In this document: piece by piece, positions 1 through 64,000 of the stretch
Layout of the letters: each line of letters opens with the position of its first letter
Numbering within the stretch: position 1 is the stretch's first letter
Origin: Desulfovibrio sp. ZJ369
GTDB taxonomy: Bacteria > Desulfobacterota > Desulfovibrionia > Desulfovibrionales > Desulfovibrionaceae
Length of the DNA stretch: 64,000 nt
Direction: 5' to 3'
Assembly (NCBI RefSeq): GCF_011039085.1
Contig: NZ_JAAKEI010000006.1
Location: 1 to 64,000, forward strand
Program-made: the position numbers and the translations under genes
Notes under the pieces: generated by a model
The model's database searches: none
Told to the model about the DNA's origin: nothing
What the model saw: only the letters and a program-made list of their open reading frames with translations

Positions 1-1
1 A

Positions 2-397
2 AGCATACTTTCAGCAATCCGGGTAACGGGAGAAACTTGCAGTGTTGTTTTTGATGGGGCACTGGATGGAAAAATGTACAATGCTTATATTGAAAAATTT
101 CTTCTTCCAACGCTTAAAGCTAACGATGTTGTTATAATGGATAATTTGAATGTCCATAAATCAAAAACAGCCCGAAACTTAATAACGGAAAAAGGCTGCA
201 AGTATATTTTCCTTCCAGAATACAGCCCGGATTTAAATCCCATTGAAAAGATGTGGAGCAAAGTGAAACAATTACTTCGTGGTATGAAAGCAAAAACATG
301 TGATGAACTGTATAAATCCATTGGAAAAGCATTAAGTTGTATCACACAAAAAGACGCTGAAGGATGGTTTAAATCCTGTGGATATGTAAAAAGTTAA
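2..397 (+). CDS. IS630-family transposase, C-terminal part (cut by window edge)
   Basis: The reading frame is open to the left edge, so only the last ~131 residues are visible. This is the end of a DDE transposase of the IS630/Tc1-mariner superfamily: the second catalytic Asp is in VVIMDNLNVHKS and the catalytic Glu in YSPDLNPIEKMWSKVK, the usual D..(~35)..E spacing. Family members insert at TA dinucleotides and duplicate the TA. Base composition is far more AT-rich than the neighbouring recJ, as expected for a mobile element. The element ends ~14 bp after the stop codon, on the recJ stop codon. Whether the missing N-terminal half is intact cannot be judged here. Confidence 0.9.
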   Translation, partial: SILSAIRVTGETCSVVFDGALDGKMYNAYIEKFLLPTLKANDVVIMDNLNVHKSKTARNLITEKGCKYIFLPEYSPDLNPIEKMWSKVKQLLRGMKAKTCDELYKSIGKALSCITQKDAEGWFKSCGYVKS

Positions 398-413
398 AAG
401 CAAAATGCTCTAG
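398..413. repeat. Right end of the IS630 element, overlapping the recJ stop
   Basis: The sequence GCAAAATGCTC followed by TA forms the end of the insertion element. The TA is also part of the recJ stop codon (TAG on the minus strand). The same end sequence is found on the short palindromes elsewhere in this window (for example 53465-53475 and 62938-62948). Confidence 0.6.
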
Positions 414-2134
414 GCGGGGCGCCAGTCCTTGATGCCCAGATCCACCGAGGCTATGCCGTTGTACATGTCCAGGCGGGAGGTGTAGGCCAGAAGAATGGTC
501 TGACCCACCAGCGAGGGCGGCAGAGCCTCGGCCATGCGCCAGGCCTTTGCGGAAAGGGTGATACCGCTTTTTTGATCCTGCACTCTGAGCAGGACGTGTT
601 CCCGGCTGTGGCCCAGAAAAGTGCGCTCCTTGACCAGCAGCGGCGGCGAGGCGAAAACGGGTTCGGCATTGCCCGGACCAAAGGGCTGCAAGAGCTCCAG
701 TTCCTTTAAAAAACGGTGTTCGGACGCCCTGGCGAAATCCAGCTCACATTCCAGGGTCAGGCTGGGGCTGAGCGGCTCCGGCCCCAATGCCTCGGCCGCC
801 GCGGCCTCGAATTGCGCGCGAAATTCATTGAGGCGGCGCGGCTCAAGGCGCACTCCGGCTGCCAGCCGGTGCCCGCCGAAGCCCAGCAGGCAGTGCGCTG
901 TGCGGGTCAGGCCGGCGTGCAAATCAAACTCCCGCACGGAACGGCCCGATCCCTTGAGGCAGCCCTGATCATCGCAAAGAATAATGGTGGGCCGGTAAAA
1001 TTCGTCCACAATGCGGGAAGCGACAATCCCCACAATGCCGGGATGCCAGTCCGGGCCGTAGAGCACCAGGCCCGCCCGTGGCCGTTGCGCCAGAAGTTCC
1101 TGGGCCTGCTCGCGCGCCGCGGCCAGGATGCGTTCTTCCTCCAGACGGCGCTCCGTGTTCAGCGCGTCCAGTTGCGCGGCCAGGGCGGCGGCCGCCGCAT
1201 GATCCTTTTCCCGCAGCAGTTGCAGGGCCAGATCCGCCTTGCCCATGCGCCCGGCGGCATTGATCCGCGGAGCCAGTCGAAAGACCGTCTGCCCGGAGCT
1301 CAGGGCCGCGGCCGCGTCAAAGCCGCTGACCACTTTCAGCGCCGCCATGCCGGGGCGAGCCGCGGCGGCCAGTCTGGCCAGACCGCCGCGCACCAGAATG
1401 CGGTTTTCGCCGGTCAGGCGCATGACGTCGGCCAGGGTGCCCAGAGCCACGAGATCCAGAACCTCGTCCATCTTGCAGCGGTTGCCGGTCCGGGCAGAGA
1501 GCAGCGCGTTGAGCCCGGCCATGAGGTAAAAGGCCACGCCCACGCCGGCCAGATGCGGGCAGGGCGAGTCCTCCTGCGGGCCCAGCCTGGGATTGCACAG
1601 CGCATGGGCCAGGGGCAGTTGGGCCGGGGGAAGGTGGTGATCGGTGATGATCACGGTCATGCCCAGATCGCGCGCGCGGCGCACGGCGTCCACATCGGCA
1701 ATGCCGCAGTCCACGCTGAGCAGAATCCCGCAGCCCTGCGCGGCAAGCGCTTCAACACCCTGGATATTGAGACCGTAGCCCTCGGCGCGGCGATCCGGAA
1801 TATGCCAGACAGCCGTAAGGCCGTGAGCCTCCAGAACATCCAGCACCAGACAGGTGGCGGTGATCCCGTCCACATCGTAATCGCCCCAGACCGCGAGCTT
1901 TTTTCCGGCGGCCAATTCCTGCGCAAGGAGTTCCGCGGCCTGAGGAATCTGGGGCCAGCAAGCCGGAGCGGTCAGAGCATGCAGCCGCGCGGAAAGAAAA
2001 TCCTCCATGCAACGGGCTTCGGTAAGGCCCCGTCGCCAAAGGATTTCCAACAGGAGCGGCGAGATGGAAAGTTTTTCGGCCCAAGCCCTGGGCGGCGCGC
2101 CGGGCGGACCTTGCCGGAACTGCCAGTTTTTCAC
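410..2134 (-). CDS. recJ: Single-stranded-DNA-specific exonuclease RecJ
   Basis: A 5'-to-3' single-strand exonuclease of the DHH superfamily, acting in recombinational and mismatch repair in the cytoplasm. Visible motifs: [11 protein letters not shown] (metal-binding motif I, ~residues 83-93), a DCGI motif, ITDHHLPPA (the DHH signature, ~165), then the DHHA1 region with [10 protein letters not shown] (~400). The length of 574 residues is typical. The start is GTG. The gene lies 8 bp downstream of the TPR gene on the same strand, so the two are probably co-transcribed. Its TAG stop is formed at the end of the IS630 element, which indicates an insertion exactly at the end of the gene. Confidence 0.96.
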
Positions 2135-2142
2135 GGCGGGCG

Positions 2143-3099
2143 TCAGGCCTTGGCCGGGGCCTGTTGGGCGTCCTTGGCCGGGGCCTGCTGGGTAGCCTTG
2201 GCCGGGGCTTGTTGGGAGCCCTGGGCAGGGGCTTGCTGGGCGGTCTGGGTCAGAGCGCGCAGGGCTTCGCGCACGGTTTCCAGGCGATCTTCGGGCACCA
2301 GGTTCTTTTGGATCAGCCAGGCCAGAAACTTGATGGAGGGCTCGTGGCTGGGCGCTATTTCCAGGGCCTTGAGCAGATGATCAATGCAGCCGTTGATGTC
2401 TTTTGTTTCCAGCAGCACGCGGGCCATGTTCATATATAAATTCTCGTCGCTTTGCGAGAGTTGCAGAGCGCGCTGGTAATATTCAAGGGATTGCTGCAAC
2501 ATCTTGTTCTTGCGCAGATTGATTCCGAATTCATTGAACAAATGCTTGTGCTCTGGCTCAAAGGCGCCATCCAGCTTGACCAGCCGCGCGAAAATGTCCT
2601 GGGCTTTTTCCGCGTCGCCCCGTTCCAGATAGGTGAGGCCGATGCCGAAGTTGGCCCGCACGTTTTCCTCGTCTATCTTGAGCGCGCGGGAATATTCATA
2701 TTCGGCGGCAAAGGTTTCGCCTTTCTCCCTGTGACTGTCGCCGTTGTCGACGGAGCGTTGCATTTCCTGCATCTTGGGATAGACGGAGTTCATGTAGAAC
2801 TCCGGTTCGGGCGCGAACTTGCCGATCAGTTCGTCCATGGTGATTTTACGCTTCGGACCGCTGGGCACATAATTGGGGTTCAAGGGCTGACATTCGATGA
2901 CATCGCCGTGCTGTTCAATAAACCAGAAGGTTTTCTGCACGGTTTTGCGCGTGGTGGTGCCGGTGCCTACCTTGCGGATTTCCTGAGTGGAAAAGACGCC
3001 GCGCACTTCAGTCTTGCTCGCCTCGGCACTGGAGGTCGGGGCCGCGGCGGTCTGCGGGGCGTTTGCCGCCGGGGCCGCGGGGATTTGTTCTTTGGGCAT
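2143..3099 (-). CDS. TPR-repeat protein with QAPAK-repeat tail
   Basis: A 318-residue tetratricopeptide-repeat protein of unknown partner. The N-terminal ~60 residues are Ala/Pro/Thr-rich and probably disordered. Three to four TPR units follow (for example the stretches around [16 protein letters not shown] and [14 protein letters not shown]). The C-terminus ends in four imperfect copies of a QQAPAK-type unit, again low complexity. There is no signal peptide, so it is likely cytoplasmic. The ATG at 3099 is chosen because GAGGAAG lies 4-10 bases before it; an in-frame TTG 15 bases upstream is less likely. It precedes recJ closely. A general protein-interaction scaffold is all that can be said. 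Confidence 0.85.
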
Positions 3100-3154
3100 G
3101 ATCTTCCTCAACAAGGCATGTTAGGCCTGAAATTGCCGTTAAGGCATCATGGAG

Positions 3155-3200
3155 AATTTTGCTTTTGAAATTGAATAATTTCAAAAGCAAAATTTTCTAG
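3155..3200. repeat. TA-GAGC family palindrome at the pyrF stop
   Basis: An 18-bp perfect inverted repeat (3155-3172 with 3177-3194, 4-base loop) ends in TTCTAG, where the CTA is the pyrF stop on the minus strand. It may also act as a transcription terminator for pyrF. Confidence 0.75.
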
Positions 3201-3892
3201 AGGGCGCGGCCGGCAGCCATTTCCGCCAGAATGCGCCGTGCGGCTTCCACAGGGGAGGGCGCTTCCAGAATGGGTCTGCCCACGACCAGAAAGTCCGCGC
3301 CCTGGGCCACGGCCCTGGCCGGCGTCATAATCCGGCGCTGATCTCCGGCCGCGCTTCCAGCCGGGCGGATGCCCGGGCAAAGACATTGCAGGCCCGGCAA
3401 AGCCGCCTTGATGTGCCCGGCTTCATGCCCGGAGCAGACCACGCCGTCCAGCCCCCAGGTCTGCGCGCCGTGTGCCAGAGTCAGGGCATGTTCGGCGGGC
3501 GCGGCACTGATGCCGGGCATTTCGCCGGGCATAAAGCTGGTCAGTACCGTGACCCCGAAAAGCAAAGGCTTGCCGCTGGCCATGCCGGACGCAGCCTCCG
3601 CGGCTTCCCGGCACATCCGCTCTCCACCCTGGCAGTGCAGGGTCAGCATATCAATGCCCAACGAGGCGGCCGCCCTGACTGCCTGCCCTACGGTGTGCGG
3701 AATATCGTAAAATTTCAAATCCAGAAAAACATTATAGTGCAAATGCTTGAGCGACTCAATCAGCGCAGGGCCGCCCACGGTGAAAAGCTCCATGCCCACT
3801 TTGCACCAGGGCACGAAACCCCGCAGCTCACGGGCCAGGGAAAGCGCGGCCTCCTGGCGGGGAAAATCCAGGGCGACGATCAGTTGCGCCAT
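3197..3892 (-). CDS. pyrF: Orotidine 5'-phosphate decarboxylase
   Basis: Converts OMP to UMP, the last step of de novo pyrimidine synthesis, as a cytoplasmic TIM-barrel dimer. At 231 residues it has the usual length. Visible: LIVALDF at the N-terminus, the catalytic DLKFYDIPHTV motif (~residues 57-67, Lys and Asp of the active site) and GIRPAG near the phosphate-binding site. Its start overlaps the end of gmk by 13 bases, so the two are translationally coupled in a nucleotide-metabolism operon (yicC-remA-gmk-pyrF). Confidence 0.97.
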   Translation of the reverse strand: MAQLIVALDFPRQEAALSLARELRGFVPWCKVGMELFTVGGPALIESLKHLHYNVFLDLKFYDIPHTVGQAVRAAASLGIDMLTLHCQGGERMCREAAEAASGMASGKPLLFGVTVLTSFMPGEMPGISAAPAEHALTLAHGAQTWGLDGVVCSGHEAGHIKAALPGLQCLCPGIRPAGSAAGDQRRIMTPARAVAQGADFLVVGRPILEAPSPVEAARRILAEMAAGRAL

Positions 3893-4536
3893 GCGTTTTC
3901 CGCCTCGTGTGCAGGTTCCGGGGCGCGGCCAGGGCCGAGCAGACTTTCCAGCAGGCGCGGGTTGCGCTTCGGCGACAGCGTGGCAGCCAGATATACGGCG
4001 CGCAGAGCGTCGTAGGCCGCATCAAGCTCGTCATTGACCAGCAGAGCGTCATACCAGCGGGCCTGGCGCATTTCCCGGCGCGCGTTGGCCAGCCGGCGTT
4101 CAATGGTGGCTTCGTCGTCCAGATCGCGCGCGCGCAGGCGGCGCTCCAGCTCTTCCATGCTCGGCGGCAGGATGAAGGCAAAGGTGGCCTCCTCCAGCGT
4201 CAGCTTGAGCTGGGCCGCGCCCTGGACGTCGATATCAAAGAGCATGTCGCGGCCTTCGCGCAGCAGGGTCTTTACCGGTTGCAACGGCGTGCCGTAAAAA
4301 TTGCCGTGCACCTCGGCCCACTCTGCGAAATAGTTTTCCGCGCGGCGGCGCTGGAAGTCCTCATGGCTCAAGAAAATGTAATCCTTGCCGTCGATCTCGC
4401 CCGCGCGCGGCTTGCGCGTCGTGCAGGAAACAGAATAGCCGAAATGCGGAAATTCCGCCAGAAGCCGCTTGATCAGCGTGGTCTTGCCCGCGCCGGACGG
4501 CGCGCTCACAACCAGCGCTATGCCTTCGCGCCGCAT
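3880..4536 (-). CDS. gmk: Guanylate kinase
   Basis: Phosphorylates GMP to GDP with ATP. The P-loop SAPSGAGKTTLIKRL is at residues ~11-25; the GMP-binding TTRKPRAGEIDGKDY stretch and the lid follow. It is 218 residues, slightly longer than the ~205 of typical members because of a short C-terminal tail. It overlaps remA by one base and pyrF by 13 bases. The gmk-remA-yicC arrangement is common in bacteria, which supports the neighbours' calls. Confidence 0.97.
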   Translation of the reverse strand: MRREGIALVVSAPSGAGKTTLIKRLLAEFPHFGYSVSCTTRKPRAGEIDGKDYIFLSHEDFQRRRAENYFAEWAEVHGNFYGTPLQPVKTLLREGRDMLFDIDVQGAAQLKLTLEEATFAFILPPSMEELERRLRARDLDDEATIERRLANARREMRQARWYDALLVNDELDAAYDALRAVYLAATLSPKRNPRLLESLLGPGRAPEPAHEAENAWRN

Positions 4537-4790
4537 CAGCTCCCTTCCTCCTGCGCAAAACGCTGGCTGATGGTTTCAGGCTGGATGGAGGAAAGGAGCA
4601 CATGGTTGGAATCCGTCACCAGGATGGAGCGCGTCTTGCGCCCCTGGGTGGCGTCAATCAGCCGCCCTTCGGCCCGCGCGTCCTCGCGCAGGCGCTTCAT
4701 GGGCGAGGAGGAAGGGCTGACAATGCTCACCACCCTGCCGGCCAGCACATAATTGCCGAAGCCTATGTTGATCAGACGATCGCCGCGCAT
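4536..4790 (-). CDS. remA: RemA/DUF370 family DNA-binding regulator
   Basis: An 84-residue protein of the DUF370 (extracellular matrix regulatory protein A) family. Typical motifs are [21 protein letters not shown] at the start, then ATQGRKTRS and [14 protein letters not shown]. In Bacillus, RemA is an oligomeric DNA-binding activator of matrix genes. In proteobacteria it is usually found, as here, between yicC and gmk, and its role is unknown. The stop overlaps the gmk start. Confidence 0.92.
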
Positions 4791-4796
4791 GGGATC

Positions 4797-5678
4797 CTAT
4801 TCCAGATTCTGAACTTGCTCGCGGCATTTTTCGAGCTCGTTTTTAAAGTCCACGACCAGCCGCGAAAGCTGCACGTCCGGCAGCTTGTTGCCGCAGGTAT
4901 TGATCTCGCGGAAGCACTCCTGAAGCGTGAAATCCAGGCGGCGTCCGGCATCCTTGCCGCTTTGCAGAAGATTGCGCAGGCGTTCCAGATGGGTGCCCAG
5001 ACGGGTCAGCTCTTCGCTCACATCCAGGCGGTCGGCCAGAATGACGATTTCCTGCAGGAAGCGGCTTTCTTCCAGCTCCTGACCGTTTTGCGCAAGAGCA
5101 TCGCCCAGGCGCTCCCGCAGCATATTGGCGCGCTCTTCTTTGATGGCCGGGGCGCGCTCGGCAATCAGCCCCGTCCATTCTTCCATGCGCAGGATGCGCG
5201 AGTGAATGTCCGTGGCGAGCGCGCGACCTTCGTCGGCGCGGGCTTCGTCCCAGTCTTCCAGAGCCAGGGTCAGGCCTGCCTCCAGATTTGCGCTCATGGC
5301 TTCGTCGAGCTCGTCGCCGGTGTCGCCCCACAGAAAAGACAGTTGCAGCAAGGCGTTGTAATCCGGGGTAAAGCTGTCGCCGCGCGTTGTGGCCAGATCG
5401 CGCAGGCTTTGGAGCATGGCCGCGGCCTGCATGCTGTCAAAACGCGGCGTCGGCGCGGCGTCGGCCGCATAGTGCAATTGAAGGCTGATGTCCACCCGGC
5501 CTCTGGAGGCGAAGCGCCGCACCACTTTTTCCAGGCGCGGCTCAAGGCTGCGCACCGCTATGGGCAGCCGCCACTTGAGATCCAGATGACGGCCGTTGAC
5601 GCTTTTGATTTCCCACTGCTGGGTAATATCGGCATTTTCCACCAGACAGCGGCCAAAGCCGGTCATGCTGTGGAGCAT
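4797..5678 (-). CDS. yicC: YicC family endoribonuclease
   Basis: A 293-residue YicC-type protein: MLHSMTGFGR at the N-terminus, the KSVNGRHLDLKWRLP stretch (~30-45) and the C-terminal DUF1732 part with GKDAGRRLDFTLQECFREINTCGNK. YicC proteins are metal-dependent endoribonucleases. The start at 5678 has AGGAAGGAAG upstream; an in-frame ATG 87 bases earlier lacks family similarity. First gene of the yicC-remA-gmk-pyrF operon. Confidence 0.93.
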   Translation of the reverse strand: MLHSMTGFGRCLVENADITQQWEIKSVNGRHLDLKWRLPIAVRSLEPRLEKVVRRFASRGRVDISLQLHYAADAAPTPRFDSMQAAAMLQSLRDLATTRGDSFTPDYNALLQLSFLWGDTGDELDEAMSANLEAGLTLALEDWDEARADEGRALATDIHSRILRMEEWTGLIAERAPAIKEERANMLRERLGDALAQNGQELEESRFLQEIVILADRLDVSEELTRLGTHLERLRNLLQSGKDAGRRLDFTLQECFREINTCGNKLPDVQLSRLVVDFKNELEKCREQVQNLE

Positions 5679-5844
5679 AGCTTCCTTCCTGCTGCAAAGT
5701 ATAATGAAAAATTGTATCTCAGGGCGGGGGAGAAAGCAAGGAAAGCCCTGCTGGGAGACATTCATGCTTTCAATGGAAATGATATTGCAACCATCTGAAA
5801 TTCAAAATGAATTTTTTATAAAATCATCTCAAAGGTGAATCCCT

Positions 5845-5869
5845 CCCTTGCCAAAGGCGAGGGCTTTTC
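5845..5869 (+). terminator. Hairpin with short T-run between yicC and fmdB
   Basis: An 8-bp stem (5845-5852 with 5856-5863, one G-T pair, AAA loop) is followed by CTTTTC on the plus strand. No plus-strand gene ends here, so its role is unclear. A second 8-bp hairpin lies at 5952-5970, just past the fmdB stop. Nothing else is seen in 5679-5980 beyond the yicC leader. Confidence 0.4.
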
Positions 5870-5980
5870 TTGCGCGCGTTGCCTTTCAGCCCGGCGGCGC
5901 AAAGGCCGCCCCGCGGCCTTTGGCCTGAGGCCACAACCGCACAGTGTATCGCGCAATCCAACGGATTGCGGTTATTTTGC

Positions 5981-6214
5981 TCAGGAAAAGCGGCTGCCGC
6001 AGCCCCCGCTGCCGCAAGAAGGCATGCCTCTGCCCAGGGGCCGCACCGGCCCGGGCTTGTACGGGAAAGCCCCGGTTTTCAGAGGGCTCGGGGCGCTCAT
6101 TTGGCGTTGCGTAGCTGTGGAGCCGCATTGCGGGCAGGTCGGAGCCGCGTCGCCGTGGATCAGTTCTTCAAATTTTGTTCCGCAGGCTGTGCAGAGAAAA
6201 TCGTACATGGGCAT
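5981..6214 (-). CDS. FmdB-type zinc ribbon protein
   Basis: A 77-residue protein with the FmdB regulatory-protein signature: MPMYDFLCTACGTKFEEL and a second CPQCGS pair, together a four-Cys zinc ribbon. The C-terminus is Gly/Ser/Cys-rich (CGSGGCGSRFS), also typical. The family was named after a putative regulator of formamidase genes; its function in most bacteria is unknown. GAGGTG lies just before the ATG. It stands alone, in the opposite direction to the PfpI gene. Confidence 0.9.
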   Translation of the reverse strand: MPMYDFLCTACGTKFEELIHGDAAPTCPQCGSTATQRQMSAPSPLKTGAFPYKPGPVRPLGRGMPSCGSGGCGSRFS

Positions 6215-6392
6215 GGGGCACCTCGGCAGTCTGGATTTCAGCCCGGCTCAGGGCTTGCGGATGAGCTTTGCTTGCATATATAAGAGGCTGCATTGATAAT
6301 GGCAAGGGCGGCTTACCCCCCTGCCGTGAATTCGTCAACCGGGCCCCGACGGGGCCATGAAGGCGGCCTGAGCGGGCCGCCCGAGGAGTGAA

Positions 6393-6977
6393 ATGATGAA
6401 AAAGATTCTCTTGCTTGCCGGTGATTATGTGGAAGACTATGAAGTGATGGTTCCGTTTCAGATGTTGCAGATGCTGGGCTATGAGGTGCATGCCGTCTGC
6501 CCCGGCAAAAAGCCAGGCGATGTGGTGCGCACCGCCATCCATGACTTTGAGGGCGATCAGACCTACTCTGAAAAGCGCGGCCACAATTTCGCGATCAACC
6601 ATGATTTCGACAAGGTCGATACCGGGGAGTATGCCGGTCTGGTGGTCCCCGGCGGACGCGCTCCCGAATACCTGCGCCTGAACCAGCGGATTCTGGAAAT
6701 CGTGCGCGAATTCCACGCGGCCCAAAAGCCCATTGCCGCTGTGTGCCACGGCCCGCAGATCCTGGTTTCCGCGGGCATTCTCAAAGGTTGCGCCTGCACT
6801 GCCTATCCGGCGGTGAAGCCCGACGTGGTGGATGCCGGGGCTCAGTGGAGCGAGGCCAATGAATCCTTTACCAACGCCGTCGTCGATGGCAATCTGGTCA
6901 CGGCTCCGGCCTGGCCCGCGCACCCGGCCTGGATTGCCGCTTTCGCCAAGCTGCTGGGAGCCAGGATCAGCATCTGA
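6393..6977 (+). CDS. DJ-1/PfpI family protein
   Basis: A 194-residue protein of the class I glutamine amidotransferase-like DJ-1/PfpI family. The nucleophile elbow Cys is in [10 protein letters not shown] (~residue 115). The N-terminal [19 protein letters not shown] carries the conserved Glu of the family. Members include general stress deglycases, chaperones and glyoxalases; the exact activity cannot be assigned. GAGGAGTG precedes two adjacent ATG codons (6393 and 6396); either could start. It lies alone between fmdB and the diguanylate cyclase. Confidence 0.9.
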
Positions 6978-7433
6978 CCTTGATACGATCATCCGTGCGG
7001 ATCAGGGAGCTGCCGTTCAAGCGGTTCTTGCTCTACAGCCCAAAGAAATCGCTGCCGTTCTCCGTATGCCGCTGGAGCGGCGACGGCTGACGCTGGCCTG
7101 TCGGCTTTGTCAAGCTGCGCTTTTTGCGTAAGGAGCGTACCGTCAGAGTGCGCTCCTTTCGCGAGGGGTTCGCCTTTGAGATGATTTTCGCAAAAAATCC
7201 ATTGTAATTTTACATGGTTGAGAAAGAAATTTCACGCTGAAAGTGAATCCTTTCAGGGCGGGTGAACATTGACAAAGAACATTTGAACAGATATTCTGAT
7301 AAGAAAAGCTTATATGCAATATATCGTCTCTTGAAAGCGCGGAAGAGGAAGGGAAGGAGGCCTTTGGGCGCGTAAAAAGGCTCTTCTTTTCCTGCGGCAG
7401 CGCGCAAGGGCGTGCGAGGGGAAGAAGGCAAGG
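6978..7433. other. Intergenic region upstream of the diguanylate cyclase
   Basis: 456 bp without a convincing gene. The stretch 6990-7131 reads as Ala/Leu-rich peptide in one frame but has no start or known motif. A hairpin (7130-7137 with 7151-7158) may terminate the PfpI transcript. The right part becomes AT-rich and holds the promoter listed separately. Confidence 0.4.
7269..7297 (+). promoter_or_regulatory. Sigma-70-type promoter for the diguanylate cyclase
   Basis: A perfect -35 TTGACA (7269-7274), a 17-base spacer and -10 TATTCT (7292-7297). It lies about 140 bases before the ATG at 7434, leaving a long leader. Confidence 0.5.
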
Positions 7434-9338
7434 ATGAAAAGACATGTGCTGCTGAGAACGAATCTTCTCATTTTCGCCATAATTATTTTGGGATTTATGT
7501 GCATTTTTATTCATAATTATCATTATAACAGGGAAATTTTTAAAAAAGATATGGAGCAGGTGGCTCTGTTGACGGAAAAATGTATTTATAATGATATTGA
7601 TTCAATCTTTACAAAGCCTATCCATATCGCGATGACAATGGCAAATGACAATTTTCTTAAGGATTTTCTTGAAACAGAAGACATGATGCCTGATAATGAA
7701 GAATTTTTAAACACAATAAAAAATTATATTTTAACGTACAAAGAAAAATACAACTATGATGCCGTATTTCTGGTATCCACGAAAACGAATCGCTATTATC
7801 ATTTTGAAGGCATTGACCGCATTCTGACGCCGGATAACGCTGAAAATACATGGTATTATTCCTTCCTTGCATCTCCTGACGAGTATGCGCTGAATATTGA
7901 TAACGATGAAGCGGCGCATAATGAAATTGTCGTTTTTATCAACTGTAAAATAAAAAACAAGGCAGGCTCCGTGATCGGCGTGGTGGGGGTTGGCTTCCGC
8001 GTCGATTATTTACAGAAGATATTCAAAGAGTACGAAACGCAATTTGATGTGAAGGTCTACCTGATTGACAATCAGGGCATGATTGAACTTTCCATGGATA
8101 AGACCGGATTCAGGAAGACGGATCTTTTTGCATTGCCTGAATTCAGGGATCTCAAGGAACGGATTCTTTCTGAAAAAGAAAAATGCCAATATTTCTGGTA
8201 TGCCGCAAAAGAGCGTAAGGGCTATCTTGTGGCGAAATATGTGCCGAATCTGGAGTGGCATCTGATTATCGACAATGACGCTGACGTGCTGGCGGAGCAG
8301 ACCAAACGGCAGTTTTTTACCGGCATTATGGTCCTTCTGATGATAGTCGCTCCCGTCCTGATCGTCACCACCTGCATTCTTCGCGGGCATAATATGCGGC
8401 TTGTCAAATTGGCCGTGGCGGAAGAAAAAAAGCGCAGTTCGGTTTTTCAGGTGGAAACCGGAAAGCTGTACGAAAACATTTATGAAGTCGACATTACGCA
8501 TAACCGCGCAGCCAGCGAGGCGACCGAAAGCTATTTTGAAAGTCTGGGCGTGCCGAGGAACACGCCCTATGACGAAGCCTTGCGGATTATCGCCAAAAAA
8601 CAGATCAAAACCGAATATCGCCAGGGCTATCTGGCCACATTCGGCCGCGAGAATGCCTTGCGCGTCTATGCGGAGGGCGGCGACTGCCTGCGCTATGACT
8701 TTATGATTTCCACTGACGCCAGGCCCGACTATCACTGGCTGCGCCTTACGGCCCGCATTTTTCATTGGGATGATGACGGCTCGGTGCGGATGTTGATGTA
8801 TCGCCAGAATGTGGACAAGGAAAAAGAACACGAACAGCATCTGCTGGAAAAAATGCAGCGCGATTCCCTGACCGGCCTTTACAATAAAGCGGCCACCCAG
8901 GAGTATATCCAGCAGCGCCTGTTGCGTCACCCGGGAGAAGTCTTTGCCTTTTTCATCCTGGATATTGATAATTTCAAGAATGTGAACGACAGCTGCGGCC
9001 ATGCCGTGGGCGATATGGTCATTGCGGATTTCGCGGAATTGCTGAAAAAAGAATTTCAGGAGAACGACATCATCGGGCGCATCGGCGGGGATGAGTTCGT
9101 GGCGCTCGTCCGCGCGCCGTCACGGGAGTGGGCGGAGAAAAAGGCTCTGAGCGTGGTGACGGCCATGCGCCATGATGTTACGGACGGCGTGAAGACCTGC
9201 CCCGTTTCCGTCAGCATCGGCGTGGCCCTGGCGCCGGAGGCCGGCGCGGAGTTTGAAACGCTGTATAAGAATGCGGACAGAGCCCTGTACCATACCAAAC
9301 AGCACGGCAAAAACGGCTTTACCCTGTACGATTCCTGA
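7434..9338 (+). CDS. Membrane diguanylate cyclase with periplasmic dCache-like sensor
   Basis: 634 residues. Order: TM helix (~6-26), a ~265-residue periplasmic region resembling dCache sensors (WYYSFLASPDEYALNID, GVVGVGFRVDYLQKIF), a second TM helix (~293-316), a PAS-like linker (~340-460) and a GGDEF domain (~475-634) with intact RIGGDEF. It should make cyclic di-GMP from GTP in response to an external ligand. The inhibitory I-site position reads QEND instead of RxxD, so product inhibition is probably lost. The first ~900 bases are strikingly AT-rich compared with the GGDEF part, suggesting a mosaic origin. A palindromic repeat follows the stop. Confidence 0.92.
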   Translation: MKRHVLLRTNLLIFAIIILGFMCIFIHNYHYNREIFKKDMEQVALLTEKCIYNDIDSIFTKPIHIAMTMANDNFLKDFLETEDMMPDNEEFLNTIKNYILTYKEKYNYDAVFLVSTKTNRYYHFEGIDRILTPDNAENTWYYSFLASPDEYALNIDNDEAAHNEIVVFINCKIKNKAGSVIGVVGVGFRVDYLQKIFKEYETQFDVKVYLIDNQGMIELSMDKTGFRKTDLFALPEFRDLKERILSEKEKCQYFWYAAKERKGYLVAKYVPNLEWHLIIDNDADVLAEQTKRQFFTGIMVLLMIVAPVLIVTTCILRGHNMRLVKLAVAEEKKRSSVFQVETGKLYENIYEVDITHNRAASEATESYFESLGVPRNTPYDEALRIIAKKQIKTEYRQGYLATFGRENALRVYAEGGDCLRYDFMISTDARPDYHWLRLTARIFHWDDDGSVRMLMYRQNVDKEKEHEQHLLEKMQRDSLTGLYNKAATQEYIQQRLLRHPGEVFAFFILDIDNFKNVNDSCGHAVGDMVIADFAELLKKEFQENDIIGRIGGDEFVALVRAPSREWAEKKALSVVTAMRHDVTDGVKTCPVSVSIGVALAPEAGAEFETLYKNADRALYHTKQHGKNGFTLYDS

Positions 9339-9351
9339 GCGCGCGCCCGCC

Positions 9352-9386
9352 AGAGCGTTGAGCTAATTCCATCAGCAAAACGCTCT
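9352..9386. repeat. TA-GAGC family palindrome after the diguanylate cyclase
   Basis: Arms AGAGCGTT (9352-9359) and AACGCTCT (9379-9386), with an imperfectly paired interior. It directly abuts the next repeat, sharing TA at 9386-9387. Confidence 0.7.
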
Positions 9387-9387
9387 A

Positions 9388-9526
9388 GAGCATTTTCACT
9401 TTGAAAATGCTCTGCTGACGCGAAAGCGGCAGCCGCCGCAACGCGGCGTACATTCAGGCGAAAACCGCGTTTTTCGCCTGAATGCCACCTTTGACTTTCA
9501 TAAAAAGTCAAAGGTAATCTGCTCTA
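9388..9526. repeat. 139-bp composite repeat, copy 1, at the dnaE stop
   Basis: Three hairpins in a row: a GAGCATTTTC palindrome at the left, a central inverted repeat around ATTCAGGCGAAAA, and CTTTGACTTT/AAAGTCAAAG at the right. By eye it is identical over all 139 bases to 29237-29375. The CTA at its right end is the dnaE stop codon on the minus strand. Confidence 0.9.
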
Positions 9527-12500
9527 GGAAGCCCAGGCGGCCAATGCCTTGTCCAGTTCCGGCCCTGGCTGCACCTTCAGGGCGTCGTCCAGGCGCAGGT
9601 GACATTGGCAACCGTCCAGGAGAATCAGGGCGTGCGTTTCCACCGGGCCGGGATGGGTTTCAAGGATATTTTTCAGCGCCTGCATATCTTCCCGGCCGAG
9701 ACGGTGCGCCGGGATCTGCACGCAGACCGGCGTGTCGCTCTGGCCGCAGGCTTCAGCCAGGGGGCGCACGCTCTGGCCCAGCAGCTTGAGCTCGCGCGGA
9801 GCGTCTTCATTTTCCTCGTCCGTTTCCGGGGCAGTGTCGCCCTGGCTGTCCAGGCGGGCCGTGAGGCACAGGGGCTGCTCGGCCCGGATCAACTCGCGCG
9901 CTTCGGCATAGGCCCGCGGGAAAAAGGTCACTTCCGCGTGGCCGGTCAGATCCTCCACGCCCACAAAGGCCATGCGCTCGCCCTTGGATTTGGTGAGCAC
10001 TTCCTTGACGCTGGTCACCAGCACCGCGCTGGTGATTTCCGCCCCGGCAAACATTTCCCGCGCGTCTTCCAGGGTGGTCAGGCGCAGGCGGCGGATCTCG
10101 CGGCTGTAGGGCTGGAGTGGGTGGCTGGTGAGAAAAAAGCCCAGAGCTTCCTTTTCGCCCCGTAACTTCAGGTCGTCCGCCATTTCGGGCAGCCCGGCTT
10201 CAGGGCAGTCAAAGCCGATGCCGGGCAGGGGCGCGGCTTCAGCCGCAGGCGTCATGGCCAGCAGGGAAACCTGGTTGGAATTTTTATCCCTGGCCTTTTT
10301 TTGGGCGCGGGCCACCGCGGCTTCCACCGCGGCCAGCAGGCCCGCCCTGCTGACGCCGAAGCAGTCGCAGGCCCCGCCCTTGATCAAAGATTCCAGCACC
10401 CGCTTGGTGACCTTGCGCAGATTGACCCGGCAGCAGAGATCCAGAAAGGAGAGATATTCGCCGCCTCCCTTGCGCGCCTCCACAATTTCGCGGATGGCCT
10501 CGTCGCCCACGTTCTTGATGCCGCCCAGGCCGAAGATCACCTTGCCCGCATGCGCGGTGAATTCGCGCTGGCTCCGGTTCACCGAGGGCTGGACCACGTC
10601 GATGCCCATATCCTTGCAGCAGGAGACGTACTTCAGCAATTTGTCCTGGTTGCCCATTTCCGAGGTGAGCAGGGCGGCCATGAACTCCACCTTGTAATGC
10701 ACCTTGAGATAGGCCGTATAATAGGAGATCAGGGCGTAGGCCGCCGAATGGGACTTGTTGAAGCCGTATTCGGCGAATTTTTCCATCAGATCGAAAATTT
10801 CGTTGGCCTTTTCCTCGGCAATGCCGTTTTTTTCCGCGCCGGCCACAAAGGTCACGCGCTCCCTGGCCATGGCTTCGGCCTTTTTCTTGCCCATGGCCCG
10901 GCGCAGCAGATCCGCACCGCCCAGCGTATAGCTGGCGATGATCTGGGCGATCTGCATGACCTGTTCCTGATAGACAATGACGCCGTAGGTGTCGCGCAGA
11001 CATTCGGTAAGCGACTTATGCGGGTAGACCACCGGCACCTGGCCGTGCTTGCGCTTGATGAACTCTTCCACCATGCCCGACCCCAGAGGCCCCGGCCGGT
11101 AGAGCGCCAGCATGGCGATGACGTCCTCAAAGCAGGTGGGCCGCAGCATACGCAGATATTGGCGCATGCCAGAGCTTTCCACCTGAAACACGCCGTCCGT
11201 GTCGCCGCGGGCATAGAGATCATAGGTTGCGGCATCGGTGAGCGGCAGATTGTCCAGATCCGGCGGGGTCTGGCCCTGCAGGCTGATGTTGTCCAGAGTG
11301 TCCTGGATCAGGGTCATGGTCTTCAGGCCCAGAAAGTCGAATTTGACCAGCCCGACCTTTTCGGTCATGGGACCGTCGAACTGGGTCACAAGTTCGCCGC
11401 GCTTGCCCAGGTACAGGGGCAGGTATTCCTCCATGGGCTTGTCCGAGACAACCAGCCCGGCGGCGTGGGTGGAAGCATGCCGGGCCAGCCCTTCCAGGCG
11501 CAGGGCCGTATCCAGCAAATGCCTGACCGCCGGATCCTCCTCATAGAGTTTTTTCAGATCCGGCTCCATGTCCAGAGCCTTTTTGATGGTCATTTTGAGG
11601 TCGCCGGGCACCAGTTTGGCAATGCGATCCGTCTCCGCAAACGTCATGCCCAGAGCCCGGCCCACGTCGCGCACCACGCCCTTGGCCTTCATGGTGCCGA
11701 ATGTGGTGATTTGCGCCACCGAGCCCTCGCCGTAGGTCTCCACCATATGGCGGATCACGTCGCCCCGGCGGCGCTCGCAGAAGTCCACGTCAATATCCGG
11801 CAGGGAGACGCGCTCATTGTTCAAAAAACGCTCAAAAAGCAGATTATAGGGCAAAGGATCCAAGTTGGTGATGCGCAGGGCCCAGGCCACCAGGGAGCCC
11901 GCCGCGGAGCCGCGCCCCGGCCCTACCGGGATATGGTTGTTCTTGGCCCAGTTGATGAATTCCTGCACGATCAAAAAATAGCCGGGAAAGCCCATCTCCA
12001 GAATGACGTTGATTTCGTATTGCAGGCGTTGGCGATAGCGCGCCGGGTCGATGTTCTCGCGATCCGGATGCTTTTCCAGGCGCTTTTCCAGGCCGGCCTC
12101 GGCCAGCCGGCGGAACTCCGACTCCATGCTGGCCCCTTCGGGCAGTTGGTAGACCGGGAAATAATGGTGGCCGAAGTCCAGATCCACATTGCAGGATTCC
12201 GCAATGCGCATGGTATTGGCCAGAGCCTCGGGCACATGGGCGAAGGGCTTTTCCATCTCCTCCACGGACTTGTAGTAGAGCTCGCGCGTCTCAAAGCGCA
12301 TGCGTTTGGGGTCGTCCATGGTGGTCTGGGTCTGGATGCAGAGCAGAACCTCATGCGCGTCGGCGTCGTCGGCGTTGAGATAGTGGCAGTCGTTGGTGGC
12401 CACCAGGGGCAAGTTGGCGCTTTCCGCCAGTTCCAGCAGGGCGGTGTTCACGGTTTCCTGCTGGGCCAGGCCGTTGGATTGCAATTCCAGATAAAAGCGG

Positions 12501-13000
12501 CCGGGGTAAATATCCGCATATTCTTTGGTCAGGTTCAGGGCCGCATCCATGTCCCCGGCCAGAATGGCGCGGGGAATCTCGCCCGCGAGGCAGGCCGAAA
12601 GGCAGATCAGCCCCTCGGCGTAACGGCGCAGCAGGGTCTTGTCCACGCGCGGCTTGTAGTAAAAGCCGTCCAGAAAACCGTGGCTGACCAGCTTGACCAG
12701 ATTGTGATAGCCCAGCTCGTTCTGGGCCAGGAGGATCAGATGATGACGTCGTTTGCCCGTTTCCGGGCTTTTGTCCGTATGATCGCGGCAGACGTAGACC
12801 TCGCAGCCGAAAATGGGCTTGATGCCGAAATCCTTGCAGGCCGTGTAAAAGTAGGCCGCGCCGAACATGTTGCCGTGATCCGTGACGGCGCAGGCGGGCA
12901 TGCCGTAATCCTTGGCGCGGGCGCAGAGATCCTTGATGCGGATGGCGCCGTCCAGAAGACTGTATTCGGTATGGCAATGCAGATGCACGAAATCGGACAT
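9524..13000 (-). CDS. dnaE: DNA polymerase III alpha subunit
   Basis: The catalytic subunit of the replicative polymerase, 1158 residues, the usual DnaE1 length. Order: PHP domain (FVHLHCHTEYSLLDGA, residues 4-19; AVTDHGNMFG), palm with the catalytic PDIDVDFCERRRGD (~394-407), helix-hairpin-helix and OB-fold parts after ~900 and a C-terminal tail ending PELDKALAAWAS. The ATG at 13000 has TGAGGAGCT upstream. It is transcribed alone, with the 139-bp repeat at its end supplying the TAG stop and perhaps a terminator. Confidence 0.98.
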   Translation of the reverse strand: MSDFVHLHCHTEYSLLDGAIRIKDLCARAKDYGMPACAVTDHGNMFGAAYFYTACKDFGIKPIFGCEVYVCRDHTDKSPETGKRRHHLILLAQNELGYHNLVKLVSHGFLDGFYYKPRVDKTLLRRYAEGLICLSACLAGEIPRAILAGDMDAALNLTKEYADIYPGRFYLELQSNGLAQQETVNTALLELAESANLPLVATNDCHYLNADDADAHEVLLCIQTQTTMDDPKRMRFETRELYYKSVEEMEKPFAHVPEALANTMRIAESCNVDLDFGHHYFPVYQLPEGASMESEFRRLAEAGLEKRLEKHPDRENIDPARYRQRLQYEINVILEMGFPGYFLIVQEFINWAKNNHIPVGPGRGSAAGSLVAWALRITNLDPLPYNLLFERFLNNERVSLPDIDVDFCERRRGDVIRHMVETYGEGSVAQITTFGTMKAKGVVRDVGRALGMTFAETDRIAKLVPGDLKMTIKKALDMEPDLKKLYEEDPAVRHLLDTALRLEGLARHASTHAAGLVVSDKPMEEYLPLYLGKRGELVTQFDGPMTEKVGLVKFDFLGLKTMTLIQDTLDNISLQGQTPPDLDNLPLTDAATYDLYARGDTDGVFQVESSGMRQYLRMLRPTCFEDVIAMLALYRPGPLGSGMVEEFIKRKHGQVPVVYPHKSLTECLRDTYGVIVYQEQVMQIAQIIASYTLGGADLLRRAMGKKKAEAMARERVTFVAGAEKNGIAEEKANEIFDLMEKFAEYGFNKSHSAAYALISYYTAYLKVHYKVEFMAALLTSEMGNQDKLLKYVSCCKDMGIDVVQPSVNRSQREFTAHAGKVIFGLGGIKNVGDEAIREIVEARKGGGEYLSFLDLCCRVNLRKVTKRVLESLIKGGACDCFGVSRAGLLAAVEAAVARAQKKARDKNSNQVSLLAMTPAAEAAPLPGIGFDCPEAGLPEMADDLKLRGEKEALGFFLTSHPLQPYSREIRRLRLTTLEDAREMFAGAEITSAVLVTSVKEVLTKSKGERMAFVGVEDLTGHAEVTFFPRAYAEARELIRAEQPLCLTARLDSQGDTAPETDEENEDAPRELKLLGQSVRPLAEACGQSDTPVCVQIPAHRLGREDMQALKNILETHPGPVETHALILLDGCQCHLRLDDALKVQPGPELDKALAAWAS

Positions 13001-13330
13001 GAGAGCTCCTCAGGCGAAACACGCTGCCCACGCGAGCGGCCGCGGACAAAAAAGTTTTGCCGGGCGCGGCCTGTACCGCGGCCCAACGCCACCTGGATTG
13101 TGGAAAAAAATCGCGTTTTTTGAATGATGCCGATTGAAATCAGAGACGTTCAAGCCAAAAAGGTTCCGGGCTCCTGCGCGGCTTGGGGCAGGCAACCGAC
13201 GCAAGGGCGCGGCGGTCGACCGCGGAGAACGTAGTGTAGCAAATTGCCGACCAACCCTCAAGAACGCGCTTGTGCTGCCGGCGCGCCCCGTGGCTTGCCT
13301 TGCGCCAAGGCCCGGCGTACACCAAAAAGC
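13001..13330. other. Divergent intergenic region dnaE / HD-domain gene
   Basis: 330 bp between two divergent genes, so it should hold both promoters. A TTGAAC hexamer on the minus strand (around 13149-13154) could be a -35 box for dnaE, but no good -10 is at the right distance. No gene or repeat is recognised. Confidence 0.35.
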
Positions 13331-14137
13331 ATGAATTCGGACATCAGCCTGCACGAGCAATGGTTTGCGGCATATGCCGCGCGAAAGCGCGCCAGGGAGC
13401 TCCACGATGCGGCTCCGCTGGATTTGAAGGCAGCGCACACGCGCGCTGTTCTGGAAAATGCCCGCCGCATGGCGCTGCACGAAAAATTCGAGCCGCCTCT
13501 GGTCAGAGCCTGCCTGCTGGCCGCGCTCTATCATGATCTGGGCCGCTTCGAGCAGTATCTGCGCTTTCATACTTTCCGGGATCGCGAGTCATGCAATCAC
13601 GGCCTGCTGGGCGTGAAAATTCTCAAGCGCGAGGCGCGGCTGGCCGGCGAAGACGCCCGGACGCGCAAAATCGTGCTGGCAGCAGTGGGCCTGCATAACC
13701 GCTTCGCCCTGCCCGCGCATCTGCCGCGCACTGTGGAACTGGCCGCGCATGTGGTGCGCGACGCCGACAAGCTGGATATTTTACGGATCATAGACGAGCA
13801 CTTGAGCGGGCCCGGACCCTGCAGCCCTACCGTGGTGCTGAATTTGCCGGATGATCCCGCCCAGTCGGGTGAAGCCGTGCTGCGCGCGGCTGCGGAAGGC
13901 CGTGTGGCCGCATATGCCGATTTGCGCAGCGTCAATGATTTTCGCGTGCTGCTCGGCACCTGGTTTTTTGACATGCATTTTGTGACCAGCCGCCGTCAAT
14001 TCGTGGAGGACGGTCATGCCCGCCGTCTTCTGGAGGCGCTGCCCCCGGTTCCGCCCTACGGCCCAGCGCGCGCGGCTCTGTTGGAGCGGCTGACCGGGGC
14101 TGAGCGCGGCGCGCCGGGCAGCCGCGCAAGAGCGTAA
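13331..14137 (+). CDS. HD-domain phosphohydrolase
   Basis: A 268-residue HD-superfamily protein. The metal ligands are visible: a His in KFEPPLVRACLLAALYHDLG (the HD pair at ~57-58), CNHGLLGVKIL and the downstream Asp in VVRDADKLDILRI (~137). Such proteins hydrolyse phosphate esters, often of nucleotides; the substrate is unknown. The start at 13331 is chosen as the first Met before the conserved part; no clear ribosome-binding site is seen there, so a start upstream (from 13244) is possible. A small gene follows after 2 bases. Confidence 0.8.
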   Translation: MNSDISLHEQWFAAYAARKRARELHDAAPLDLKAAHTRAVLENARRMALHEKFEPPLVRACLLAALYHDLGRFEQYLRFHTFRDRESCNHGLLGVKILKREARLAGEDARTRKIVLAAVGLHNRFALPAHLPRTVELAAHVVRDADKLDILRIIDEHLSGPGPCSPTVVLNLPDDPAQSGEAVLRAAAEGRVAAYADLRSVNDFRVLLGTWFFDMHFVTSRRQFVEDGHARRLLEALPPVPPYGPARAALLERLTGAERGAPGSRARA

Positions 14138-14139
14138 GC

Positions 14140-14637
14140 ATGTTGTGCGGCTGCGGCCCGGAACCACGTTTTTTCCCTTTGGCCGTCTTGCGCTCGCGCG
14201 TCCCCTGGCCGGCGCAAGCCAGCGCGGCCCTGCTCAATCCCTCTTGGGCCGAACTGCGGCGGCTCGCGGTGGAAACACAAGGCATTGCCCCCCGCGGCGC
14301 GCTCCGCATCCGCCTGGCGTACAGGCTTTTTTATCTGTCGTTCGAGGAAGGCGCGACTTTTCTGGCCCTGGCGGCTCAGGCCGGCGGCGAACTGCTGGCC
14401 GCGGATTTCAAACCCGCGGAACGCAATCTGGAGCTGCCCGCCGCGCTCCTCGTGCGTTGTCTGCCGCAGCTCTGGCCCTGTTTCGCAACCGGCCCGGTTT
14501 TTGCGGACTTTCTGTCCCGGGGCGGCCTTGAAGGATTGGCTCAGGAAGCCGGGCTGCGGGTGCTGGCGCGCCGTCCCTTGCTGGCAGGCGCGGCCGTGCT
14601 GCTGCGCCTCAGCCCTGTTGCCCGGAATTCACGCTGA
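14140..14637 (+). CDS. Unknown protein resembling the C-terminal half of a class I methyltransferase
   Basis: 165 residues. No S-adenosylmethionine-binding glycine motif is present. The spacing of LLAADFKPAERNLELP and the closing GGLEGLAQEAGLRVLARRPLLAGAAVLLRL resemble the last strands of methyltransferases of the UbiE type, where a substrate-side strand ends the fold. It may be a truncated methyltransferase or an unrelated Leu/Ala-rich protein. It starts 2 bases after the HD gene and overlaps the convergent gene at 14629-14637 by 9 bases. Confidence 0.5.
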   Translation: MLCGCGPEPRFFPLAVLRSRVPWPAQASAALLNPSWAELRRLAVETQGIAPRGALRIRLAYRLFYLSFEEGATFLALAAQAGGELLAADFKPAERNLELPAALLVRCLPQLWPCFATGPVFADFLSRGGLEGLAQEAGLRVLARRPLLAGAAVLLRLSPVARNSR

Positions 14638-15792
14638 CCCTGCGGGCCGGGGACGGCGCAGAAAGGTATCCGGGCCGAAGCTGCCGCGCAGCGCCACGCG
14701 CAGCAAAAGGCGGGCGGCATACCGGGCCGCGCCTTCCGTTGCATACCTGCCGAAGAATTTTCGCTGCACCAGGGGCAGGCATTGCGTATACTTGCGCCAG
14801 TATACGCCGTCTTCCATGCGTTTTTCCAGGGCGGGAAGCCGGTCGGTACTGAAGACGCCGCCCAGAAGCCCGGCCAGGCGTTGTTCTTCATTGTGCGCGG
14901 CAAGGGCGTTTTGCCAGGGCACAAATGTTTCTCGCGCCTGCGGCAGCGCCTGATGTTCCGTGAGCAGCGGCAGCACCGCAAGGCCCAGCATCAGGCAGGT
15001 GGTGAAAACGCCCGAAAGCGGAGAGGCGAGAATAACATCGGCTGCAAAGCGCATGCAGCCCGGGGCAATGGTCAGGGTATCCTGAATCGTGGCTGTGGAT
15101 GGGGCTCCCAGCAAAATCTGGTGCTCGGGAAGAAAATAATAAGGCTTGAAAATGACGAAATAATGCCGCGACAGGTGCAACACGGTTCGGATTTGCTCCT
15201 GCGGGCAGTCAAGCAGGCCGCCGCAGTAAAAGACAATCCTTTTGCCGCAAGGTATGGCGATATTCAGGCCTTGCGCCAATTCCCGGCGCAAGGCGTTTTT
15301 GTCTTCATGACGGCGTGTTTCCCACTCTCCCAACTGGTAAAGCCCGGCATGGGCGAACTCCTGGACGGCTTGCGCATTTTCCGCCCTGCCGGACGGCGGC
15401 CGGGCGGCCGCGCCTGCCGCCTGACGGGCCTGGCGCTCATACATGCACAGAAAATGGCTGTATTCGGCATGCGCAAGCCGGGGCAAAAAGGTTGTGGCAT
15501 GCAGCATAAGCACGCGCCGTTCGGCCAAAAGGGAAAGATGGGGATGATTGAGCAGATCCGGCACGCCCGCCACGGCCAGCGCGCCATAGGGGCCGCGCGC
15601 CGCGTCGTCCGGCAAGACGGCGTAGCCTTGCCCTCGCAGAGCCGCGAGCGTGGGGTTGGGCGGATTTTGATCCGCGCACAAGGCGCGCGGCACGAGAATA
15701 TCCACCTCATCAGCGGGCAGATGAGACAGGACATGCCGGAAATAGAGCAGACTGCGGGCCGCGAGATAAACGGCAAGGTGCGGGCTGGGCAT
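14629..15792 (-). CDS. Putative CDP-dependent transferase (GT-B / glycerophosphotransferase-like)
   Basis: 387 residues, last gene of the phosphoramidate operon, starting directly after the kinase stop. Two half-domains are suggested: an N-terminal part to ~190, and a C-terminal part beginning KRIVFYCGGLLDCP with FVIFKPYYFLPEHQ (~230) and MRFAADVILASPLSGVFTTCLMLG (~265-290). The last two stretches recall the KPHP and D-ADILISDYSS positions of CDP-glycerol glycerophosphotransferases. Those enzymes take a phospho-group from a CDP-activated donor, which would fit transfer of a CDP-activated phosphoramidate to a sugar. This is inference from weak similarity; an ordinary glycosyltransferase is the main alternative. 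No signal peptide or TM segment. Confidence 0.5.
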   Translation of the reverse strand: MPSPHLAVYLAARSLLYFRHVLSHLPADEVDILVPRALCADQNPPNPTLAALRGQGYAVLPDDAARGPYGALAVAGVPDLLNHPHLSLLAERRVLMLHATTFLPRLAHAEYSHFLCMYERQARQAAGAAARPPSGRAENAQAVQEFAHAGLYQLGEWETRRHEDKNALRRELAQGLNIAIPCGKRIVFYCGGLLDCPQEQIRTVLHLSRHYFVIFKPYYFLPEHQILLGAPSTATIQDTLTIAPGCMRFAADVILASPLSGVFTTCLMLGLAVLPLLTEHQALPQARETFVPWQNALAAHNEEQRLAGLLGGVFSTDRLPALEKRMEDGVYWRKYTQCLPLVQRKFFGRYATEGAARYAARLLLRVALRGSFGPDTFLRRPRPAGSA

Positions 15793-16317
15793 TTATTTTT
15801 CTCGCAGAAGCTTCAGAAGCGCGTCCAGGCATTGCGCCGGAGACAGCGCGGCCGTATCCAGAGTCAAATGCGGGGCAAGGGGCACATCCACCGGCGTGTC
15901 CTGCCCGGCCATCTGGCGCATTTCTCCCTGCGCTGCGGCTGCATACAGGCCTTTGGGGTCGCGGGCGCGCCGCACCTCTTCCGGGCTTTCCAGCCAGACT
16001 TCCAGGTAGCCCGGCACATGGGCGCGGTTCCAGGCATGCACCTCATGGAAGAGGGAAATGGTGGCAATGACCACCGTGTGCCCCTGATCGGCCAGCAGCT
16101 TGCAGAAACGGGCATAGATCATGGCCAGTCGGAGGCGGCTTTGCCGGTCAAAGCCGGAAGTCTCCGTGCCGAGTACGGCGCGCAGATCGTCGCCGTCCAA
16201 CAGCACGGCCCCGGGCAGATGCGGCATCAGGGCGCGGGCCAGAGTGCTTTTGCCCGCGCCCGAAAGACCGGTGATCCAGATCACGCGCCCGCAGGATGAA
16301 ATCCCTGACACTGGCAT
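15793..16317 (-). CDS. APS-kinase-like kinase, probable cytidine diphosphoramidate kinase (Cj1415-like)
   Basis: 174 residues of the adenylylsulfate kinase fold: Walker A GLSGAGKSTLARAL (~18-31), LDGDDLRAVLG (~39-49, as in CysC) and a YLEVWLESPEEVRRARDPKGLY stretch corresponding to the DPKGLY motif of APS kinases. In sulfate reducers, APS is reduced directly and a PAPS-forming kinase is not needed for respiration. With the neighbouring genes, the better model is C. jejuni Cj1415, which phosphorylates the 3'-OH of cytidine diphosphoramidate. It starts 2 bases after the methyltransferase stop and is followed without gap by the putative transferase. Confidence 0.8.
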   Translation of the reverse strand: MPVSGISSCGRVIWITGLSGAGKSTLARALMPHLPGAVLLDGDDLRAVLGTETSGFDRQSRLRLAMIYARFCKLLADQGHTVVIATISLFHEVHAWNRAHVPGYLEVWLESPEEVRRARDPKGLYAAAAQGEMRQMAGQDTPVDVPLAPHLTLDTAALSPAQCLDALLKLLREK

Positions 16318-16319
16318 GC

Positions 16320-17078
16320 TTACTCCTTGCGCCGCGCGATCCAGGCGCGCGTGAGATATTCGGCCTCAATGACCGGAATATCCCTGGTTACTTCCCGAAT
16401 ATGCTCAATAAAACGGGCAAAGCGTTCTTCACCGGCCTGCACGCGCACGTCGTTGACCGATTCCCAGAGGCCGATATACCGCTCCGGGCTTTGCAGTTCC
16501 GTATGCCGTCCTTCCAGATACAGCACATCCGCGAATTCCGCACGCTGAAGCAGGCGCTCCGTCAGTGTGTTGCAGAACTCGGAACGGCCCGAGGACACCC
16601 GTTTCAGTTCCGGCACAAGCGTGTGCAGATATGCTTCTATTTCCACCAGCAGTGGATTGGCCTCAAAACGACGTGTGTTCCAGAGCGCCATGAACAGGCC
16701 GCCGGGTTTGAGAATCCGGTGAAATTCCCTGACCGCCGCGTCAAAGTCCGGCCAGTGAAAGGAGGACGCCATGCAAACCATGTCGCAGGAGGCAGCGGAC
16801 AGGCCGGTGGCCTCGGCATTGCCCTTGCGCCAGAGAATGTCCAGATTTGCGTTTTGTTTCTCTCCTGCCATGCGCATGGCATCGTTGGGTTCCACCGCGA
16901 TGACGCGCACACCCCTGGCCGCCAGCTGACGCGACCAGATGCCCGTGCCCGCGCCTACGTCAGCGCAAAGTCTCCCTCTCTGAGAGAGCGACAGAAAAGC
17001 CTCCAGCACAAAGGGCGCGTATCCGGGCCGGTAGCGGGCATAGTTCTCTGCAAGATCTGAAAAATCACCATGTTTCAT
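16320..17078 (-). CDS. Class I SAM-dependent methyltransferase of the phosphoramidate cluster
   Basis: 252 residues. Motif I is CADVGAGTGIWSRQLAARG (~38-56), motif II VIAVEPNDAMR, with the motif IV region CDMVCMASSFHWPDFDAAVREFHRILKPGG. The ATG at 17078 has AAGGAAG upstream; an in-frame start at 17153 lacks one. The C. jejuni phosphoramidate locus contains two methyltransferases (Cj1419, Cj1420) thought to make the O-methyl group; this could be the counterpart, but a general small-molecule methyltransferase cannot be excluded. It is followed after 2 bases by the APS-kinase-like gene. Confidence 0.85.
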   Translation of the reverse strand: MKHGDFSDLAENYARYRPGYAPFVLEAFLSLSQRGRLCADVGAGTGIWSRQLAARGVRVIAVEPNDAMRMAGEKQNANLDILWRKGNAEATGLSAASCDMVCMASSFHWPDFDAAVREFHRILKPGGLFMALWNTRRFEANPLLVEIEAYLHTLVPELKRVSSGRSEFCNTLTERLLQRAEFADVLYLEGRHTELQSPERYIGLWESVNDVRVQAGEERFARFIEHIREVTRDIPVIEAEYLTRAWIARRKE

Positions 17079-17199
17079 AGACGATCTTCCTTCAGGAAAA
17101 GCGCGGCGATGCGCACAGGCCGGGCGCAGCAGCCCTCTCCGGATCTGGCGCAACAGCGCGCTTCCTTTTGATCAGCGCTTTGCAGTGCGCTGTAGTGGA

Positions 17200-17227
17200 A
17201 AGATATTCTGTCCCCAAACATTTTCAA
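17200..17227 (-). promoter_or_regulatory. Possible sigma-70 promoter before the methyltransferase
   Basis: On the minus strand: -35 TTGAAA (17227-17222), 16-base spacer, -10 TATCTT (17205-17200). It lies in the 161-bp gap between the cytidylyltransferase and the methyltransferase, so the last three genes may also be transcribed separately. Confidence 0.35.
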
Positions 17228-17239
17228 GCGCACACCATT

Positions 17240-18025
17240 CTAGCGCCGCCAGTCATGCGGCCAGCTTTCGCTGCGCAGAGCCTGCTCATAGCGCCGCAGG
17301 TCCTCCTGATTGTCCACTTCGCACCAGCGCCCCTGCACGGGCACGGCCCCCACGCGGATGCCCCTGCCGATCAAAAGGCGCAGAAAGCCGGTCATATCCA
17401 TGCGCGCCACAGCCTCGCCCAGTTCGGCGCAGGTTTGGCGAATCTGCGCCCAACCGTGAGGCGTCACCCGAATCAGGCCCATATATTGTCCCTGAACTTC
17501 TGCAATATTTTGCGGCTTGCCGCCGATTTCACGCAACAGACCGTCCGTCTGGCGAAAGGTCTCCGCGTCAAGCAAGGGATCGTTGAAACGCAGTCGCCAG
17601 AGCTGCTCCCAGCACAGATCACAGGCCACGGCAAGAGGCTCCGCGCAGGCTGACAGGGCGCGCACATGCTCCGGCGGATAGACAATATCGGAATAACTGA
17701 TCGTGGCCGCGTCCTGCCCCTCTGCAAAGGCCCTTTCCAGCCACGGCCCGGCGCAGAGCAGGGAGGAGAGCATATTGCTCTGTTCCCAGCGCGGATTCTC
17801 CACGGTTTCAAACGATCCGGCCTCAAGCCCGGCGGCTTCGGGCGTGAGGATGTGGGACAGATAGCCGCGAACCACCAGGATGCGCGCGGCTCCGGCTCCC
17901 CGCAGGGCCTCGCACTGCCAGCGCAGCAGCGGCTTGCCCGCGATCTCCACCAGGCACTTGGGCTTTCGGGCCGTGAGTTCGCGCAAACGCGATCCGCGCC
18001 CGGCTGCCAGAAGAACGGCAATCAT
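17240..18025 (-). CDS. Nucleotidyltransferase, probable CTP:phosphoglutamine cytidylyltransferase (Cj1416-like)
   Basis: 261 residues of the sugar-nucleotidyltransferase fold. The N-terminal LLAAGRGSRLRELTARKPKCLVEIAGKPLL has the GxGxR nucleotide-binding loop and catalytic Lys; SYSDIVYP (~115) would hold the metal-binding Asp, and VQGRWCEVDNQEDLRRYE the second acidic pair. In C. jejuni, Cj1416 joins CMP from CTP to L-glutamine phosphate. The start lies 1 base after the stop of the PEP-synthase-like gene, tight coupling that ties the two together. A choline- or other phospho-cytidylyltransferase role is the alternative. Confidence 0.82.
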   Translation of the reverse strand: MIAVLLAAGRGSRLRELTARKPKCLVEIAGKPLLRWQCEALRGAGAARILVVRGYLSHILTPEAAGLEAGSFETVENPRWEQSNMLSSLLCAGPWLERAFAEGQDAATISYSDIVYPPEHVRALSACAEPLAVACDLCWEQLWRLRFNDPLLDAETFRQTDGLLREIGGKPQNIAEVQGQYMGLIRVTPHGWAQIRQTCAELGEAVARMDMTGFLRLLIGRGIRVGAVPVQGRWCEVDNQEDLRRYEQALRSESWPHDWRR

Positions 18026-18026
18026 C

Positions 18027-20399
18027 TCAGTTGTCCTCGTGCAGGGGCATGATCAGCTTGCCGGCGCAGTCCAGAAGGCCGGAGCGGGCCTTGCAGATGC
18101 GCTCAAACAAAATGCCCCCGCAACCGATGGCCGCGGGCAGATTATATTCCGCGCAGCGGATGGCCATATGCGAGTTGGTTCCGCCGTAGCGGGTGACAAG
18201 CCCGGCAATGCCGCGCGTGAACAGCCAGTCATAGCCCGGATCCGCGCTTTCGATGCAGACAATGGCCCCGTTCAGCCTGAGGCCCGCGCCGCTGCCCGTC
18301 AAATGGATCACCGGCGCTTCCAGGCGCTTGGAGGTGATGAAATTGGGCACGCTGCGCTGCTGGGCCGCCACATAGACGTCGCGCGGCGAGCGGATCAAAT
18401 GTGAGAGACGGAAAGAATGCGCCAGCTCGTATCCCTGACGCTGGGCCTCGATCAGCTTGAGATAGTATTTGCGGGCCTCGGCGGGCAGGGGCGCGTACAG
18501 GCCGTTGATCACCATATCCACATTGAGCATGGAGATCTGCTCGCGCGTCAGTTCCAGCGTCTCGCCCCAGGCGGCCAGGTTCTCAAGCACAGCGCAGATA
18601 TGGCGGCTGAAGACGAATTTGATCCACTCCCGCCCGGCTATGGCCGTGCGCGCATAGTTGAGAAGATGTTCGGGCCCGCAGTCCAGGCCCGCCTCATCCA
18701 GCAGGGCGGCCAGGGCTTTGCGCTCCGCGGCGCGAAGACGGAAACGCGAGGGCGCCTGGCGCGATTCGGGCAGATCGGCGATTTCAAAAAGATCTTCGCG
18801 TTGCGCGTAGCAGGGGGTCATGATGTCATAGGTGCCGGGCCGCAGATGCCCGTATTGGCGCAGAAAAGCGCGCCGGGCCGCCCCGCTTTGGCAGGCTGCG
18901 CGGAAATCGCGCGACAGTTCGCCGGACACCGTGCGCACGCTGCATTTGAAGGCCTGGAGGCGTTCCGGACTCAACGCGCCGCGCCGAACCGCCGAGCGCA
19001 GCAGGGATTCGGCCATGAACGCATGGCGCGCGGCAATGGAAAAGGGCAGGGTGCCGAGCTGGCGGCATTCTTCCAGCAAGGGCGAAAGCGTTGCGACCAG
19101 GGCAAAGCCCGAAGAAGCCGTGGGCCGGGGCGGCATAAGCGCCTTTTGTTTTTTCTCCAGGGCCTGCGCGTCGGCCAGCGCCGCGTCAAGGCTGCCGCCG
19201 GGCTTCAGCGCCCTGTTGGTCAGGCGCCGCAAACCTGCCTTGAAGGCCAGGCGCTGCGCCGGAGAGAGCAGGCCCGGATAGCGCGCGTCGAAACTTTGGT
19301 CAAAATCGAAATCCAGCACAGTATGCGCGATTTCAAATTCCACTTTGTCATGCAGCGCCGGGTTGGCGTCCAGCCTGTCCAGCCAGGCGTTGATCAGCTT
19401 TTCGCAGGCGGCGGCAGGCAGATCCGCGGGCAAAAAGGAGTTGAAGCTCGCCCGCACGTCGATATATGGCCGCCCGGCCAGGGAGAGCATCAGCTCCGTG
19501 GGCGGCAGGCAACGGTAGCCCATGCGCTCCCGCGCCAGGCTCCAGATGCGGCTGGTGATCAGTTCCCGATAGAGGCTCATGGCCAGGGGCCGCGGGGTGA
19601 CGCCGATGATTTCCGCCGGGTTCCAGTCCGGCATGATTCCGAGCAGCGTGCGCTGCCCGAAAAGTTCCGGGCGTGGCCGCATGATTTCCTTGACATAGGC
19701 TTCCACATGCCGAATGCGGCGTGAAACGCCCAGACCCGCGTTGGCGCGCCAACGCTTGGCGGCGCAGATGCGCCGCACTTGCAGAAGATGCACGTTCTCG
19801 GCGCTGTCCACGGCAAATTCCACGTCCAGCGGCGTCTGGCCGTAATGGCGCTCCAGCCCGCGCAGCATCTCCAGCACGCGCCGCAGGCGCGGCGAGTCGA
19901 AATATTCCGGCTTGACGCCCTTGTAAATGCAGACGGTCTTGCTGACGCCAATGCCGCCGGTGACAGTGTCGGTGCGGCCAGAAACATCGTCATAATTGAT
20001 CACATAATACGGCGAGCCGTCTTCCAGAGCGCGGGTCATGGCCACACCGCACATGGTCACTTCGCCGATCATGGGCTGCACCAGCACCTGATCACGCTCG
20101 TCGCGAAAAACGGAAATCACACTGTCGATGGCGCTGCCCAGTTCGGACGCATCCTGCGAAGGCACATGCAAAATGCTCTGGAAAGCGCCGGCCAGGGATT
20201 GCTCGTTGCCGTCTTCGCAACGGGCCGAGGAGCGCACGGCGAGGTTGCCGCGCGGAAAGCGGCTCTGGATGGCGCGCAGCACCTGATGCGGATCGTTGCG
20301 CCATTGGCGGGCTTCAAAAAAATAGCTCGGCGGCACGGGAAAGCCCTGATCCGCGAGGCAGGTCAGGGTTTCTGCCTTGGTTCCAAAAGATTGACGCAT
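18027..20399 (-). CDS. PEP-synthase-like L-glutamine kinase (Cj1418-like)
   Basis: 790 residues. The N-terminal ATP-binding domain of the PEP synthase/PPDK type contains LAVRSSARCEDGNEQSLAGAF (~50-70) and the VLVQPMIGEVTMCGVAMTRA stretch. A long central domain follows, then the C-terminal swivelling phosphohistidine domain with GGTNSHMAIRCAEYNLPAAIG (His at ~744). The PEP-binding barrel of PEP synthase is absent, so a phosphate acceptor other than pyruvate is expected. C. jejuni Cj1418 has this architecture and similar size and makes L-glutamine phosphate, AMP and phosphate from ATP and glutamine. The ATG at 20399 has GGAAGGAG upstream; a sigma-54 promoter lies ~35 bases before it. Confidence 0.85.
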   Translation of the reverse strand: MRQSFGTKAETLTCLADQGFPVPPSYFFEARQWRNDPHQVLRAIQSRFPRGNLAVRSSARCEDGNEQSLAGAFQSILHVPSQDASELGSAIDSVISVFRDERDQVLVQPMIGEVTMCGVAMTRALEDGSPYYVINYDDVSGRTDTVTGGIGVSKTVCIYKGVKPEYFDSPRLRRVLEMLRGLERHYGQTPLDVEFAVDSAENVHLLQVRRICAAKRWRANAGLGVSRRIRHVEAYVKEIMRPRPELFGQRTLLGIMPDWNPAEIIGVTPRPLAMSLYRELITSRIWSLARERMGYRCLPPTELMLSLAGRPYIDVRASFNSFLPADLPAAACEKLINAWLDRLDANPALHDKVEFEIAHTVLDFDFDQSFDARYPGLLSPAQRLAFKAGLRRLTNRALKPGGSLDAALADAQALEKKQKALMPPRPTASSGFALVATLSPLLEECRQLGTLPFSIAARHAFMAESLLRSAVRRGALSPERLQAFKCSVRTVSGELSRDFRAACQSGAARRAFLRQYGHLRPGTYDIMTPCYAQREDLFEIADLPESRQAPSRFRLRAAERKALAALLDEAGLDCGPEHLLNYARTAIAGREWIKFVFSRHICAVLENLAAWGETLELTREQISMLNVDMVINGLYAPLPAEARKYYLKLIEAQRQGYELAHSFRLSHLIRSPRDVYVAAQQRSVPNFITSKRLEAPVIHLTGSGAGLRLNGAIVCIESADPGYDWLFTRGIAGLVTRYGGTNSHMAIRCAEYNLPAAIGCGGILFERICKARSGLLDCAGKLIMPLHEDN

Positions 20400-20430
20400 A
20401 CTCCTTCCCCTTGGCTGTGTACAGAGCATA

Positions 20431-20446
20431 AGCAAGAGTCGTGCCA
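20431..20446 (-). promoter_or_regulatory. Sigma-54 (-24/-12) promoter before the glutamine kinase gene
   Basis: The minus strand reads TGGCACGACTCTTGCT, matching TGGCACG-N4-TTGCW at every defined position, with exactly 10 bases between the GG and GC pairs. The predicted start (~20420) leaves a ~20-base leader with a good ribosome-binding site. It implies control by RpoN and an enhancer-binding activator. The rest of the 169-bp gap shows no other feature. Confidence 0.65.
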
Positions 20447-20568
20447 TATTCAGGGGCAAAGAGTGTCACGCTGGGGAAGCGCACAGGAGGCGGAAAGGGC
20501 GGCGAGGAAAAGACGTTCACGCGCCTTTTGCCGCAACGCGCCACAGCCATGGCGACTCTCCGGCAGAT

Positions 20569-21213
20569 TCAAGGGACAAGCCCCCAATGACGCCGGAAGA
20601 GTTCCAGATCCGCGGGATGCGCTTCAACCTCCCGTTCCGGATGCCACATGAGGCCGAGCCAGGGCAGGTTGCGGGCGCGCAGGGCCTCCACGCTGTTGTC
20701 CGCTGCGCAGAGCGCCAGACTTTCCAGTTGCGGCGGCAAAACTTCGGGGAACAGGCCCCACTGATGGTAGGAGTTGACCTCTCGCGTTTCGGATGCCGCT
20801 TGCGGCCCCCGCCCGATGATGGGATGCCTGGCGCGCACATGCCGCTCGGCCGCCAGCCGGGCCAGGCCCCCGCCGAAGAAATGCTGCAACATCTGCATGC
20901 CCCGGCAGATGCCGATCACCGGCAGATTCCGGGCCGCGGCCCAGGCCAGCAACGCTTGTTCCGTGCGGTCGCGCTCCGGCGTGACGCCGAGGTCGTCGCC
21001 GCCGGAAAGCACCAGGGCATTCACGCCAAGGTTTTGCGCCAGGGCCGGGCAGTCCTCCTGCACATTGGGCAGCATGACCCAGGGCAGGCCTCCGGGGCTG
21101 AGAGCGCGGAAAAAGCGGGCCCAATCCCGGGCCAGAGCGTCGCGCTGCTCGCCGCTTGCGGGATCGCGCGTCACCCGCATGGTGATGCCCGGCAAGACGT
21201 GTTGCGCCGTCAT
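20569..21213 (-). CDS. Class I glutamine amidotransferase-like hydrolase, probable gamma-glutamyl-CDP-amidate hydrolase (Cj1417-like)
   Basis: 214 residues of the peptidase C26 / PuuD type. The nucleophile is in VIGICRGMQMLQHFFGG (Cys ~101) and the catalytic His-Glu pair in LMWHPEREV (~190); NSYHQWG is the family's substrate-side motif. Members hydrolyse gamma-glutamyl amides. In C. jejuni, Cj1417 splits CDP-L-glutamine into glutamate and cytidine diphosphoramidate. The start overlaps the stop of the DUF3179 gene (ATGA). Without its neighbours, gamma-glutamyl-GABA hydrolase would be the default annotation. Confidence 0.85.
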   Translation of the reverse strand: MTAQHVLPGITMRVTRDPASGEQRDALARDWARFFRALSPGGLPWVMLPNVQEDCPALAQNLGVNALVLSGGDDLGVTPERDRTEQALLAWAAARNLPVIGICRGMQMLQHFFGGGLARLAAERHVRARHPIIGRGPQAASETREVNSYHQWGLFPEVLPPQLESLALCAADNSVEALRARNLPWLGLMWHPEREVEAHPADLELFRRHWGLVP

Positions 21214-22508
21214 GGCAACGGCGTTCCCGGCTGGCGTTGCAGAGGCGAGGGCGGAGACTGCACCGGAGCCTGGGGCGTGTCCGGGGCAGTGTCCGGGCCG
21301 GGCGCGGTCAGGTCCTTGGGAGGATCATCCCGGCCGGGCGGGTTGAGGGAAAGCAGATTCGCCGGCACTTCGCCCGGACCGGGTATCACAAAGGTTTCCG
21401 GGTTCAGGCTGTACCAGGCGAACCACATGGAGTAGCCGCCGAAATACTGCTTCATGGACGCGCCCTGCATATTTCCTTTCAGAGCCTTGCCCGTGGCCGG
21501 ATCCCAGACGCTGCGGGTGTTGAGATCCACAAGGCGGCCGTATTGGCTTACAAACAGAAAAGGCTCGGCCCAGATCTGGCGGTTGAAGATCCGCACCACG
21601 TCCAGCCGCGGATCATGCACGGCCAGCAGGGCGGAGGGGCCAAGAAAGAAATTCACCGCGCCTTTCTTCCTGACGTAGCCGATATCCACCGCCAGCAGCA
21701 GGCCCTCGTATTCCAGACAGAGCATGGGCGTTTTGCGGGGAAAGCGCCGGTCAATGCGCTGCACCGGATAGACCAGAATGTCGTTGTCGTAATAGGTGCC
21801 CTTTTTCAGGTAGTTGCCGTAGGGGTCACGGCCGTAAGGGCGGTTGCCGCGCGGCTGGGCCAGGACCGGGGCGTCGGGGTATACGGTGCGCGCCGCGCCC
21901 CAGGTCGTCCAGTACACGGGGATGGTGGGCATGCCCCGGCCCAGCAGGGGGCCTTCAAAGGCCATGCCCGTTGCCTGTAGCCAGAGGCTGCCGGAATTGC
22001 GGTCAATAAGCACGCTGTTGCCGTCGTAAAGGCGGCCTTCAAGATCGAAAATCAGATTCAGTCCGCCCATGGATGCGTTGTAGGCCATCAGCGTCCCGGT
22101 AATGGGGCAGTAGGTGATGGCATAGGCCACGTCGTCGATAAGCTCGTTGACCACCTGATGCCAGACCATGAAGCGTTGGGGGAAAATGCGCGGGCCGTCC
22201 GGCAGCATAACCACAAAGACCACATCCTCCCGGCTCATGTTCAGGTCCGCGTCCTGCACGCGGTCATAGCGCGGCCGGTAGAGCGAAGGAATGGCCCCGT
22301 AGCTGACGCTGGTTTCCGTCAACTTGCTGGCGATTGCGGCCAGTTGCTGCAGATTTTGGGGGCGGGCCTGGGCGGGCGCAACTGCCGTTGCCCAGATCAG
22401 GCAGAAGAGCGCCATGCAGGCGACCAGCCCGGAAACTGAAACAGCTTGGCGCGAAGCGGGGCTCTGAAGGCCGTGCACGCGTGCCACGGCGGCATCTGCT
22501 TTGCTCAA
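21210..22508 (-). CDS. DUF3179 family exported protein
   Basis: 432 residues. An N-terminal hydrophobic segment (~26-48, ending APAQA) is a signal peptide or anchor, so the protein is probably periplasmic. The body matches DUF3179: VWHQVVNELIDDVAYAITYCPITGTLMAYN and YDGNSVLIDRNSGSLWLQATGMAFEGPL. The conserved Cys in the ITYCPITGT motif is present. The C-terminal ~50 residues are Pro-rich. The biochemical role is unknown. The start is TTG, overlapping the rmlD stop (TTGA), and the stop overlaps the amidotransferase start, so it is the second gene of the operon. Confidence 0.82.
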   Translation of the reverse strand: MSKADAAVARVHGLQSPASRQAVSVSGLVACMALFCLIWATAVAPAQARPQNLQQLAAIASKLTETSVSYGAIPSLYRPRYDRVQDADLNMSREDVVFVVMLPDGPRIFPQRFMVWHQVVNELIDDVAYAITYCPITGTLMAYNASMGGLNLIFDLEGRLYDGNSVLIDRNSGSLWLQATGMAFEGPLLGRGMPTIPVYWTTWGAARTVYPDAPVLAQPRGNRPYGRDPYGNYLKKGTYYDNDILVYPVQRIDRRFPRKTPMLCLEYEGLLLAVDIGYVRKKGAVNFFLGPSALLAVHDPRLDVVRIFNRQIWAEPFLFVSQYGRLVDLNTRSVWDPATGKALKGNMQGASMKQYFGGYSMWFAWYSLNPETFVIPGPGEVPANLLSLNPPGRDDPPKDLTAPGPDTAPDTPQAPVQSPPSPLQRQPGTPLP

Positions 22509-23395
22509 CGCGCTCCCTCACTGCCGGGCTGAGCGCCGGGCACATATTCGCTGAACAGAAAATCGCGCAGGGCCTGGGGCCAGGGCCGGGGCTTTTTGCC
22601 CAGAAATTCGCTCAGTTTGCCGGTATCCAGCACGGAATAGGCGGGGCGCTGGGCCTTTTGCGGCCATTGCGCCGAGGCCACGGGTTCCACCCGGCAGGGC
22701 GAGGCCGTGAGGGCAATGGCTTCGCAGGCCAGCTCGCACCAACTGGCCTGGCCGCCGTTGACCGCATGCCAGATCCCCGTGGCTTGCTTTTCCGCCAGAT
22801 CCACGCTCCATTGGGCCAGATCCAGGCTGTACGTCGGGGAGCCGGTCTGATCATGAACCACACTGATCGCATCGCGGCGGCGGCAGGCCTCAAGAATAGT
22901 TTCCACAAAATTTTTGCGCCCCGGGCCAAACAGCCAGGCTGTGCGCACCACGCAGGCCCGTTCGGGCAGGCCGCGCAGCACGGCTTCCTCGCCTGCAAGT
23001 TTGGTGCGGCCGTAGACTGAAGCGGGATGCGGCGCGTCTTCTTCGGTCCAGGGTTGCTGGCGCGGCCCGGAAAAGACGAAATCCGTGCTGAAGTGCACAA
23101 GGTGGCCCCGCCCGCGCGCCTTGAGAATCCGGGCCAGGGCGTCGGGCAATGTGCGGTTCACGAGCAAGGCTTCTTCGGGATGCTCCTCGGCCTCGTCCAC
23201 CTGGGTCCAGGCGACGGCGTTGAAGACCACATCCGCGTCCACGGCCGCCAGACGGGATTCGAGAAAAGCCATGTCCTGCAGATTGCCGTCTGCCCGGCCC
23301 AGCGTTTCGGCCTGCCAGCCGCGGGCCGTGAGCACGCGCTGCAACGCCTGCCCCAAAAGACCTGTCGCGCCGCCCAGAATCAGCGCCTTCGCCAT
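22505..23395 (-). CDS. rmlD: dTDP-4-dehydrorhamnose reductase family protein (RmlD)
   Basis: 296 residues, an extended short-chain dehydrogenase. LILGGATGLLGQALQRVL (NAD(P)-binding GxxGxxG) starts the protein; STDFVFSG and the YGRTKLAGE (YxxxK) catalytic motif follow. RmlD makes dTDP-L-rhamnose from dTDP-4-dehydrorhamnose; no rmlA, rmlB or rmlC is in the window, so another sugar substrate is possible. Start chosen at 23395, after GGGGAGG. First gene of the operon leading to the phosphoramidate genes, which suggests a surface polysaccharide context. Confidence 0.87.
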   Translation of the reverse strand: MAKALILGGATGLLGQALQRVLTARGWQAETLGRADGNLQDMAFLESRLAAVDADVVFNAVAWTQVDEAEEHPEEALLVNRTLPDALARILKARGRGHLVHFSTDFVFSGPRQQPWTEEDAPHPASVYGRTKLAGEEAVLRGLPERACVVRTAWLFGPGRKNFVETILEACRRRDAISVVHDQTGSPTYSLDLAQWSVDLAEKQATGIWHAVNGGQASWCELACEAIALTASPCRVEPVASAQWPQKAQRPAYSVLDTGKLSEFLGKKPRPWPQALRDFLFSEYVPGAQPGSEGAR

Positions 23396-23718
23396 CGGAA
23401 CCTCCCCGGCGACCGCAGCCCGTCCATGCGCGGGACGGAGTCCAGTAGCCATATTGGGCACTGTAGCCTTTCGGGGGGACAGGGGTCAATATCCGCCTTT
23501 ACGGTCGGCGCGGCCTTGCTCCAGGCCGCAGGCCGCGCAGTGAAGCGCGCTTTTAACGCAATTTCACTTTGGAATCGCTGCGGCGTCTGCTCCCGCAGCC
23601 CAGGCTGCCGCTCTTGTGAAAGTATTTTTGAGATGCCGCCGCTCCGTTACGGTCAACCGGCTTTCGTGCGGGCTGCGGTCGTCTTGCCTCGCCTGAGCAA
23701 GTGTCGTACAAAAAAGGT
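23396..23718. other. Divergent intergenic region rmlD / cbiK
   Basis: 323 bp between divergent genes. No cobalamin-riboswitch core, repeat or clear promoter hexamer pair was recognised. Confidence 0.3.
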
Positions 23719-24495
23719 ATGAGACGCGCAATTCTTCTGACGGCCTTCGGGGCCAGCAGCGCACAGGGGCAAAAGGCCCTGAAAAGTTTTGACGCCCGGG
23801 TGCGCGAGCGTTTTCCGGGCGTGCCCGTGCGCTGGGCCTATACGTCGTTGCTGTTGCGCGAGCGCCTGGCCAGAGCCCGCCAGAAAAGTGATTCCGTGCG
23901 CAAGGCCCTGCGCAGGCTGAGCTTTGAAAAATTTACGGAAGTGGCGTTGCAGCCCTTGCAAACCATTCCGGGCAGGGAACATGCCGAGGTCTGCGCGGCT
24001 GTGGACGAAGCCGCCGCGGAGGACGGGCTGATCTGCGGGGTCGGCGCGCCCTTGCTGGCCACGGCGCAGGATGTGGAGCAGGCGGCTTTGGCCCTGATGC
24101 GCCATTTGCCGCCGGAGCGCGTCCCGGGCGAGGACGTGGTGCTCATGGGCCACGGAGCCCGCCATGCGGCCGTGGCCCGTTATGAGGATCTGGCGCGGGC
24201 CGTGCGCCGGCTCGACGCGCATGTGCATGTGGGAACAATGAACGGCGCGGTTGCGCTGGAAGATATTCTGCCCCGGCTTGTTTCCGCACGGGTCTGGCTT
24301 ATGCCCCTGCTCTCGGTGGTGGGGCGTCACGCCCTGCAGGACATGGCCGGGGAGGGCGGCCGGTCGTGGCGCTCGCGCATTGAGGCCCACGGCCGCCAAT
24401 GCCTGCCCGTGCTCAAGGGCACTGCGGAATATGCGGCTTTTGCGGAGATCTGGCTGCAGCATCTTGAGCATGTTGTCCGGGCGCTCGAAACCTGA
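23719..24495 (+). CDS. cbiK: Sirohydrochlorin cobaltochelatase, CbiK type
   Basis: 258 residues. Inserts Co2+ into sirohydrochlorin for anaerobic cobalamin synthesis (also able to use Fe2+ in sulfate reducers). Visible: AILLTAFGASSAQG at the N-terminus, the metal-site His region VVLMGHGARHAAVARY (~145), HVHVGTMNGAVALEDIL and LMPLLSVVGRHALQDMAGE (~205-220), all diagnostic of CbiK. No signal peptide is present, so this is the cytoplasmic form rather than the periplasmic haem-binding paralogue known in Desulfovibrio. The ATG at 23719 fits the family; a GTG at 23701 is an alternative. Confidence 0.9.
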   Translation: MRRAILLTAFGASSAQGQKALKSFDARVRERFPGVPVRWAYTSLLLRERLARARQKSDSVRKALRRLSFEKFTEVALQPLQTIPGREHAEVCAAVDEAAAEDGLICGVGAPLLATAQDVEQAALALMRHLPPERVPGEDVVLMGHGARHAAVARYEDLARAVRRLDAHVHVGTMNGAVALEDILPRLVSARVWLMPLLSVVGRHALQDMAGEGGRSWRSRIEAHGRQCLPVLKGTAEYAAFAEIWLQHLEHVVRALET

Positions 24496-24782
24496 CGGCG
24501 CTGCGCAACGCTGTTTTGCCAGGCGTCGCGTTGAGAAAGCGCGCAAGCCCGGCGGCGCGGGCAGCTCAATGAAAAGGCTCTTTGCGTGATGAAATCGCCT
24601 TGTGAAAACCTCGCGACGTTACCATGCCTTCTCGCCAGGCCGCGCAGGCCGGAGCATTCCGCTTTGCGGCAGGTGTTTTAATGAGGGCTGACCCTATGGA
24701 AGTATAACGGCTCTGCGGCTTTTGGCTATTCTGCCGGGGCCAGGAGCGTGAACGATAAATGTCAATGTTACTGAGGTGTACT

Positions 24783-25634
24783 ATGCGCGGAGTAGTGGTG
24801 TGTACAGTGCTTCTGGGATTCTTGCTGACAGGCTGCGGCGCGGGCGGCACAGGCCGGGCCGCGGCCAGCAGGGCGGACGCGACAACAACACAGCCTGGAG
24901 AAAGCGCACCCGGCGGCGCTGCCAACATTTTCAACCCGTATATGCATGAGCGCCTGCCCAACACGCGCGCGCTTTCGGCCGAAGGCGCGCAGATGCTCAA
25001 AAAAATCGGCGGCCGGGAACAACGCATTGAGGGCGAGGCCGCCTTCAGAAAGCATTGGCGGCAGGAAATTTATCCCGTGGTCTTTGGCGACCCCAGGGCC
25101 CCGCATGAAATTCTGGCGCTTTTGGATTTTTCCGCGCCGCAAAGTGAAAAAGTCTGGCAGGCCGTCACGCAAGCCGCCAAATCGCTGTCTCCCCAACAGT
25201 GCAAAATCGCCGTCTTTGCCAACAGCAAGGAAAATTACGGCACTGACCTGATGGGTCTGGCCATCTGGATTTCCTACTCCCGGCCGGGCCAGGCCATGCC
25301 TTATCTGAGCTACGCCCTCTCCCGCTGGAACGCCGTCAAGGCCGAACAGAAGCGCGCCGGGGGCGTGAAACGCTTTACCAATGAGTATGACGCCACGGCC
25401 AATGCTTCGGACTTTCCCATCCACTATGCCTATTTTTCCAGACTGCGGCCGCCCGTGCCCGCCCGCGAGGAGTTGGCGGTGGCCAAATACTGTTACAACG
25501 CGGGCAATGTGAATTTGTACCAGACCGTGCAGATCTGCCGTTATTACGGCATCAACAGTCTGCCTGCCGTGGTGGTGGACGGCAAACCTCTGGGTACGGT
25601 TTCGGCGCAGTCCATTTTGAATGCTCTGAAGTAG
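24783..25634 (+). CDS. Thioredoxin-fold (DsbA-like) lipoprotein
   Basis: 283 residues with a lipobox (GFLLTGCG, Cys ~18), so a lipid-anchored envelope protein. The body looks like the DsbA/thioredoxin superfamily: EILALLDFSAPQSEKVWQAV at the first strand and a cis-Pro loop NSLPAVVVDG near the end. The CxxC active-site motif is replaced by SAPQS, so it is not a standard oxidoreductase. Two Cys (KYCYN and QICRYYG) remain in the C-terminal part. The start at 24783 has GAGGTG upstream. The TAG stop is the first part of a TA-GAGC palindrome. Confidence 0.8.
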   Translation: MRGVVVCTVLLGFLLTGCGAGGTGRAAASRADATTTQPGESAPGGAANIFNPYMHERLPNTRALSAEGAQMLKKIGGREQRIEGEAAFRKHWRQEIYPVVFGDPRAPHEILALLDFSAPQSEKVWQAVTQAAKSLSPQQCKIAVFANSKENYGTDLMGLAIWISYSRPGQAMPYLSYALSRWNAVKAEQKRAGGVKRFTNEYDATANASDFPIHYAYFSRLRPPVPAREELAVAKYCYNAGNVNLYQTVQICRYYGINSLPAVVVDGKPLGTVSAQSILNALK

Positions 25635-25667
25635 AGCGTTTTGCTACTGAAAGTAGCTGAACGCTCT
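25633..25667. repeat. TA-GAGC family palindrome at the lipoprotein stop
   Basis: Arms AGAGCGTT (25633-25640) and AACGCTCT (25660-25667). The TAG stop of the lipoprotein (25632-25634) is formed by the left end. Confidence 0.8.
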
Positions 25668-25679
25668 GGCGACAGCGTT

Positions 25680-25713
25680 AGAGCGGTTTGCTGTTGAAAA
25701 CGGCAACCGCTCT
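25680..25713. repeat. Second TA-GAGC palindrome, between the lipoprotein and mqnA
   Basis: Arms AGAGCGGTT (25680-25688) and AACCGCTCT (25705-25713), an interior pairing GCTGTT-type sequence. It lies 20 bp before the convergent mqnA stop and may terminate both transcripts. Confidence 0.75.
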
Positions 25714-25733
25714 GGCAACACGCTCTCATCGCG

Positions 25734-26573
25734 TCACATCCTGAAAAAACGCAGCGGCGGCGGCGCGGGGATCATGCCGGCTGTGGCGAGCTTTTCGTAA
25801 AAAAGACGCAAGCCCTGCAATTCCTCCTGCCCCAGACTGTAGACCAGACCGTCGCGGTAATAGGCCAGAAGCTCCTCGCGCGAGAGCGGGCAACCCAGGC
25901 CCGTGAGATCAAGGATCAGATCCATGTGTTGCAGGCCCCAATCCCGCGCGCGGCGCAGCAGCGCGCCGGGGTCGGTTTTGAACAGGCCTTGTTCGGCAGC
26001 CTCCCTGCTCACCACCCAAAGGCCGAAAATGAAAGGCAGTCCGGTCCAATCCCGCCAGGCTTCGGCCAGATCCAGGCGGTAGGGATAGTCGGGATGGTTG
26101 CGCAGGCGCAGGGCTTCGTCGCCGATGGCCAGAAACGCCGTGGGGGGGTTGGCGCCGCGCACTGCGGGCGTGACCGGGCCCGTGGAGAAACGCACGTTGA
26201 GCTTGTAGCGGTCGCGCATGAGCAGGCGCAACAGCGCCACGGAGGTATGGGTTTCGCCGCTGATCAGAATGCCGTGCCCGTCCAGTTGCTCAATGGGCAG
26301 GCGCGAGAGCAGCAGCACGCTCATGACCGGCCCGCGCGAGCCGATGGAAAGATCTTCCACCAGATAATACCGTTCGGGGCGGCAGGCGTATTCAAAGCAG
26401 GAGCACGACGAAACGTGCAGCTCGCCTCGGGCCATCATGTTGTTGAGCAGGGCCGGAGGGCCGGAAACCAACTCAAAATCGTGGGGCAGAATGCCTGCCT
26501 CAAGCGGATGATAAATGGGCAGCACATTGAGATAGCCGATGCGGCCCATACGCAGGACCAGTGGAGTGCTCAT
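25734..26573 (-). CDS. mqnA: Chorismate dehydratase MqnA (futalosine pathway)
   Basis: 279 residues. Removes water from chorismate to give 3-[(1-carboxyvinyl)oxy]benzoate, the first committed step of futalosine-dependent menaquinone synthesis. Visible: LRMGRIGYLNVLPIYHPL (start of the periplasmic-binding-protein-like fold), VSSCSCFEYACRPERY, GPVMSVLLLSRLP and GLPFIFGLWVVSRE. The start at 26573 matches the family N-terminus. The frame stays open for another 47 codons to 26714, through a duplicated copy of the first 14 codons; that ATG has a better spaced GAGGG, so a longer product cannot be ruled out. Confidence 0.9.
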   Translation of the reverse strand: MSTPLVLRMGRIGYLNVLPIYHPLEAGILPHDFELVSGPPALLNNMMARGELHVSSCSCFEYACRPERYYLVEDLSIGSRGPVMSVLLLSRLPIEQLDGHGILISGETHTSVALLRLLMRDRYKLNVRFSTGPVTPAVRGANPPTAFLAIGDEALRLRNHPDYPYRLDLAEAWRDWTGLPFIFGLWVVSREAAEQGLFKTDPGALLRRARDWGLQHMDLILDLTGLGCPLSREELLAYYRDGLVYSLGQEELQGLRLFYEKLATAGMIPAPPPLRFFRM

Positions 26574-26714
26574 GCCGAATTTCCGGGGTGGTTGAAGGCT
26601 GTCGCAATCGCCGGGCGCGCCCGGCGGAACCGGGGCTTTGCCGTGAGGCCAATCGCGGCACATGCCGCGGTGATAGCCGATGCGGCCCATGCGCAGGGCC
26701 AGTGGAGTGCCCAT
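26531..26714. repeat. Partial duplication of the mqnA 5' end
   Basis: The first 43 bases of mqnA (26531-26573) recur at 26672-26714 with about four changes, 141 bp (47 codons, in frame) apart. The upstream copy continues with unrelated sequence after 14 codons. Confidence 0.75.
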
Positions 26715-26726
26715 GCCGCTTTGCCC

Positions 26727-27869
26727 TCAGACTGCGGGCTGCGGCTCCACCGGCGCATAGTTCATGGTGCGCTGCACAGGCGTAAAGCCCGCGGCGCGGA
26801 TCACTTTGTGAATGTCCGCCCGGCTCATGCTGTAGGACACGCCCGCGGCTGCGACCACGTTTTCCTCAATCATCAGGGAGCCGAAATCGTTGGCGCCGTA
26901 AAACAGGGCCAGTTGGGCAATCTCAGGGCCCATGGTCACCCAGGAGGCCTGAATGTTGGGCACGTTGTCCAGCACCAGGCGCGATACGGCCAGAAGCCGC
27001 AGGTAGGCCGGAGCGGGCAGAGGAGCGCAATGAATGCGGGTGTGCGCGGGCTGGAAGGTCCAGGGGATGAAGGCCGTGAAGCCGTGGGTGCGATCCTGCA
27101 CGGCGCGCACGGCAAAGAGGTGATCCAAACGGTGGCCCGGTTCCTCCTCATGGCCGAACATCATGGTCGCCGTGGTGCGCAGGCCCAGTTTATGCGCCTC
27201 TTCCATGACCATCAGCCATTGATCCGCGGAACATTTGTTGGGCGAGACGCGCGCGCGCACTTCGTTGTGCAGAATCTCGGCCCCGCCGCCGGGCAGGGAA
27301 TGCAGGCCCGCATCCTTCAGGCGGCGCAGCACTTCGGGCACGGAAAGGCCGAATTTTTGCGACCAGAAAAATATTTCGGGCGGGGAAAAGGCATGGATAT
27401 GCAGCCCGGGCCAGTTTTCGCGCAGCCAGCGCAGCAGATCCTCATACCATTCCAGAGGCAAATCCGGGTGATGCCCTCCTTGCAGGAGGATCTGCGTGCC
27501 GCCCAGGCGCAGGGTTTCCTCCACTTTGGCGGCCATTTCCTCGCGGCTGATCAGATAGCCGTCCTTATGGCCCGGCGGCCGGAAAAATGCGCAGAAGCGG
27601 CAGCCGCAGACGCAGACGTTGGAATAATTGATGTTGCGATCGCCCACATAGGTAACCACGGGTTCGGGATGCAGGCGCAGCCGCAGACCGTGAGCCAGGG
27701 CGGCCAGGGTGTGCAGGCTTGCCTGGTAATACAGGGTTTCGGCGGCCGCGCGGTCAAGGCGCGCCGGGGCCGCTGAGCCTGTGTCGCCTATGCGGGCGGC
27801 CAGCGCGGCAGCCTCGCGCACGGCGGGGCTTTCTTCAAAAGGGCTGTGGGCAGGGGCAAATGTGGCCAT
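26727..27869 (-). CDS. mqnC: Cyclic dehypoxanthinyl futalosine synthase MqnC
   Basis: 380 residues, radical-SAM enzyme of the futalosine pathway. The cluster motif is CVCGCRFCAFFR (CxxxCxxC, ~residues 84-95). GGTQILLQGGHHPDLPLEWYEDLL is typical of MqnC, as is SLPGGGAEIL. It cyclises dehypoxanthine futalosine. Its ATG overlaps the mqnE stop (TGATG) with GGAGGTG upstream; mqnA follows. The order mqnE-mqnC-mqnA makes one operon. Confidence 0.93.
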   Translation of the reverse strand: MATFAPAHSPFEESPAVREAAALAARIGDTGSAAPARLDRAAAETLYYQASLHTLAALAHGLRLRLHPEPVVTYVGDRNINYSNVCVCGCRFCAFFRPPGHKDGYLISREEMAAKVEETLRLGGTQILLQGGHHPDLPLEWYEDLLRWLRENWPGLHIHAFSPPEIFFWSQKFGLSVPEVLRRLKDAGLHSLPGGGAEILHNEVRARVSPNKCSADQWLMVMEEAHKLGLRTTATMMFGHEEEPGHRLDHLFAVRAVQDRTHGFTAFIPWTFQPAHTRIHCAPLPAPAYLRLLAVSRLVLDNVPNIQASWVTMGPEIAQLALFYGANDFGSLMIEENVVAAAGVSYSMSRADIHKVIRAAGFTPVQRTMNYAPVEPQPAV

Positions 27870-29014
27870 CAGCGCACCTCCGCACTGTTCCGGCCGTCAG
27901 AAGGCAGGGTTTCAAAAACCGCGTTGCGTCGCACAGGCTCAAAGCCGGACTCGCTGATCATGCTTTCCAGCTCGTTGATGGTCAGGCCCTGGCTGGACTG
28001 AGCCCCGGCCATGTGGCCGATGTGTTCCTCCACAATGGTGCCGTCCAGATCGTCGGCCCCGTACCACAGGGCGGTCTGGGCCAGTTTGGGGCCCAGCATG
28101 ATCCAGTAGGCCTTGATATGCGGGATGTTGTCCAGCAGCAGGCGGGAGACGGCCACGGTGCGCAGTTGATCCAGCCCGCGCTGCGGGCCGAGACGCTCGT
28201 CCGGCAGCTTGAGCCTGCTGTTTTCAGTCAGAAAGGGCAGGGGGATGAAACAGGTGAAGCCGCCGCTCTTATCCTGCTGATCGCGCAGGCGGCACAAATG
28301 ATCCACGCGCTGGGCCGCGTTTTCCAGGTGGCCGAAAAGCATGGTGCAGTTGGTTTTGATGCCCAGGCCGTGCGCTTCGCCGGAAATGCGCAGCCAGGCC
28401 GCGGCGTCGGCCTTGTGCGGGCAGAGCCGCGGGCGCAGCTCCTCGTCGAAAATTTCCGCGCCGCCGCCGGGCAGCATCGTCAGGCCAGCGGCCTTGAGCC
28501 GTTGGAGCACTTCCAGGCTGCTGATGCCCTCCAGTCGGGCGAAATGCTCGATTTCCACGGGCGTGAAAGCTTTGATCGGCAATGTGGGGTTAACGGCCCG
28601 CACCGCGCGCAGCACGTCCTCGAACCATTCTAGGCGCAAGCCCGGATGGCAGCCGCCCACAATATGCAGTTCGTCCAGGCGCAGGGAGCTTTGATCCGCA
28701 GTTTTCAGCCGGGCGAGAATGTCCTCCCTGCTCAGGACGAACGCGCCGGGCTCGTTTGCCGCGTCGCGGCGGAAAGCGCAGAAAACGCAGCCGTTCACGC
28801 AGACATTGGTATAGTTGATCTGACGGTTGACCACATAAAAGGCCTTGCGCCCGTGCAGACGGCAGCGCGCATGCAGCGCCAGGGCTCCCACGGCGGTGAT
28901 GTCCGGGCAGTCGAACAGGGCCAGGCCGTCATCGAAGCTCAGGCGGCGGCCGTCGAGCACTTTTTCATGGATGGACGAAAGGCCCAGATCGGCGTAGTAT
29001 GCGGCGTCAAGCAT
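27869..29014 (-). CDS. mqnE: Aminofutalosine synthase MqnE
   Basis: 381 residues, radical-SAM enzyme that joins the MqnA product to the adenosyl group of SAM. Cluster motif CVNGCVFCAFRR (~72-83). ELHIVGGCHPGLRLEWFED, IKAFTPVEI and YGADDLDGTIVEEHIGHMAG are characteristic of MqnE and separate it from the neighbouring MqnC. First gene of the minus-strand mqn operon; mqnD lies divergently 460 bp away. Confidence 0.93.
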   Translation of the reverse strand: MLDAAYYADLGLSSIHEKVLDGRRLSFDDGLALFDCPDITAVGALALHARCRLHGRKAFYVVNRQINYTNVCVNGCVFCAFRRDAANEPGAFVLSREDILARLKTADQSSLRLDELHIVGGCHPGLRLEWFEDVLRAVRAVNPTLPIKAFTPVEIEHFARLEGISSLEVLQRLKAAGLTMLPGGGAEIFDEELRPRLCPHKADAAAWLRISGEAHGLGIKTNCTMLFGHLENAAQRVDHLCRLRDQQDKSGGFTCFIPLPFLTENSRLKLPDERLGPQRGLDQLRTVAVSRLLLDNIPHIKAYWIMLGPKLAQTALWYGADDLDGTIVEEHIGHMAGAQSSQGLTINELESMISESGFEPVRRNAVFETLPSDGRNSAEVR

Positions 29015-29142
29015 GGCAATGTCCTATGCGTCTATGGCGGCCGGAAATGAAGGATATGCGGGGCAATTCTCCGGCAAAACGCGCTCGCGGCTCCGGCCCT
29101 GGCGCAAGGCCGCCGCACCGGGCGGCGCCATGCCCGCCGTTA

Positions 29143-29178
29143 CGCGCCGGAGCGAGCGTTTCAAAAACACTATGCTCC
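29143..29178. repeat. GGAGCATAGTG repeat family, copy 1 (inverted)
   Basis: On the minus strand it reads GGAGCATAGTG, then TTTTGAAACGCTCGCTCCGG, matching 33414-33445 with few changes. Confidence 0.6.
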
Positions 29179-29236
29179 AGGACGCGCAGGATGCGCCGGA
29201 ATCGCCCGCTTCCCGCACGGCAAGTGAACCCGGCTG

Positions 29237-29375
29237 GAGCATTTTCACTTTGAAAATGCTCTGCTGACGCGAAAGCGGCAGCCGCCGCAACGCGGCGTAC
29301 ATTCAGGCGAAAACCGCGTTTTTCGCCTGAATGCCACCTTTGACTTTCATAAAAAGTCAAAGGTAATCTGCTCTA
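29237..29375. repeat. 139-bp composite repeat, copy 2
   Basis: By eye identical to 9388-9526 over all 139 bases, same orientation. Here the left end is preceded by CTG instead of TA, while the right end GCTC is followed by TA. Confidence 0.9.
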
Positions 29376-29477
29376 AGACGTATGGCGCGGCGCGCGCGTT
29401 TCGCGGAGCGTGGTTTTTGAAAGAGCGCAGTGGGCAGACTATGCCCGTCCGGCGTCTCCTGTCAATGTGAGGAAACT

Positions 29478-30323
29478 ATGGCTGTCTCTCTGCCCGGTTC
29501 ATTGTCGCTGGGGCTTTCGCCCTGTCCCAACGATACCTGTATTTTTCATGCCCTGCTGCATGGCCTGATTCCCGCCCCGGCCGCCATTCGGCCGTATCTG
29601 GCCGATGTGGAGCGACTCAACTCGCTGGCCCGGCAAAAGAAACTGGATGTGACGAAAATGTCTCTGGGCGCGGCCGCGCAAATCATGGATGACTATGCCC
29701 TGCTGGCATCCGGCGCGGCCCTGGGCTGGGGCTGCGGCCCTCTGGTGGTGGCCCGCGAGGCTTTGCCGCCCGAAGCCTGGCGCACGGCACGAGTGGCCGT
29801 GCCCGGTCTCCTGACCACGGCCAATCTCCTGCTTACCTTGCACGGCGGCTTTCAGGGACCGAGGCAGGAAATGCTCTTCAGCCAGGTCATGCCCGCGGTG
29901 GCGCGCGGCGATGCGGATCTGGGCGTGATCATCCACGAGGGGCGCTTCACCTTTGAGCGCATGGGGCTGGTAAAGCTTCTGGATCTCGGCCAGTGGTGGG
30001 AAGGAGCCTTTCATCTGCCCCTGCCCCTGGGAGCCATTGCCGTGCGCCGGGATCTGCCCTTGCAGACGGCGCGCGCCATGCAGGCCGCCATTGCCGACAG
30101 CCTGGCCTATGCGCGCGCGCATCCGGAGGCTTGCAAAGACTTTGTGCGCTCCCACGCCCAGGAAATGGAAGACAGCGTGATCAGGGCGCATATTGAAACC
30201 TTTGTCACCGATTTCAGCCTGGATCTGGGAGAGGCGGGGCGCAGGGCCATTGAGGCGCTGGTAAGTCGGGCCGCGGCCCTGCTCGGACGCGAGCTGCCCG
30301 CGCGGGGCCTTTTTCTGGAGTAA
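29478..30323 (+). CDS. mqnD: 1,4-dihydroxy-6-naphthoate synthase MqnD
   Basis: 281 residues. Converts cyclic de-hypoxanthine futalosine to 1,4-dihydroxy-6-naphthoate, completing the futalosine branch present in this window. SLGLSPCPNDTCIFHALLHG at the N-terminus, DVTKMSLGAAAQIMDDYALL and DLGVIIHEGRFTF are diagnostic. Start at 29478 with GTGAGGAA upstream. The MATE gene follows after 80 bp in the same direction. Confidence 0.94.
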   Translation: MAVSLPGSLSLGLSPCPNDTCIFHALLHGLIPAPAAIRPYLADVERLNSLARQKKLDVTKMSLGAAAQIMDDYALLASGAALGWGCGPLVVAREALPPEAWRTARVAVPGLLTTANLLLTLHGGFQGPRQEMLFSQVMPAVARGDADLGVIIHEGRFTFERMGLVKLLDLGQWWEGAFHLPLPLGAIAVRRDLPLQTARAMQAAIADSLAYARAHPEACKDFVRSHAQEMEDSVIRAHIETFVTDFSLDLGEAGRRAIEALVSRAAALLGRELPARGLFLE

Positions 30324-30403
30324 AGGTTCCGCGCCGGTCCATGTTCCCGGCGAGGCCGCCGCAGTCCGATTTGCAAGCCCGACGCCTCGCATCAGGATAT
30401 TCT

Positions 30404-31825
30404 ATGATCCGATCTTTCTTTTCCTGGGCCGAAGCCCGGCGTTTTTACGCCATTGGCCTGCCCATCTTCATTGCCCAGCTTTCGCAGACCGGCATGAATT
30501 TCGCGGATACGGCCATGACCGGCCAGTACAATGCCGAGGACATGGCCGCCGTGGCCGTGGCCGGTTCGGTGTGGGCTCCGGCCGCGCTTCTGGGCATAGG
30601 CTGCCTTTTGGCCCTGCCGCCTCTCAGCGCGCAGATGGTGGGCGGGGGGCAGCGCGAGGGCGCTGCGCACCTGCTGCGCCAGGGCCTGTGGCTGACCCTG
30701 GGCATGAGCCTTCTGCTGATGACTTTTTTTTACGTCATTTCCTGGCGGCTGGAATCCTTTGGCCTGACGCCGGAGCTGGCCCGTCTGGCCGGGGGATACT
30801 TGCGCGCCATGCTCTGGGGCTTGCCGGGCTTTATGTTTTTTGTGAACCAACGCAGCTTTCTGGAGGGCTTTTCGCGCACCCGCCCGGCCATGATCATCGG
30901 CATGCTCGGGCTGGCGCTCAATATTCCCTGCAATTATGTGCTGATTTACGGCAAGTGCGGTCTGCCCGCCCTGGGCGCGGTGGGCTGCGGCGTGGCCACG
31001 GCCCTTTGCTATTGGTTCATGGCTCTGGCTATGCTCTATTATCTGCGCCGCGACCCGCAGTACCGGGATTTGCGGCCGCTTTTCGCCCCCCTGTTTTTCC
31101 GTCGCGGGCTTTCCGGCCGGCGGCTTCAGGAACCGCGTTTTGACGGCGCTCTGGCGCTGCGCGTCCTGCGCATCGGGCTGCCCGGCGCGCTGGCGCTGTT
31201 TTTTGAGGTTTCGCTCTTTGCCCTGAGCGCCATTTTGCTGGCTCCCCTGGGCACGGTGATGGTGGCCGGGCATCAGATCGTCATGAACTTCAGCGCCCTG
31301 GTTTTCATGATTCCCCTGGCAGTGGGCATGACCGCCACCATCCGGGTGGGGCATTACCTGGGCGCGGGAAAGGTGGCGCGCGCCCGCCTGGCGGCCCGCA
31401 CGGCCCTGGCGCTCAGCGTGGTTTTTGCCTTGCTCATCGCGCTCTGCGCCATTGTCTTTCGCCACGGCATCGTGCTGATTTACAATGATGATCCCGCCGT
31501 TACCGCTCTGGCCATGCATCTTTTGTTCTATGTGGCGGCCTATCAACTGGTGGACGGCCTGCAGATGGCGGGCATCGGCATATTGCGCGGCCACAACGAC
31601 ACCCGGATTATCTCCGCGATCTGCTTTCTTGCCTACTGGGTCATCGGCCTGCCCCTGGGCTATGCCCTGGCGCGCACCGATATATTCGGGCCGCCCCGGG
31701 GCGCGGAGGGCTTTTGGATCGCCTACATTTTCGCGCTGGGCTTCGGAGCCGCCTGTTACCTTTGGCGTGTGCGTTTTTTGCACGGGCTGGGCGATGCGGA
31801 GGCGCTGGCGCGCGTGCGGCGCTGA
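30404..31825 (+). CDS. MATE family multidrug efflux transporter
   Basis: 473 residues, about 12 TM helices, inner membrane. The N-terminal IFIAQLSQTGMNFADTAMTGQYNAEDMAAVAVAG is the conserved first helix pair of the NorM type, and the second half repeats it (ALFFEVSLFALSAILLAPLGTVMVAGHQIV). It exports cationic drugs by Na+ or H+ antiport; substrates are unknown. Start at 30404 after AGGATATTCT. Confidence 0.93.
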   Translation: MIRSFFSWAEARRFYAIGLPIFIAQLSQTGMNFADTAMTGQYNAEDMAAVAVAGSVWAPAALLGIGCLLALPPLSAQMVGGGQREGAAHLLRQGLWLTLGMSLLLMTFFYVISWRLESFGLTPELARLAGGYLRAMLWGLPGFMFFVNQRSFLEGFSRTRPAMIIGMLGLALNIPCNYVLIYGKCGLPALGAVGCGVATALCYWFMALAMLYYLRRDPQYRDLRPLFAPLFFRRGLSGRRLQEPRFDGALALRVLRIGLPGALALFFEVSLFALSAILLAPLGTVMVAGHQIVMNFSALVFMIPLAVGMTATIRVGHYLGAGKVARARLAARTALALSVVFALLIALCAIVFRHGIVLIYNDDPAVTALAMHLLFYVAAYQLVDGLQMAGIGILRGHNDTRIISAICFLAYWVIGLPLGYALARTDIFGPPRGAEGFWIAYIFALGFGAACYLWRVRFLHGLGDAEALARVRR

Positions 31826-31877
31826 AACAGAAGAGACAGGGCAGGGAAGGCCCGGCGGGTGTGCGGGTGCGGCCGGT

Positions 31878-33380
31878 CTATTTGTCTCTGCGGACAAGCT
31901 TCCAGGTGCATTTCATGACCGAGAGCAGTTCGTTGAGCCTCGGTTTGCCGGTGAAGAGCTTACTGGTGGCTTCAGTTTCGCTAAGGGGCTCCACTACAGG
32001 CAGGCGGCTTGCGGAATCCCGGACCGATCCGCGGGGTGAAGCCGCAGCGTCTTCGTCCAGAGGCATGAGCGCGGGTCGGTCGCCGTCCTGCGGGCTGACC
32101 ACGCCGCTGACCGTAACACGGCTTGTGCGCGCCCGGCCCGCCAGAGCGGTCAGCGCCGATGGCGCGCCTGTTTCCGGCGCAGTGCCGCGCGGTTCTGTTT
32201 TTTCTTCCCCGGTCGGTTCTTTGGCCTGTTCCGCGCCAGAGTCCGCGCTTTCCTGCGCGGCTCCCTCCTGCATTTCCCTCTGCCGGGCCATGCGGCGGGA
32301 AACGCTCCACTGGCGTTCGGCTGCGGCCTCACGCCGTCGGGCCTCCTGCTGCCGGATCAATTCGTCGAGGCACGTCCGGATGTCGCTGCCGAGCCTGTCC
32401 CCTTGCGCTCCCAGAGCCCGTCCCAGGCTCCTTTCCAGTTGGCGCAGCATGTGCTCCGGTTCCTCGGAGGTCAGGCAGGTCTGCGCTATTTTGTCGCAGA
32501 GCTGGCTTTTTGAGGTGACTTCAAAACCTTGCGCCAGAATTTCGGCGGCCTCGTCGTACAGACCCTGGCGCATGAGCTGCCGGGCTTCAGCCAGAAAGGG
32601 GCTTTTAGCGCCGGGATCTTCCTGGAGCACGCGCGCGTGGACGGCGCGGGCGCGACGCCAGTGTCCGGCGCGCACAAAGGTGGCCGCTGCCTGCGCAAGA
32701 CAGGCGCGGTAGCGCGTCAGATCACCCTTGCCCTTCCAGGCCACGGCCATGCCGAGTTCAGCCTCGCCCTTGATCTGGGCATCGCGCAGGGCCCGCTGAA
32801 AAGCGTTGATGGCGTTGTTCCAGCGCTGTTGCTGCAGGTCTTGCATACCCACGCGGAAATAATCTTCCGGCTGGCGCACCGGCTTGAGAAGCAGGCCGTA
32901 TGTGTCCAGCGCGGCGTCAAAAGCCTTGGTGTCCGTATAGCGCGCGGCTTTCTGCAGTTGCGGGAGGCGTTTTGGGGAGACCTCCAGCACGGCCAGGGTG
33001 GCTTTGAGATCCGTCACTGAATAGGGGCGGCCGAGCAGGGCGCTGGCGCCGCAGCCCAGGGTTTTGAGCTGCTCCACTTCGCTGTCGCTGGGCAGAATCA
33101 GCAAAACGGGCATGGCCAGCAGGCGGGGGTGCAGCCGCAAAATGGCGCAGAACCGCTCGCCGTCCATATCCTCCAGCTTTTGGGCGCAGACGATCACATC
33201 GGGCTGAAGGCCGCCGGGGTTGGGGGCCAGGCCCGCCAGAATCCGCGCGGCTGCTATGCCTGAAGTCATGACCTGGATCTGGGTCACGCCCACTTCACGC
33301 AGGGCGCGCCGATCAAGAGCGGCAAGCGATTCGCTTTCGCTGAGCAGCAGGACGCTTGGCAAGCTGGGCTGAAGGGTCAT
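31878..33380 (-). CDS. Pseudo-receiver domain protein with TPR-like region
   Basis: 500 residues. Residues 1-~125 have the CheY-like receiver fold (SVLLLSESESLAALDRRALREVGV; PVLLILPSDSE; LLGRPYSVTDL), but the phosphoacceptor Asp is replaced (PDVIVCAQKLEDMDG) and the conserved Lys is Arg. It is therefore unlikely to be phosphorylated in the usual way. Residues ~150-320 are helical repeats like TPRs (RWNNAINAFQRALRDAQIKGEAELGMAVAWKGKG). The C-terminal ~150 residues are low complexity, Glu/Arg- and Ala/Thr-rich. Start at 33380 has AAGGAAG upstream. Role unknown. Confidence 0.8.
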   Translation of the reverse strand: MTLQPSLPSVLLLSESESLAALDRRALREVGVTQIQVMTSGIAAARILAGLAPNPGGLQPDVIVCAQKLEDMDGERFCAILRLHPRLLAMPVLLILPSDSEVEQLKTLGCGASALLGRPYSVTDLKATLAVLEVSPKRLPQLQKAARYTDTKAFDAALDTYGLLLKPVRQPEDYFRVGMQDLQQQRWNNAINAFQRALRDAQIKGEAELGMAVAWKGKGDLTRYRACLAQAAATFVRAGHWRRARAVHARVLQEDPGAKSPFLAEARQLMRQGLYDEAAEILAQGFEVTSKSQLCDKIAQTCLTSEEPEHMLRQLERSLGRALGAQGDRLGSDIRTCLDELIRQQEARRREAAAERQWSVSRRMARQREMQEGAAQESADSGAEQAKEPTGEEKTEPRGTAPETGAPSALTALAGRARTSRVTVSGVVSPQDGDRPALMPLDEDAAASPRGSVRDSASRLPVVEPLSETEATSKLFTGKPRLNELLSVMKCTWKLVRRDK

Positions 33381-33413
33381 GAGCTGCGCTTCCTTACGGA
33401 AAAAGCCGCAGCA

Positions 33414-33452
33414 CTGGAGCATAGTGCTTGTGAAACGCTCGCTCCGGCGCTT
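33414..33452. repeat. GGAGCATAGTG repeat family, copy 2
   Basis: Reads GGAGCATAGTG, then TTGTGAAACGCTCGCTCCGG and CGCTTC. Matches 29143-29178 on the opposite strand. Confidence 0.6.
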
Positions 33453-33543
33453 CACGGCGCAAGTACATTTCCTCTGCTGTCGTCATCCGCAAGGCGGCAC
33501 AGCCGCCAACGGCTGACGCGCGCGGGCATGGCTTCGCCCTGCC

Positions 33544-33578
33544 AGAGCGTTGCGCTGATTTCATGAGCAAAACGCTCT
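33544..33578. repeat. TA-GAGC family palindrome
   Basis: Arms AGAGCGTT (33544-33551) and AACGCTCT (33571-33578). The flanks are CC and GC, not TA, so the ends have drifted. Confidence 0.7.
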
Positions 33579-33833
33579 GCGGGTTGTTTCCAAATTGAGG
33601 AGTTTTGCCCTTGCAGCAAGGAAAGCAGGCTTTTTGCGAAAGGAGTGTACTCCCAATGGTACTCGACTGGAGCAAAAAACGCAGCCTGACAAAGGTGGAA
33701 GGCAAAAGAACCAATTGAGAAACAGCCCCTGGGGCGATCCGCCGGACGCTGCGGCTTTCTTTTTTCACATACTATAATGCCTGTTACGGACATCAGCAAG
33801 TGCGGACGTTGCCGCCCGGCGTGGAAGGGGGAG

Positions 33834-34244
33834 CTATTTGGCAAAGGGCAGGATTCGCGCCTGGCGCAGAGCCAGCCCGGAATCCGCGTGGCCGCCGGAA
33901 TCGCGCGGGCTTCCGGCATAGCTTGAATCGCAATACGGGCAGCGCAATTGGCTGCCGGTTTTTTCCAGCCGGATCAGGGCGCCTTCGCTCTCATAGCAGT
34001 GGGTGCAGAACGGGCCCTGTTTGGCCCCGGCGGTCTTGAGCCAGTAAAAGCCGTTCTCCGCATAAAGATTTCGGGAAAGATAGAAGATATCTTCAAAGGT
34101 CTGAAGGCGGACTTTAAGCATGCTCATTTCGTCGCGCAACGCAATGCAACGGGATTGCAGCTCCATGAGCAGACGACGCGCTCTTTCCGGCTGGCCCGAG
34201 GCAAAGAGATCGTTAATTTCTTTAAAGCGTCTATAGTCGAGCAT
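33834..34244 (-). CDS. Small coiled-coil/zinc-ribbon protein, unknown function
   Basis: 136 residues. The N-terminal ~60 residues are helical with a likely coiled coil (ERARRLLMELQSRCIALRDEMSMLKVRLQTFEDI). Four Cys follow in two pairs, CTHCYE (~79-84) and CPYCDSSY (~102-109), a probable zinc ribbon. The start at 34244 is chosen as the Met with GGA at a fair distance; Met codons at 34256 and 34292 are alternatives. Not recognised as a named family. Stands alone. Confidence 0.65.
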   Translation of the reverse strand: MLDYRRFKEINDLFASGQPERARRLLMELQSRCIALRDEMSMLKVRLQTFEDIFYLSRNLYAENGFYWLKTAGAKQGPFCTHCYESEGALIRLEKTGSQLRCPYCDSSYAGSPRDSGGHADSGLALRQARILPFAK

Positions 34245-34563
34245 GGTTTTTTCCATCCGTGTTATGTCCAGCCTATCGGAATGCCCGGGCAAACCTTTAG
34301 GGCATATATAAACAACTGTAGTAAAATCGAAAAAAAATAATTAGTGATTATAATAGGTTAAAAATGAAAAAAATTCTAGAAAACTCCTGGAGTCTTTTCT
34401 TGTGATCGGCACGGCTTTCCACGGCAGCCGACGCGGCAAAGTTTATGAGTCGGCAGGAAATTTTTTGAGGGGGAGAAGAGAAAGCATACCGGGAGGAAGT
34501 GCCGCCTTTGACTTTCATAAAAAGTCAAAGATAATCTGCTCTGGAGGCCGCAAGGGCGTGGCC
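34245..34563. other. AT-rich intergenic region with truncated repeat
   Basis: 319 bp. 34310-34380 is very AT-rich and could hold the promoter of the minus-strand zinc-ribbon gene. A 13-codon frame starting ATGAAAAAA at 34363 has no support as a gene. The truncated repeat at 34505-34542 lies just beyond the DUF151 stop. Confidence 0.4.
34505..34542. repeat. Truncated copy of the 139-bp repeat
   Basis: The right-hand ~38 bases of the 139-bp element (CTTTGACTTT hairpin and CTGCTCT end) with one change. It lies downstream of the DUF151 gene, where it may terminate transcription. Confidence 0.7.
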
Positions 34564-35181
34564 TTACATCTTGCGGCGGGAAATGGGATCCAGGGAGCGC
34601 AGCAGCTCACGGAAGCGCTCTTCCTCCTCGCGCGCGTTGCCCTGCGGCAAAACACCTTCACGGGTCAGGACGCCGCTCAGCCGCTCAACTTCTTTTTGCG
34701 CGTCGGCCTTGCGCATCATATCCGTGGCCGCATCCGCGGCAGGGATCGGCAGCGCCTTGTCCGATATGCGGCGGCTGACCCTGTCCTGAGCCTCGGCCGA
34801 GCGGCGCAACACGTCCTCATTGACCAGAATGCGGGCCTTGGCGCGCAAAGCCAGCGCAATGGCGTCCGAAGGGCGGCAGTCCACGCGGACAACGCCTTCA
34901 GGGCCGTTCAAAATCAGCAGGGCGTAATATACGCCGTCTTTGAGCTCGGTAATCTCCACGCGCGGCAATTCGGTTTTGAGAGCCTTGATGCTCATCAGCA
35001 GCAAATCGTGCGTCAGGGGGCGGGGAAGATTCTCATTGTTCAGCACCAGGGAAACGGTCATGGCTTCCATGGCCCCTACCCAGATGGGCAGCAGCGTATC
35101 GCCGCCGTTCTCACCCAGGATGACAATGGGCGTTTTGGTCTGGGGATCAATGGTCAGGCCCAGCACGCGCATCTCTACCAT
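34564..35181 (-). CDS. Bifunctional nuclease family protein (DUF151)
   Basis: 205 residues. The N-terminal ~130 residues are the DUF151/BFN domain: VLGLTIDPQTKTPIVILGENGGDTLLPIWVGAMEA, RPLTHDLLLMSIKALKTEL and VDCRPSDAIALALRAKARI. Plant and bacterial members are reported as dual RNase/DNases. The C-terminal ~65 residues are charged and helical. It overlaps the miaB stop by 7 bases, so the two are co-translated. Confidence 0.9.
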   Translation of the reverse strand: MVEMRVLGLTIDPQTKTPIVILGENGGDTLLPIWVGAMEAMTVSLVLNNENLPRPLTHDLLLMSIKALKTELPRVEITELKDGVYYALLILNGPEGVVRVDCRPSDAIALALRAKARILVNEDVLRRSAEAQDRVSRRISDKALPIPAADAATDMMRKADAQKEVERLSGVLTREGVLPQGNAREEEERFRELLRSLDPISRRKM

Positions 35182-36524
35182 AACGCACCGGTCCGTCGGG
35201 CTGTAAGGCTGTGTTTTTTGGCTTCCATGATCCGTACAGGGACCATGCGCCCGGTATGATCCTCGCCTGCGGGCAAGGTTACATGCACGGGCACGCCATA
35301 GGGGTCGCGCCCTTGCCAGCTCGGTTCCGCGCCCAGCCCCTGCCTGCGGCTCGGCCCTTCGATGAGCAGGCTTGTTTCCCGGCCTGTGCGGGCCTCCAGC
35401 CAGCGGCGGCTCAGCTTTTCCTGGAGTTCCTGGAGGCGCAGAAGGCGCTCCTGCTGGACCTCAGGCGGAATTTTGTCCGGGAAAAGCGCGGCCCGCGCTC
35501 CGGGCCGATCCGAGTAGCAAAAGGAAAAGCTGGACATGAAGCCGCAGGACTCCATCATTTCCAGGGTGGCCTCAAAGTCCTTCTCGGTCTCGCCGGGAAA
35601 GCCCACGATCAAATCCGTGGAAAGCGCAAGATCCGGCCTGGCCGCGCGCAGGCAAGCCACCAGATCCAGAAAATCGCGCCTGTTGTACTTGCGGCGCATA
35701 CGTTCCAGCACAGTGTCGGAACCGGACTGCAACGGCAGATGCAGGCGCGGGCAGAGCGGGGCAAGCTCGGCAAAGGCCGCCACATCATCCGGCCCCATAT
35801 CCTTGGGGTGCGGCGTGACGTAGCGCAGGCGCGCGAGGCCGGGCAGGGCCGCCACGCGCGAAAGCAATGCCGCAAAGCTCACGCCGTCGCCGCTTTTGTC
35901 GCGGCCGAAGGCGTTGACGTTCTGCCCCAGAAGGGTAATTTCCCGCGCGCCGCGATCCAGCACGGCGAGGCATTCCTCCAGTATGGCCGGTGTGGCCCGG
36001 GATTTCTGGCGGCCCCGGGTAAAAGGCACAATGCAGTAGGTGCAGAAATTGTCGCAGCCCTGCATGATATTGATATAGGCCACAGGCTCTGCGGCGTGCC
36101 GGGGACCGGCCTCGCGCTCCACATAGCTGCTCGTGAAGTCCAGCAGGGAAAGGCGCAGCCCCGGCTCGGCCAGAAGGCGCTCAATGGCTGCGGGCGCGCC
36201 GGCGATGCCGTCGCTGCCGGCCACAAGACGCACCTGGCCCGCGCCTTCAAAAAGCTTCCCGCCCAGTTGTTGCGCCACGCAGCCGGTCACTGCCACCAGC
36301 ACGCCGGGATTGCCGCCCGTGACCTGACGAACACGGCCCAGGGCGCTGATGACTTTTTGCTCCGGCTTTTCCCGCACCGAGCAGGTGTTGAGCACCACCA
36401 CCTGAGCCTGCTCCAGGGGCGCTTCCTGGAAACCGCGCCCTGTGAGAGCGCGCGCGAGCCATTGCGAGTCATGCACGTTCATCTGGCAGCCGAAGGTGAG
36501 GATGTGGAAGCTTTTTTCAAGCAT
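35175..36524 (-). CDS. miaB: tRNA-2-methylthio-N6-dimethylallyladenosine synthase MiaB
   Basis: 449 residues. A radical-SAM methylthiotransferase that adds a 2-methylthio group to i6A37 of tRNAs reading U-starting codons. Order: N-terminal UPF0004 domain with three Cys for the auxiliary cluster (FGCQMNVHDS, LNTCSVREKPEQK, TGCVAQ), radical-SAM motif CDNFCTYCIVPFTRG (~152-166), then a TRAM domain (TSLLIEGPSRRQG). The distinction from MtaB/RimO rests on the VREKPEQK and IMQGCDNFCTYC context. It sits 5 bp after a small unknown gene. Confidence 0.94.
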   Translation of the reverse strand: MLEKSFHILTFGCQMNVHDSQWLARALTGRGFQEAPLEQAQVVVLNTCSVREKPEQKVISALGRVRQVTGGNPGVLVAVTGCVAQQLGGKLFEGAGQVRLVAGSDGIAGAPAAIERLLAEPGLRLSLLDFTSSYVEREAGPRHAAEPVAYINIMQGCDNFCTYCIVPFTRGRQKSRATPAILEECLAVLDRGAREITLLGQNVNAFGRDKSGDGVSFAALLSRVAALPGLARLRYVTPHPKDMGPDDVAAFAELAPLCPRLHLPLQSGSDTVLERMRRKYNRRDFLDLVACLRAARPDLALSTDLIVGFPGETEKDFEATLEMMESCGFMSSFSFCYSDRPGARAALFPDKIPPEVQQERLLRLQELQEKLSRRWLEARTGRETSLLIEGPSRRQGLGAEPSWQGRDPYGVPVHVTLPAGEDHTGRMVPVRIMEAKKHSLTARRTGALW

Positions 36525-36529
36525 GGCGC

Positions 36530-36904
36530 TTATTGCTCAATGCCCGAATCGGCCTCGTAGAGGCCGGGCTCGCCTTCTTCTTCCAAAGCCGCCACACGGT
36601 CTTCCAGCCATTCCAGCACGGCGCGCGCGGTATGGTAGTTAAGCAGCACCCGGGAATGGATATGGCGGGTGACTTCGCGCCGCTCATCGTCTTCCGGCGT
36701 GATTTCATGCCCGATGGAGCCGTCCGGGGCGACCAGCCGTTCGGAATAGGGAGGCAAGGCGTCGCTTTCGTGATAAAAGTTCATTTCAATTTCGCCCTGG
36801 GGATTGATCCCGCCCCAGACGCCGTGGGCCGTATTCAGCCGGGCTTCCGGCGCCATCTGGTAATTATAGCGGATTTTCGCCGGATGGGCGTTGCTTTTGC
36901 TCAT
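36530..36904 (-). CDS. Small conserved unknown protein, DUF3467-like C-terminus
   Basis: 124 residues, acidic, no membrane segment. EIEMNFYHESDALPPYSERLV lies in the middle. The end, HSRVLLNYHTARAVLEWLEDRVAALEEEG, resembles the closing helix of DUF3467 proteins such as the one at 54118-54444. The relation is weak. It lies 5 bp upstream of miaB and is probably in its operon. Confidence 0.7.
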   Translation of the reverse strand: MSKSNAHPAKIRYNYQMAPEARLNTAHGVWGGINPQGEIEMNFYHESDALPPYSERLVAPDGSIGHEITPEDDERREVTRHIHSRVLLNYHTARAVLEWLEDRVAALEEEGEPGLYEADSGIEQ

Positions 36905-37171
36905 GTGCGTTCCTTGTGGAGATGGACAAAATACATAGAGGCAGAGTACAATAAAGAATAGAAAGCGCCAAGTAAAGCCGGGCAGGGCTGAGGCAGCTTA
37001 TGCGGCAGCCCTGGCCGCGGCGTCAAGGGCCTTGACGATGGCGGCCCCCTGGTTACAATAGCAAAAAGGCGCTTTTGCCGTTGCGTGAATTTCAGCCGGG
37101 CGGTTTGCAGATGCCGGGCGTGTTTGCCACAGGCGGGACATGCAAGGTCAACTGCCCCTCAAGGAGAGCAT

Positions 37172-37738
37172 GTGAGCCAGACAAGCATTGAGGAACATCA
37201 TATCCGGCCATATTTCGACATGGAAGCCTTTATGATCATGAGCCGGGAAACGCGCTTGGGCGGCGCCGCCCTGGAGCGCCTTGTGGAGCTGTGGGGGCAA
37301 TGGCTGGACCGGTTGAAAGTCTGTGAGGTGAAGGCGGGCAAAATTTCGTATCTGGCCGTCTGGCTGCCGGAATCCGTGGAAGACTTCGTGGATGAAGCCT
37401 GGGGCAAATCCCCGTCCGAGGGCTATCTGGTCAACAATCTGGCCCAGTTTTTGTGCATGTCCGCTGTTCAGGAGCTCTTGCCGCAGGTGGAGGATGCGGG
37501 TTGCGCGCCTTCGCCGCGCCCCACCGAAGCCCTGCGGGAAGCCCTGGCCGGTCTGGGCCTGCCCTACCGGGAAAATTCCCCCACGCTCAGCCGCCGCTAT
37601 GCCGTGGTGACTCACTATCCCTTCCGGGGAGGGTGCGAGATCTGCCATATGCAGGCCCACTGCCCCAAGGGGCAGGGGCAGGCAGAGAGCGCGGGCGTGA
37701 TTCTGCCCGGCTACGAGCGGGAAGAGGGGCAGAGCTAG
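37172..37738 (+). CDS. Unknown protein with C-terminal Cys cluster
   Basis: 188 residues. The GTG start at 37172 follows AAGGAGAGC; an overlapping ATG two bases earlier is out of frame. The body is helical with no known motif (SRETRLGGAALERLVELWGQWLDRLK). The C-terminus has GGCEICHMQAHCPKG, a Cys-rich knuckle that could bind a metal or cluster. No signal peptide. It converges with, and overlaps by 4 bases, the DUF5334-like gene. Confidence 0.7.
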   Translation: MSQTSIEEHHIRPYFDMEAFMIMSRETRLGGAALERLVELWGQWLDRLKVCEVKAGKISYLAVWLPESVEDFVDEAWGKSPSEGYLVNNLAQFLCMSAVQELLPQVEDAGCAPSPRPTEALREALAGLGLPYRENSPTLSRRYAVVTHYPFRGGCEICHMQAHCPKGQGQAESAGVILPGYEREEGQS

Positions 37739-38013
37739 CGGCCTTCCATGACCAGCGTCCGCCGGACGCCCCTGGGCGTGCGCACAACCACTTCCACTGT
37801 GCGGGCGTTGCGGGTGACGCTTTCCACAAGGCATGTTTCGCTGATGTCGTTGTCATAGTTGCGCACGTCCACGGTGTCGCCCTGGGCGGGCATTTTGTCG
37901 GGCGTGATCTCCACAAGGTCGGTGGTGGCGGCGTCGAAACCGTCCCAGGCCAGAACCGTCAGCGGCAGAACAAGGCAGCCTGCGACGGCCACCCAAAGCA
38001 GCAGGTGTTTCAT
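37735..38013 (-). CDS. Small exported protein, DUF5334-like
   Basis: 92 residues. Signal peptide MKHLLLWVAVAGCLVLPLTVLA, then WDGFDAATTDLVEITPDKMPAQGDTVDVRNYDN, matching what I recall of DUF5334 periplasmic proteins. The predicted mature part is a small beta domain. The start at 38013 lies outside moaA's likely start but overlaps the divergent region. Function unknown. Confidence 0.7.
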   Translation of the reverse strand: MKHLLLWVAVAGCLVLPLTVLAWDGFDAATTDLVEITPDKMPAQGDTVDVRNYDNDISETCLVESVTRNARTVEVVVRTPRGVRRTLVMEGR

Positions 38014-38042
38014 GCAGGCAGATGTAAATCCATTTTGGCTTC

Positions 38043-39080
38043 TTGGCAACAGGGGGCGCACGAGCAGGGGCGGGGCTTTTGGCGCGCGCCCTGCTTGACG
38101 GCCACGGCCGCACGGTGCGCTATCTGCGTCTTTCCGTGACGGATCGCTGCAATTTGCGCTGCCTGTATTGCCGCAGCAATGTGATGCAGCGTTGCATCCC
38201 CCACTCCCAGATCTTGCGCTATGAGGAAATAACGCGCATGGTGGGCATTGCGGCCTCTCTGGGCGTGCGCAAGGTGCGGCTTACCGGTGGGGAGCCTTTT
38301 GCGCGCAAGGGCTGCGATGGTTTTCTGGTCATGCTGCATGAGCGCTTTCCGGATCTTGATGTGCGCATCACCACCAACGGCACTCTGCTTGCGCCGTACA
38401 TTCCCCTGCTGCGCCATGTGCGGGTAGGCGCCGTGAATCTTTCGCTGGACAGCTTTGATCGCGCCACCTTTGCCCGCGTCACCGGCCGGGATCTGCTGCC
38501 CCAGGTGCTGGCCGCGCTGGATGCCTTGCTGGCCGCGGGCATTCGGGTTAAAATAAACGTGGTGGCCATGCGCGGGGTCAACGACGGGCAGATGGATGAT
38601 TTTGTGCATGCGGCCCGGAACATGCCCCTGGATCTGCGTTTCATCGAGTTCATGCCTATGGGCAGCGCCACCCCCTGGAGCGTGGAAAATTTCTGGTCCA
38701 CGGCGGACATTCAGGCCGAGGCGGAGCGCCGCGCGCGCCTGATCCCCGTTACAGCCGATGCCGCGGAATCCGGCCCGGCCCGCATGTACAGGATTGCGGG
38801 CGGCCTGGGGCGGCTGGGCTTTATTTCGCCTTTGACCAACCATTTCTGCCTCTCCTGCAACCGCCTGCGCCTGACCAGCGACGGGGCTTTGCGCACCTGC
38901 CTGTTTGCGGATAAGGAATACCGCCTGCGCGGACTCCTGCGCCAACCCCGTATCACGGACGAAACCATCGTCCGCGTCATCCGCAGGGCCTGTGCCGACA
39001 AGCCCGTGGGCGCGGAGCTGCTGCGCGCGCGGCGCGGCGCGGCCGTGGCCGTGAAGCAGATGGTGGGCATCGGCGGCTGA
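38043..39080 (+). CDS. moaA: GTP 3',8-cyclase MoaA
   Basis: Up to 345 residues. First enzyme of molybdenum cofactor synthesis, a radical-SAM enzyme with two 4Fe-4S clusters. N-terminal motif CNLRCLYCR (~36-44), RLTGGEPFARKG, C-terminal cluster CLSCNRLRLTSDGALRTCL (~277-295) and the essential C-terminal Gly-Gly are all present. The start is uncertain: no ATG lies in the leader; the frame opens with TTG at 38043, and another TTG at 38079 follows a GGGGCGGGG stretch. Confidence 0.92.
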   Translation: MATGGARAGAGLLARALLDGHGRTVRYLRLSVTDRCNLRCLYCRSNVMQRCIPHSQILRYEEITRMVGIAASLGVRKVRLTGGEPFARKGCDGFLVMLHERFPDLDVRITTNGTLLAPYIPLLRHVRVGAVNLSLDSFDRATFARVTGRDLLPQVLAALDALLAAGIRVKINVVAMRGVNDGQMDDFVHAARNMPLDLRFIEFMPMGSATPWSVENFWSTADIQAEAERRARLIPVTADAAESGPARMYRIAGGLGRLGFISPLTNHFCLSCNRLRLTSDGALRTCLFADKEYRLRGLLRQPRITDETIVRVIRRACADKPVGAELLRARRGAAVAVKQMVGIGG

Positions 39081-39095
39081 CCGCGTGAGGATGTC

Positions 39096-39509
39096 ATGTG
39101 GAAGGTCTATGCGTTGCTGGCGGCCTTGTTTGCCGCCCTGACGGCCATTTTTTCCAAAATGGGCGTCAAGGATGTGGACTCCAACCTGGCCACGGCCGTG
39201 AGGGTGACCTTCATCCTGGCGCTGACCTGGGGAATAGTGATTTTTACCGGAGTCGCCGGGCGCGTCAAAGAGCTGAGCGGGCATACGCTGCTCTTTCTCT
39301 TTCTTTCCGCCGTGGCCACGGGTCTGTCCTGGTTGTTCTACTTCAAGGCCCTGCAACTGGGCGAGGTTTCCAGGGTCGCGCCCATCGACAAGCTGAGCGT
39401 GCCCCTGGCCATGATTCTGGCGGCCCTCCTGCTGCATGAGCCGTTGGGCCTGAAGGCCGTGGCCGGAGGCCTGCTGATCACGCTCGGTTCTCTGCTCTTG
39501 CTGCTCTGA
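39096..39509 (+). CDS. EamA-type small membrane transporter
   Basis: 137 residues, five hydrophobic segments. A single EamA unit (half the size of most DMT transporters), as in small YtcA/EamA proteins that act as dimers: VYALLAALFAALTAIFSKMGV, GLSWLFYFKALQLGEVSRVAPIDKLSVPLAMI and a closing LLITLGSLLLLL helix. The substrate is unknown. It starts 15 bp after moaA in the same direction. Confidence 0.88.
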   Translation: MWKVYALLAALFAALTAIFSKMGVKDVDSNLATAVRVTFILALTWGIVIFTGVAGRVKELSGHTLLFLFLSAVATGLSWLFYFKALQLGEVSRVAPIDKLSVPLAMILAALLLHEPLGLKAVAGGLLITLGSLLLLL

Positions 39510-39593
39510 GCGGGGGAACCCGGCGACCGCAACGGCGTATTCTTTTGAAAAACCACATGGCGGGCCGCGCCCGCTCCTGCACAACGAGTTGCT

Positions 39594-40205
39594 ATGATCG
39601 CCTATCTTGAAGGCCGTCTGGCCGAAACCTGGGGCAATGCCTGCCTGATCCTGACTGCGGGCGGCGTGGGCTATGAAGTGGCCGTGCCCACGCATACGCT
39701 TGCCGCGCTGCCCGGCAAGGGCGAGCCGGTGGCGCTCTTCACCAGCCTTGCGGTGCGCGAGGACGCGCTGGAGCTTTTCGGCTTCGCGACCTTTGAGGAG
39801 CGCCAGACCTTTGAAGTGCTGGTGTCCATTTCCAAGGTGGGCGCGCGCACGGCCCTGGCCATCCTCTCCATTTACCGGCCTGAGGATTTGCGCCGCCTGG
39901 TGCTGGAAGAGGATGTGCTCTCCCTGACCCGCGTTTCGGGCATCGGCAAAAAAACGGCCCAGCATATTTTTCTGGAACTGAAATACAAACTCAAGGTGGA
40001 CGACGGGCCGCAGACGGCTGTGCTGGCCGCCGCGGGCCGTCCGGGTTCCGTGTACCGGGATGTTCTTGCCGGTCTTGCCAATCTTGGCTATGCCGAGGAG
40101 GAATGCGCGCCCGTAGTGAAAAAGATACTGCATGCGGAACCGGATCTGGATGTGACCGGCGCGCTCAGGGCCGCGCTCAAGGCGCTGGCCAGGGGGAGAG
40201 CCTAA
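39594..40205 (+). CDS. ruvA: Holliday junction helicase subunit RuvA
   Basis: 203 residues. OB-fold N-terminus (MIAYLEGRLAETWGNACLIL), tandem helix-hairpin-helix motifs (SISKVGARTALAILS and VSGIGKKTAQHIFLELK) and the C-terminal domain III that contacts RuvB. Tetramer that binds the junction. Stop and ruvB start are adjacent. Confidence 0.96.
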   Translation: MIAYLEGRLAETWGNACLILTAGGVGYEVAVPTHTLAALPGKGEPVALFTSLAVREDALELFGFATFEERQTFEVLVSISKVGARTALAILSIYRPEDLRRLVLEEDVLSLTRVSGIGKKTAQHIFLELKYKLKVDDGPQTAVLAAAGRPGSVYRDVLAGLANLGYAEEECAPVVKKILHAEPDLDVTGALRAALKALARGRA

Positions 40206-41225
40206 ATGGCGGAATTTGAGGATAACGTGCCCTTCGCGCCGTCCGGGCAGGGGTACGGCCGCGATCCGGCCGTTACGCTGGACGAAAGCGTCCGCCCCCG
40301 CAGCCTGGATGATTTCATCGGCCAGGACGAGCTGCGCGCCAATCTGCGCGTCTACCTGGGCGCGGCCAGGGAGCGCGGCAAAGCTCTTGATCATACGCTG
40401 TTTTACGGCAACCCCGGCCTGGGCAAGACGACTCTGGCCCAAATCATGGCCGCGGAACTGGGCGTCAACCTGATCTGCACCTCTGGCCCGGTGCTGGAGC
40501 GCAGCGGGGATCTGGCGGCCATCCTGACCAATCTCGGCCGGAACGACATTCTTTTTGTGGATGAAATCCACCGCATGCCCATTGCGGTGGAGGAAGTGCT
40601 CTATCCGGCCATGGAGGATTTCAAGCTGGATCTGGTCATCGGCCAGGGCCCGGCTGCGCGCACGGTCAAAATTGATCTGGAGCCCTTCACCCTGGTGGGG
40701 GCCACCACGCGCATGGGCCTGATTTCTTCTCCTCTGCGCGATCGCTTCGGCATTGTGGCCCGCCTGGAATATTACACCCCCGGCGATCTGGCCCGCGTGG
40801 TGCAACGCACGGCGCGCATTCTGGGGGTGGAAGTCACGCCGGAGGGCGCGGAGGAGATTGGCCGCCGTTCGCGCGGCACGCCGCGCATTGCCAATCGGCT
40901 CCTGCGCCGGGTGCGGGATTTTGCCCTGGTCCGGGGCAACGGAAGAGTCACCTTTGAGGAGGCCGCGGCCGCGCTCAAGCGCATGGACGTGGACGAGAAC
41001 GGCCTGGACCAGATGGACCGCAAGCTTCTGGAAGTGCTGATCACGCACTATGACGGCGGCCCGGTGGGCATCAAGACCCTGGCCGTGGCCTGCTCGGAGG
41101 AAGTGCGGACCATAGAGGATATTTATGAGCCCTATCTGATCCAATGCGGTTTTTTGAAGCGCACCCCGCGCGGCCGCATGGCCACCGCCAAGGCCTACAA
41201 ACATTTGAAGCCGCTGCTCTCCTGA
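40206..41225 (+). CDS. ruvB: Holliday junction helicase ATPase RuvB
   Basis: 339 residues. AAA+ motor for branch migration: Walker [15 protein letters not shown] (~62), Walker [10 protein letters not shown] (~113), sensor GATTRMGL, arginine-finger region SPLRDRFGI and the C-terminal winged helix ([22 protein letters not shown]). Directly follows ruvA. ruvC is not in the window. Confidence 0.97.
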
Positions 41226-41327
41226 TGTCCGCTCCCCGCCGCGTCAGGAAAAAAGGGCTGATCCGTCGCTATGCCGGTCCGGGCGTGGACTCCTTTCTCA
41301 TGGCTTCGCCCTGCCAGAGCGTTTCGC

Positions 41328-41476
41328 TAGAGCATTTTGCTTTTGAAATTATTCAATTTCAAAAGCGGCGCTGCCATCATTTCGCCTGAAAAGCGTGGTT
41401 TTCAGGCTCATTCGGCGCGGGCGTCCGCTCCCGCGGCCGCCAGAGCGGTTGCTGTTTTCAACAGCAAACCGCTCTA
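41328..41476. repeat. Composite repeat, short form (149 bp)
   Basis: Begins TAGAGCATTTTGC, has a 12-bp stem (41339-41350 with 41355-41366), an imperfect GCCTGAAAAGCGTGG hairpin, and ends with the perfect palindrome 41442-41475 followed by A. Corresponds to 42429-42697 without that copy's 120-bp insertion. Confidence 0.8.
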
Positions 41477-41497
41477 ATTTCATTAGCAAAACGCTCT
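41476..41497. repeat. Half TA-GAGC palindrome
   Basis: TAGCAAAACGCTCT end directly following the composite repeat; the left arm is replaced by the preceding element, as if one element had inserted into or beside another. Confidence 0.55.
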
Positions 41498-41658
41498 GGC
41501 AGAGATACCGGCAGCAACGAAAAGCGCGTTTTCCGGCGGAAGGACGTTTTGCAAGCCACAGGCTGCAAAGCCACTCTGCCCCCCCAGGGCAGCAGAGCCG
41601 CAGCAGCCGGCCGCTTCAGCTCGGTGAACGTACTTTCACGTTCCGCATGCGTTCAGGT

Positions 41659-41886
41659 TCAGGCTTCGTATTCCTCCAGGGGCACGGCTTCCCAGGCCTC
41701 AAAATCATAGAGGCTTATGCCGGGGTTGTGGGCGCAGGCCGAAGCATGATCATAGGTTTCCACCACAGGCCACGCGGTTACACGGCCCAGCGCCTCCTGA
41801 AAAGAGGCTGCTTCAATGATCTGCTGCCTGCTGATTGTAAGGTTTTCATTGGGGCCTGCGATATAATGCACGCGGTACTTGCGCAT
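41659..41886 (-). CDS. Small conserved-looking unknown protein
   Basis: 75 residues, acidic, soluble: MRKYRVHYIAGPNENLTISRQ at the start and SLYDFEAWEAVPLEEYEA at the end. AAGGAAGACTG precedes the ATG at a good distance, which supports a real gene. No known motif. It stands alone among repeats. Confidence 0.6.
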   Translation of the reverse strand: MRKYRVHYIAGPNENLTISRQQIIEAASFQEALGRVTAWPVVETYDHASACAHNPGISLYDFEAWEAVPLEEYEA

Positions 41887-42206
41887 CAGTCTTCCTTTTT
41901 CTGAAGCTGCGGCCGCACGGCCCGGAATGCAGCCGGAGCGCGGCCGGATAAAGAACGGGAGCGCATCGTGGGATGCGCTCCCGTTGCGTCAGGGCATTCT
42001 TAGGGTTATTGCCTTTGAAGCGCTCGCTCCGGCGCTTAGAGGGTTTAGCTACGTTCATTAGCAAAACGCTCTAAAGGGCAGAGCTCTTTCTTCACCCGTG
42101 GGCCGCCTTGGGCCGCGCCTTTCATTCAAGCCGGGTATCCGAAGAATACGCTTCTTTTTCGAGAGGCCCGTTTAGCTTGCCCGGACTTCAGGAGCGTTGC
42201 CGGTTC
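41887..42206. other. Intergenic region with repeats
   Basis: 320 bp. It contains a GGAGC-type repeat fragment (GAAGCGCTCGCTCCGGCGCTT at 42017-42037) and a TA-GAGC palindrome (42037-42073). No gene seen. Confidence 0.45.
42037..42073. repeat. TA-GAGC family palindrome
   Basis: Begins TAGAGGGTTTAGC and ends GCAAAACGCTCTA, imperfect arms, TA on both sides. Confidence 0.6.
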
Positions 42207-42377
42207 TCAGACATGGGCCCCAGGAATAAGCTGGCTGACCAGCCACAAGACGACCAGCAGGCCCACGCCCAGCCCCCAGCTCCAATGGATAAGCTTCATT
42301 TCGGTCTTATCCAGGGGCTCATATTCCATTTTTTGCACTTCTTCGTGAAACTTCACTTCTTTGCTGTCTTCAGACAT
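42207..42377 (-). CDS. 56-residue single-span membrane protein
   Basis: The product begins MSEDSKEVKFHEEV and ends VSQLIPGAHV. The first ~30 residues are charged and helical, and WSWGLGVGLLVVLWLVSQL (~32-50) is one TM helix. AAGGAGTTGG lies just before the ATG. Length, charge pattern and ribosome-binding site support a true gene. It lies downstream of the YeiH-type transporter on the same strand, separated by the long composite repeat, and may be its accessory subunit. No family is recognised. Confidence 0.75.
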   Translation of the reverse strand: MSEDSKEVKFHEEVQKMEYEPLDKTEMKLIHWSWGLGVGLLVVLWLVSQLIPGAHV

Positions 42378-42428
42378 GTCCAACTCCTTGCGAAGGAAAG
42401 ATGATTACAATGTTGCGTGCTGACCCGC

Positions 42429-42697
42429 TAGAGCATTTTGCTTTTGAAATTATTCAATTTCAAAAGCGGCGCTGCCATCATTTCGCCTGAAAAGCGTGGT
42501 TTTCAGGCTCATTGCTTCAGCCGTTGCGACGAAGGAAGCTACGGATGAAGACAGCAACTGGTTACTGCGACAGCCAGCCAACGCAACCGCTGTCGCTATC
42601 CGTAAGCAAGCAAAGCTTGCTAACGGCTACCGCCGGCGCGGGCGTCCGCTCCCGCGGCCGCCAGAGCGGTTGCTGTTTTCAACAGCAAACCGCTCTA
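42429..42697. repeat. Composite repeat, long form (269 bp), at the transporter stop
   Basis: Same left and right parts as 41328-41476, with 120 extra bases at 42514-42633. Its right end supplies the TAG stop of the transporter gene (42695-42697 on the minus strand). Confidence 0.8.
42514..42633. repeat. 120-bp nested palindrome inside the composite repeat
   Basis: Three nested arm pairs in the correct order: AGCCGTT 42519-42525 with AACGGCT 42622-42628, TACGGAT 42540-42546 with ATCCGTA 42598-42604, GACAGC 42550-42555 with GCTGTC 42589-42594. It is absent from the short form of the repeat. Confidence 0.65.
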
Positions 42698-44149
42698 GCC
42701 CACCGGCGTAACCAGCGGCGGGGTCAGGCCGTGGAAGAAGGCCCAGGAGATGAACAGGCCGACCCAGATGATGAAGCCGAAAAGGCAGACCACATACACC
42801 ACGGCCAATTTGCCGATGCCTTCTTCCATCAGCTTGCGGAAATTGGAAACCATGCCAATGCTGAAGAAGGTCAGCAGGAAGAAAATGGTGCGGAAGCCGT
42901 TGATCGTGCTGGAAACGCCCTTGCCGAGCTTCTGGAGTTCGGGAGACTGCACGCAGATCAGCAGCAGAATGAGAAAGGTGACCAGATAGCCGATGACAAA
43001 GCGCGGGAAGCGGGCCCAGACATCGGACCAGCCCATGGTCTGCTCGCCGTTCCTGGTCTTTTCAAACTTTGTGGTCCAGATCCAGGCCAGAACCAGCGAC
43101 CAGACGCCGATGAAAATATCAATGAAGATTTTCACCGTGGTGGTGACCATCAGGATCCAGCCGGGCTGGTAGTTGATGCCCTGGGACGCGGCCTTGACCA
43201 GGATGAGGGAGTCGGTGATGGCGCCGCTGGCAATGGCCCCGCCGTCGGACTTGACCGCCAGGCCCATCCAGCCGCCGGCGACCATGGGTTGTGAAGTGAG
43301 GAAGTATTGCGCGATAAACGGCAGAATGAGCATTTCAATGCAGGTGAAAACCACCACCAGCGAGGAAACCATGATCGGCACCACGGGCCGGGCGCGGATG
43401 GCCGCGCCGGTGGCAATGGCCGCGGACACGCCGCAGATGGAAATGCCAGAGGCCAGCGGGGCAGCCCATTCTTTGTTGAATTTGAAGTACTTGCGGGCCA
43501 CATAATACACCACGGCCCAGTAGAGCAGATAGGCTTCCACAATGGCGCAGAGACCCCGGAAAAGGATGTGCCCGGCAAAACCGGCGGCGCCGGCGGCCTT
43601 CACGCCCAGCTCGGCACCCATGATCACGATGGCGATTTTGACGAAGAGTTCCGGCCGGCAGGCGTCGCGCAGACTGTCGGCCACGCCGGGCAGAAAGTTA
43701 CTGATCAGAATGCCCGCAATCAGGGCGATGATCAGGCCCGCCTCCGTGCTCAGGCCCAGGGACCAGGGGATGTCGATCTTGCCGATGGGCGCGATCTGGG
43801 TGGGATTGGCCGCAATGTAGGCATTGGCGCCGATGGCGTAGCAGATGAAGGCAATAAAGAAGATCACGGTAAAGGAGCCGATAAATCGCCCCACATTGCC
43901 GCCCAGCATTTTTATGCCCCAGGACAGAAGAAGGGTAATCGCCGCCCAGGTCAGCAGAGCGGAAGCGTAGCCCGGCAGCAGGCCCTTTGTGGCTGAGGAC
44001 CAGGCATTGAGCGGATTGCCCACCCACAGTCCGGTTTTGACCACCCAGCCCAGTAAATCAATGTTGCCCAGTTTGAACAGGGCCAAGATGAAGATAAGCC
44101 CCCCGAGTACGAGAGCCACCTTATCTTCGTTCATCCTTGGTTCGGCCAT
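42695..44149 (-). CDS. YeiH-family (UPF0324) putative sulfate/anion exporter
   Basis: 484 residues, ~11 TM helices, inner membrane. Longer than the ~350 residues of YeiH from enterics. The family core is clear: ILISNFLPGVADSLRDACRPELFVKIAIVIMGAELG, ASGISICGVSAAIATGAAIRA and GGAIASGAITDSLILVKAA. Such proteins are annotated as putative sulfate exporters, and occur near sulfonate-degradation genes; the transported ion is unproven. AAAGGAGGAACATT precedes the ATG. The TAG stop lies in the repeat end. Confidence 0.87.
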   Translation of the reverse strand: MAEPRMNEDKVALVLGGLIFILALFKLGNIDLLGWVVKTGLWVGNPLNAWSSATKGLLPGYASALLTWAAITLLLSWGIKMLGGNVGRFIGSFTVIFFIAFICYAIGANAYIAANPTQIAPIGKIDIPWSLGLSTEAGLIIALIAGILISNFLPGVADSLRDACRPELFVKIAIVIMGAELGVKAAGAAGFAGHILFRGLCAIVEAYLLYWAVVYYVARKYFKFNKEWAAPLASGISICGVSAAIATGAAIRARPVVPIMVSSLVVVFTCIEMLILPFIAQYFLTSQPMVAGGWMGLAVKSDGGAIASGAITDSLILVKAASQGINYQPGWILMVTTTVKIFIDIFIGVWSLVLAWIWTTKFEKTRNGEQTMGWSDVWARFPRFVIGYLVTFLILLLICVQSPELQKLGKGVSSTINGFRTIFFLLTFFSIGMVSNFRKLMEEGIGKLAVVYVVCLFGFIIWVGLFISWAFFHGLTPPLVTPVG

Positions 44150-44502
44150 AATGTTCCTCCTTTACGGAACACAGTTAGGGTGAATTCATCCGCTTTCTGC
44201 GGCGGAAGCCTCCCTCTGTGGATGTCCGGCGCGAGCCGGCAATCGACCTCGTCAGACATGACAGCCGGGACAGTGGACACGTTGCGCAATCCCTTACGCC
44301 AGGGCGCGCTGCGGTAGAAAGGCGGGCTCCCTGTGAAGGGGTTGAGACGGGGCTATCAAAGGCGCTGTACCGTGTCAATGCGTCGCGAAACCCAGGAAAG
44401 ACGCCGTCTCCAGGGGATTGAACCGGGACGGGGCCCCGGCATGATCCATGTATCGGAACGCATTGAAAGGAGGCAATTTCCCTTGCCGTGATCGGCAGCC
44501 GC
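44150..44502. other. Upstream region of the transporter gene
   Basis: 353 bp between the transporter start and the island edge. It should hold the transporter promoter; no clear hexamer pair, gene or RNA was recognised. Confidence 0.3.
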
Positions 44503-44538
44503 CATTTTTTGATTGAACATATCCATTTTCAATCAAAA
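44503..44538. repeat. Left part of a TA-GAGC palindrome, interrupted by the island
   Basis: 36 bases identical to the reverse complement of 62908-62943 within the intact element at 62901-62948. Continuation of the element (AATGCTCTA) is found at 58463-58471, on the other side of the island. Confidence 0.85.
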
Positions 44539-44566
44539 GCTGCGCTACTGCTATAACGCTATGGAA

Positions 44567-44607
44567 TAGTTGGTAGAAAAATATTTTACGTATTTTCCTA
44601 CCAACTA
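44567..44607. repeat. 17-bp inverted repeat near attL
   Basis: Arms 44567-44583 and 44591-44607, one mismatch, loop TTTTACG, each carrying the GTTGGTAG/CTACCAAC box. Likely integrase or excisionase arm site, or a transcription terminator. Confidence 0.65.
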
Positions 44608-45637
44608 TATTACCAACATTCTTTCTGGCTTTCAGAGGATTCTATCGCCCTTCATCAGCCAACCTCCCCATGCCGGGCGGGTCGCCTCTTGGCATTTTCA
44701 TTTCCCATACACTTGCCATACCTTCTGGACCGACTTCCAGCGACTGATTCATTTTTTTGCAGAGCACCTTGCCTGGTCTCCGGAGCTCAAGCCAAGACAC
44801 GCATTCGGGCACGCCGGACATACTGGCGTCGTCCTCTTGCGACGAATAATCCATCCCTGTGGGAAATGGCAATCTCACATATTCCACGGAGATTGCACTT
44901 TCTCCCCATACAGTCACTGTCACCGCCAGCCTGGCCTTCGGATGCCCCCGCTGTCACGCTCACCCTGCCGACCATTCTGTGAGCCAAATACAGATCGGAC
45001 GGCTGCCGCATGATGCCCAGACTTTCGCCGCATACCGCTTTCCCGTGAGCGGGATGTTTGCCCGATATCGCTGACATACCTATCCGCGACGCGTCGGATG
45101 CGATCCAGTTTCCCGCCAGATACGCACCTGCAACGATCCCGATATCCGTATCATGCGTCTCCGTTTTCGCACGGATACCTGTTCATTTGTCCGGCATTAT
45201 CCCGGAAGGCCAGCTTACCTTTCGTATAGACGCTTCGCGTCATACTTCACGGCTGGCAAGAGGCGCTGCCCCTTTGAACCCCGGAAAGGCAAAAGGCAGG
45301 GAGAGCGGTGACACGCCCAGTCGCCATCTTGTATGCCCTATGCCCGGATTATCCAAGGCAGACACAGCCCGCCCCAGGCGCTACGCGGCGCTCCCGCCAT
45401 GCCCCACGCGCCTATCGACAGTATAAAGGGCCGATAAAAATTCACCTCGCCAAATCATGTCAAGCAAAAATTTGCTGTGCCTGCGCTCTCCCGTTGGACG
45501 TATGCGGATTGCCCTGGTCATAGCCTCATCTTCAAATAAGGAGTCGCTTGAAAAAGCCATGATACGCTGTGCGGAACCCGCCTTGCCCAACAGAAAAAGT
45601 TGTTGGATCAAGACGGCAAACGCAAGGAGGATACCGC
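44608..45637. other. Left end of the island, no intact gene
   Basis: About 1 kb. On the minus strand two frames read like protein in succession: 45180-44880 (with GIVAGAYLAGNWIASDASR) and 44930-44642 (with VRLPFPTGMDYSSQEDDASM), as if one gene were frameshifted near 44925. Neither has a good start, and I do not recognise the product. The right part leads into the integrase ribosome-binding site. Confidence 0.35.
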
Positions 45638-46681
45638 ATGGCTCGTCATCGCTTGTCAGACCCCTTGGCACAGCAACCGCCCGTCCAGGCAGGGCGACGT
45701 GATGCGCCCATCAGCCTTGATGCCTTTGTCGCAAACGTCTATCTGCCGCACGTCACGATCCGCAAGCGGAGCTGGCGCGTGGATGAGCGCATTGCGCGGC
45801 AGCATCTTTCCCCGGTATTCGGCGACAGGCGACTTGCCAGCATCCAACGCCACGAAGTGGAAGACTGGCTGCACGGCCTGTCTGTTCAGGGGCTGGCCCC
45901 GGCCACCTGCAACCGCATTCTGGCGGTCTTCAAGACCATCTGTTCTCTGGCGAAAATGCGCGGCGTTCTGCCCGCCGGACAATCCCCGTGCGCGGGCGTG
46001 TCTTCCTTCAAAATCCACATGTTGCGGGAACGCTATCTCACGCGGGAGGAAGCGCAGCACCTCATGCGGGCGCTGGAAAAAAGCGTGCGCCCGGAAGCCC
46101 TTGCCATCCGCCTGCTTTTGCTGACCGGCGCGCGCAAGAGCGAAATCCTCAAGGCCCGCTGGGAAAACGTCCGCCTGGATTTGCGGCTGCTCATCGTGCC
46201 GCTGTCCAAGTCCGGCAGGCCGCGCCATATCCTGTTGTCCGACGCCGCAGTGGCGGTTCTTCGCGCCATACCGCGCACGCCCGGCAATCCGTGGCTCTTC
46301 CCCGGCCATGCTCCGGGCAAGCCGCTTTCCGATCTCTATCTGTTCTGGAACAAGCTCCGGCGGGAATTGGGGCTTGCGGATGTGCGCATCCACGATTTGC
46401 GGCACACGTTCGCCAGTTTTCTCGTGAATGCCGGTCATTCGCTGTACGAGGCGCAAAAGATGCTGGGGCACCGCGATCCCCGAACGACCATGCGCTATGC
46501 CCACCTGGGGCAGGCGTCACTGCTGGCGGCAGCGGAAACCGTGAGCGGATTTTTCACTCTGCCAGCACGCGCCGACAGAAACTTTTTCCCGTCGCCCGTC
46601 TGGAGCCCCCCCTTGGAGAGGTGCACGCCGATCATATCTGGAATGGGAGGGACACGGGACGGCGTATCCCATAGAAGATAG
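45638..46681 (+). CDS. Tyrosine recombinase / phage integrase
   Basis: 347 residues. N-terminal SAM-like core-binding domain (~28-110) and C-terminal catalytic domain with the Arg in LLLTGARKSEIL (~167), HDLRHTFAS (His-x-x-Arg, ~254-257), GHRDPRTTMRYAHL with the final His and nucleophilic Tyr (~280-292). It lacks the Arm-type DUF4102 domain of the other integrase at 56919-58112. A strong AAGGAGG ribosome-binding site marks the start at 45638. It lies 337 bp upstream of the autotransporter in the same direction; it may be a leftover of an earlier element or a local recombinase. Confidence 0.92.
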   Translation: MARHRLSDPLAQQPPVQAGRRDAPISLDAFVANVYLPHVTIRKRSWRVDERIARQHLSPVFGDRRLASIQRHEVEDWLHGLSVQGLAPATCNRILAVFKTICSLAKMRGVLPAGQSPCAGVSSFKIHMLRERYLTREEAQHLMRALEKSVRPEALAIRLLLLTGARKSEILKARWENVRLDLRLLIVPLSKSGRPRHILLSDAAVAVLRAIPRTPGNPWLFPGHAPGKPLSDLYLFWNKLRRELGLADVRIHDLRHTFASFLVNAGHSLYEAQKMLGHRDPRTTMRYAHLGQASLLAAAETVSGFFTLPARADRNFFPSPVWSPPLERCTPIISGMGGTRDGVSHRR

Positions 46682-47018
46682 CGGGTTTTCACAAAAAGGA
46701 GGGGTAGAGACTTTTCTGACCGACGCTGGAGGCCTTCGGACATGCCTGGCTGTCTGCGGACGTGTGCGGACTGCTCATCGACAGACGCACTGTCAATGAA
46801 CTTTTGGAACACAATACCTGCAAGAGCCCTTTTAGGCAAGACTCTTCTGCGGGAAAAAAGTTCCCCGCCCGCGGGTTCAAAAAATATTCATTATTTCAAT
46901 GCGCTTTTCCCTTCGGGATCTTCTGATCCTCCAAAAAATCGACAGTGCGTCTGACACTGAGTGTCTTACCAAATGTCGGGGGAAGAACGCCCCCGGAGGA
47001 ATCTGAGGAGGATCTTGT
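46682..47018. other. Leader region of the autotransporter
   Basis: 337 bp. A GACACTNAGTGTC-type dyad lies near 46950-46965, and a hairpin with 6-bp arms (46977-46982 with 46990-46995) directly precedes the two Shine-Dalgarno-like GGAGG stretches before the ATG, so it could affect translation. The AT-rich stretch 46870-46900 could hold a promoter. No gene. Confidence 0.4.
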
Positions 47019-50000
47019 ATGCTTACGAAAGGAGCTATCGGAAATCTCATCAACAGATATCGGGCGGTTCTCAAAAAATGCAGCCTGATCAATACCTTCG
47101 GCTCGCTGGCCGTGGCCGGGATGCTGGTCATGGGCGGCGCGGGTCTGGCTGTGGCGGAGGAGCCGGAGTATCCGGGCAACTGGAATACTGATTCCCTGAC
47201 CATAGGCAGCACCGGCACCTCCTCCGTTACTGGGGGGGGCATAGATCTTACTACTAATGGGACTAATGGGAATGATGGGAATAACCTGTCCGGAAACTAT
47301 GGGAAAAACGTCCGGACCGAGAAGCTCTTCATCCGCGACGGGGGGACGCTGACGCTGGGCAGCAGGACCGAAAACCAGCGGGTCGTGCATTACCAGCGCA
47401 ACGGGGGAACGCAGCCGTCGGCCGCGTCCGGCATCACCATCCCGGGTATGGGTATGGTTGTGGAAATGAGCGGCGGCACGGTGGCGATCACCAGCAAAGA
47501 TCCCACCTCCTCTGCCAGCGAGGCCGCTGTCACCGCCGCCGCCGAGCAGGGCACCTTTGATTTTTCCAGCCTGGACGTCAATACCTTCAAACTGACCGGC
47601 GGCGACATAACGCTGACCGGCAACCCAAACAGCACGCGCTGGGATGAGGCCGCCTACATCGGCGCCTACAATGGCATGGACATCGGCAGCAGCACCGCTG
47701 CCACGACGATCACCATGAACGCAAACAGTGAGCTCTTTGCCGGAAATCACCTCAACATCAGCGGCGCCAACACCACCATCACCATGAAGGGCGCGAAGGC
47801 GGTGGATGGGGAGTACGGTAAATTCGACGCCCAAACGGCCCATATCATGTTCGCCGCATCGGGGAACAACACCATCAGCGGCGGCAACATCACTGTGGCT
47901 GTGAACTCCTCCGGCGTGTTGAGCGCCAAGAAACTGAACATGACCGGCGGCACACTCACGGTGGCGGAGGGTGGCGCTCTGCTGCTTCAGCCGAACTCGG
48001 GCGAGAGTGATATCGTGTATACCGGTGGCGCCACCAGCGACTTCAACCTTTCCGGCAGTGCTACCGTGAAAGTGGAGGAGGGCGGCCTGCTCTGGGCTCC
48101 CTATACCCAGATCAACCAGACCGGCGGCACGCTGACCGTCAACGGCGCGCTCAGGACGGAGAAGCCCAAAGGCGACGCGGACGGCACCGCCAATCACTTC
48201 GCTTTTCTCCGTAGCGGCTACACCCTTTCCAGCGGCATACTTAATATCGAGGGCAACGCCCAGGCCATCGACAAGGGTAACGGCGCGGTCAACGGCAACA
48301 TGCAGGTGGGCAAGCTGCTCATTGAAGGAGACGGCAGGGTTACAATCGGCGCTACGAAGAATAATAAACCGAACCAGTGGGATCAAGGCCCCTTCCTGGG
48401 CGGCGAGCTCGGCACCACCATGACCGGCGGCACAGTGACCCTGGGCAACTACGGCGAGCTGTATGGAGGGGTTGATGCGCCGGGATGGAGCGCCGGCAAA
48501 ATAGGCGAGATGAACCTTTCCGGCGGCGACATCTTCATGACAGGCAAGAATACGGGCTCTGGCGAAGGCAGAGTCGTCAAGGGTTCAGTGCTCTATGCCG
48601 CTGCCAATCAGAACTGGGGTTCGACGGTTTCGGGTGTGAATGGTGCCGAAGGCTATGTGGCCCTGAATCTCAGCGGCACCAACATTACGGTCGGCACTGA
48701 GAACGCGCCTGCTGATGGCTACATCGTGGCCCGCGAAATCAATATGAGCGGCGGCTCTATCACCGTGAACAGCGGGAGCACGCTGACCGTGGCCGGGGGA
48801 GCCAAGAAGGGCAATAACGAGGGGTTTACCCCTGATATAGAAGAAGGTATCCAGGCGATGGTGGGGGATCCCTCCGAACCCTCGGGCGGCGGCGCCGGCG
48901 CCGGAGCAAGCGTAGCGGCACTGAAAACAACGTCCCCCACGCCCGCCACGCCCGCGCCCGAGTTCGACGAAACCTTCACCCTTTCCGGCGGCGAGATCAC
49001 CGTGGCCAGCGGCGGCAGCCTGGACTTCGCCAAGGGCAAGGTGGACCTGGTTCTGACCGGCGGCGGCAAGTTCAACTATACCCAGGCCGCCGACTCCGGC
49101 TACCTGATCTTCAACGACCTGACCCTGGCCGGCGGCACGCTGAACCTGACCGACGTGGACACCCTGACCGTGGGCACTAACCCGGAGGATCTGACGAGCA
49201 CCAAGGGCGTGTACGTCGATGATACCTTGCAGGTGGGCGACAGCAACAATACCCACGACCTGACACTGACGACGCTGAACCAGGTGAAAGGCCACGACAG
49301 CAATGTGCGCGTGGCCAACGGCAGCCTGACCGTGAACCACCTGAACCAGACTTTTGAGGATGCGGCCGGCGCGGCGATCGCGGCCAGCACGCCCGGCACG
49401 CCTGCGGATGCCGACACCAGCCTGATCACTGTGGGCGGCCAGGGCGCTGTGGGCACGCTGACGGTGAAAGACTCGCTGACGAACGTGGAATATGCGGCGG
49501 GCCAAAAAGGCATTCTGGTCGCCAATCTTGGAACGCTGGTAGCGGGCAAGAATGTTCTGCTCAAAACAGCAGCAGTAGACAATTACGCCAAGCTAGACAC
49601 CGTGCAAACGATTGGGGTCGCGGCTGGCGGTACCCTGAAAATAACCGGCCTGGACAATCAGACGATCACTGATGCTCAGCTGACTGACATCAAAGCCATC
49701 ATGTCTGCTACGGCTAATGACGGTATGCTGGATCTGGGCAACGCGAAGCTCGACGTCGTGGCGGAGGACGCGACTGAGATTACCGCTGACACAGCAAAGA
49801 CCCTCGGTAACGTCGAAACCACTGCCACCTTGGGGCTTACCGTTACCAACGCGGACAATACCCAGCCTCTGAAGGGCGGCTACAAGAATGTCGAGGTGAA
49901 GGAGGACGCGGGAACCGCCGCGGAGATCAAGACCGAATCCGGCACCTTGCGACTGGCCGGTGATACGAGCAATGGCAATCTTGTAGCGAAGGGCAACACC

Positions 50001-53000
50001 GTTGCGGCCGTCATTGTGGGTAAGAGCGATAGTGGGGATAACGCGGCCCTGACGCTCGGCGTCGAAACCGCCGACAACAGCGGCAAGGTGGGCGATGTGA
50101 CCTTGACGACCCAGAGTGGTAGCGCCGGCGGCACAGCCACGCTCAATGCCGAAGGCAAGGGCAACGCTTCCTTCGAGACCGGCGCCATCAAAGTTAATGG
50201 TCAGGGCGCTACCGCGGTCAACGCTTCCGGCGCAAGCCTGGAGAGCACCAAGATCGGCGACTCCGCGGCGGACAAGGCAGTGACGACGGTCAATGCCACC
50301 AACGGCGGCAAGGTGATCTCCACGAGTAGCATCAACGCTGACAACCTGGCCGCCGACCAGAAGGGCAGCGTGGTGAGTGCCGGATCTACCATCACCGCTG
50401 ACAACCTGAGCGCCGCCAATGGCGGCACGGTTCAGGCAGCAACGGGCATCACAGTTACCAACGCCGTGACCGGCCTGAACGACGGCACAATCAAAACCAC
50501 CAACGGCACCGTGACCCTGAATGGCGGCGCGACCAACGCCAGCGGCACCATTGAGGCCGGCGGCACTACGGGCGAAATCAAGGCGGAGGCCGATGGCGGT
50601 ACTAAGCAGGACATTCTTGCCGCCGCTGGCAAGGATCTTACCCTTTCCGCCACACAAGGCACCATCACCGCCAAGGACATCACCGCCACCAACGTGGAGG
50701 CCAAAACCCTGACCGCCTCCGGCGCGGTGTCCGTGACGAACGGCACACTGAAGACCGCGAACGACAGCACCGTGGGCTCTCTGACCCTGGACAACAACGC
50801 TGAGGGCACGGTGGGCAAGCTGACCGTAAACAGTACTGGTACGACCACCCTCACCAACGGCGCTTCCCTGGAGGCCAAGGAGCTGGACGCGGGCTCTGGT
50901 GCGACCACCCTCACCAACGGCGCTTCCCTGACCGCCGAGAAGCTGACCGCCGCCGACAGCGCTGTGAGCGTGACGGACGGCAAACTGAATATCACAGCTA
51001 CGGACGCTGCTGCCGCCAGCGCCGTGAAATCTCTGGCCCTGGACGGCTCTACGGGCACTGTTGCGGGCCAGCTGACCGTAAGCACTACGGCCGCCCTCAC
51101 CAACGGTTCTGTTCTGCACGCCGACACCCTGATCATGAGCTCCGGCGGCACCAACAACCTGACCGTGGGCAGCGCGAACGATACCAAGGGCGGCACGACG
51201 CTGGTGGTGAAGAACTTGACGCTCGACGGCAATTCTCTGCTCATTGACCCTGCCTGGGAATCCGGCGGGGTTGCCCTGCCGTCCACCAACGTGGCCGTGG
51301 AACACTTTGGCGGCGACCCTGTCGCTAAGCCTGATGTAGAGATCGACGGCAACGTGGGCGTGGGCAGAAACTCCATGGCCGCCATCGGCACCGGGGATGA
51401 AAACTGGTTGCGCGGGCATGTCAATGCCGTGACCAACAACGCGGGCCTGACCGAAAACGGCGTGACTGCCGCTCTGGGCATCGTCAAGCCCACGGCGCTG
51501 CAAAACGCCACTAATAATGGCCTTGAGGTGAACGGAATCAAGACCACCGATACATTCGGCAGCTCCCCCAACCTCGGAACCCCCACAGCCGGCAAGCTCA
51601 TATTCGCCGACAACTCCCTGCTGGTAGTCACTGCCGAGGCGGCTGATAATGATGGGAACGGCGCCTTGTCCTTCGCAAGCAGCACCGGAACAGCCGAAAT
51701 CATCGGCAACGCGAAACTGCGCATTGAGGGCGCGGAAGTGGGTGAAACCTACAAGGTGCTCGGCAAGAACATCAGTCAGGGAGGTGGTGGCAACGGCATC
51801 ACCAAGGATGATCCTGACGCCTGGAGCGGCGACAACCTCAGCACGGACTCGGCGATGGTGGAGCTCGGTAACTTTAACAAGGCCGACGGCACCATTGAGG
51901 CCAAGCTCAAGTCGGCCAGCAAGAACTACCCCTTGCTGGACTCCGAGCTGGCAAACGTGGTGGACGCGGGCTACCTGGCTCACGAGATCGGAACCGACGA
52001 CCAGTATGTAAATGCCGAGGACAAGGGCGTGCGCTTCCTCTCCCGCGCCACCAGCGACAAATACATCGGCAAGGACGCCGAGCAGGTTGCCGTAACCATG
52101 GAAAGCGCGGCGCGCATGGCTCTGATCGGCGCTGTGCCGCAAATGACCCTGGCGGCCAACAATGCGGCGGGCAATGCCGTGACCCAGCGCACCAGCCTGG
52201 CCCAGCCCGGCGGCAACGCCATCCAGAGCATGGCCGCGGATGGCTCCGTGTCCGGCTCTTCTGCCACCAACGTCGCCAAGACCGGCTTTGCCCTCTGGAT
52301 CATGCCTCTCTACCAGAGCGCCAACGGTTGGGGCCTGGAAGGCGGCAACTTTGATCTGGACTACAGCGGCGGCCTGGGCGGCGTGGCCATTGGCGCGGAT
52401 TACACCTTTGACAACGCCATCCGCGCGGGCATCACCTTCAACATCGGCGGCGGCTATGCCTCTGGCTCCGGTGATTTCAACGAAACCACCAACAACATGA
52501 CCTTCTGGGGCATCGGCGCCTATGCCGGCTGGACCATGAACAACTTCGGCCTCACCGCCGATGTCAACTACACCTCCACCTATAACGAGCTGGAGCAGGA
52601 ACTGCCCGCGGCCATGCAGATGGACAGCCTCAAGAGCGACGTGACGGCCTGGGCCATCAGCGTGGGCCTGCGCGGCGAATACAAGATCGAAACCAGCGCC
52701 CTGGACATCACCCCCCACGTGGGCGTCCGCTACACGAGCCTGAATACCGACGAATACGACGTGACGTCCGGCGGCACAGTGCTCACCGGCGACGCCATCA
52801 GCCAGAGCATCTGGACCTTCCCCGTGGGCGTGGCCTTCTCCAAGCAGATCGACACCGGCAACGGCTGGCACTTCAAGCCCAGCCTGGATCTGGCCGTGAT
52901 CCCGGCCGCCGGGGACATTAAGGCCCGCGGCGATGTGCGCTTCACCGGCGTGTCCGGCACCGCAGAACTGGAAACCCAGACCATGGACTACATCTCGTAC

Positions 53001-53123
53001 ATGGGCCAGGCCGGTCTGGAATTCGGCAATGACAACGTCAGCTTTGGCGTGAACTACAACCTGCAAACCGGCGTCAACAGCACGTCGCACGGCGTGTTTG
53101 GCACCTTCCGCTACGAGTTCTAG
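47019..53123 (+). CDS. Large autotransporter (type Va secretion) adhesin-like protein
   Basis: 2034 residues. An extended signal region (residues ~1-46, with GSLAVAGMLVMGGAGLAVAEE and a long basic N-terminus) is typical of big autotransporters. The passenger (~47-1740) is rich in Gly, Thr, Asn and Ser with many short beta-helix-like units such as MSGGTV, LTGGDITLTG and LTNGASL. The C-terminal ~290 residues form the outer-membrane barrel (ALWIMPLYQSANGWGLEGG onward), ending GVFGTFRYEF with the required terminal Phe. GGAGGATCTTGT precedes the ATG. Expected to be displayed on or released from the cell surface; the ligand is unknown. A small lipoprotein gene follows after two terminators. Confidence 0.93.
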   Translation: MLTKGAIGNLINRYRAVLKKCSLINTFGSLAVAGMLVMGGAGLAVAEEPEYPGNWNTDSLTIGSTGTSSVTGGGIDLTTNGTNGNDGNNLSGNYGKNVRTEKLFIRDGGTLTLGSRTENQRVVHYQRNGGTQPSAASGITIPGMGMVVEMSGGTVAITSKDPTSSASEAAVTAAAEQGTFDFSSLDVNTFKLTGGDITLTGNPNSTRWDEAAYIGAYNGMDIGSSTAATTITMNANSELFAGNHLNISGANTTITMKGAKAVDGEYGKFDAQTAHIMFAASGNNTISGGNITVAVNSSGVLSAKKLNMTGGTLTVAEGGALLLQPNSGESDIVYTGGATSDFNLSGSATVKVEEGGLLWAPYTQINQTGGTLTVNGALRTEKPKGDADGTANHFAFLRSGYTLSSGILNIEGNAQAIDKGNGAVNGNMQVGKLLIEGDGRVTIGATKNNKPNQWDQGPFLGGELGTTMTGGTVTLGNYGELYGGVDAPGWSAGKIGEMNLSGGDIFMTGKNTGSGEGRVVKGSVLYAAANQNWGSTVSGVNGAEGYVALNLSGTNITVGTENAPADGYIVAREINMSGGSITVNSGSTLTVAGGAKKGNNEGFTPDIEEGIQAMVGDPSEPSGGGAGAGASVAALKTTSPTPATPAPEFDETFTLSGGEITVASGGSLDFAKGKVDLVLTGGGKFNYTQAADSGYLIFNDLTLAGGTLNLTDVDTLTVGTNPEDLTSTKGVYVDDTLQVGDSNNTHDLTLTTLNQVKGHDSNVRVANGSLTVNHLNQTFEDAAGAAIAASTPGTPADADTSLITVGGQGAVGTLTVKDSLTNVEYAAGQKGILVANLGTLVAGKNVLLKTAAVDNYAKLDTVQTIGVAAGGTLKITGLDNQTITDAQLTDIKAIMSATANDGMLDLGNAKLDVVAEDATEITADTAKTLGNVETTATLGLTVTNADNTQPLKGGYKNVEVKEDAGTAAEIKTESGTLRLAGDTSNGNLVAKGNTVAAVIVGKSDSGDNAALTLGVETADNSGKVGDVTLTTQSGSAGGTATLNAEGKGNASFETGAIKVNGQGATAVNASGASLESTKIGDSAADKAVTTVNATNGGKVISTSSINADNLAADQKGSVVSAGSTITADNLSAANGGTVQAATGITVTNAVTGLNDGTIKTTNGTVTLNGGATNASGTIEAGGTTGEIKAEADGGTKQDILAAAGKDLTLSATQGTITAKDITATNVEAKTLTASGAVSVTNGTLKTANDSTVGSLTLDNNAEGTVGKLTVNSTGTTTLTNGASLEAKELDAGSGATTLTNGASLTAEKLTAADSAVSVTDGKLNITATDAAAASAVKSLALDGSTGTVAGQLTVSTTAALTNGSVLHADTLIMSSGGTNNLTVGSANDTKGGTTLVVKNLTLDGNSLLIDPAWESGGVALPSTNVAVEHFGGDPVAKPDVEIDGNVGVGRNSMAAIGTGDENWLRGHVNAVTNNAGLTENGVTAALGIVKPTALQNATNNGLEVNGIKTTDTFGSSPNLGTPTAGKLIFADNSLLVVTAEAADNDGNGALSFASSTGTAEIIGNAKLRIEGAEVGETYKVLGKNISQGGGGNGITKDDPDAWSGDNLSTDSAMVELGNFNKADGTIEAKLKSASKNYPLLDSELANVVDAGYLAHEIGTDDQYVNAEDKGVRFLSRATSDKYIGKDAEQVAVTMESAARMALIGAVPQMTLAANNAAGNAVTQRTSLAQPGGNAIQSMAADGSVSGSSATNVAKTGFALWIMPLYQSANGWGLEGGNFDLDYSGGLGGVAIGADYTFDNAIRAGITFNIGGGYASGSGDFNETTNNMTFWGIGAYAGWTMNNFGLTADVNYTSTYNELEQELPAAMQMDSLKSDVTAWAISVGLRGEYKIETSALDITPHVGVRYTSLNTDEYDVTSGGTVLTGDAISQSIWTFPVGVAFSKQIDTGNGWHFKPSLDLAVIPAAGDIKARGDVRFTGVSGTAELETQTMDYISYMGQAGLEFGNDNVSFGVNYNLQTGVNSTSHGVFGTFRYEF

Positions 53124-53137
53124 CGTTCTTTGGAGTT

Positions 53138-53174
53138 CTGATGCCGTGCGGCGTTCACCGCCGCACGGCATCAG
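53138..53174 (+). terminator. Strong 16-bp hairpin after the autotransporter
   Basis: Perfect 16-bp arms (53138-53153 and 53159-53174), 5-base loop, but no T-run follows. It could protect the mRNA 3' end or act with the downstream terminators. Confidence 0.6.
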
Positions 53175-53322
53175 ACACAGAGCGCGAGAACAAAAATGCT
53201 TCACATGACCCGGCCTTCGGGCCGGAAAATGTGATCCCGTCTGCCGCGGGCGGGCGGCTCCGCCAGGGGGCGGAACCGCCCGGCTGGATATCCGGGGGGC
53301 ATGGGCTTCCCGAGTCCGGCGG

Positions 53323-53359
53323 CCGTCCGCCGTTATCGCTTCCCCGGCGGGCGGTTTTT
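53323..53359 (+). terminator. Intrinsic terminator 1
   Basis: 10-bp GC-rich stem (53323-53332 with 53345-53354, one G-T pair) followed by TTTTT. Confidence 0.65.
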
Positions 53360-53400
53360 CTGAAGCCGGCGTTTTTTTTCCTTCCTGGGGCGCCGGCAGC

Positions 53401-53433
53401 GGCGCGGCGGCATGTGCCCGCCGCGCCGTTTTT
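53401..53433 (+). terminator. Intrinsic terminator 2
   Basis: 10-bp GC-only stem (53401-53410 with 53418-53427) followed by GTTTTT. Tandem with the previous one, isolating the autotransporter from the next gene. Confidence 0.7.
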
Positions 53434-53440
53434 GTGGAAA

Positions 53441-53475
53441 AGAGCGTTTCGCTCATTGCATGAGCAAAATGCTCT
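53441..53475. repeat. TA-GAGC family palindrome inside the island
   Basis: Arms AGAGCGTTT and AAAATGCTCT with a TGAGC/GCTCA inner pair. Its right end GCAAAATGCTC equals the IS630 end at 400-410. Confidence 0.7.
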
Positions 53476-53509
53476 GCCCTGACACGCATAACAACAGGAA
53501 ATCAGCCCC

Positions 53510-54115
53510 ATGTGCCGTAGTACTCCATTTCTCCTTGCCCTCACGGCCCTGCTTGCCGCCTGCCTTTTGAGCGGCTGCCTGGAGGGCGACAAACCCGCCT
53601 CCGCCGCGTCCGCAGCCCCGCAGATCGCCACCGTGGATCTGGAACGGATCATGACCCGTTCCAGCGCCGCCGAGGCCGGGCGCGCTCATCTGGCCCAGGC
53701 CCGCCAGCGTCTGGAACAGGGCTTTGCCGATCTGCAAAAAGCCTGGGCCAAAGCCCCGGCCAAGGAACGCGAGGCCGTCTTGCGCGAAGGCGCCCTGACC
53801 CTCAGCCGCCAGATGGCCGCCGAGGAAGCCGCTGTGCAAAACGTGATCAACAAACTGTTGCTGGAAGAGGTCAGGGCCTGGCGGCAGGCCCACAAGGCCG
53901 CGCTGGTTCTGGCCCGACAGAACGCCCTGGATGCCGACGACACCCTGGACATCACGGCCAGCGTGCTCGCGGCCATGGACGCCCGCAAGCCCGCCTTCCC
54001 GGCGCTGCCCGTGGTCTCGGTCAAACTGCCGCCCAACGCGGAGCAAAAAGCCGCCCCGGCGCCCGCCCAGAAGGACAAAACCCCGGCCCGCGCTGCGGAC
54101 AGGAAAAAGAGGTAG
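53510..54115 (+). CDS. Lipoprotein with helical OmpH/Skp-like body
   Basis: 201 residues. Lipobox ACLLSGCLEG (Cys ~23). Residues ~40-140 are long helices (TVDLERIMTRSSAAEAGRAHLAQARQRLEQGF) recalling the periplasmic chaperone Skp/OmpH, whose N-terminus also begins with a VDLERI-type strand. The C-terminus is Ala/Pro/Lys-rich. A chaperone role for the nearby autotransporter is attractive but only inferred. The next gene starts 2 bases after its stop. Confidence 0.8.
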   Translation: MCRSTPFLLALTALLAACLLSGCLEGDKPASAASAAPQIATVDLERIMTRSSAAEAGRAHLAQARQRLEQGFADLQKAWAKAPAKEREAVLREGALTLSRQMAAEEAAVQNVINKLLLEEVRAWRQAHKAALVLARQNALDADDTLDITASVLAAMDARKPAFPALPVVSVKLPPNAEQKAAPAPAQKDKTPARAADRKKR

Positions 54116-54117
54116 CC

Positions 54118-54444
54118 ATGAGCAAAGAGAAAAAGCAAACCGCCACCGCCGACGCGGCGGCAAGCCAACAGATCCGCGTGGCCCTGAACAGCGCGCAGCT
54201 TGTCACGTCCTACGCCAATGTTTTTCAGACCCGCTGCACCGCCGAGGAAGTGATCCTCTGCTGCGGCCTGAGCCTGCCCGAAAGCCTGAACGGCCCGGAC
54301 GGCAACGCGGAAAACGGCCTGGCCGTGGATCTGGATCGGCGCATTGTCATGAGCCCGTCCTCGGCCCGGCGCCTGCTGCTGGCCCTGGATCGCACGCTCA
54401 GGGAACATGCCGCCCGTTTCGGCACAGACAGCCCGCAAGAGTGA
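54118..54444 (+). CDS. DUF3467 family protein
   Basis: 108 residues. The core AQLVTSYANVFQTRCTAEEVILCCGLSLPE and the closing DRRIVMSPSSARRLLLALDRTLREH match DUF3467, a small alpha-beta family of unknown function. No signal peptide. Coupled to the lipoprotein gene. Confidence 0.85.
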   Translation: MSKEKKQTATADAAASQQIRVALNSAQLVTSYANVFQTRCTAEEVILCCGLSLPESLNGPDGNAENGLAVDLDRRIVMSPSSARRLLLALDRTLREHAARFGTDSPQE

Positions 54445-54480
54445 AACGGCCGCACAGGCAAGACTGACGTATCTGAAGAG

Positions 54481-54516
54481 GAGGGCGTTTTGCGCATGCA
54501 ATCAGCAAAACGCTCT
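54481..54516. repeat. TA-GAGC family palindrome
   Basis: Arms GAGGGCGTTTTGC and GCAAAACGCTCT, between the DUF3467 and regulator genes. Confidence 0.65.
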
Positions 54517-54603
54517 CCATAGCAAGCGCAATACGTTTGCTGGCTCAGCAAGATATTGCGATCCTCTTGTTACTCCCCTCCTTTTTTGCGCAGGCACGAT
54601 AGT

Positions 54604-55101
54604 ATGACCACGCTCGGCTCACGCATCAAAATGGTTCGCGGCAAGGAGTCACAGGAAAAATTCGCCGCCAGGCTCGAGATCAGCAAGGGCACTCTGGGCT
54701 TTTATGAGCGGGACGAAAATCTGCCCAAATCCGACGTTATTCTTAAAATCTGCGCCCTTACCGGCGCTTCGCTGGATTGGCTGCTGACCGGCGCGGAATC
54801 CGCCACCCGCGAAACGGCGCACGACCTCGCCCCCTGCCCGACCCCTGCCAGGCAGGCGAAACAGAGCGCCGCCGCGCCGCAAGAGAGCCGGGAATGCTCC
54901 TGCCCGCAGTGCGCGGAGCTGAAAAAACGCCTGACGACCCTTGAAGAGGAACGGCGGGATCTGTACGCTGAAAACAGAAACTTGTGGAAAAAGCTCTGCT
55001 CGCTGCTGGAAGAGAGCGCCCGCCCGCGCGAGCGGCCGCCCTTGCCGCTCTATGATGGCGAGAGCAAATCCAGGCGCAGGCGGACTTTTCTTGTGCCGTG
55101 A
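54604..55101 (+). CDS. Cro/CI-type transcriptional regulator
   Basis: 165 residues. The N-terminal helix-turn-helix (SRIKMVRGKESQEKFAARLEISKGTLGFYERDENLPKSDVILKIC) is of the XRE class, followed by GASLDWLLTG, a usual ending of that domain. The C-terminal part has a CPQC pair and a short coiled coil (LKKRLTTLEEERRDLYAENRNLWKKL), likely for dimerization. The start at 54604 is preceded by a GCACGATAGT leader. Probably controls island genes; targets unknown. Confidence 0.85.
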   Translation: MTTLGSRIKMVRGKESQEKFAARLEISKGTLGFYERDENLPKSDVILKICALTGASLDWLLTGAESATRETAHDLAPCPTPARQAKQSAAAPQESRECSCPQCAELKKRLTTLEEERRDLYAENRNLWKKLCSLLEESARPRERPPLPLYDGESKSRRRRTFLVP

Positions 55102-55369
55102 AGCGCCGGAGTAAAAGCAATATGCTCGAGAGCTCAGCGGGGCGCGCACCTTGCGCACGGAGCCGCTCCGCGCCCTCGCCGCCCGACGGCATCGCTTCCT
55201 CGGCGGGCGGCCTTTCCTGAGGCCCGCGTCCTTGCCCTTCCTTGGGGGCGCGGGCCTCCTCCGCTTGCGCTGCCCGGCGCAGATCCGCCTGGCGACTTAC
55301 TTTCGCCGGGGTCGGGAAGCGCACCTTTTGCCCGTGGCTTGCCAGCGCCCCCGGCGCTCTGCGGATTTT
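55102..55369. other. Decayed DNA between regulator and relaxase
   Basis: 268 bp. Minus-strand frames here are Arg/Ala/Gly-rich and may be the distal remains of the relaxase gene. A degenerate GGAGC-type repeat lies at 55103-55130. Confidence 0.35.
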
Positions 55370-55702
55370 TCATGTAATAATCTGATGTTCCTCCAGCCCC
55401 ATGCCCCTGAGAAACATTCGCACGGTTTCCGGGATCTGCTACCCGGTCGGTATCTCGTGCTCGTTCCAGATCAGCAACCAATGGCAAACAGGCATCCTGC
55501 TCCTTACGGATTCTTCAGCGAGCGAGATCATCTCGGCTCGTTGACCTTTTCTTGTTGCCGCAATGAAATTCAGTGCTGTTGACCAGACGCATTTGTTCCT
55601 GCCATTCTCATCTTTTTCGGAAAGCACATAGTCCACTATGCCGCCAATCATGGAGCGTTTTGCTTTGGTCAGATTGGTGCGCTTACATTGCTTGAGTATC
55701 AT
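55370..55702 (-). pseudogene. Relaxase (TraI/MobA type) remnant with in-frame stops
   Basis: Starts MILKQCKRTNLTKAKRSMIGGIVDYVL and continues to CHWLLIWNEHEIPTG, an IncP/MOBP relaxase N-terminus. TAG interrupts at 55439-55441, the same frame continues with QIPETVRMFLRGMGLEEHQIIT, then TGA at 55370-55372. The expected His-rich motif (HGDTDNxHLH) and the rest of the protein are missing. Its start overlaps the TraJ-like gene end by 20 bases, as in working modules. Confidence 0.8.
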
Positions 55703-56040
55703 GTCCGTGCCCAAGCCTGTCGATTGCTTCCTGAATTATTTTCAGTGCCCGGCTCATTTCCCCCCACACCGCTGACTGATGCGCCTCGCTTGCCAAGGCA
55801 AAATTGTGCTTGAGCAGCCCCCAGGCCGCCGCAGTTCCCGGATGGTCTGCTCGTCCGTTCTGGCAATGATGGGCCTGCCGCCGAAGAACAGCCGCCGCAT
55901 GTACTCGGAAACAGAGATTCCGGCGGTCGCGGCCTGCCGGGTGATTCTTGCGTCTTCTTCAGCGGTGAGCCTGAGCCTCCGCCGTCGCTGAAATCTGATT
56001 GTCGCCTTCCGCTTTTCCGTCTGCCTTTCCCGCCTTTTTG
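55683..56040 (-). pseudogene. TraJ/MobC-like relaxosome protein, frameshifted
   Basis: Minus-strand reading: KRKATIRFQRRRRLRLTAEE, then YMRRLFFGGRPIIARTDEQT and IRELRR in one frame. The other frame continues GLLKHNFALASEAHQSAVW and KIIQEAIDRLGHGHDTQAM to TAA at 55683-55685. Only together do they make a full ribbon-helix-helix oriT-binding protein, so a single frameshift near 55822 breaks it. The 5' end is uncertain; no good start codon is seen. Confidence 0.75.
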
Positions 56041-56071
56041 AGAGCGTGAGAAGCGAAGCGCCGAACGCTCT
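56041..56071. repeat. TA-GAGC family palindrome, diverged
   Basis: Ends AGAGCGT (56041) and ACGCTCT (56071) with an imperfect interior. It lies at the 5' end of the TraJ-like pseudogene and may have removed its start. Confidence 0.5.
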
Positions 56072-56099
56072 GCCGGAGTCCAGAGGGCGGCAGCCCTTT

Positions 56100-56139
56100 G
56101 GCAGGATGGGGTTGTGTGTAGCACAACTTCCATCCTGCC
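56100..56139. other. Candidate origin of transfer (oriT), IncP-like
   Basis: Inverted repeat: GGCAGGATGG (56100-56109) with CCATCCTGCC (56130-56139), inner GTTGTG/CACAAC. ATCCTG-C, the nick consensus of IncP-type origins, is present in both arms. The position between divergent TraJ-like and TraK-like genes is where IncP and IncQ-2 elements have oriT. Confidence 0.65.
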
Positions 56140-56230
56140 ACGGCGACCCCGTATCGTGGAGTGGTAGATTTATGCAAAATTTTATCTTTACTGCCGATTG
56201 GCTATGATCTTCCCAAAGGAGGCAAAAAAC

Positions 56231-56578
56231 ATGGCTTCAAACGCAACAATACGCATGGAACAGCTCACGGAGGCGAAGAAACTGTTCATGAATTTGCCAA
56301 AGAAAAAAGACGGAAAAACCAGACCGGACGCAGCCAAATTTCTGGAAAAAGCTTTCAGGAACGCTCTCAAAAAAGGCTACAGCCCAAAAGAACTGAGTCA
56401 GCTGCTCAAGAATGAGAACATCATCATTCCCGCATATCTTATTCAGAAATTTTTCTCTGAAACTGCGGACAGCGCGGACGTTGCTCCTGCACAAAAAAAG
56501 GAAATTCCCCCGCAAAAACCACCGACTCCGGCAAGAACTTCGTTCATCGTGCCGGATTTGCCGGATAAGAAGTTGTGA
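56231..56578 (+). CDS. TraK-like mobilization protein
   Basis: 115 residues, basic. RMEQLTEAKKLFMNLPKKKDGKTRPDAAKFLEKAF, then a helix-turn-helix-like AFRNALKKGYSPKELSQLL, and a Pro-rich tail. A perfect AAAGGAGG precedes the ATG at 56231. Identity as TraK (oriT-binding protein) rests on position next to the candidate oriT and before a TraL-like gene; sequence similarity is not decisive. Confidence 0.6.
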   Translation: MASNATIRMEQLTEAKKLFMNLPKKKDGKTRPDAAKFLEKAFRNALKKGYSPKELSQLLKNENIIIPAYLIQKFFSETADSADVAPAQKKEIPPQKPPTPARTSFIVPDLPDKKL

Positions 56579-56952
56579 ACATAAACGCGTCGATTTTTTA
56601 TGTGGGCGAAAGCAAAGGCGGCGTGGGGAAAAGCAAGGTATCTTTCGCCCAGATCGACTCCCTGCCTGATGACGGAAAAAAGGCGCTTTTGCTGGAAAGC
56701 GACAACCTCAAATCCTGCGGAATGGTCGGCGGCGGCGCGAAAAAATCCTGCCGATCCTCAAAAAACAAACGGGGAAAAGGCGGCAAAACAAACAAGAATT
56801 ATTGGGTGTTGAGTGGGACTTTTATAAAACATAAACAGTTAGCACAGATAAAAGAGCGCCCCTGTCCGAGACGGAACCTCTGGAACCGGGCGGGGGCGTG
56901 TCTTGCTTTTTATCCCGTCTATCGTACTTTTCCGCGTAACATATCCAGATAG
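56575..56952 (+). pseudogene. TraL-like P-loop ATPase, truncated
   Basis: Starts at GTG overlapping the previous stop (GTGA). IFYVGESKGGVGKSKVSFAQID is a deviant Walker A of the ParA/MinD type, and KKALLLESDN the following strand, as in TraL of IncP elements. After ~60 residues the sequence turns into Lys/Arg/Ser-rich non-family sequence and runs into the integrase terminator. Full members are ~240 residues, so only the N-terminal quarter is left. Confidence 0.65.
56851..56898 (-). terminator. Terminator of the integrase gene
   Basis: On the minus strand a CGCCCC...GGGGCG stem (56898-56893 with 56862-56857) is followed by CTCTTTTATC, 20 bp after the integrase stop. Confidence 0.55.
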
Positions 56953-58112
56953 TCGGCGTACTCCTGAACCATGCGTCGCCGTTCCGGCAAGTACTCCGCG
57001 TAGTTGTACGCGGCGCGGACGCCGTTGCGCTCGCAGTGGGCAAGCTGGCGCTCTATCCAGTCTGTGTTATAGCCAAGCTCGTTCAGGAGGGTGGACGCCA
57101 TTGACCGGAAGCCGTGAAAGGTATGGTCGCCGGTGGCGCAGCCGAGTTGCCGCAGGACGCGCAACGGGCCTCCTCTGTACATGGGGCCGTCGTTTCCCGC
57201 CCTGTTGCCAGGAAAGACAAAGCGTCCATCGCCGCTTTTCTCATGCAGCTCATGGAAAATCGTCAGGGCCTGACGTGAGAGCGGCACGACATGGATTTGC
57301 TTCATCTTCATCCGTTCCGCCGGAATGCGCCATTCCGCCGCCTCAAGGTTGATTTCCTCCCATTCCGCGCGGATCAGTTCATTGGCACGGACGAACACCA
57401 ACGGCGCAAGACGCAGGGCGCGGGAGATGAAAAAGTTCCCCTCATAGGCGTAGATTTTGCGCAACAGTTCGCCCACGGCGGCGGGTTCGGTGATGGCCGC
57501 ATGGTGGCCGTTGACCGTGGGCGCGAGCGCGCCGCGCAAATCGGCGGCAATGTCATGTTCCGCCCTGCCGGTGACAACGGCGTAACGAAAAATCCGTCCG
57601 GCATCACGCAGCGCCTTGTGGGCGATGGTCAGCGCGCCCCGTTCTTCCACCCGCCGGAGAACGTCCAGCAGTTCCCTTGGGGTAATAGCGTTGACGGGAC
57701 GTTTGCCAATGTGGGGGAAGAGGTTTTCCTCCAGAATGCGAATGACAGTTTTTCGGTATGCGGGGATCCACTTCGGCGAATACCTGGTATGCCATTCCCG
57801 CGCCACGTCCTCGAAAGAGTTGCGGGCCGCTTCCGCCGCCGCTTCTCTGGCCTGGCGTCGGGCCTCGCTGGGATCGATATGTTCCCGCAGCAGCTTTTTG
57901 GCGTCTTCCCGTTTGTCCCGCGCTTCGCGCAGGCTCACGGACGGATACGGGCCAAGGGAAAGGAGCTTCTGCTTGCCCGCGAAGCGGTACGCCAACCGCC
58001 ACGATTTTTTGCCCGTGGGCGTGACGTAGAGAAACAGCCCCCCGCCGTCCGAGTGCTTCTGAATCTTGCCGTTGGCTATGACATGCCGTATGAATGTGTC
58101 GGTCAGTTTCAT
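56919..58112 (-). CDS. P4-type integrase of the island
   Basis: 397 residues. N-terminal Arm-binding DUF4102 domain (IQKHSDGGGLFLYVTPTGKKSWRLAYRF, SLGPYPSVSLREARDKREDAKKLL), core-binding domain (~105-190), catalytic domain with Arg in FVRANELIRAEW (~245), HGFRSMASTLLNE (His-x-x-Arg, ~330), QLAHCERNGVRAAYNY with the final His and Tyr (~357-370). Prophage P4 and many genomic islands use such integrases, usually next to the att site, as here (attR ~340 bp away). Expected to insert and excise the element. Confidence 0.95.
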   Translation of the reverse strand: MKLTDTFIRHVIANGKIQKHSDGGGLFLYVTPTGKKSWRLAYRFAGKQKLLSLGPYPSVSLREARDKREDAKKLLREHIDPSEARRQAREAAAEAARNSFEDVAREWHTRYSPKWIPAYRKTVIRILEENLFPHIGKRPVNAITPRELLDVLRRVEERGALTIAHKALRDAGRIFRYAVVTGRAEHDIAADLRGALAPTVNGHHAAITEPAAVGELLRKIYAYEGNFFISRALRLAPLVFVRANELIRAEWEEINLEAAEWRIPAERMKMKQIHVVPLSRQALTIFHELHEKSGDGRFVFPGNRAGNDGPMYRGGPLRVLRQLGCATGDHTFHGFRSMASTLLNELGYNTDWIERQLAHCERNGVRAAYNYAEYLPERRRMVQEYADYLDMLRGKVR

Positions 58113-58468
58113 CCGGCCACCTCCAGAGTGGTGTTTTTGGTACGGCTGGACTGACTGCTACCAACATATTTCTGAAAAAACCTTTTTATACAAGGTAGTA
58201 CAAAAAATATGCCGCTAGCTGAGAGGGGAACCCCGCTCAGTTTCCCAAGGTCGGGGGCAGCACTGCCCGACCTTGGGAAACGCCGTCATTGACAGCCCAG
58301 ACCTGCCAAAAGACTACCAACGTGTCTACCAACAGTTTTTGTGGATGCAGGTGGATTTTTGTGGATGGGATAAGGCAAAGATGCCTGGTTAACACATTGA
58401 AATTACATGCTAAACAGACATATTTGGACTTTCTGAAACAAGTTGGGCAACTTCAATCAAAAAATGCT
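58113..58468. other. Right end of the island with integrase sites
   Basis: 356 bp. CTACCAAC boxes at 58158-58165, 58314-58321 and 58326-58333; a 15-bp perfect hairpin (58241-58255 with 58266-58280); a direct repeat TTTTTGTGGATG at 58336-58347 and 58356-58367; attR at 58452-58462. No tRNA gene was found. This is the integrase attachment and promoter region. Confidence 0.6.
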
Positions 58469-58471
58469 CTA
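58452..58471. repeat. Right part of the interrupted TA-GAGC palindrome (attR), at the hyaD stop
   Basis: TTCAATCAAAAAATGCTCTA: matches the end of the element at 62901-62948 exactly, and begins with the 11-bp repeat shared with 44528-44538. The CTA is the hyaD stop on the minus strand. Confidence 0.85.
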
Positions 58472-58987
58472 AAGCCCGTTCAGGGCCGGAGCCGAAAGAT
58501 GCCTGATTTTGGCGCGCGCGTCGGCTTTCACTCCCCAGCGCCGCAAAAGGTCCAGAGCCGCATGCGCGGCCGCTTCAAAGCATCGGGCCACCTGGGGCGA
58601 AAAAGGCGCGCCCAGGGTCATGGCAGCGGGCTGCACGCCCAAAAGGGCGCAGCACCGCGGCTGCGTGCCGCGCAGCGCGGCATAGCCCATGACTTCAGAA
58701 AAGCTGTTCTGGTGCGGGCCCAGCTTGCGCGCGGTGATATGGGCAGGCACCCCCTCCCGCAGCACCAGCTCGCCGGGCGCAAGGCCGAAGTCCACGGCAT
58801 CCAGCACCAGCAGCCTGTCGGCCTCCTCCACGAAGGCCAGCAGGGTCTGCCCCTGAGTGCCGCCGTCCACCACGCGGACGCCGGGAGAAAAGTTCCACCC
58901 CGCGTACAGCCTTTGCGCCAGGCGCACGCCAAAGCCCTCATCCCCGTAAAGAATGTTGCCGAGTCCCAGGACGATCACGCGTTCCAT
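58469..58987 (-). CDS. hyaD: Hydrogenase maturation protease
   Basis: 172 residues. Endopeptidase (HyaD/HupD/HybD family) that removes the C-terminal tail of the [NiFe] large subunit after nickel insertion. Visible: VIVLGLGNILYGDEGFGVRL (first metal-binding Glu), LLVLDAVDFGL (Asp) and the downstream His of MGYAALRGTQPRC-type context. Start at 58987 with AAAGGAAG upstream. Last gene of the hydrogenase operon; its TAG stop is formed by the palindrome at the island edge. Confidence 0.92.
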   Translation of the reverse strand: MERVIVLGLGNILYGDEGFGVRLAQRLYAGWNFSPGVRVVDGGTQGQTLLAFVEEADRLLVLDAVDFGLAPGELVLREGVPAHITARKLGPHQNSFSEVMGYAALRGTQPRCCALLGVQPAAMTLGAPFSPQVARCFEAAAHAALDLLRRWGVKADARAKIRHLSAPALNGL

Positions 58988-59060
58988 GTCTCTTCCTTTG
59001 AGGGTCACGCGGCCGGGCCGCGCGGCAAAGCCTGAGAGCGGCCGGGCCGCAAGGCTGACC

Positions 59061-59759
59061 TTAGTCTTTGCGCCGCTCTCTGTACCCGCTGAACATGGTG
59101 GAGGCCAGGGTGGTCTTGCCCATGATCTCTTCCCGGATCACCATGTAGATATGCACGATCACAAAGGTGATCAAAAGCAGCATGCCCAGCCTGTGCAGGC
59201 TGCGCAGCTCCTGATCGTTGCCTCCGATCCAGTACATGAAATCAAGCACAAGGAGAAAGGGTTTGAAGAATGGCGACGCGGAAGCCTGAGCGTACATGCC
59301 CAGGCCGCTGAGCATGATGAGCAGCATGAAGATCATGCCCACGGCCATCCCGGCTTGCGCCAGGGGGTTATGCCCCACATACGCGCGCGGCTCCCTGTCC
59401 AGAAAGAGATACCAGCGGATCTCGCTCCACAGGCCCTCCCACCAGGATTTTCTCCAGACCGGCAGGATGATCAGCTCCCGCGAATATCTGTTGCCGATCA
59501 GCGCGTACAGATAACGCAGTACCGTGGCGATGATCAGGATGAAGCCCGCGATGAAATGAGCCATGCGGGTGTACCCCATGTAAAAGGTGTCACAGGGCTG
59601 TCCGGTGACGGAAAGCCAGGGTTTGCCGATGATATAGCCTGTGACGATCAGCACGCTGACGCAGATTGCCATGCTCCAGTGCCAAAGGCGGATGGGCAAT
59701 TGGTAGACATACACTGATTTGCCCACAGGCATGAGCACGTTGTCGCAATATTCGGTCAT
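59061..59759 (-). CDS. hyaC: [NiFe] hydrogenase cytochrome b subunit
   Basis: 232 residues, four TM helices, inner membrane. Di-haem b subunit that passes electrons from the small subunit to menaquinone. His ligands are likely in RLWHWSMAICVSVLIVTG (helix 1), RMAHFIAGFILI (helix 2), and LHRLGMLLLITFVIVHIYMV (helix 4). Its presence with menaquinone genes in the same window fits an H2-to-quinone route. Follows hyaB after 83 bp. Confidence 0.92.
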   Translation of the reverse strand: MTEYCDNVLMPVGKSVYVYQLPIRLWHWSMAICVSVLIVTGYIIGKPWLSVTGQPCDTFYMGYTRMAHFIAGFILIIATVLRYLYALIGNRYSRELIILPVWRKSWWEGLWSEIRWYLFLDREPRAYVGHNPLAQAGMAVGMIFMLLIMLSGLGMYAQASASPFFKPFLLVLDFMYWIGGNDQELRSLHRLGMLLLITFVIVHIYMVIREEIMGKTTLASTMFSGYRERRKD

Positions 59760-59842
59760 GATATTTCTCCACAGCGCGGGACAGGCGGCACGCCGTCTGT
59801 TTGCGCCTCAACTCCACGCCGCGCCGGCGCGGCGGCAAGGTT

Positions 59843-61651
<1,809 letters not shown>

Positions 61652-61662
61652 GGATGCATTCC

Positions 61663-62874
61663 TCAGCGCTTGGAATCGTTACGGGTTGTGGAGGAGCCCT
61701 CGGCAAGGGGGGAAGGGGCGCCGGGGGCGGCCGTCTCCCTTTTGACGACCGGGATGCCATGCTCGCAGGGATCGTGAACGTCGCCGTTGCCCGGAGGCGT
61801 CGCCTTTGCTTCAGGACAACGGGCGTGGCGGATCATGCTGGCCACGCCGTGCGCGGCCACGCCAGCGGCCACGGCCGCCACTGCGGCCACGCCCACGGTT
61901 TCGGCCGTGGCATTGGCGCCGAAATGCGGGATGGTGGTGATGCGATCATAAAAGGAGCCCTGATCCCAGAAATGTTGTTCCGCGCAGCCGATACAGCCGT
62001 GCCCGGACGCAATGGGAAAGGAAACGCCGTCGTTCCAGCGCGTGGCCGGGCAGGCGTTGTAGGTGGTGGGGCCCTTGCAGCCCATTTTGTAGAGACACAG
62101 CCCCTGGCGCGCGCCTTCGTCGTCCCAGGATTCCACATACTCGCCGGCGTCAAAGTGGGCGCGGCGGTAACACTGGTCGTGCACGCGCTTGCCGTAAAAG
62201 GCCAGAGGCCGGCCTTGGGCGTCCAGCTCCGGCAGGCGATCGAACGTCACGATATAGGCGACGATGGCGCTCATCACCTCCGGAATGGGCGGGCAGCCGG
62301 GCGCCTTGAGCTGGGGCTTGTTGGGAAAGAGCTTGTGCAGGGGCGTGGCGTCCGTGGGATTGGGATGGGCCGCCTGCACGCAGCCCCACGAGGCGCAGTT
62401 GCCCCAGGCCACCAGAGCGCGGGCATGCTCCACGCCGCGGGTCAATTTCTCCAAAAAGGGCTTGCCGCCGTCAATACAGTACATACCGCCCGCGCCCAGG
62501 GGCGCGTTGCCTTCCAGGGCGAGAATATACCGGCCCTTGTAACGGCTCACGGCCTCATTGAAGGCGTCCTCGGCCTGCTCTCCGGCCGCGGCCATGATCA
62601 GATCCACGCAGTCCAGGGCGATCATCGAAAGGATGATGTCCGTGGCCAGCGGATGAGCCGTGCGCAGAAAGGACTCCGTGCAGCAGGAGCAGGTCAGGCC
62701 GCTCAGCCAGATCACCGGCAGGCGCGGCCTGGTGGAAAGAGCCTGAGCGATGGCTGTTTCCGCGCCCGGCCCAAGCCCCAGGGAGACGGCCGTAAGCGCG
62801 CAGAACTTCAGAAAATCACGGCGGCTGAAGCCGCGGCTGCGCAAAACTTCAGCGGTTGTTTCCAGATGTGACAT
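61663..62874 (-). CDS. hyaA: [NiFe] hydrogenase small subunit, Tat-exported
   Basis: 403 residues. Tat signal with SRRDFLKFCALTAVSLGLG (~17-35). Cluster ligands: WLSGLTCSCCTES (proximal, ~58), GTC-type region ALVAWGNCASWGCVQAA (~152), PGCPPIPE, and the C-terminal Cys set around YDHCYR-like DQCYRRAHFDAGEYVE, KMGCKGPTTYNACP, and GHGCIGCAEQ. A C-terminal hydrophobic helix (TVGVAAVAAVAAGVAAHGV) anchors it to the membrane and to HyaC. GAGGTAAG precedes the ATG. First gene of hyaABCD. Confidence 0.95.
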   Translation of the reverse strand: MSHLETTAEVLRSRGFSRRDFLKFCALTAVSLGLGPGAETAIAQALSTRPRLPVIWLSGLTCSCCTESFLRTAHPLATDIILSMIALDCVDLIMAAAGEQAEDAFNEAVSRYKGRYILALEGNAPLGAGGMYCIDGGKPFLEKLTRGVEHARALVAWGNCASWGCVQAAHPNPTDATPLHKLFPNKPQLKAPGCPPIPEVMSAIVAYIVTFDRLPELDAQGRPLAFYGKRVHDQCYRRAHFDAGEYVESWDDEGARQGLCLYKMGCKGPTTYNACPATRWNDGVSFPIASGHGCIGCAEQHFWDQGSFYDRITTIPHFGANATAETVGVAAVAAVAAGVAAHGVASMIRHARCPEAKATPPGNGDVHDPCEHGIPVVKRETAAPGAPSPLAEGSSTTRNDSKR

Positions 62875-62900
62875 ATCTTACCTCAATGAGTAACAGCTCT

Positions 62901-62948
62901 AGAGCATTTTTTGATTGAAAATGGATATGTTCAATCAAAAAATGCTCC
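62901..62948. repeat. Intact TA-GAGC palindrome between DUF305 gene and hyaA
   Basis: 18-bp perfect arms (62901-62918 and 62930-62947), loop AAATGGATATG-like, preceded by CT-TAG-type sequence CTCT. The right arm encodes the last residues (GAFFD) and TGA stop of the DUF305 protein. It is the reference copy used to recognise the element split by the island. Confidence 0.85.
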
Positions 62949-63497
62949 AGTATGATCGCCGCGGGCGTTGAGCCACGTCCTGAAGGCGTGCATTTCTCTG
63001 GCCTGGGACACACTGATCTCCTGTGCGAGCTTGAGCAGAGCCTCATGCTGGAAGTGAACCAGCACCGGCACGGTCATAATCACGGCCATGCCGTGATGCG
63101 GCAGCATCTGTTGCACAAACTGCACGTTGGGATCCTGGGCAGTGTACCTGTGCATCATGGCCTGCATTTCCCGATGCATCTGATCATAGGCCTTTTGATC
63201 AAGGCCGCCCACGTCTTTGAGCCAGCCTTTCATTTCTTCTATTTCGCTCTTCTGGGCTTTGATGATTTCTCTGGCCCAAGCCGCCACCTGCGGATCCTGC
63301 CGGTTTTCGGGCGTGCGCAGCAGTGCTTCGGACATGGCCACAGCCCCTTCGTGGTGCGCGATCATGCCGGAAAGAAAAGCCTGCCCGGAATAGGCGGGGT
63401 CGCTGTCGTGCATGTCGTGAGCTTGCATGGGCGGCTCTGCCGCCTGTGCCGGCAGAGCCAGAAGCAAGAAAGCGAGAAAAAGATATATGTGACGCAT
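62931..63497 (-). CDS. DUF305 family periplasmic protein
   Basis: 188 residues. Signal peptide MRHIYLFLAFLLLALPAQA. DUF305 motifs: FLSGMIAHHEGAVAMSEALL (~47-66) and QFVQQMLPHHGMAVIMTVPVL (~125-145), paired His-His motifs in a helical, ferritin-like fold; metal binding is suspected, the function is unknown. GGAGAACGT precedes the ATG. The last codons and stop come from a palindromic repeat. It is upstream of hyaA on the same strand, 57 bp away. Confidence 0.88.
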   Translation of the reverse strand: MRHIYLFLAFLLLALPAQAAEPPMQAHDMHDSDPAYSGQAFLSGMIAHHEGAVAMSEALLRTPENRQDPQVAAWAREIIKAQKSEIEEMKGWLKDVGGLDQKAYDQMHREMQAMMHRYTAQDPNVQFVQQMLPHHGMAVIMTVPVLVHFQHEALLKLAQEISVSQAREMHAFRTWLNARGDHTGAFFD

Positions 63498-64000
63498 ACG
63501 TTCTCCATTTTCGTAACAAATGAGAGGAAGTATCGGCCGTACCCTGTGCAGCGGCCGATGTTCCGAAACTGCAAGAGATCTTCCTGCGTTTTTCAAGGTC
63601 TTTCCCCGGAGTCAGGTCGTCATAAAAAACAGCGCACAAGCAGATGTAGTGAAGAAACAGAAGCCATAGATACGGCCACAAGGCGGATGCCCTCTGCATA
63701 CTGGCCGAATTTATGCGCACTGAACGAAGTTTGTAGAGTTTGAATCCGGACATTTTATCGTACTCAGGGAAGTGCTTGCATAAACTGCGTACCTGGAAAA
63801 ATGTTCTTGCCCTTCACAACGTCAGATACTCTGTTGTCAGGCGTTGTTGCGCAGTATACGACTGGAGGCGCGTTCTTGTCGATAGTTTAATACATATAAA
63901 AAAATTTATATAACGCGTAGAGTATTTTGCCTGTAAAATACTCTCCAGCCGGCCGGCGCGGCGACATTGCTGACAGAAAAAAACGGAGAGCGCAGGGCAT
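63498..64000. other. Right end of the window, no gene recognised
   Basis: 503 bp. The part next to the DUF305 start should hold its promoter. A small TA-GAGT palindrome (63919-63944) lies near the end. The frames present have no starts, motifs or coding character. Confidence 0.4.
63919..63944. repeat. Short TA-GAG palindrome
   Basis: Arms AGAGTATTTT (63919-63928) and AAAATACTCT (63935-63944), preceded by T. The shortest member of the family. Confidence 0.6.

Follow-up and report, generated by a model that had tools for sequence, protein, structure and literature searches.

Phosphorus–nitrogen bonds are rare in biology. The phosphoramidate group of Campylobacter jejuni is a receptor for phages and affects resistance to serum. 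The group occurs both with and without a methyl substituent, and in a 2022 review the glutamine kinase was termed specific to C. jejuni (PMC9561416). The C. jejuni enzymes of steps one to four have been characterised, as summarised or cited in two articles (PMC6429109, PMC11924219). In the C. jejuni cassette, mpnD, mpnC, mpnB and mpnA encode proteins of 170, 253, 200 and 779 aa; beside mpnA lie genes for two methyltransferases (253 and 257 aa, with 33% identity to each other), and the MeOPN transferases comprise 609–642 aa (PMC7901785). A related logic has been proposed for the type A flagellin glycan of C. difficile, in which cd0242/cd0244, a cytidylyltransferase and a TagF-like transferase, would deliver a CDP-carried phospho group to a sugar (PMC10714395). 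Genes related to the phosphoramidate pathway have already been noted in archaeal Borg elements in a 2025 paper (PMC12660748). The pathway itself is known, and the present case is of value for its Desulfovibrio host, for how widely the family is distributed and for a candidate transferase, the last of these being new; in the literature that we found, no P–N product is reported from any Desulfovibrio.

The window analysed here is a stretch of 64,000 nucleotides from Desulfovibrio sp. ZJ369. An earlier note had described five genes in one minus-strand run and ascribed to four of them the steps of CDP-amidate synthesis. All five ORFs are present on the minus strand, and Pfam and NCBIfam searches confirmed their families as Peptidase_C26 (hyd), PPDK_N plus PEP-utilizers (gk), NTP_transf_3 (ct), Methyltransf_11 (mt) and APS_kinase (k3). 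Together with an additional gene, gt, and an upstream DUF3179 gene, the order of transcription is DUF3179, hyd, gk, ct, mt, k3, gt. The spacing of 1–2 bases that had been noticed at several joints is found between gk and ct (1 base) and between mt and k3 (2 bases); DUF3179 and hyd overlap by 4 bases, and k3 and gt are separated by 0 bases. Yet hyd and gk are ∼169 bases apart and ct and mt 161 bases, and these two gaps of more than 160 bases make a single transcript uncertain. The gt gene, which abuts k3, is probably part of the same unit as the five ORFs.

The only genes upstream of the cassette are those for the DUF3179 protein (positions 21210–22508, minus strand; PF11376, 5.6e-74) and an rmlD-type dTDP-4-dehydrorhamnose reductase (22505–23461, minus strand; TIGR01214, 257 bits, above the cut-off), and the cassette is not immediately flanked by a capsule or O-antigen block. 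The rmlD gene hints at an acceptor polymer that contains rhamnose; it occupies the same position also where the cassette is absent. Sequence inspection of two further loci (L144 and L145; neighbour genes in L144–L147 were called by GC position) revealed DUF3179 adjoining rmlD there too, without hyd and gk, and DUF3179 is a context gene, an older resident of the locus than the cassette. In a sister genome (G028, locus L033), just a broken remnant of the cassette is found at the same locus.

The gk gene (18027–20399, minus strand; 790 aa) encodes a proposed L-glutamine kinase similar to MpnA/Cj1418. Its start is the ATG at 20399, which is preceded by GGGGAAGGAG; the TTG at 20459 merely opens the longest ORF. 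The protein comprises PPDK_N and PEP-utilizers domains and lacks the PEP barrel domain, and this combination of ATP-grasp and phosphohistidine domains is the architecture expected for a glutamine kinase. Over its full length it matches an unnamed family (NF004508/PRK05849), scoring 884 bits where the cut-off is 501, and the catalytic His744, in the motif NSHMAIRCAE, is present in 83/83 relatives. Rifampicin had been named in the earlier note as an alternative acceptor, a reading that fails: the score against the rifampicin phosphotransferase model is 27 bits (cut-off 999), with the match limited to the mobile domain, and this assignment was excluded. The product of hyd (20569–21213, minus strand; 214 aa) is a C26-type glutamine amidotransferase and a proposed γ-glutamyl-CDP-amidate hydrolase of the MpnB/Cj1417 kind. 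Its top NCBIfam model is NF045546, γ-glutamyl-CDP-amidate hydrolase (1.8e-27, near full length, but at 97 bits below the equivalog cut-off of 250 bits), with the runner-up family 16 orders of magnitude behind (3.9e-11), and NF045546 was matched by 14/14 cassette hydrolases tested. The residues Cys103, His191 and Glu193 are all present in hyd and are conserved in 73/74, 74/74 and 74/74 cassette relatives, respectively.

The ct gene (17240–18025, minus strand; 261 aa) encodes an NTP transferase (NTP_transf_3, 2.6e-17) and proposed phosphoglutamine cytidylyltransferase resembling MpnC/Cj1416. The nearest solved structure is CTP:phosphocholine cytidylyltransferase (1jyk, 3.7e-9), and the catalytic residues Arg13 and Lys23 are each kept in 74/75 relatives. 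The product of k3 (15793–16317, minus strand; 174 aa) is an APS-kinase-like P-loop kinase related to MpnD/Cj1415, whose P-loop lysine is kept in 63/64 relatives. It passes the cut-off of PRK05541 (169 bits against 127) and falls below that of the apsK model TIGR00455 (109 bits against 138.7), so it was rejected as an APS kinase proper. Three cassette kinases of other lineages likewise score above the PRK05541 and below the apsK cut-off; the other APS-kinase-like gene of the window genome, which lies on a different contig from k3, scores below both. We propose that k3 is a CDP-amidate 3′-kinase that is APS-kinase-like in sequence and distinct from APS kinase. The families of both ct and k3 include members with other substrates. 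A search of solved structures by sequence identified none of any enzyme of the pathway.

The mt gene (16320–17078, minus strand; 252 aa) encodes a SAM methyltransferase (Methyltransf_11, 5e-18) that is 58–83% identical to most cassette copies. The window genome contains only one methyltransferase of this kind; two are present in each of two other loci (L031 and L082), in which the second copy is 36–38% identical to the window type. The earlier note had listed mt without a role, and it also fits the C. jejuni arrangement, in which methyltransferases of similar size lie beside mpnA (PMC7901785). That mt is a phosphoramidate methyltransferase is likely.

When 84,980 species were scanned with a gk alignment, 486 relatives were obtained, 80 of which, chosen by gk alone, were kept. 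Within 6 kb of gk in these 80 of 486, hyd was found at 71/80 loci, ct at 71/80 and k3 at 61/80, and all three at 57/80 (39/48 of the loci with full flanks). About a dozen relatives have these genes in a cluster as well, and the clustering both there and at most of the 80 loci indicates that the arrangement is not due to chance. Gene fusions also occur, namely hyd–gk (L087), ct–gk (L114 and L115), gk–hyd (L155) and k3–x190. The 80 loci belong to Pseudomonadota, Thermodesulfobacteriota, Bacteroidota, Omnitrophota, Planctomycetota, Verrucomicrobiota, Acidobacteriota, Bacillota and other phyla; none of the 80 loci kept out of 486 is from Campylobacter. The distribution of gk is sporadic (21/149 genomes of the relatives of the window genome and 6/395 sampled across the phylum). 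In the gk tree, Desulfovibrionaceae copies appear in several places, with copies from Bacteroidota, Bacillota and Myxococcota between them, and this scatter suggests horizontal movement. A record labelled as a phage (MT837632) carries gk with a fused hyd and no further pathway neighbours and looks like a bacterial fragment.

The conserved catalytic residues, the fusions and the linkage across phyla, together with NF045546 as the best family of hyd, support the four steps proposed earlier and make it very probable that the run encodes a four-enzyme CDP-amidate core of the mpnABCD type. This reading is based on family, co-occurrence and residues, from which we infer the substrates and the order of steps. 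In the proposed pathway, gk would phosphorylate glutamine on nitrogen to give phosphoglutamine, which ct would join with CTP into γ-glutamyl-CDP-amidate; hyd would then remove glutamate to release cytidine diphosphoramidate, and k3 would phosphorylate the 3′-OH of its ribose. The phosphoramidate would be transferred by gt to a hydroxyl of a surface glycan, and methylation by mt, before or after the transfer, would give methyl phosphoramidate.

The gt gene (14629–15792, minus strand; 387 aa) has no match in Pfam or NCBIfam and is proposed to encode a CDP-amidate:glycan phosphoramidate transferase. It is present in 6/149 relatives, and 6/6 of those also contain gk (hypergeometric p = 4e-6, a value that overstates the significance because the genomes are related); in five of the gt-bearing genomes, all but that of the window, it lies apart from gk. 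A cassette on a plasmid of a cockroach-gut deltaproteobacterium (Smac51) has the order gtA–gk–hyd–ct–gtB–mt–k3, in which both gtA and gtB are gt homologues. A first AlphaFold model of gt from 6 sequences had a pLDDT of 49, and its fold matches were discarded as meaningless. Addition of the two Smac51 homologues to the alignment raised the pLDDT of the AlphaFold2 model to 77 (pTM 0.74). A Foldseek search with this model retrieved TagF, a polymerase of wall teichoic acid, with CDP-glycerol (3l7k, E 3.7e-7, TM 0.58) and, ranked lower, TarL with CDP-ribitol (8va1); the top row, 8b6f, with an rmsd of 12.7, was set aside for TagF, whose superposition is better. Other GT-B sugar enzymes (UDP-GlcNAc 2-epimerase, MurG and MGD1) match the model almost as well as TagF, so the predicted fold is GT-B with reasonable certainty, but the use of a CDP-linked donor is a suggestion. 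When the gt profile was aligned to that of the PF04464-like family by hhalign, the match was not significant (probability 1.8%), and membership of PF04464 was rejected; gt is TagF-like in predicted fold only. The CDP-donor reading is supported by PF04464 CDP-glycerol-transferase-like genes within 6 kb of gk at 14/80 other loci, by a gene of this kind that adjoins the core in Vibrio alfacsensis, and by the proposed TagF-like CDP-threonine transferase of C. difficile (PMC10714395). A sulfotransferase-type phosphoramidate transferase, an idea derived from another locus (L022), was rejected for the window genome, in which none was found.

On balance, gt is the strongest candidate that we have for a phosphoramidate transferase, a role that we slightly favour. 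It is a substantial possibility, though short of an even chance, that the core makes cytidine diphosphoramidate while gt is an ordinary glycosyltransferase or transfers another CDP-linked group, and the true transferase is encoded elsewhere in the genome. This would accord with the near-equal fit of the GT-B sugar enzymes to the gt model, with the different size of the C. jejuni transferases (PMC7901785) and with two genomes (G043 and G111) in which sequence inspection placed gt at the same locus near rmlD–DUF3179 (in G111 also near dnaE), there without the core and beside an unknown ORF and a ct paralogue from which two catalytic residues are missing. Against it stand the zero spacing between k3 and gt, the presence of gk in every gt genome, the two gt relatives within the Smac51 cassette and the absence of PF04464 and PF13469 transferases from the window genome.

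The nature of the acceptor is a separate matter. A product that is a phosphoramidate small molecule or a non-amidate CDP-linked group, in place of a surface polymer decoration, would agree with the lack of a directly abutting glycan block, with just rmlD and DUF3179 upstream, and with the several phospho-substrates that COG1213 cytidylyltransferases accept (PMC12275187). It is nevertheless unlikely, as gk and hyd indicate a glutamine route and the cassettes of many relatives lie among glycan genes (DegT aminotransferase, NeuB, a CMP-sugar-type cytidylyltransferase, Wzt and CDP-glycerol transferase). Far less probable still is a chance neighbourhood of unrelated household enzymes, that is, a PEP synthase or rifampicin phosphotransferase, a GABA-type hydrolase, a phosphocholine cytidylyltransferase and an APS kinase. 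Such names are indeed given to relatives by automatic annotation (pyruvate phosphate dikinase, GABA hydrolase, adenylyl-sulfate kinase), which hides the pathway and scatters its genes as the earlier note had expected; but gk is without the PEP barrel and barely scores against the Rph model, the genes co-cluster at 57/80 loci and are fused in several, and k3 stays under the apsK cut-off in a genome that has another APS-kinase-like gene on a different contig.

The genes that accompany the core at the 80 loci define three types of cassette. The first carries a methyltransferase of the mt family (26/80 loci). The second carries a 190-aa protein without a Pfam match (28/80) beside a formyltransferase (30/80), the two being fused in three loci (L066, L069 and L070), and the third a protein of ∼400 aa that contains a GDSY motif and is SGNH-like by eye (6/80). 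The methyltransferase and 190-aa types overlap in 1 locus and are almost mutually exclusive (Fisher 3e-5, uncorrected for kinship). On the gk tree, type labels are clustered yet change often (the mt label 12 times, compared with 22 in shuffles). It is possible, and we put it forward tentatively, that gt founds a new family of small TagF-fold transferases using (3′-phospho-)CDP-amidate and that the cassette is a modular system of P–N decoration in many phyla, with swappable partners that vary the product. With 486 gk relatives in one scan, the pathway seems to be encoded in hundreds of genomes, and its occurrence in bacteria of the gut and the environment is relevant to how phages and the immune system recognise them. 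Its genes might also explain the phosphoramidates of LPS reported for Xanthomonas and Shewanella, as cited in PMC3907429.

When the window cassette is compared with mpnABCD (Cj1418–Cj1415) of C. jejuni by family and published size, it is apparent that the four enzyme families are common to both. The sizes of k3, ct, hyd, gk and mt (174, 261, 214, 790 and 252 aa) are close to those in C. jejuni (170, 253, 200, 779 and 253 aa). A 252-aa mt lies alongside the core as in C. jejuni, which has two methyltransferases where the window genome has one; the second methyltransferase of genus relatives, at 36–38% identity to the window type, is comparable to the C. jejuni pair at 33%. However, the gene order here is hyd–gk–ct–mt–k3, the cassette is not surrounded by a capsule cluster, gt has 387 aa against ∼610–640 aa for the C. 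jejuni transferases, and the cassette contains none of the long homopolymer tracts by which C. jejuni genes are switched. With the CDP-polyol phosphotransferases TagF and TarL (PF04464), gt shares a predicted GT-B fold and, as proposed, CDP-linked donors. It differs from them in having no Pfam match, in the replacement of the His-Pro of the KxHP motif of PF04464-like neighbours (KP(Y/F) in gt) and in its proposed cargo, an amidate and not a polyol. In the C. difficile cd0242/cd0244 system, the cargo is phosphothreonine, and the model includes neither a glutamine kinase nor a hydrolase.

The locus that in the window holds the cassette, downstream of rmlD-DUF3179, has a different content in some related genomes. 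In the sister genome G028 the same DUF3179 locus carries a collapsed cassette (L033, 8880-10704), in which the hydrolase gene hyd is broken across two frames and the start of the glutamine kinase gene gk is fused onto the end of the 3'-kinase gene k3. In G043 and G111 the rmlD-DUF3179 locus contains a paralogue of the cytidylyltransferase ct (L145, 7688-8488, minus strand; L144, about 13957-14752, minus strand), which is 50% identical to the ct of the window and is accompanied by a 513-aa ORF. The catalytic Arg13 and Lys23 of ct are replaced in this paralogue by Ser and Thr, respectively, and the protein is possibly a pseudo-enzyme partner of the TagF-like transferase gt.

The genome of the window, G000, has a second APS-kinase-like gene (contig C97, about 11836-12429, corresponding to L160, 8837-9427), which scores below the cut-offs of both apsK and PRK05541. 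Within the window, two copies of a 145-nt repeat (9385-9529 and 29234-29378) share 99% identity, with one copy adjoining dnaE and the other the 27869-29014 ORF. A stretch of ~1 kb is bracketed by perfect repeats at 41325-41476 and 42426-42697, which form two pairs, one of 88 nt and one of 64 nt.

Outside the methyl type, the core is often accompanied by a protein of roughly 190 aa (L023, 9625-10197, and 28 other loci), for which searches of Pfam, NCBIfam and PHROGs returned no matches. A formyltransferase is almost always present alongside this companion, which in some loci is fused to the formyltransferase or to k3. A 1011-aa gk-hyd fusion is encoded in MT837632.1 (L155, 652-3687), a record from human faeces catalogued as Bacteriophage sp.; the fusion gene adjoins apparent bacterial housekeeping genes, and the record is likely a piece of bacterial DNA that was misfiled. 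Of the 80 loci selected by gk, six (L086, L090, L100, L101, L112 and L117) have, in place of the formyltransferase pair, as L022 also does (4643-5833, minus strand), a GDSYAF-motif protein of roughly 400 aa, whose sequence, judged by eye, appears SGNH-like.
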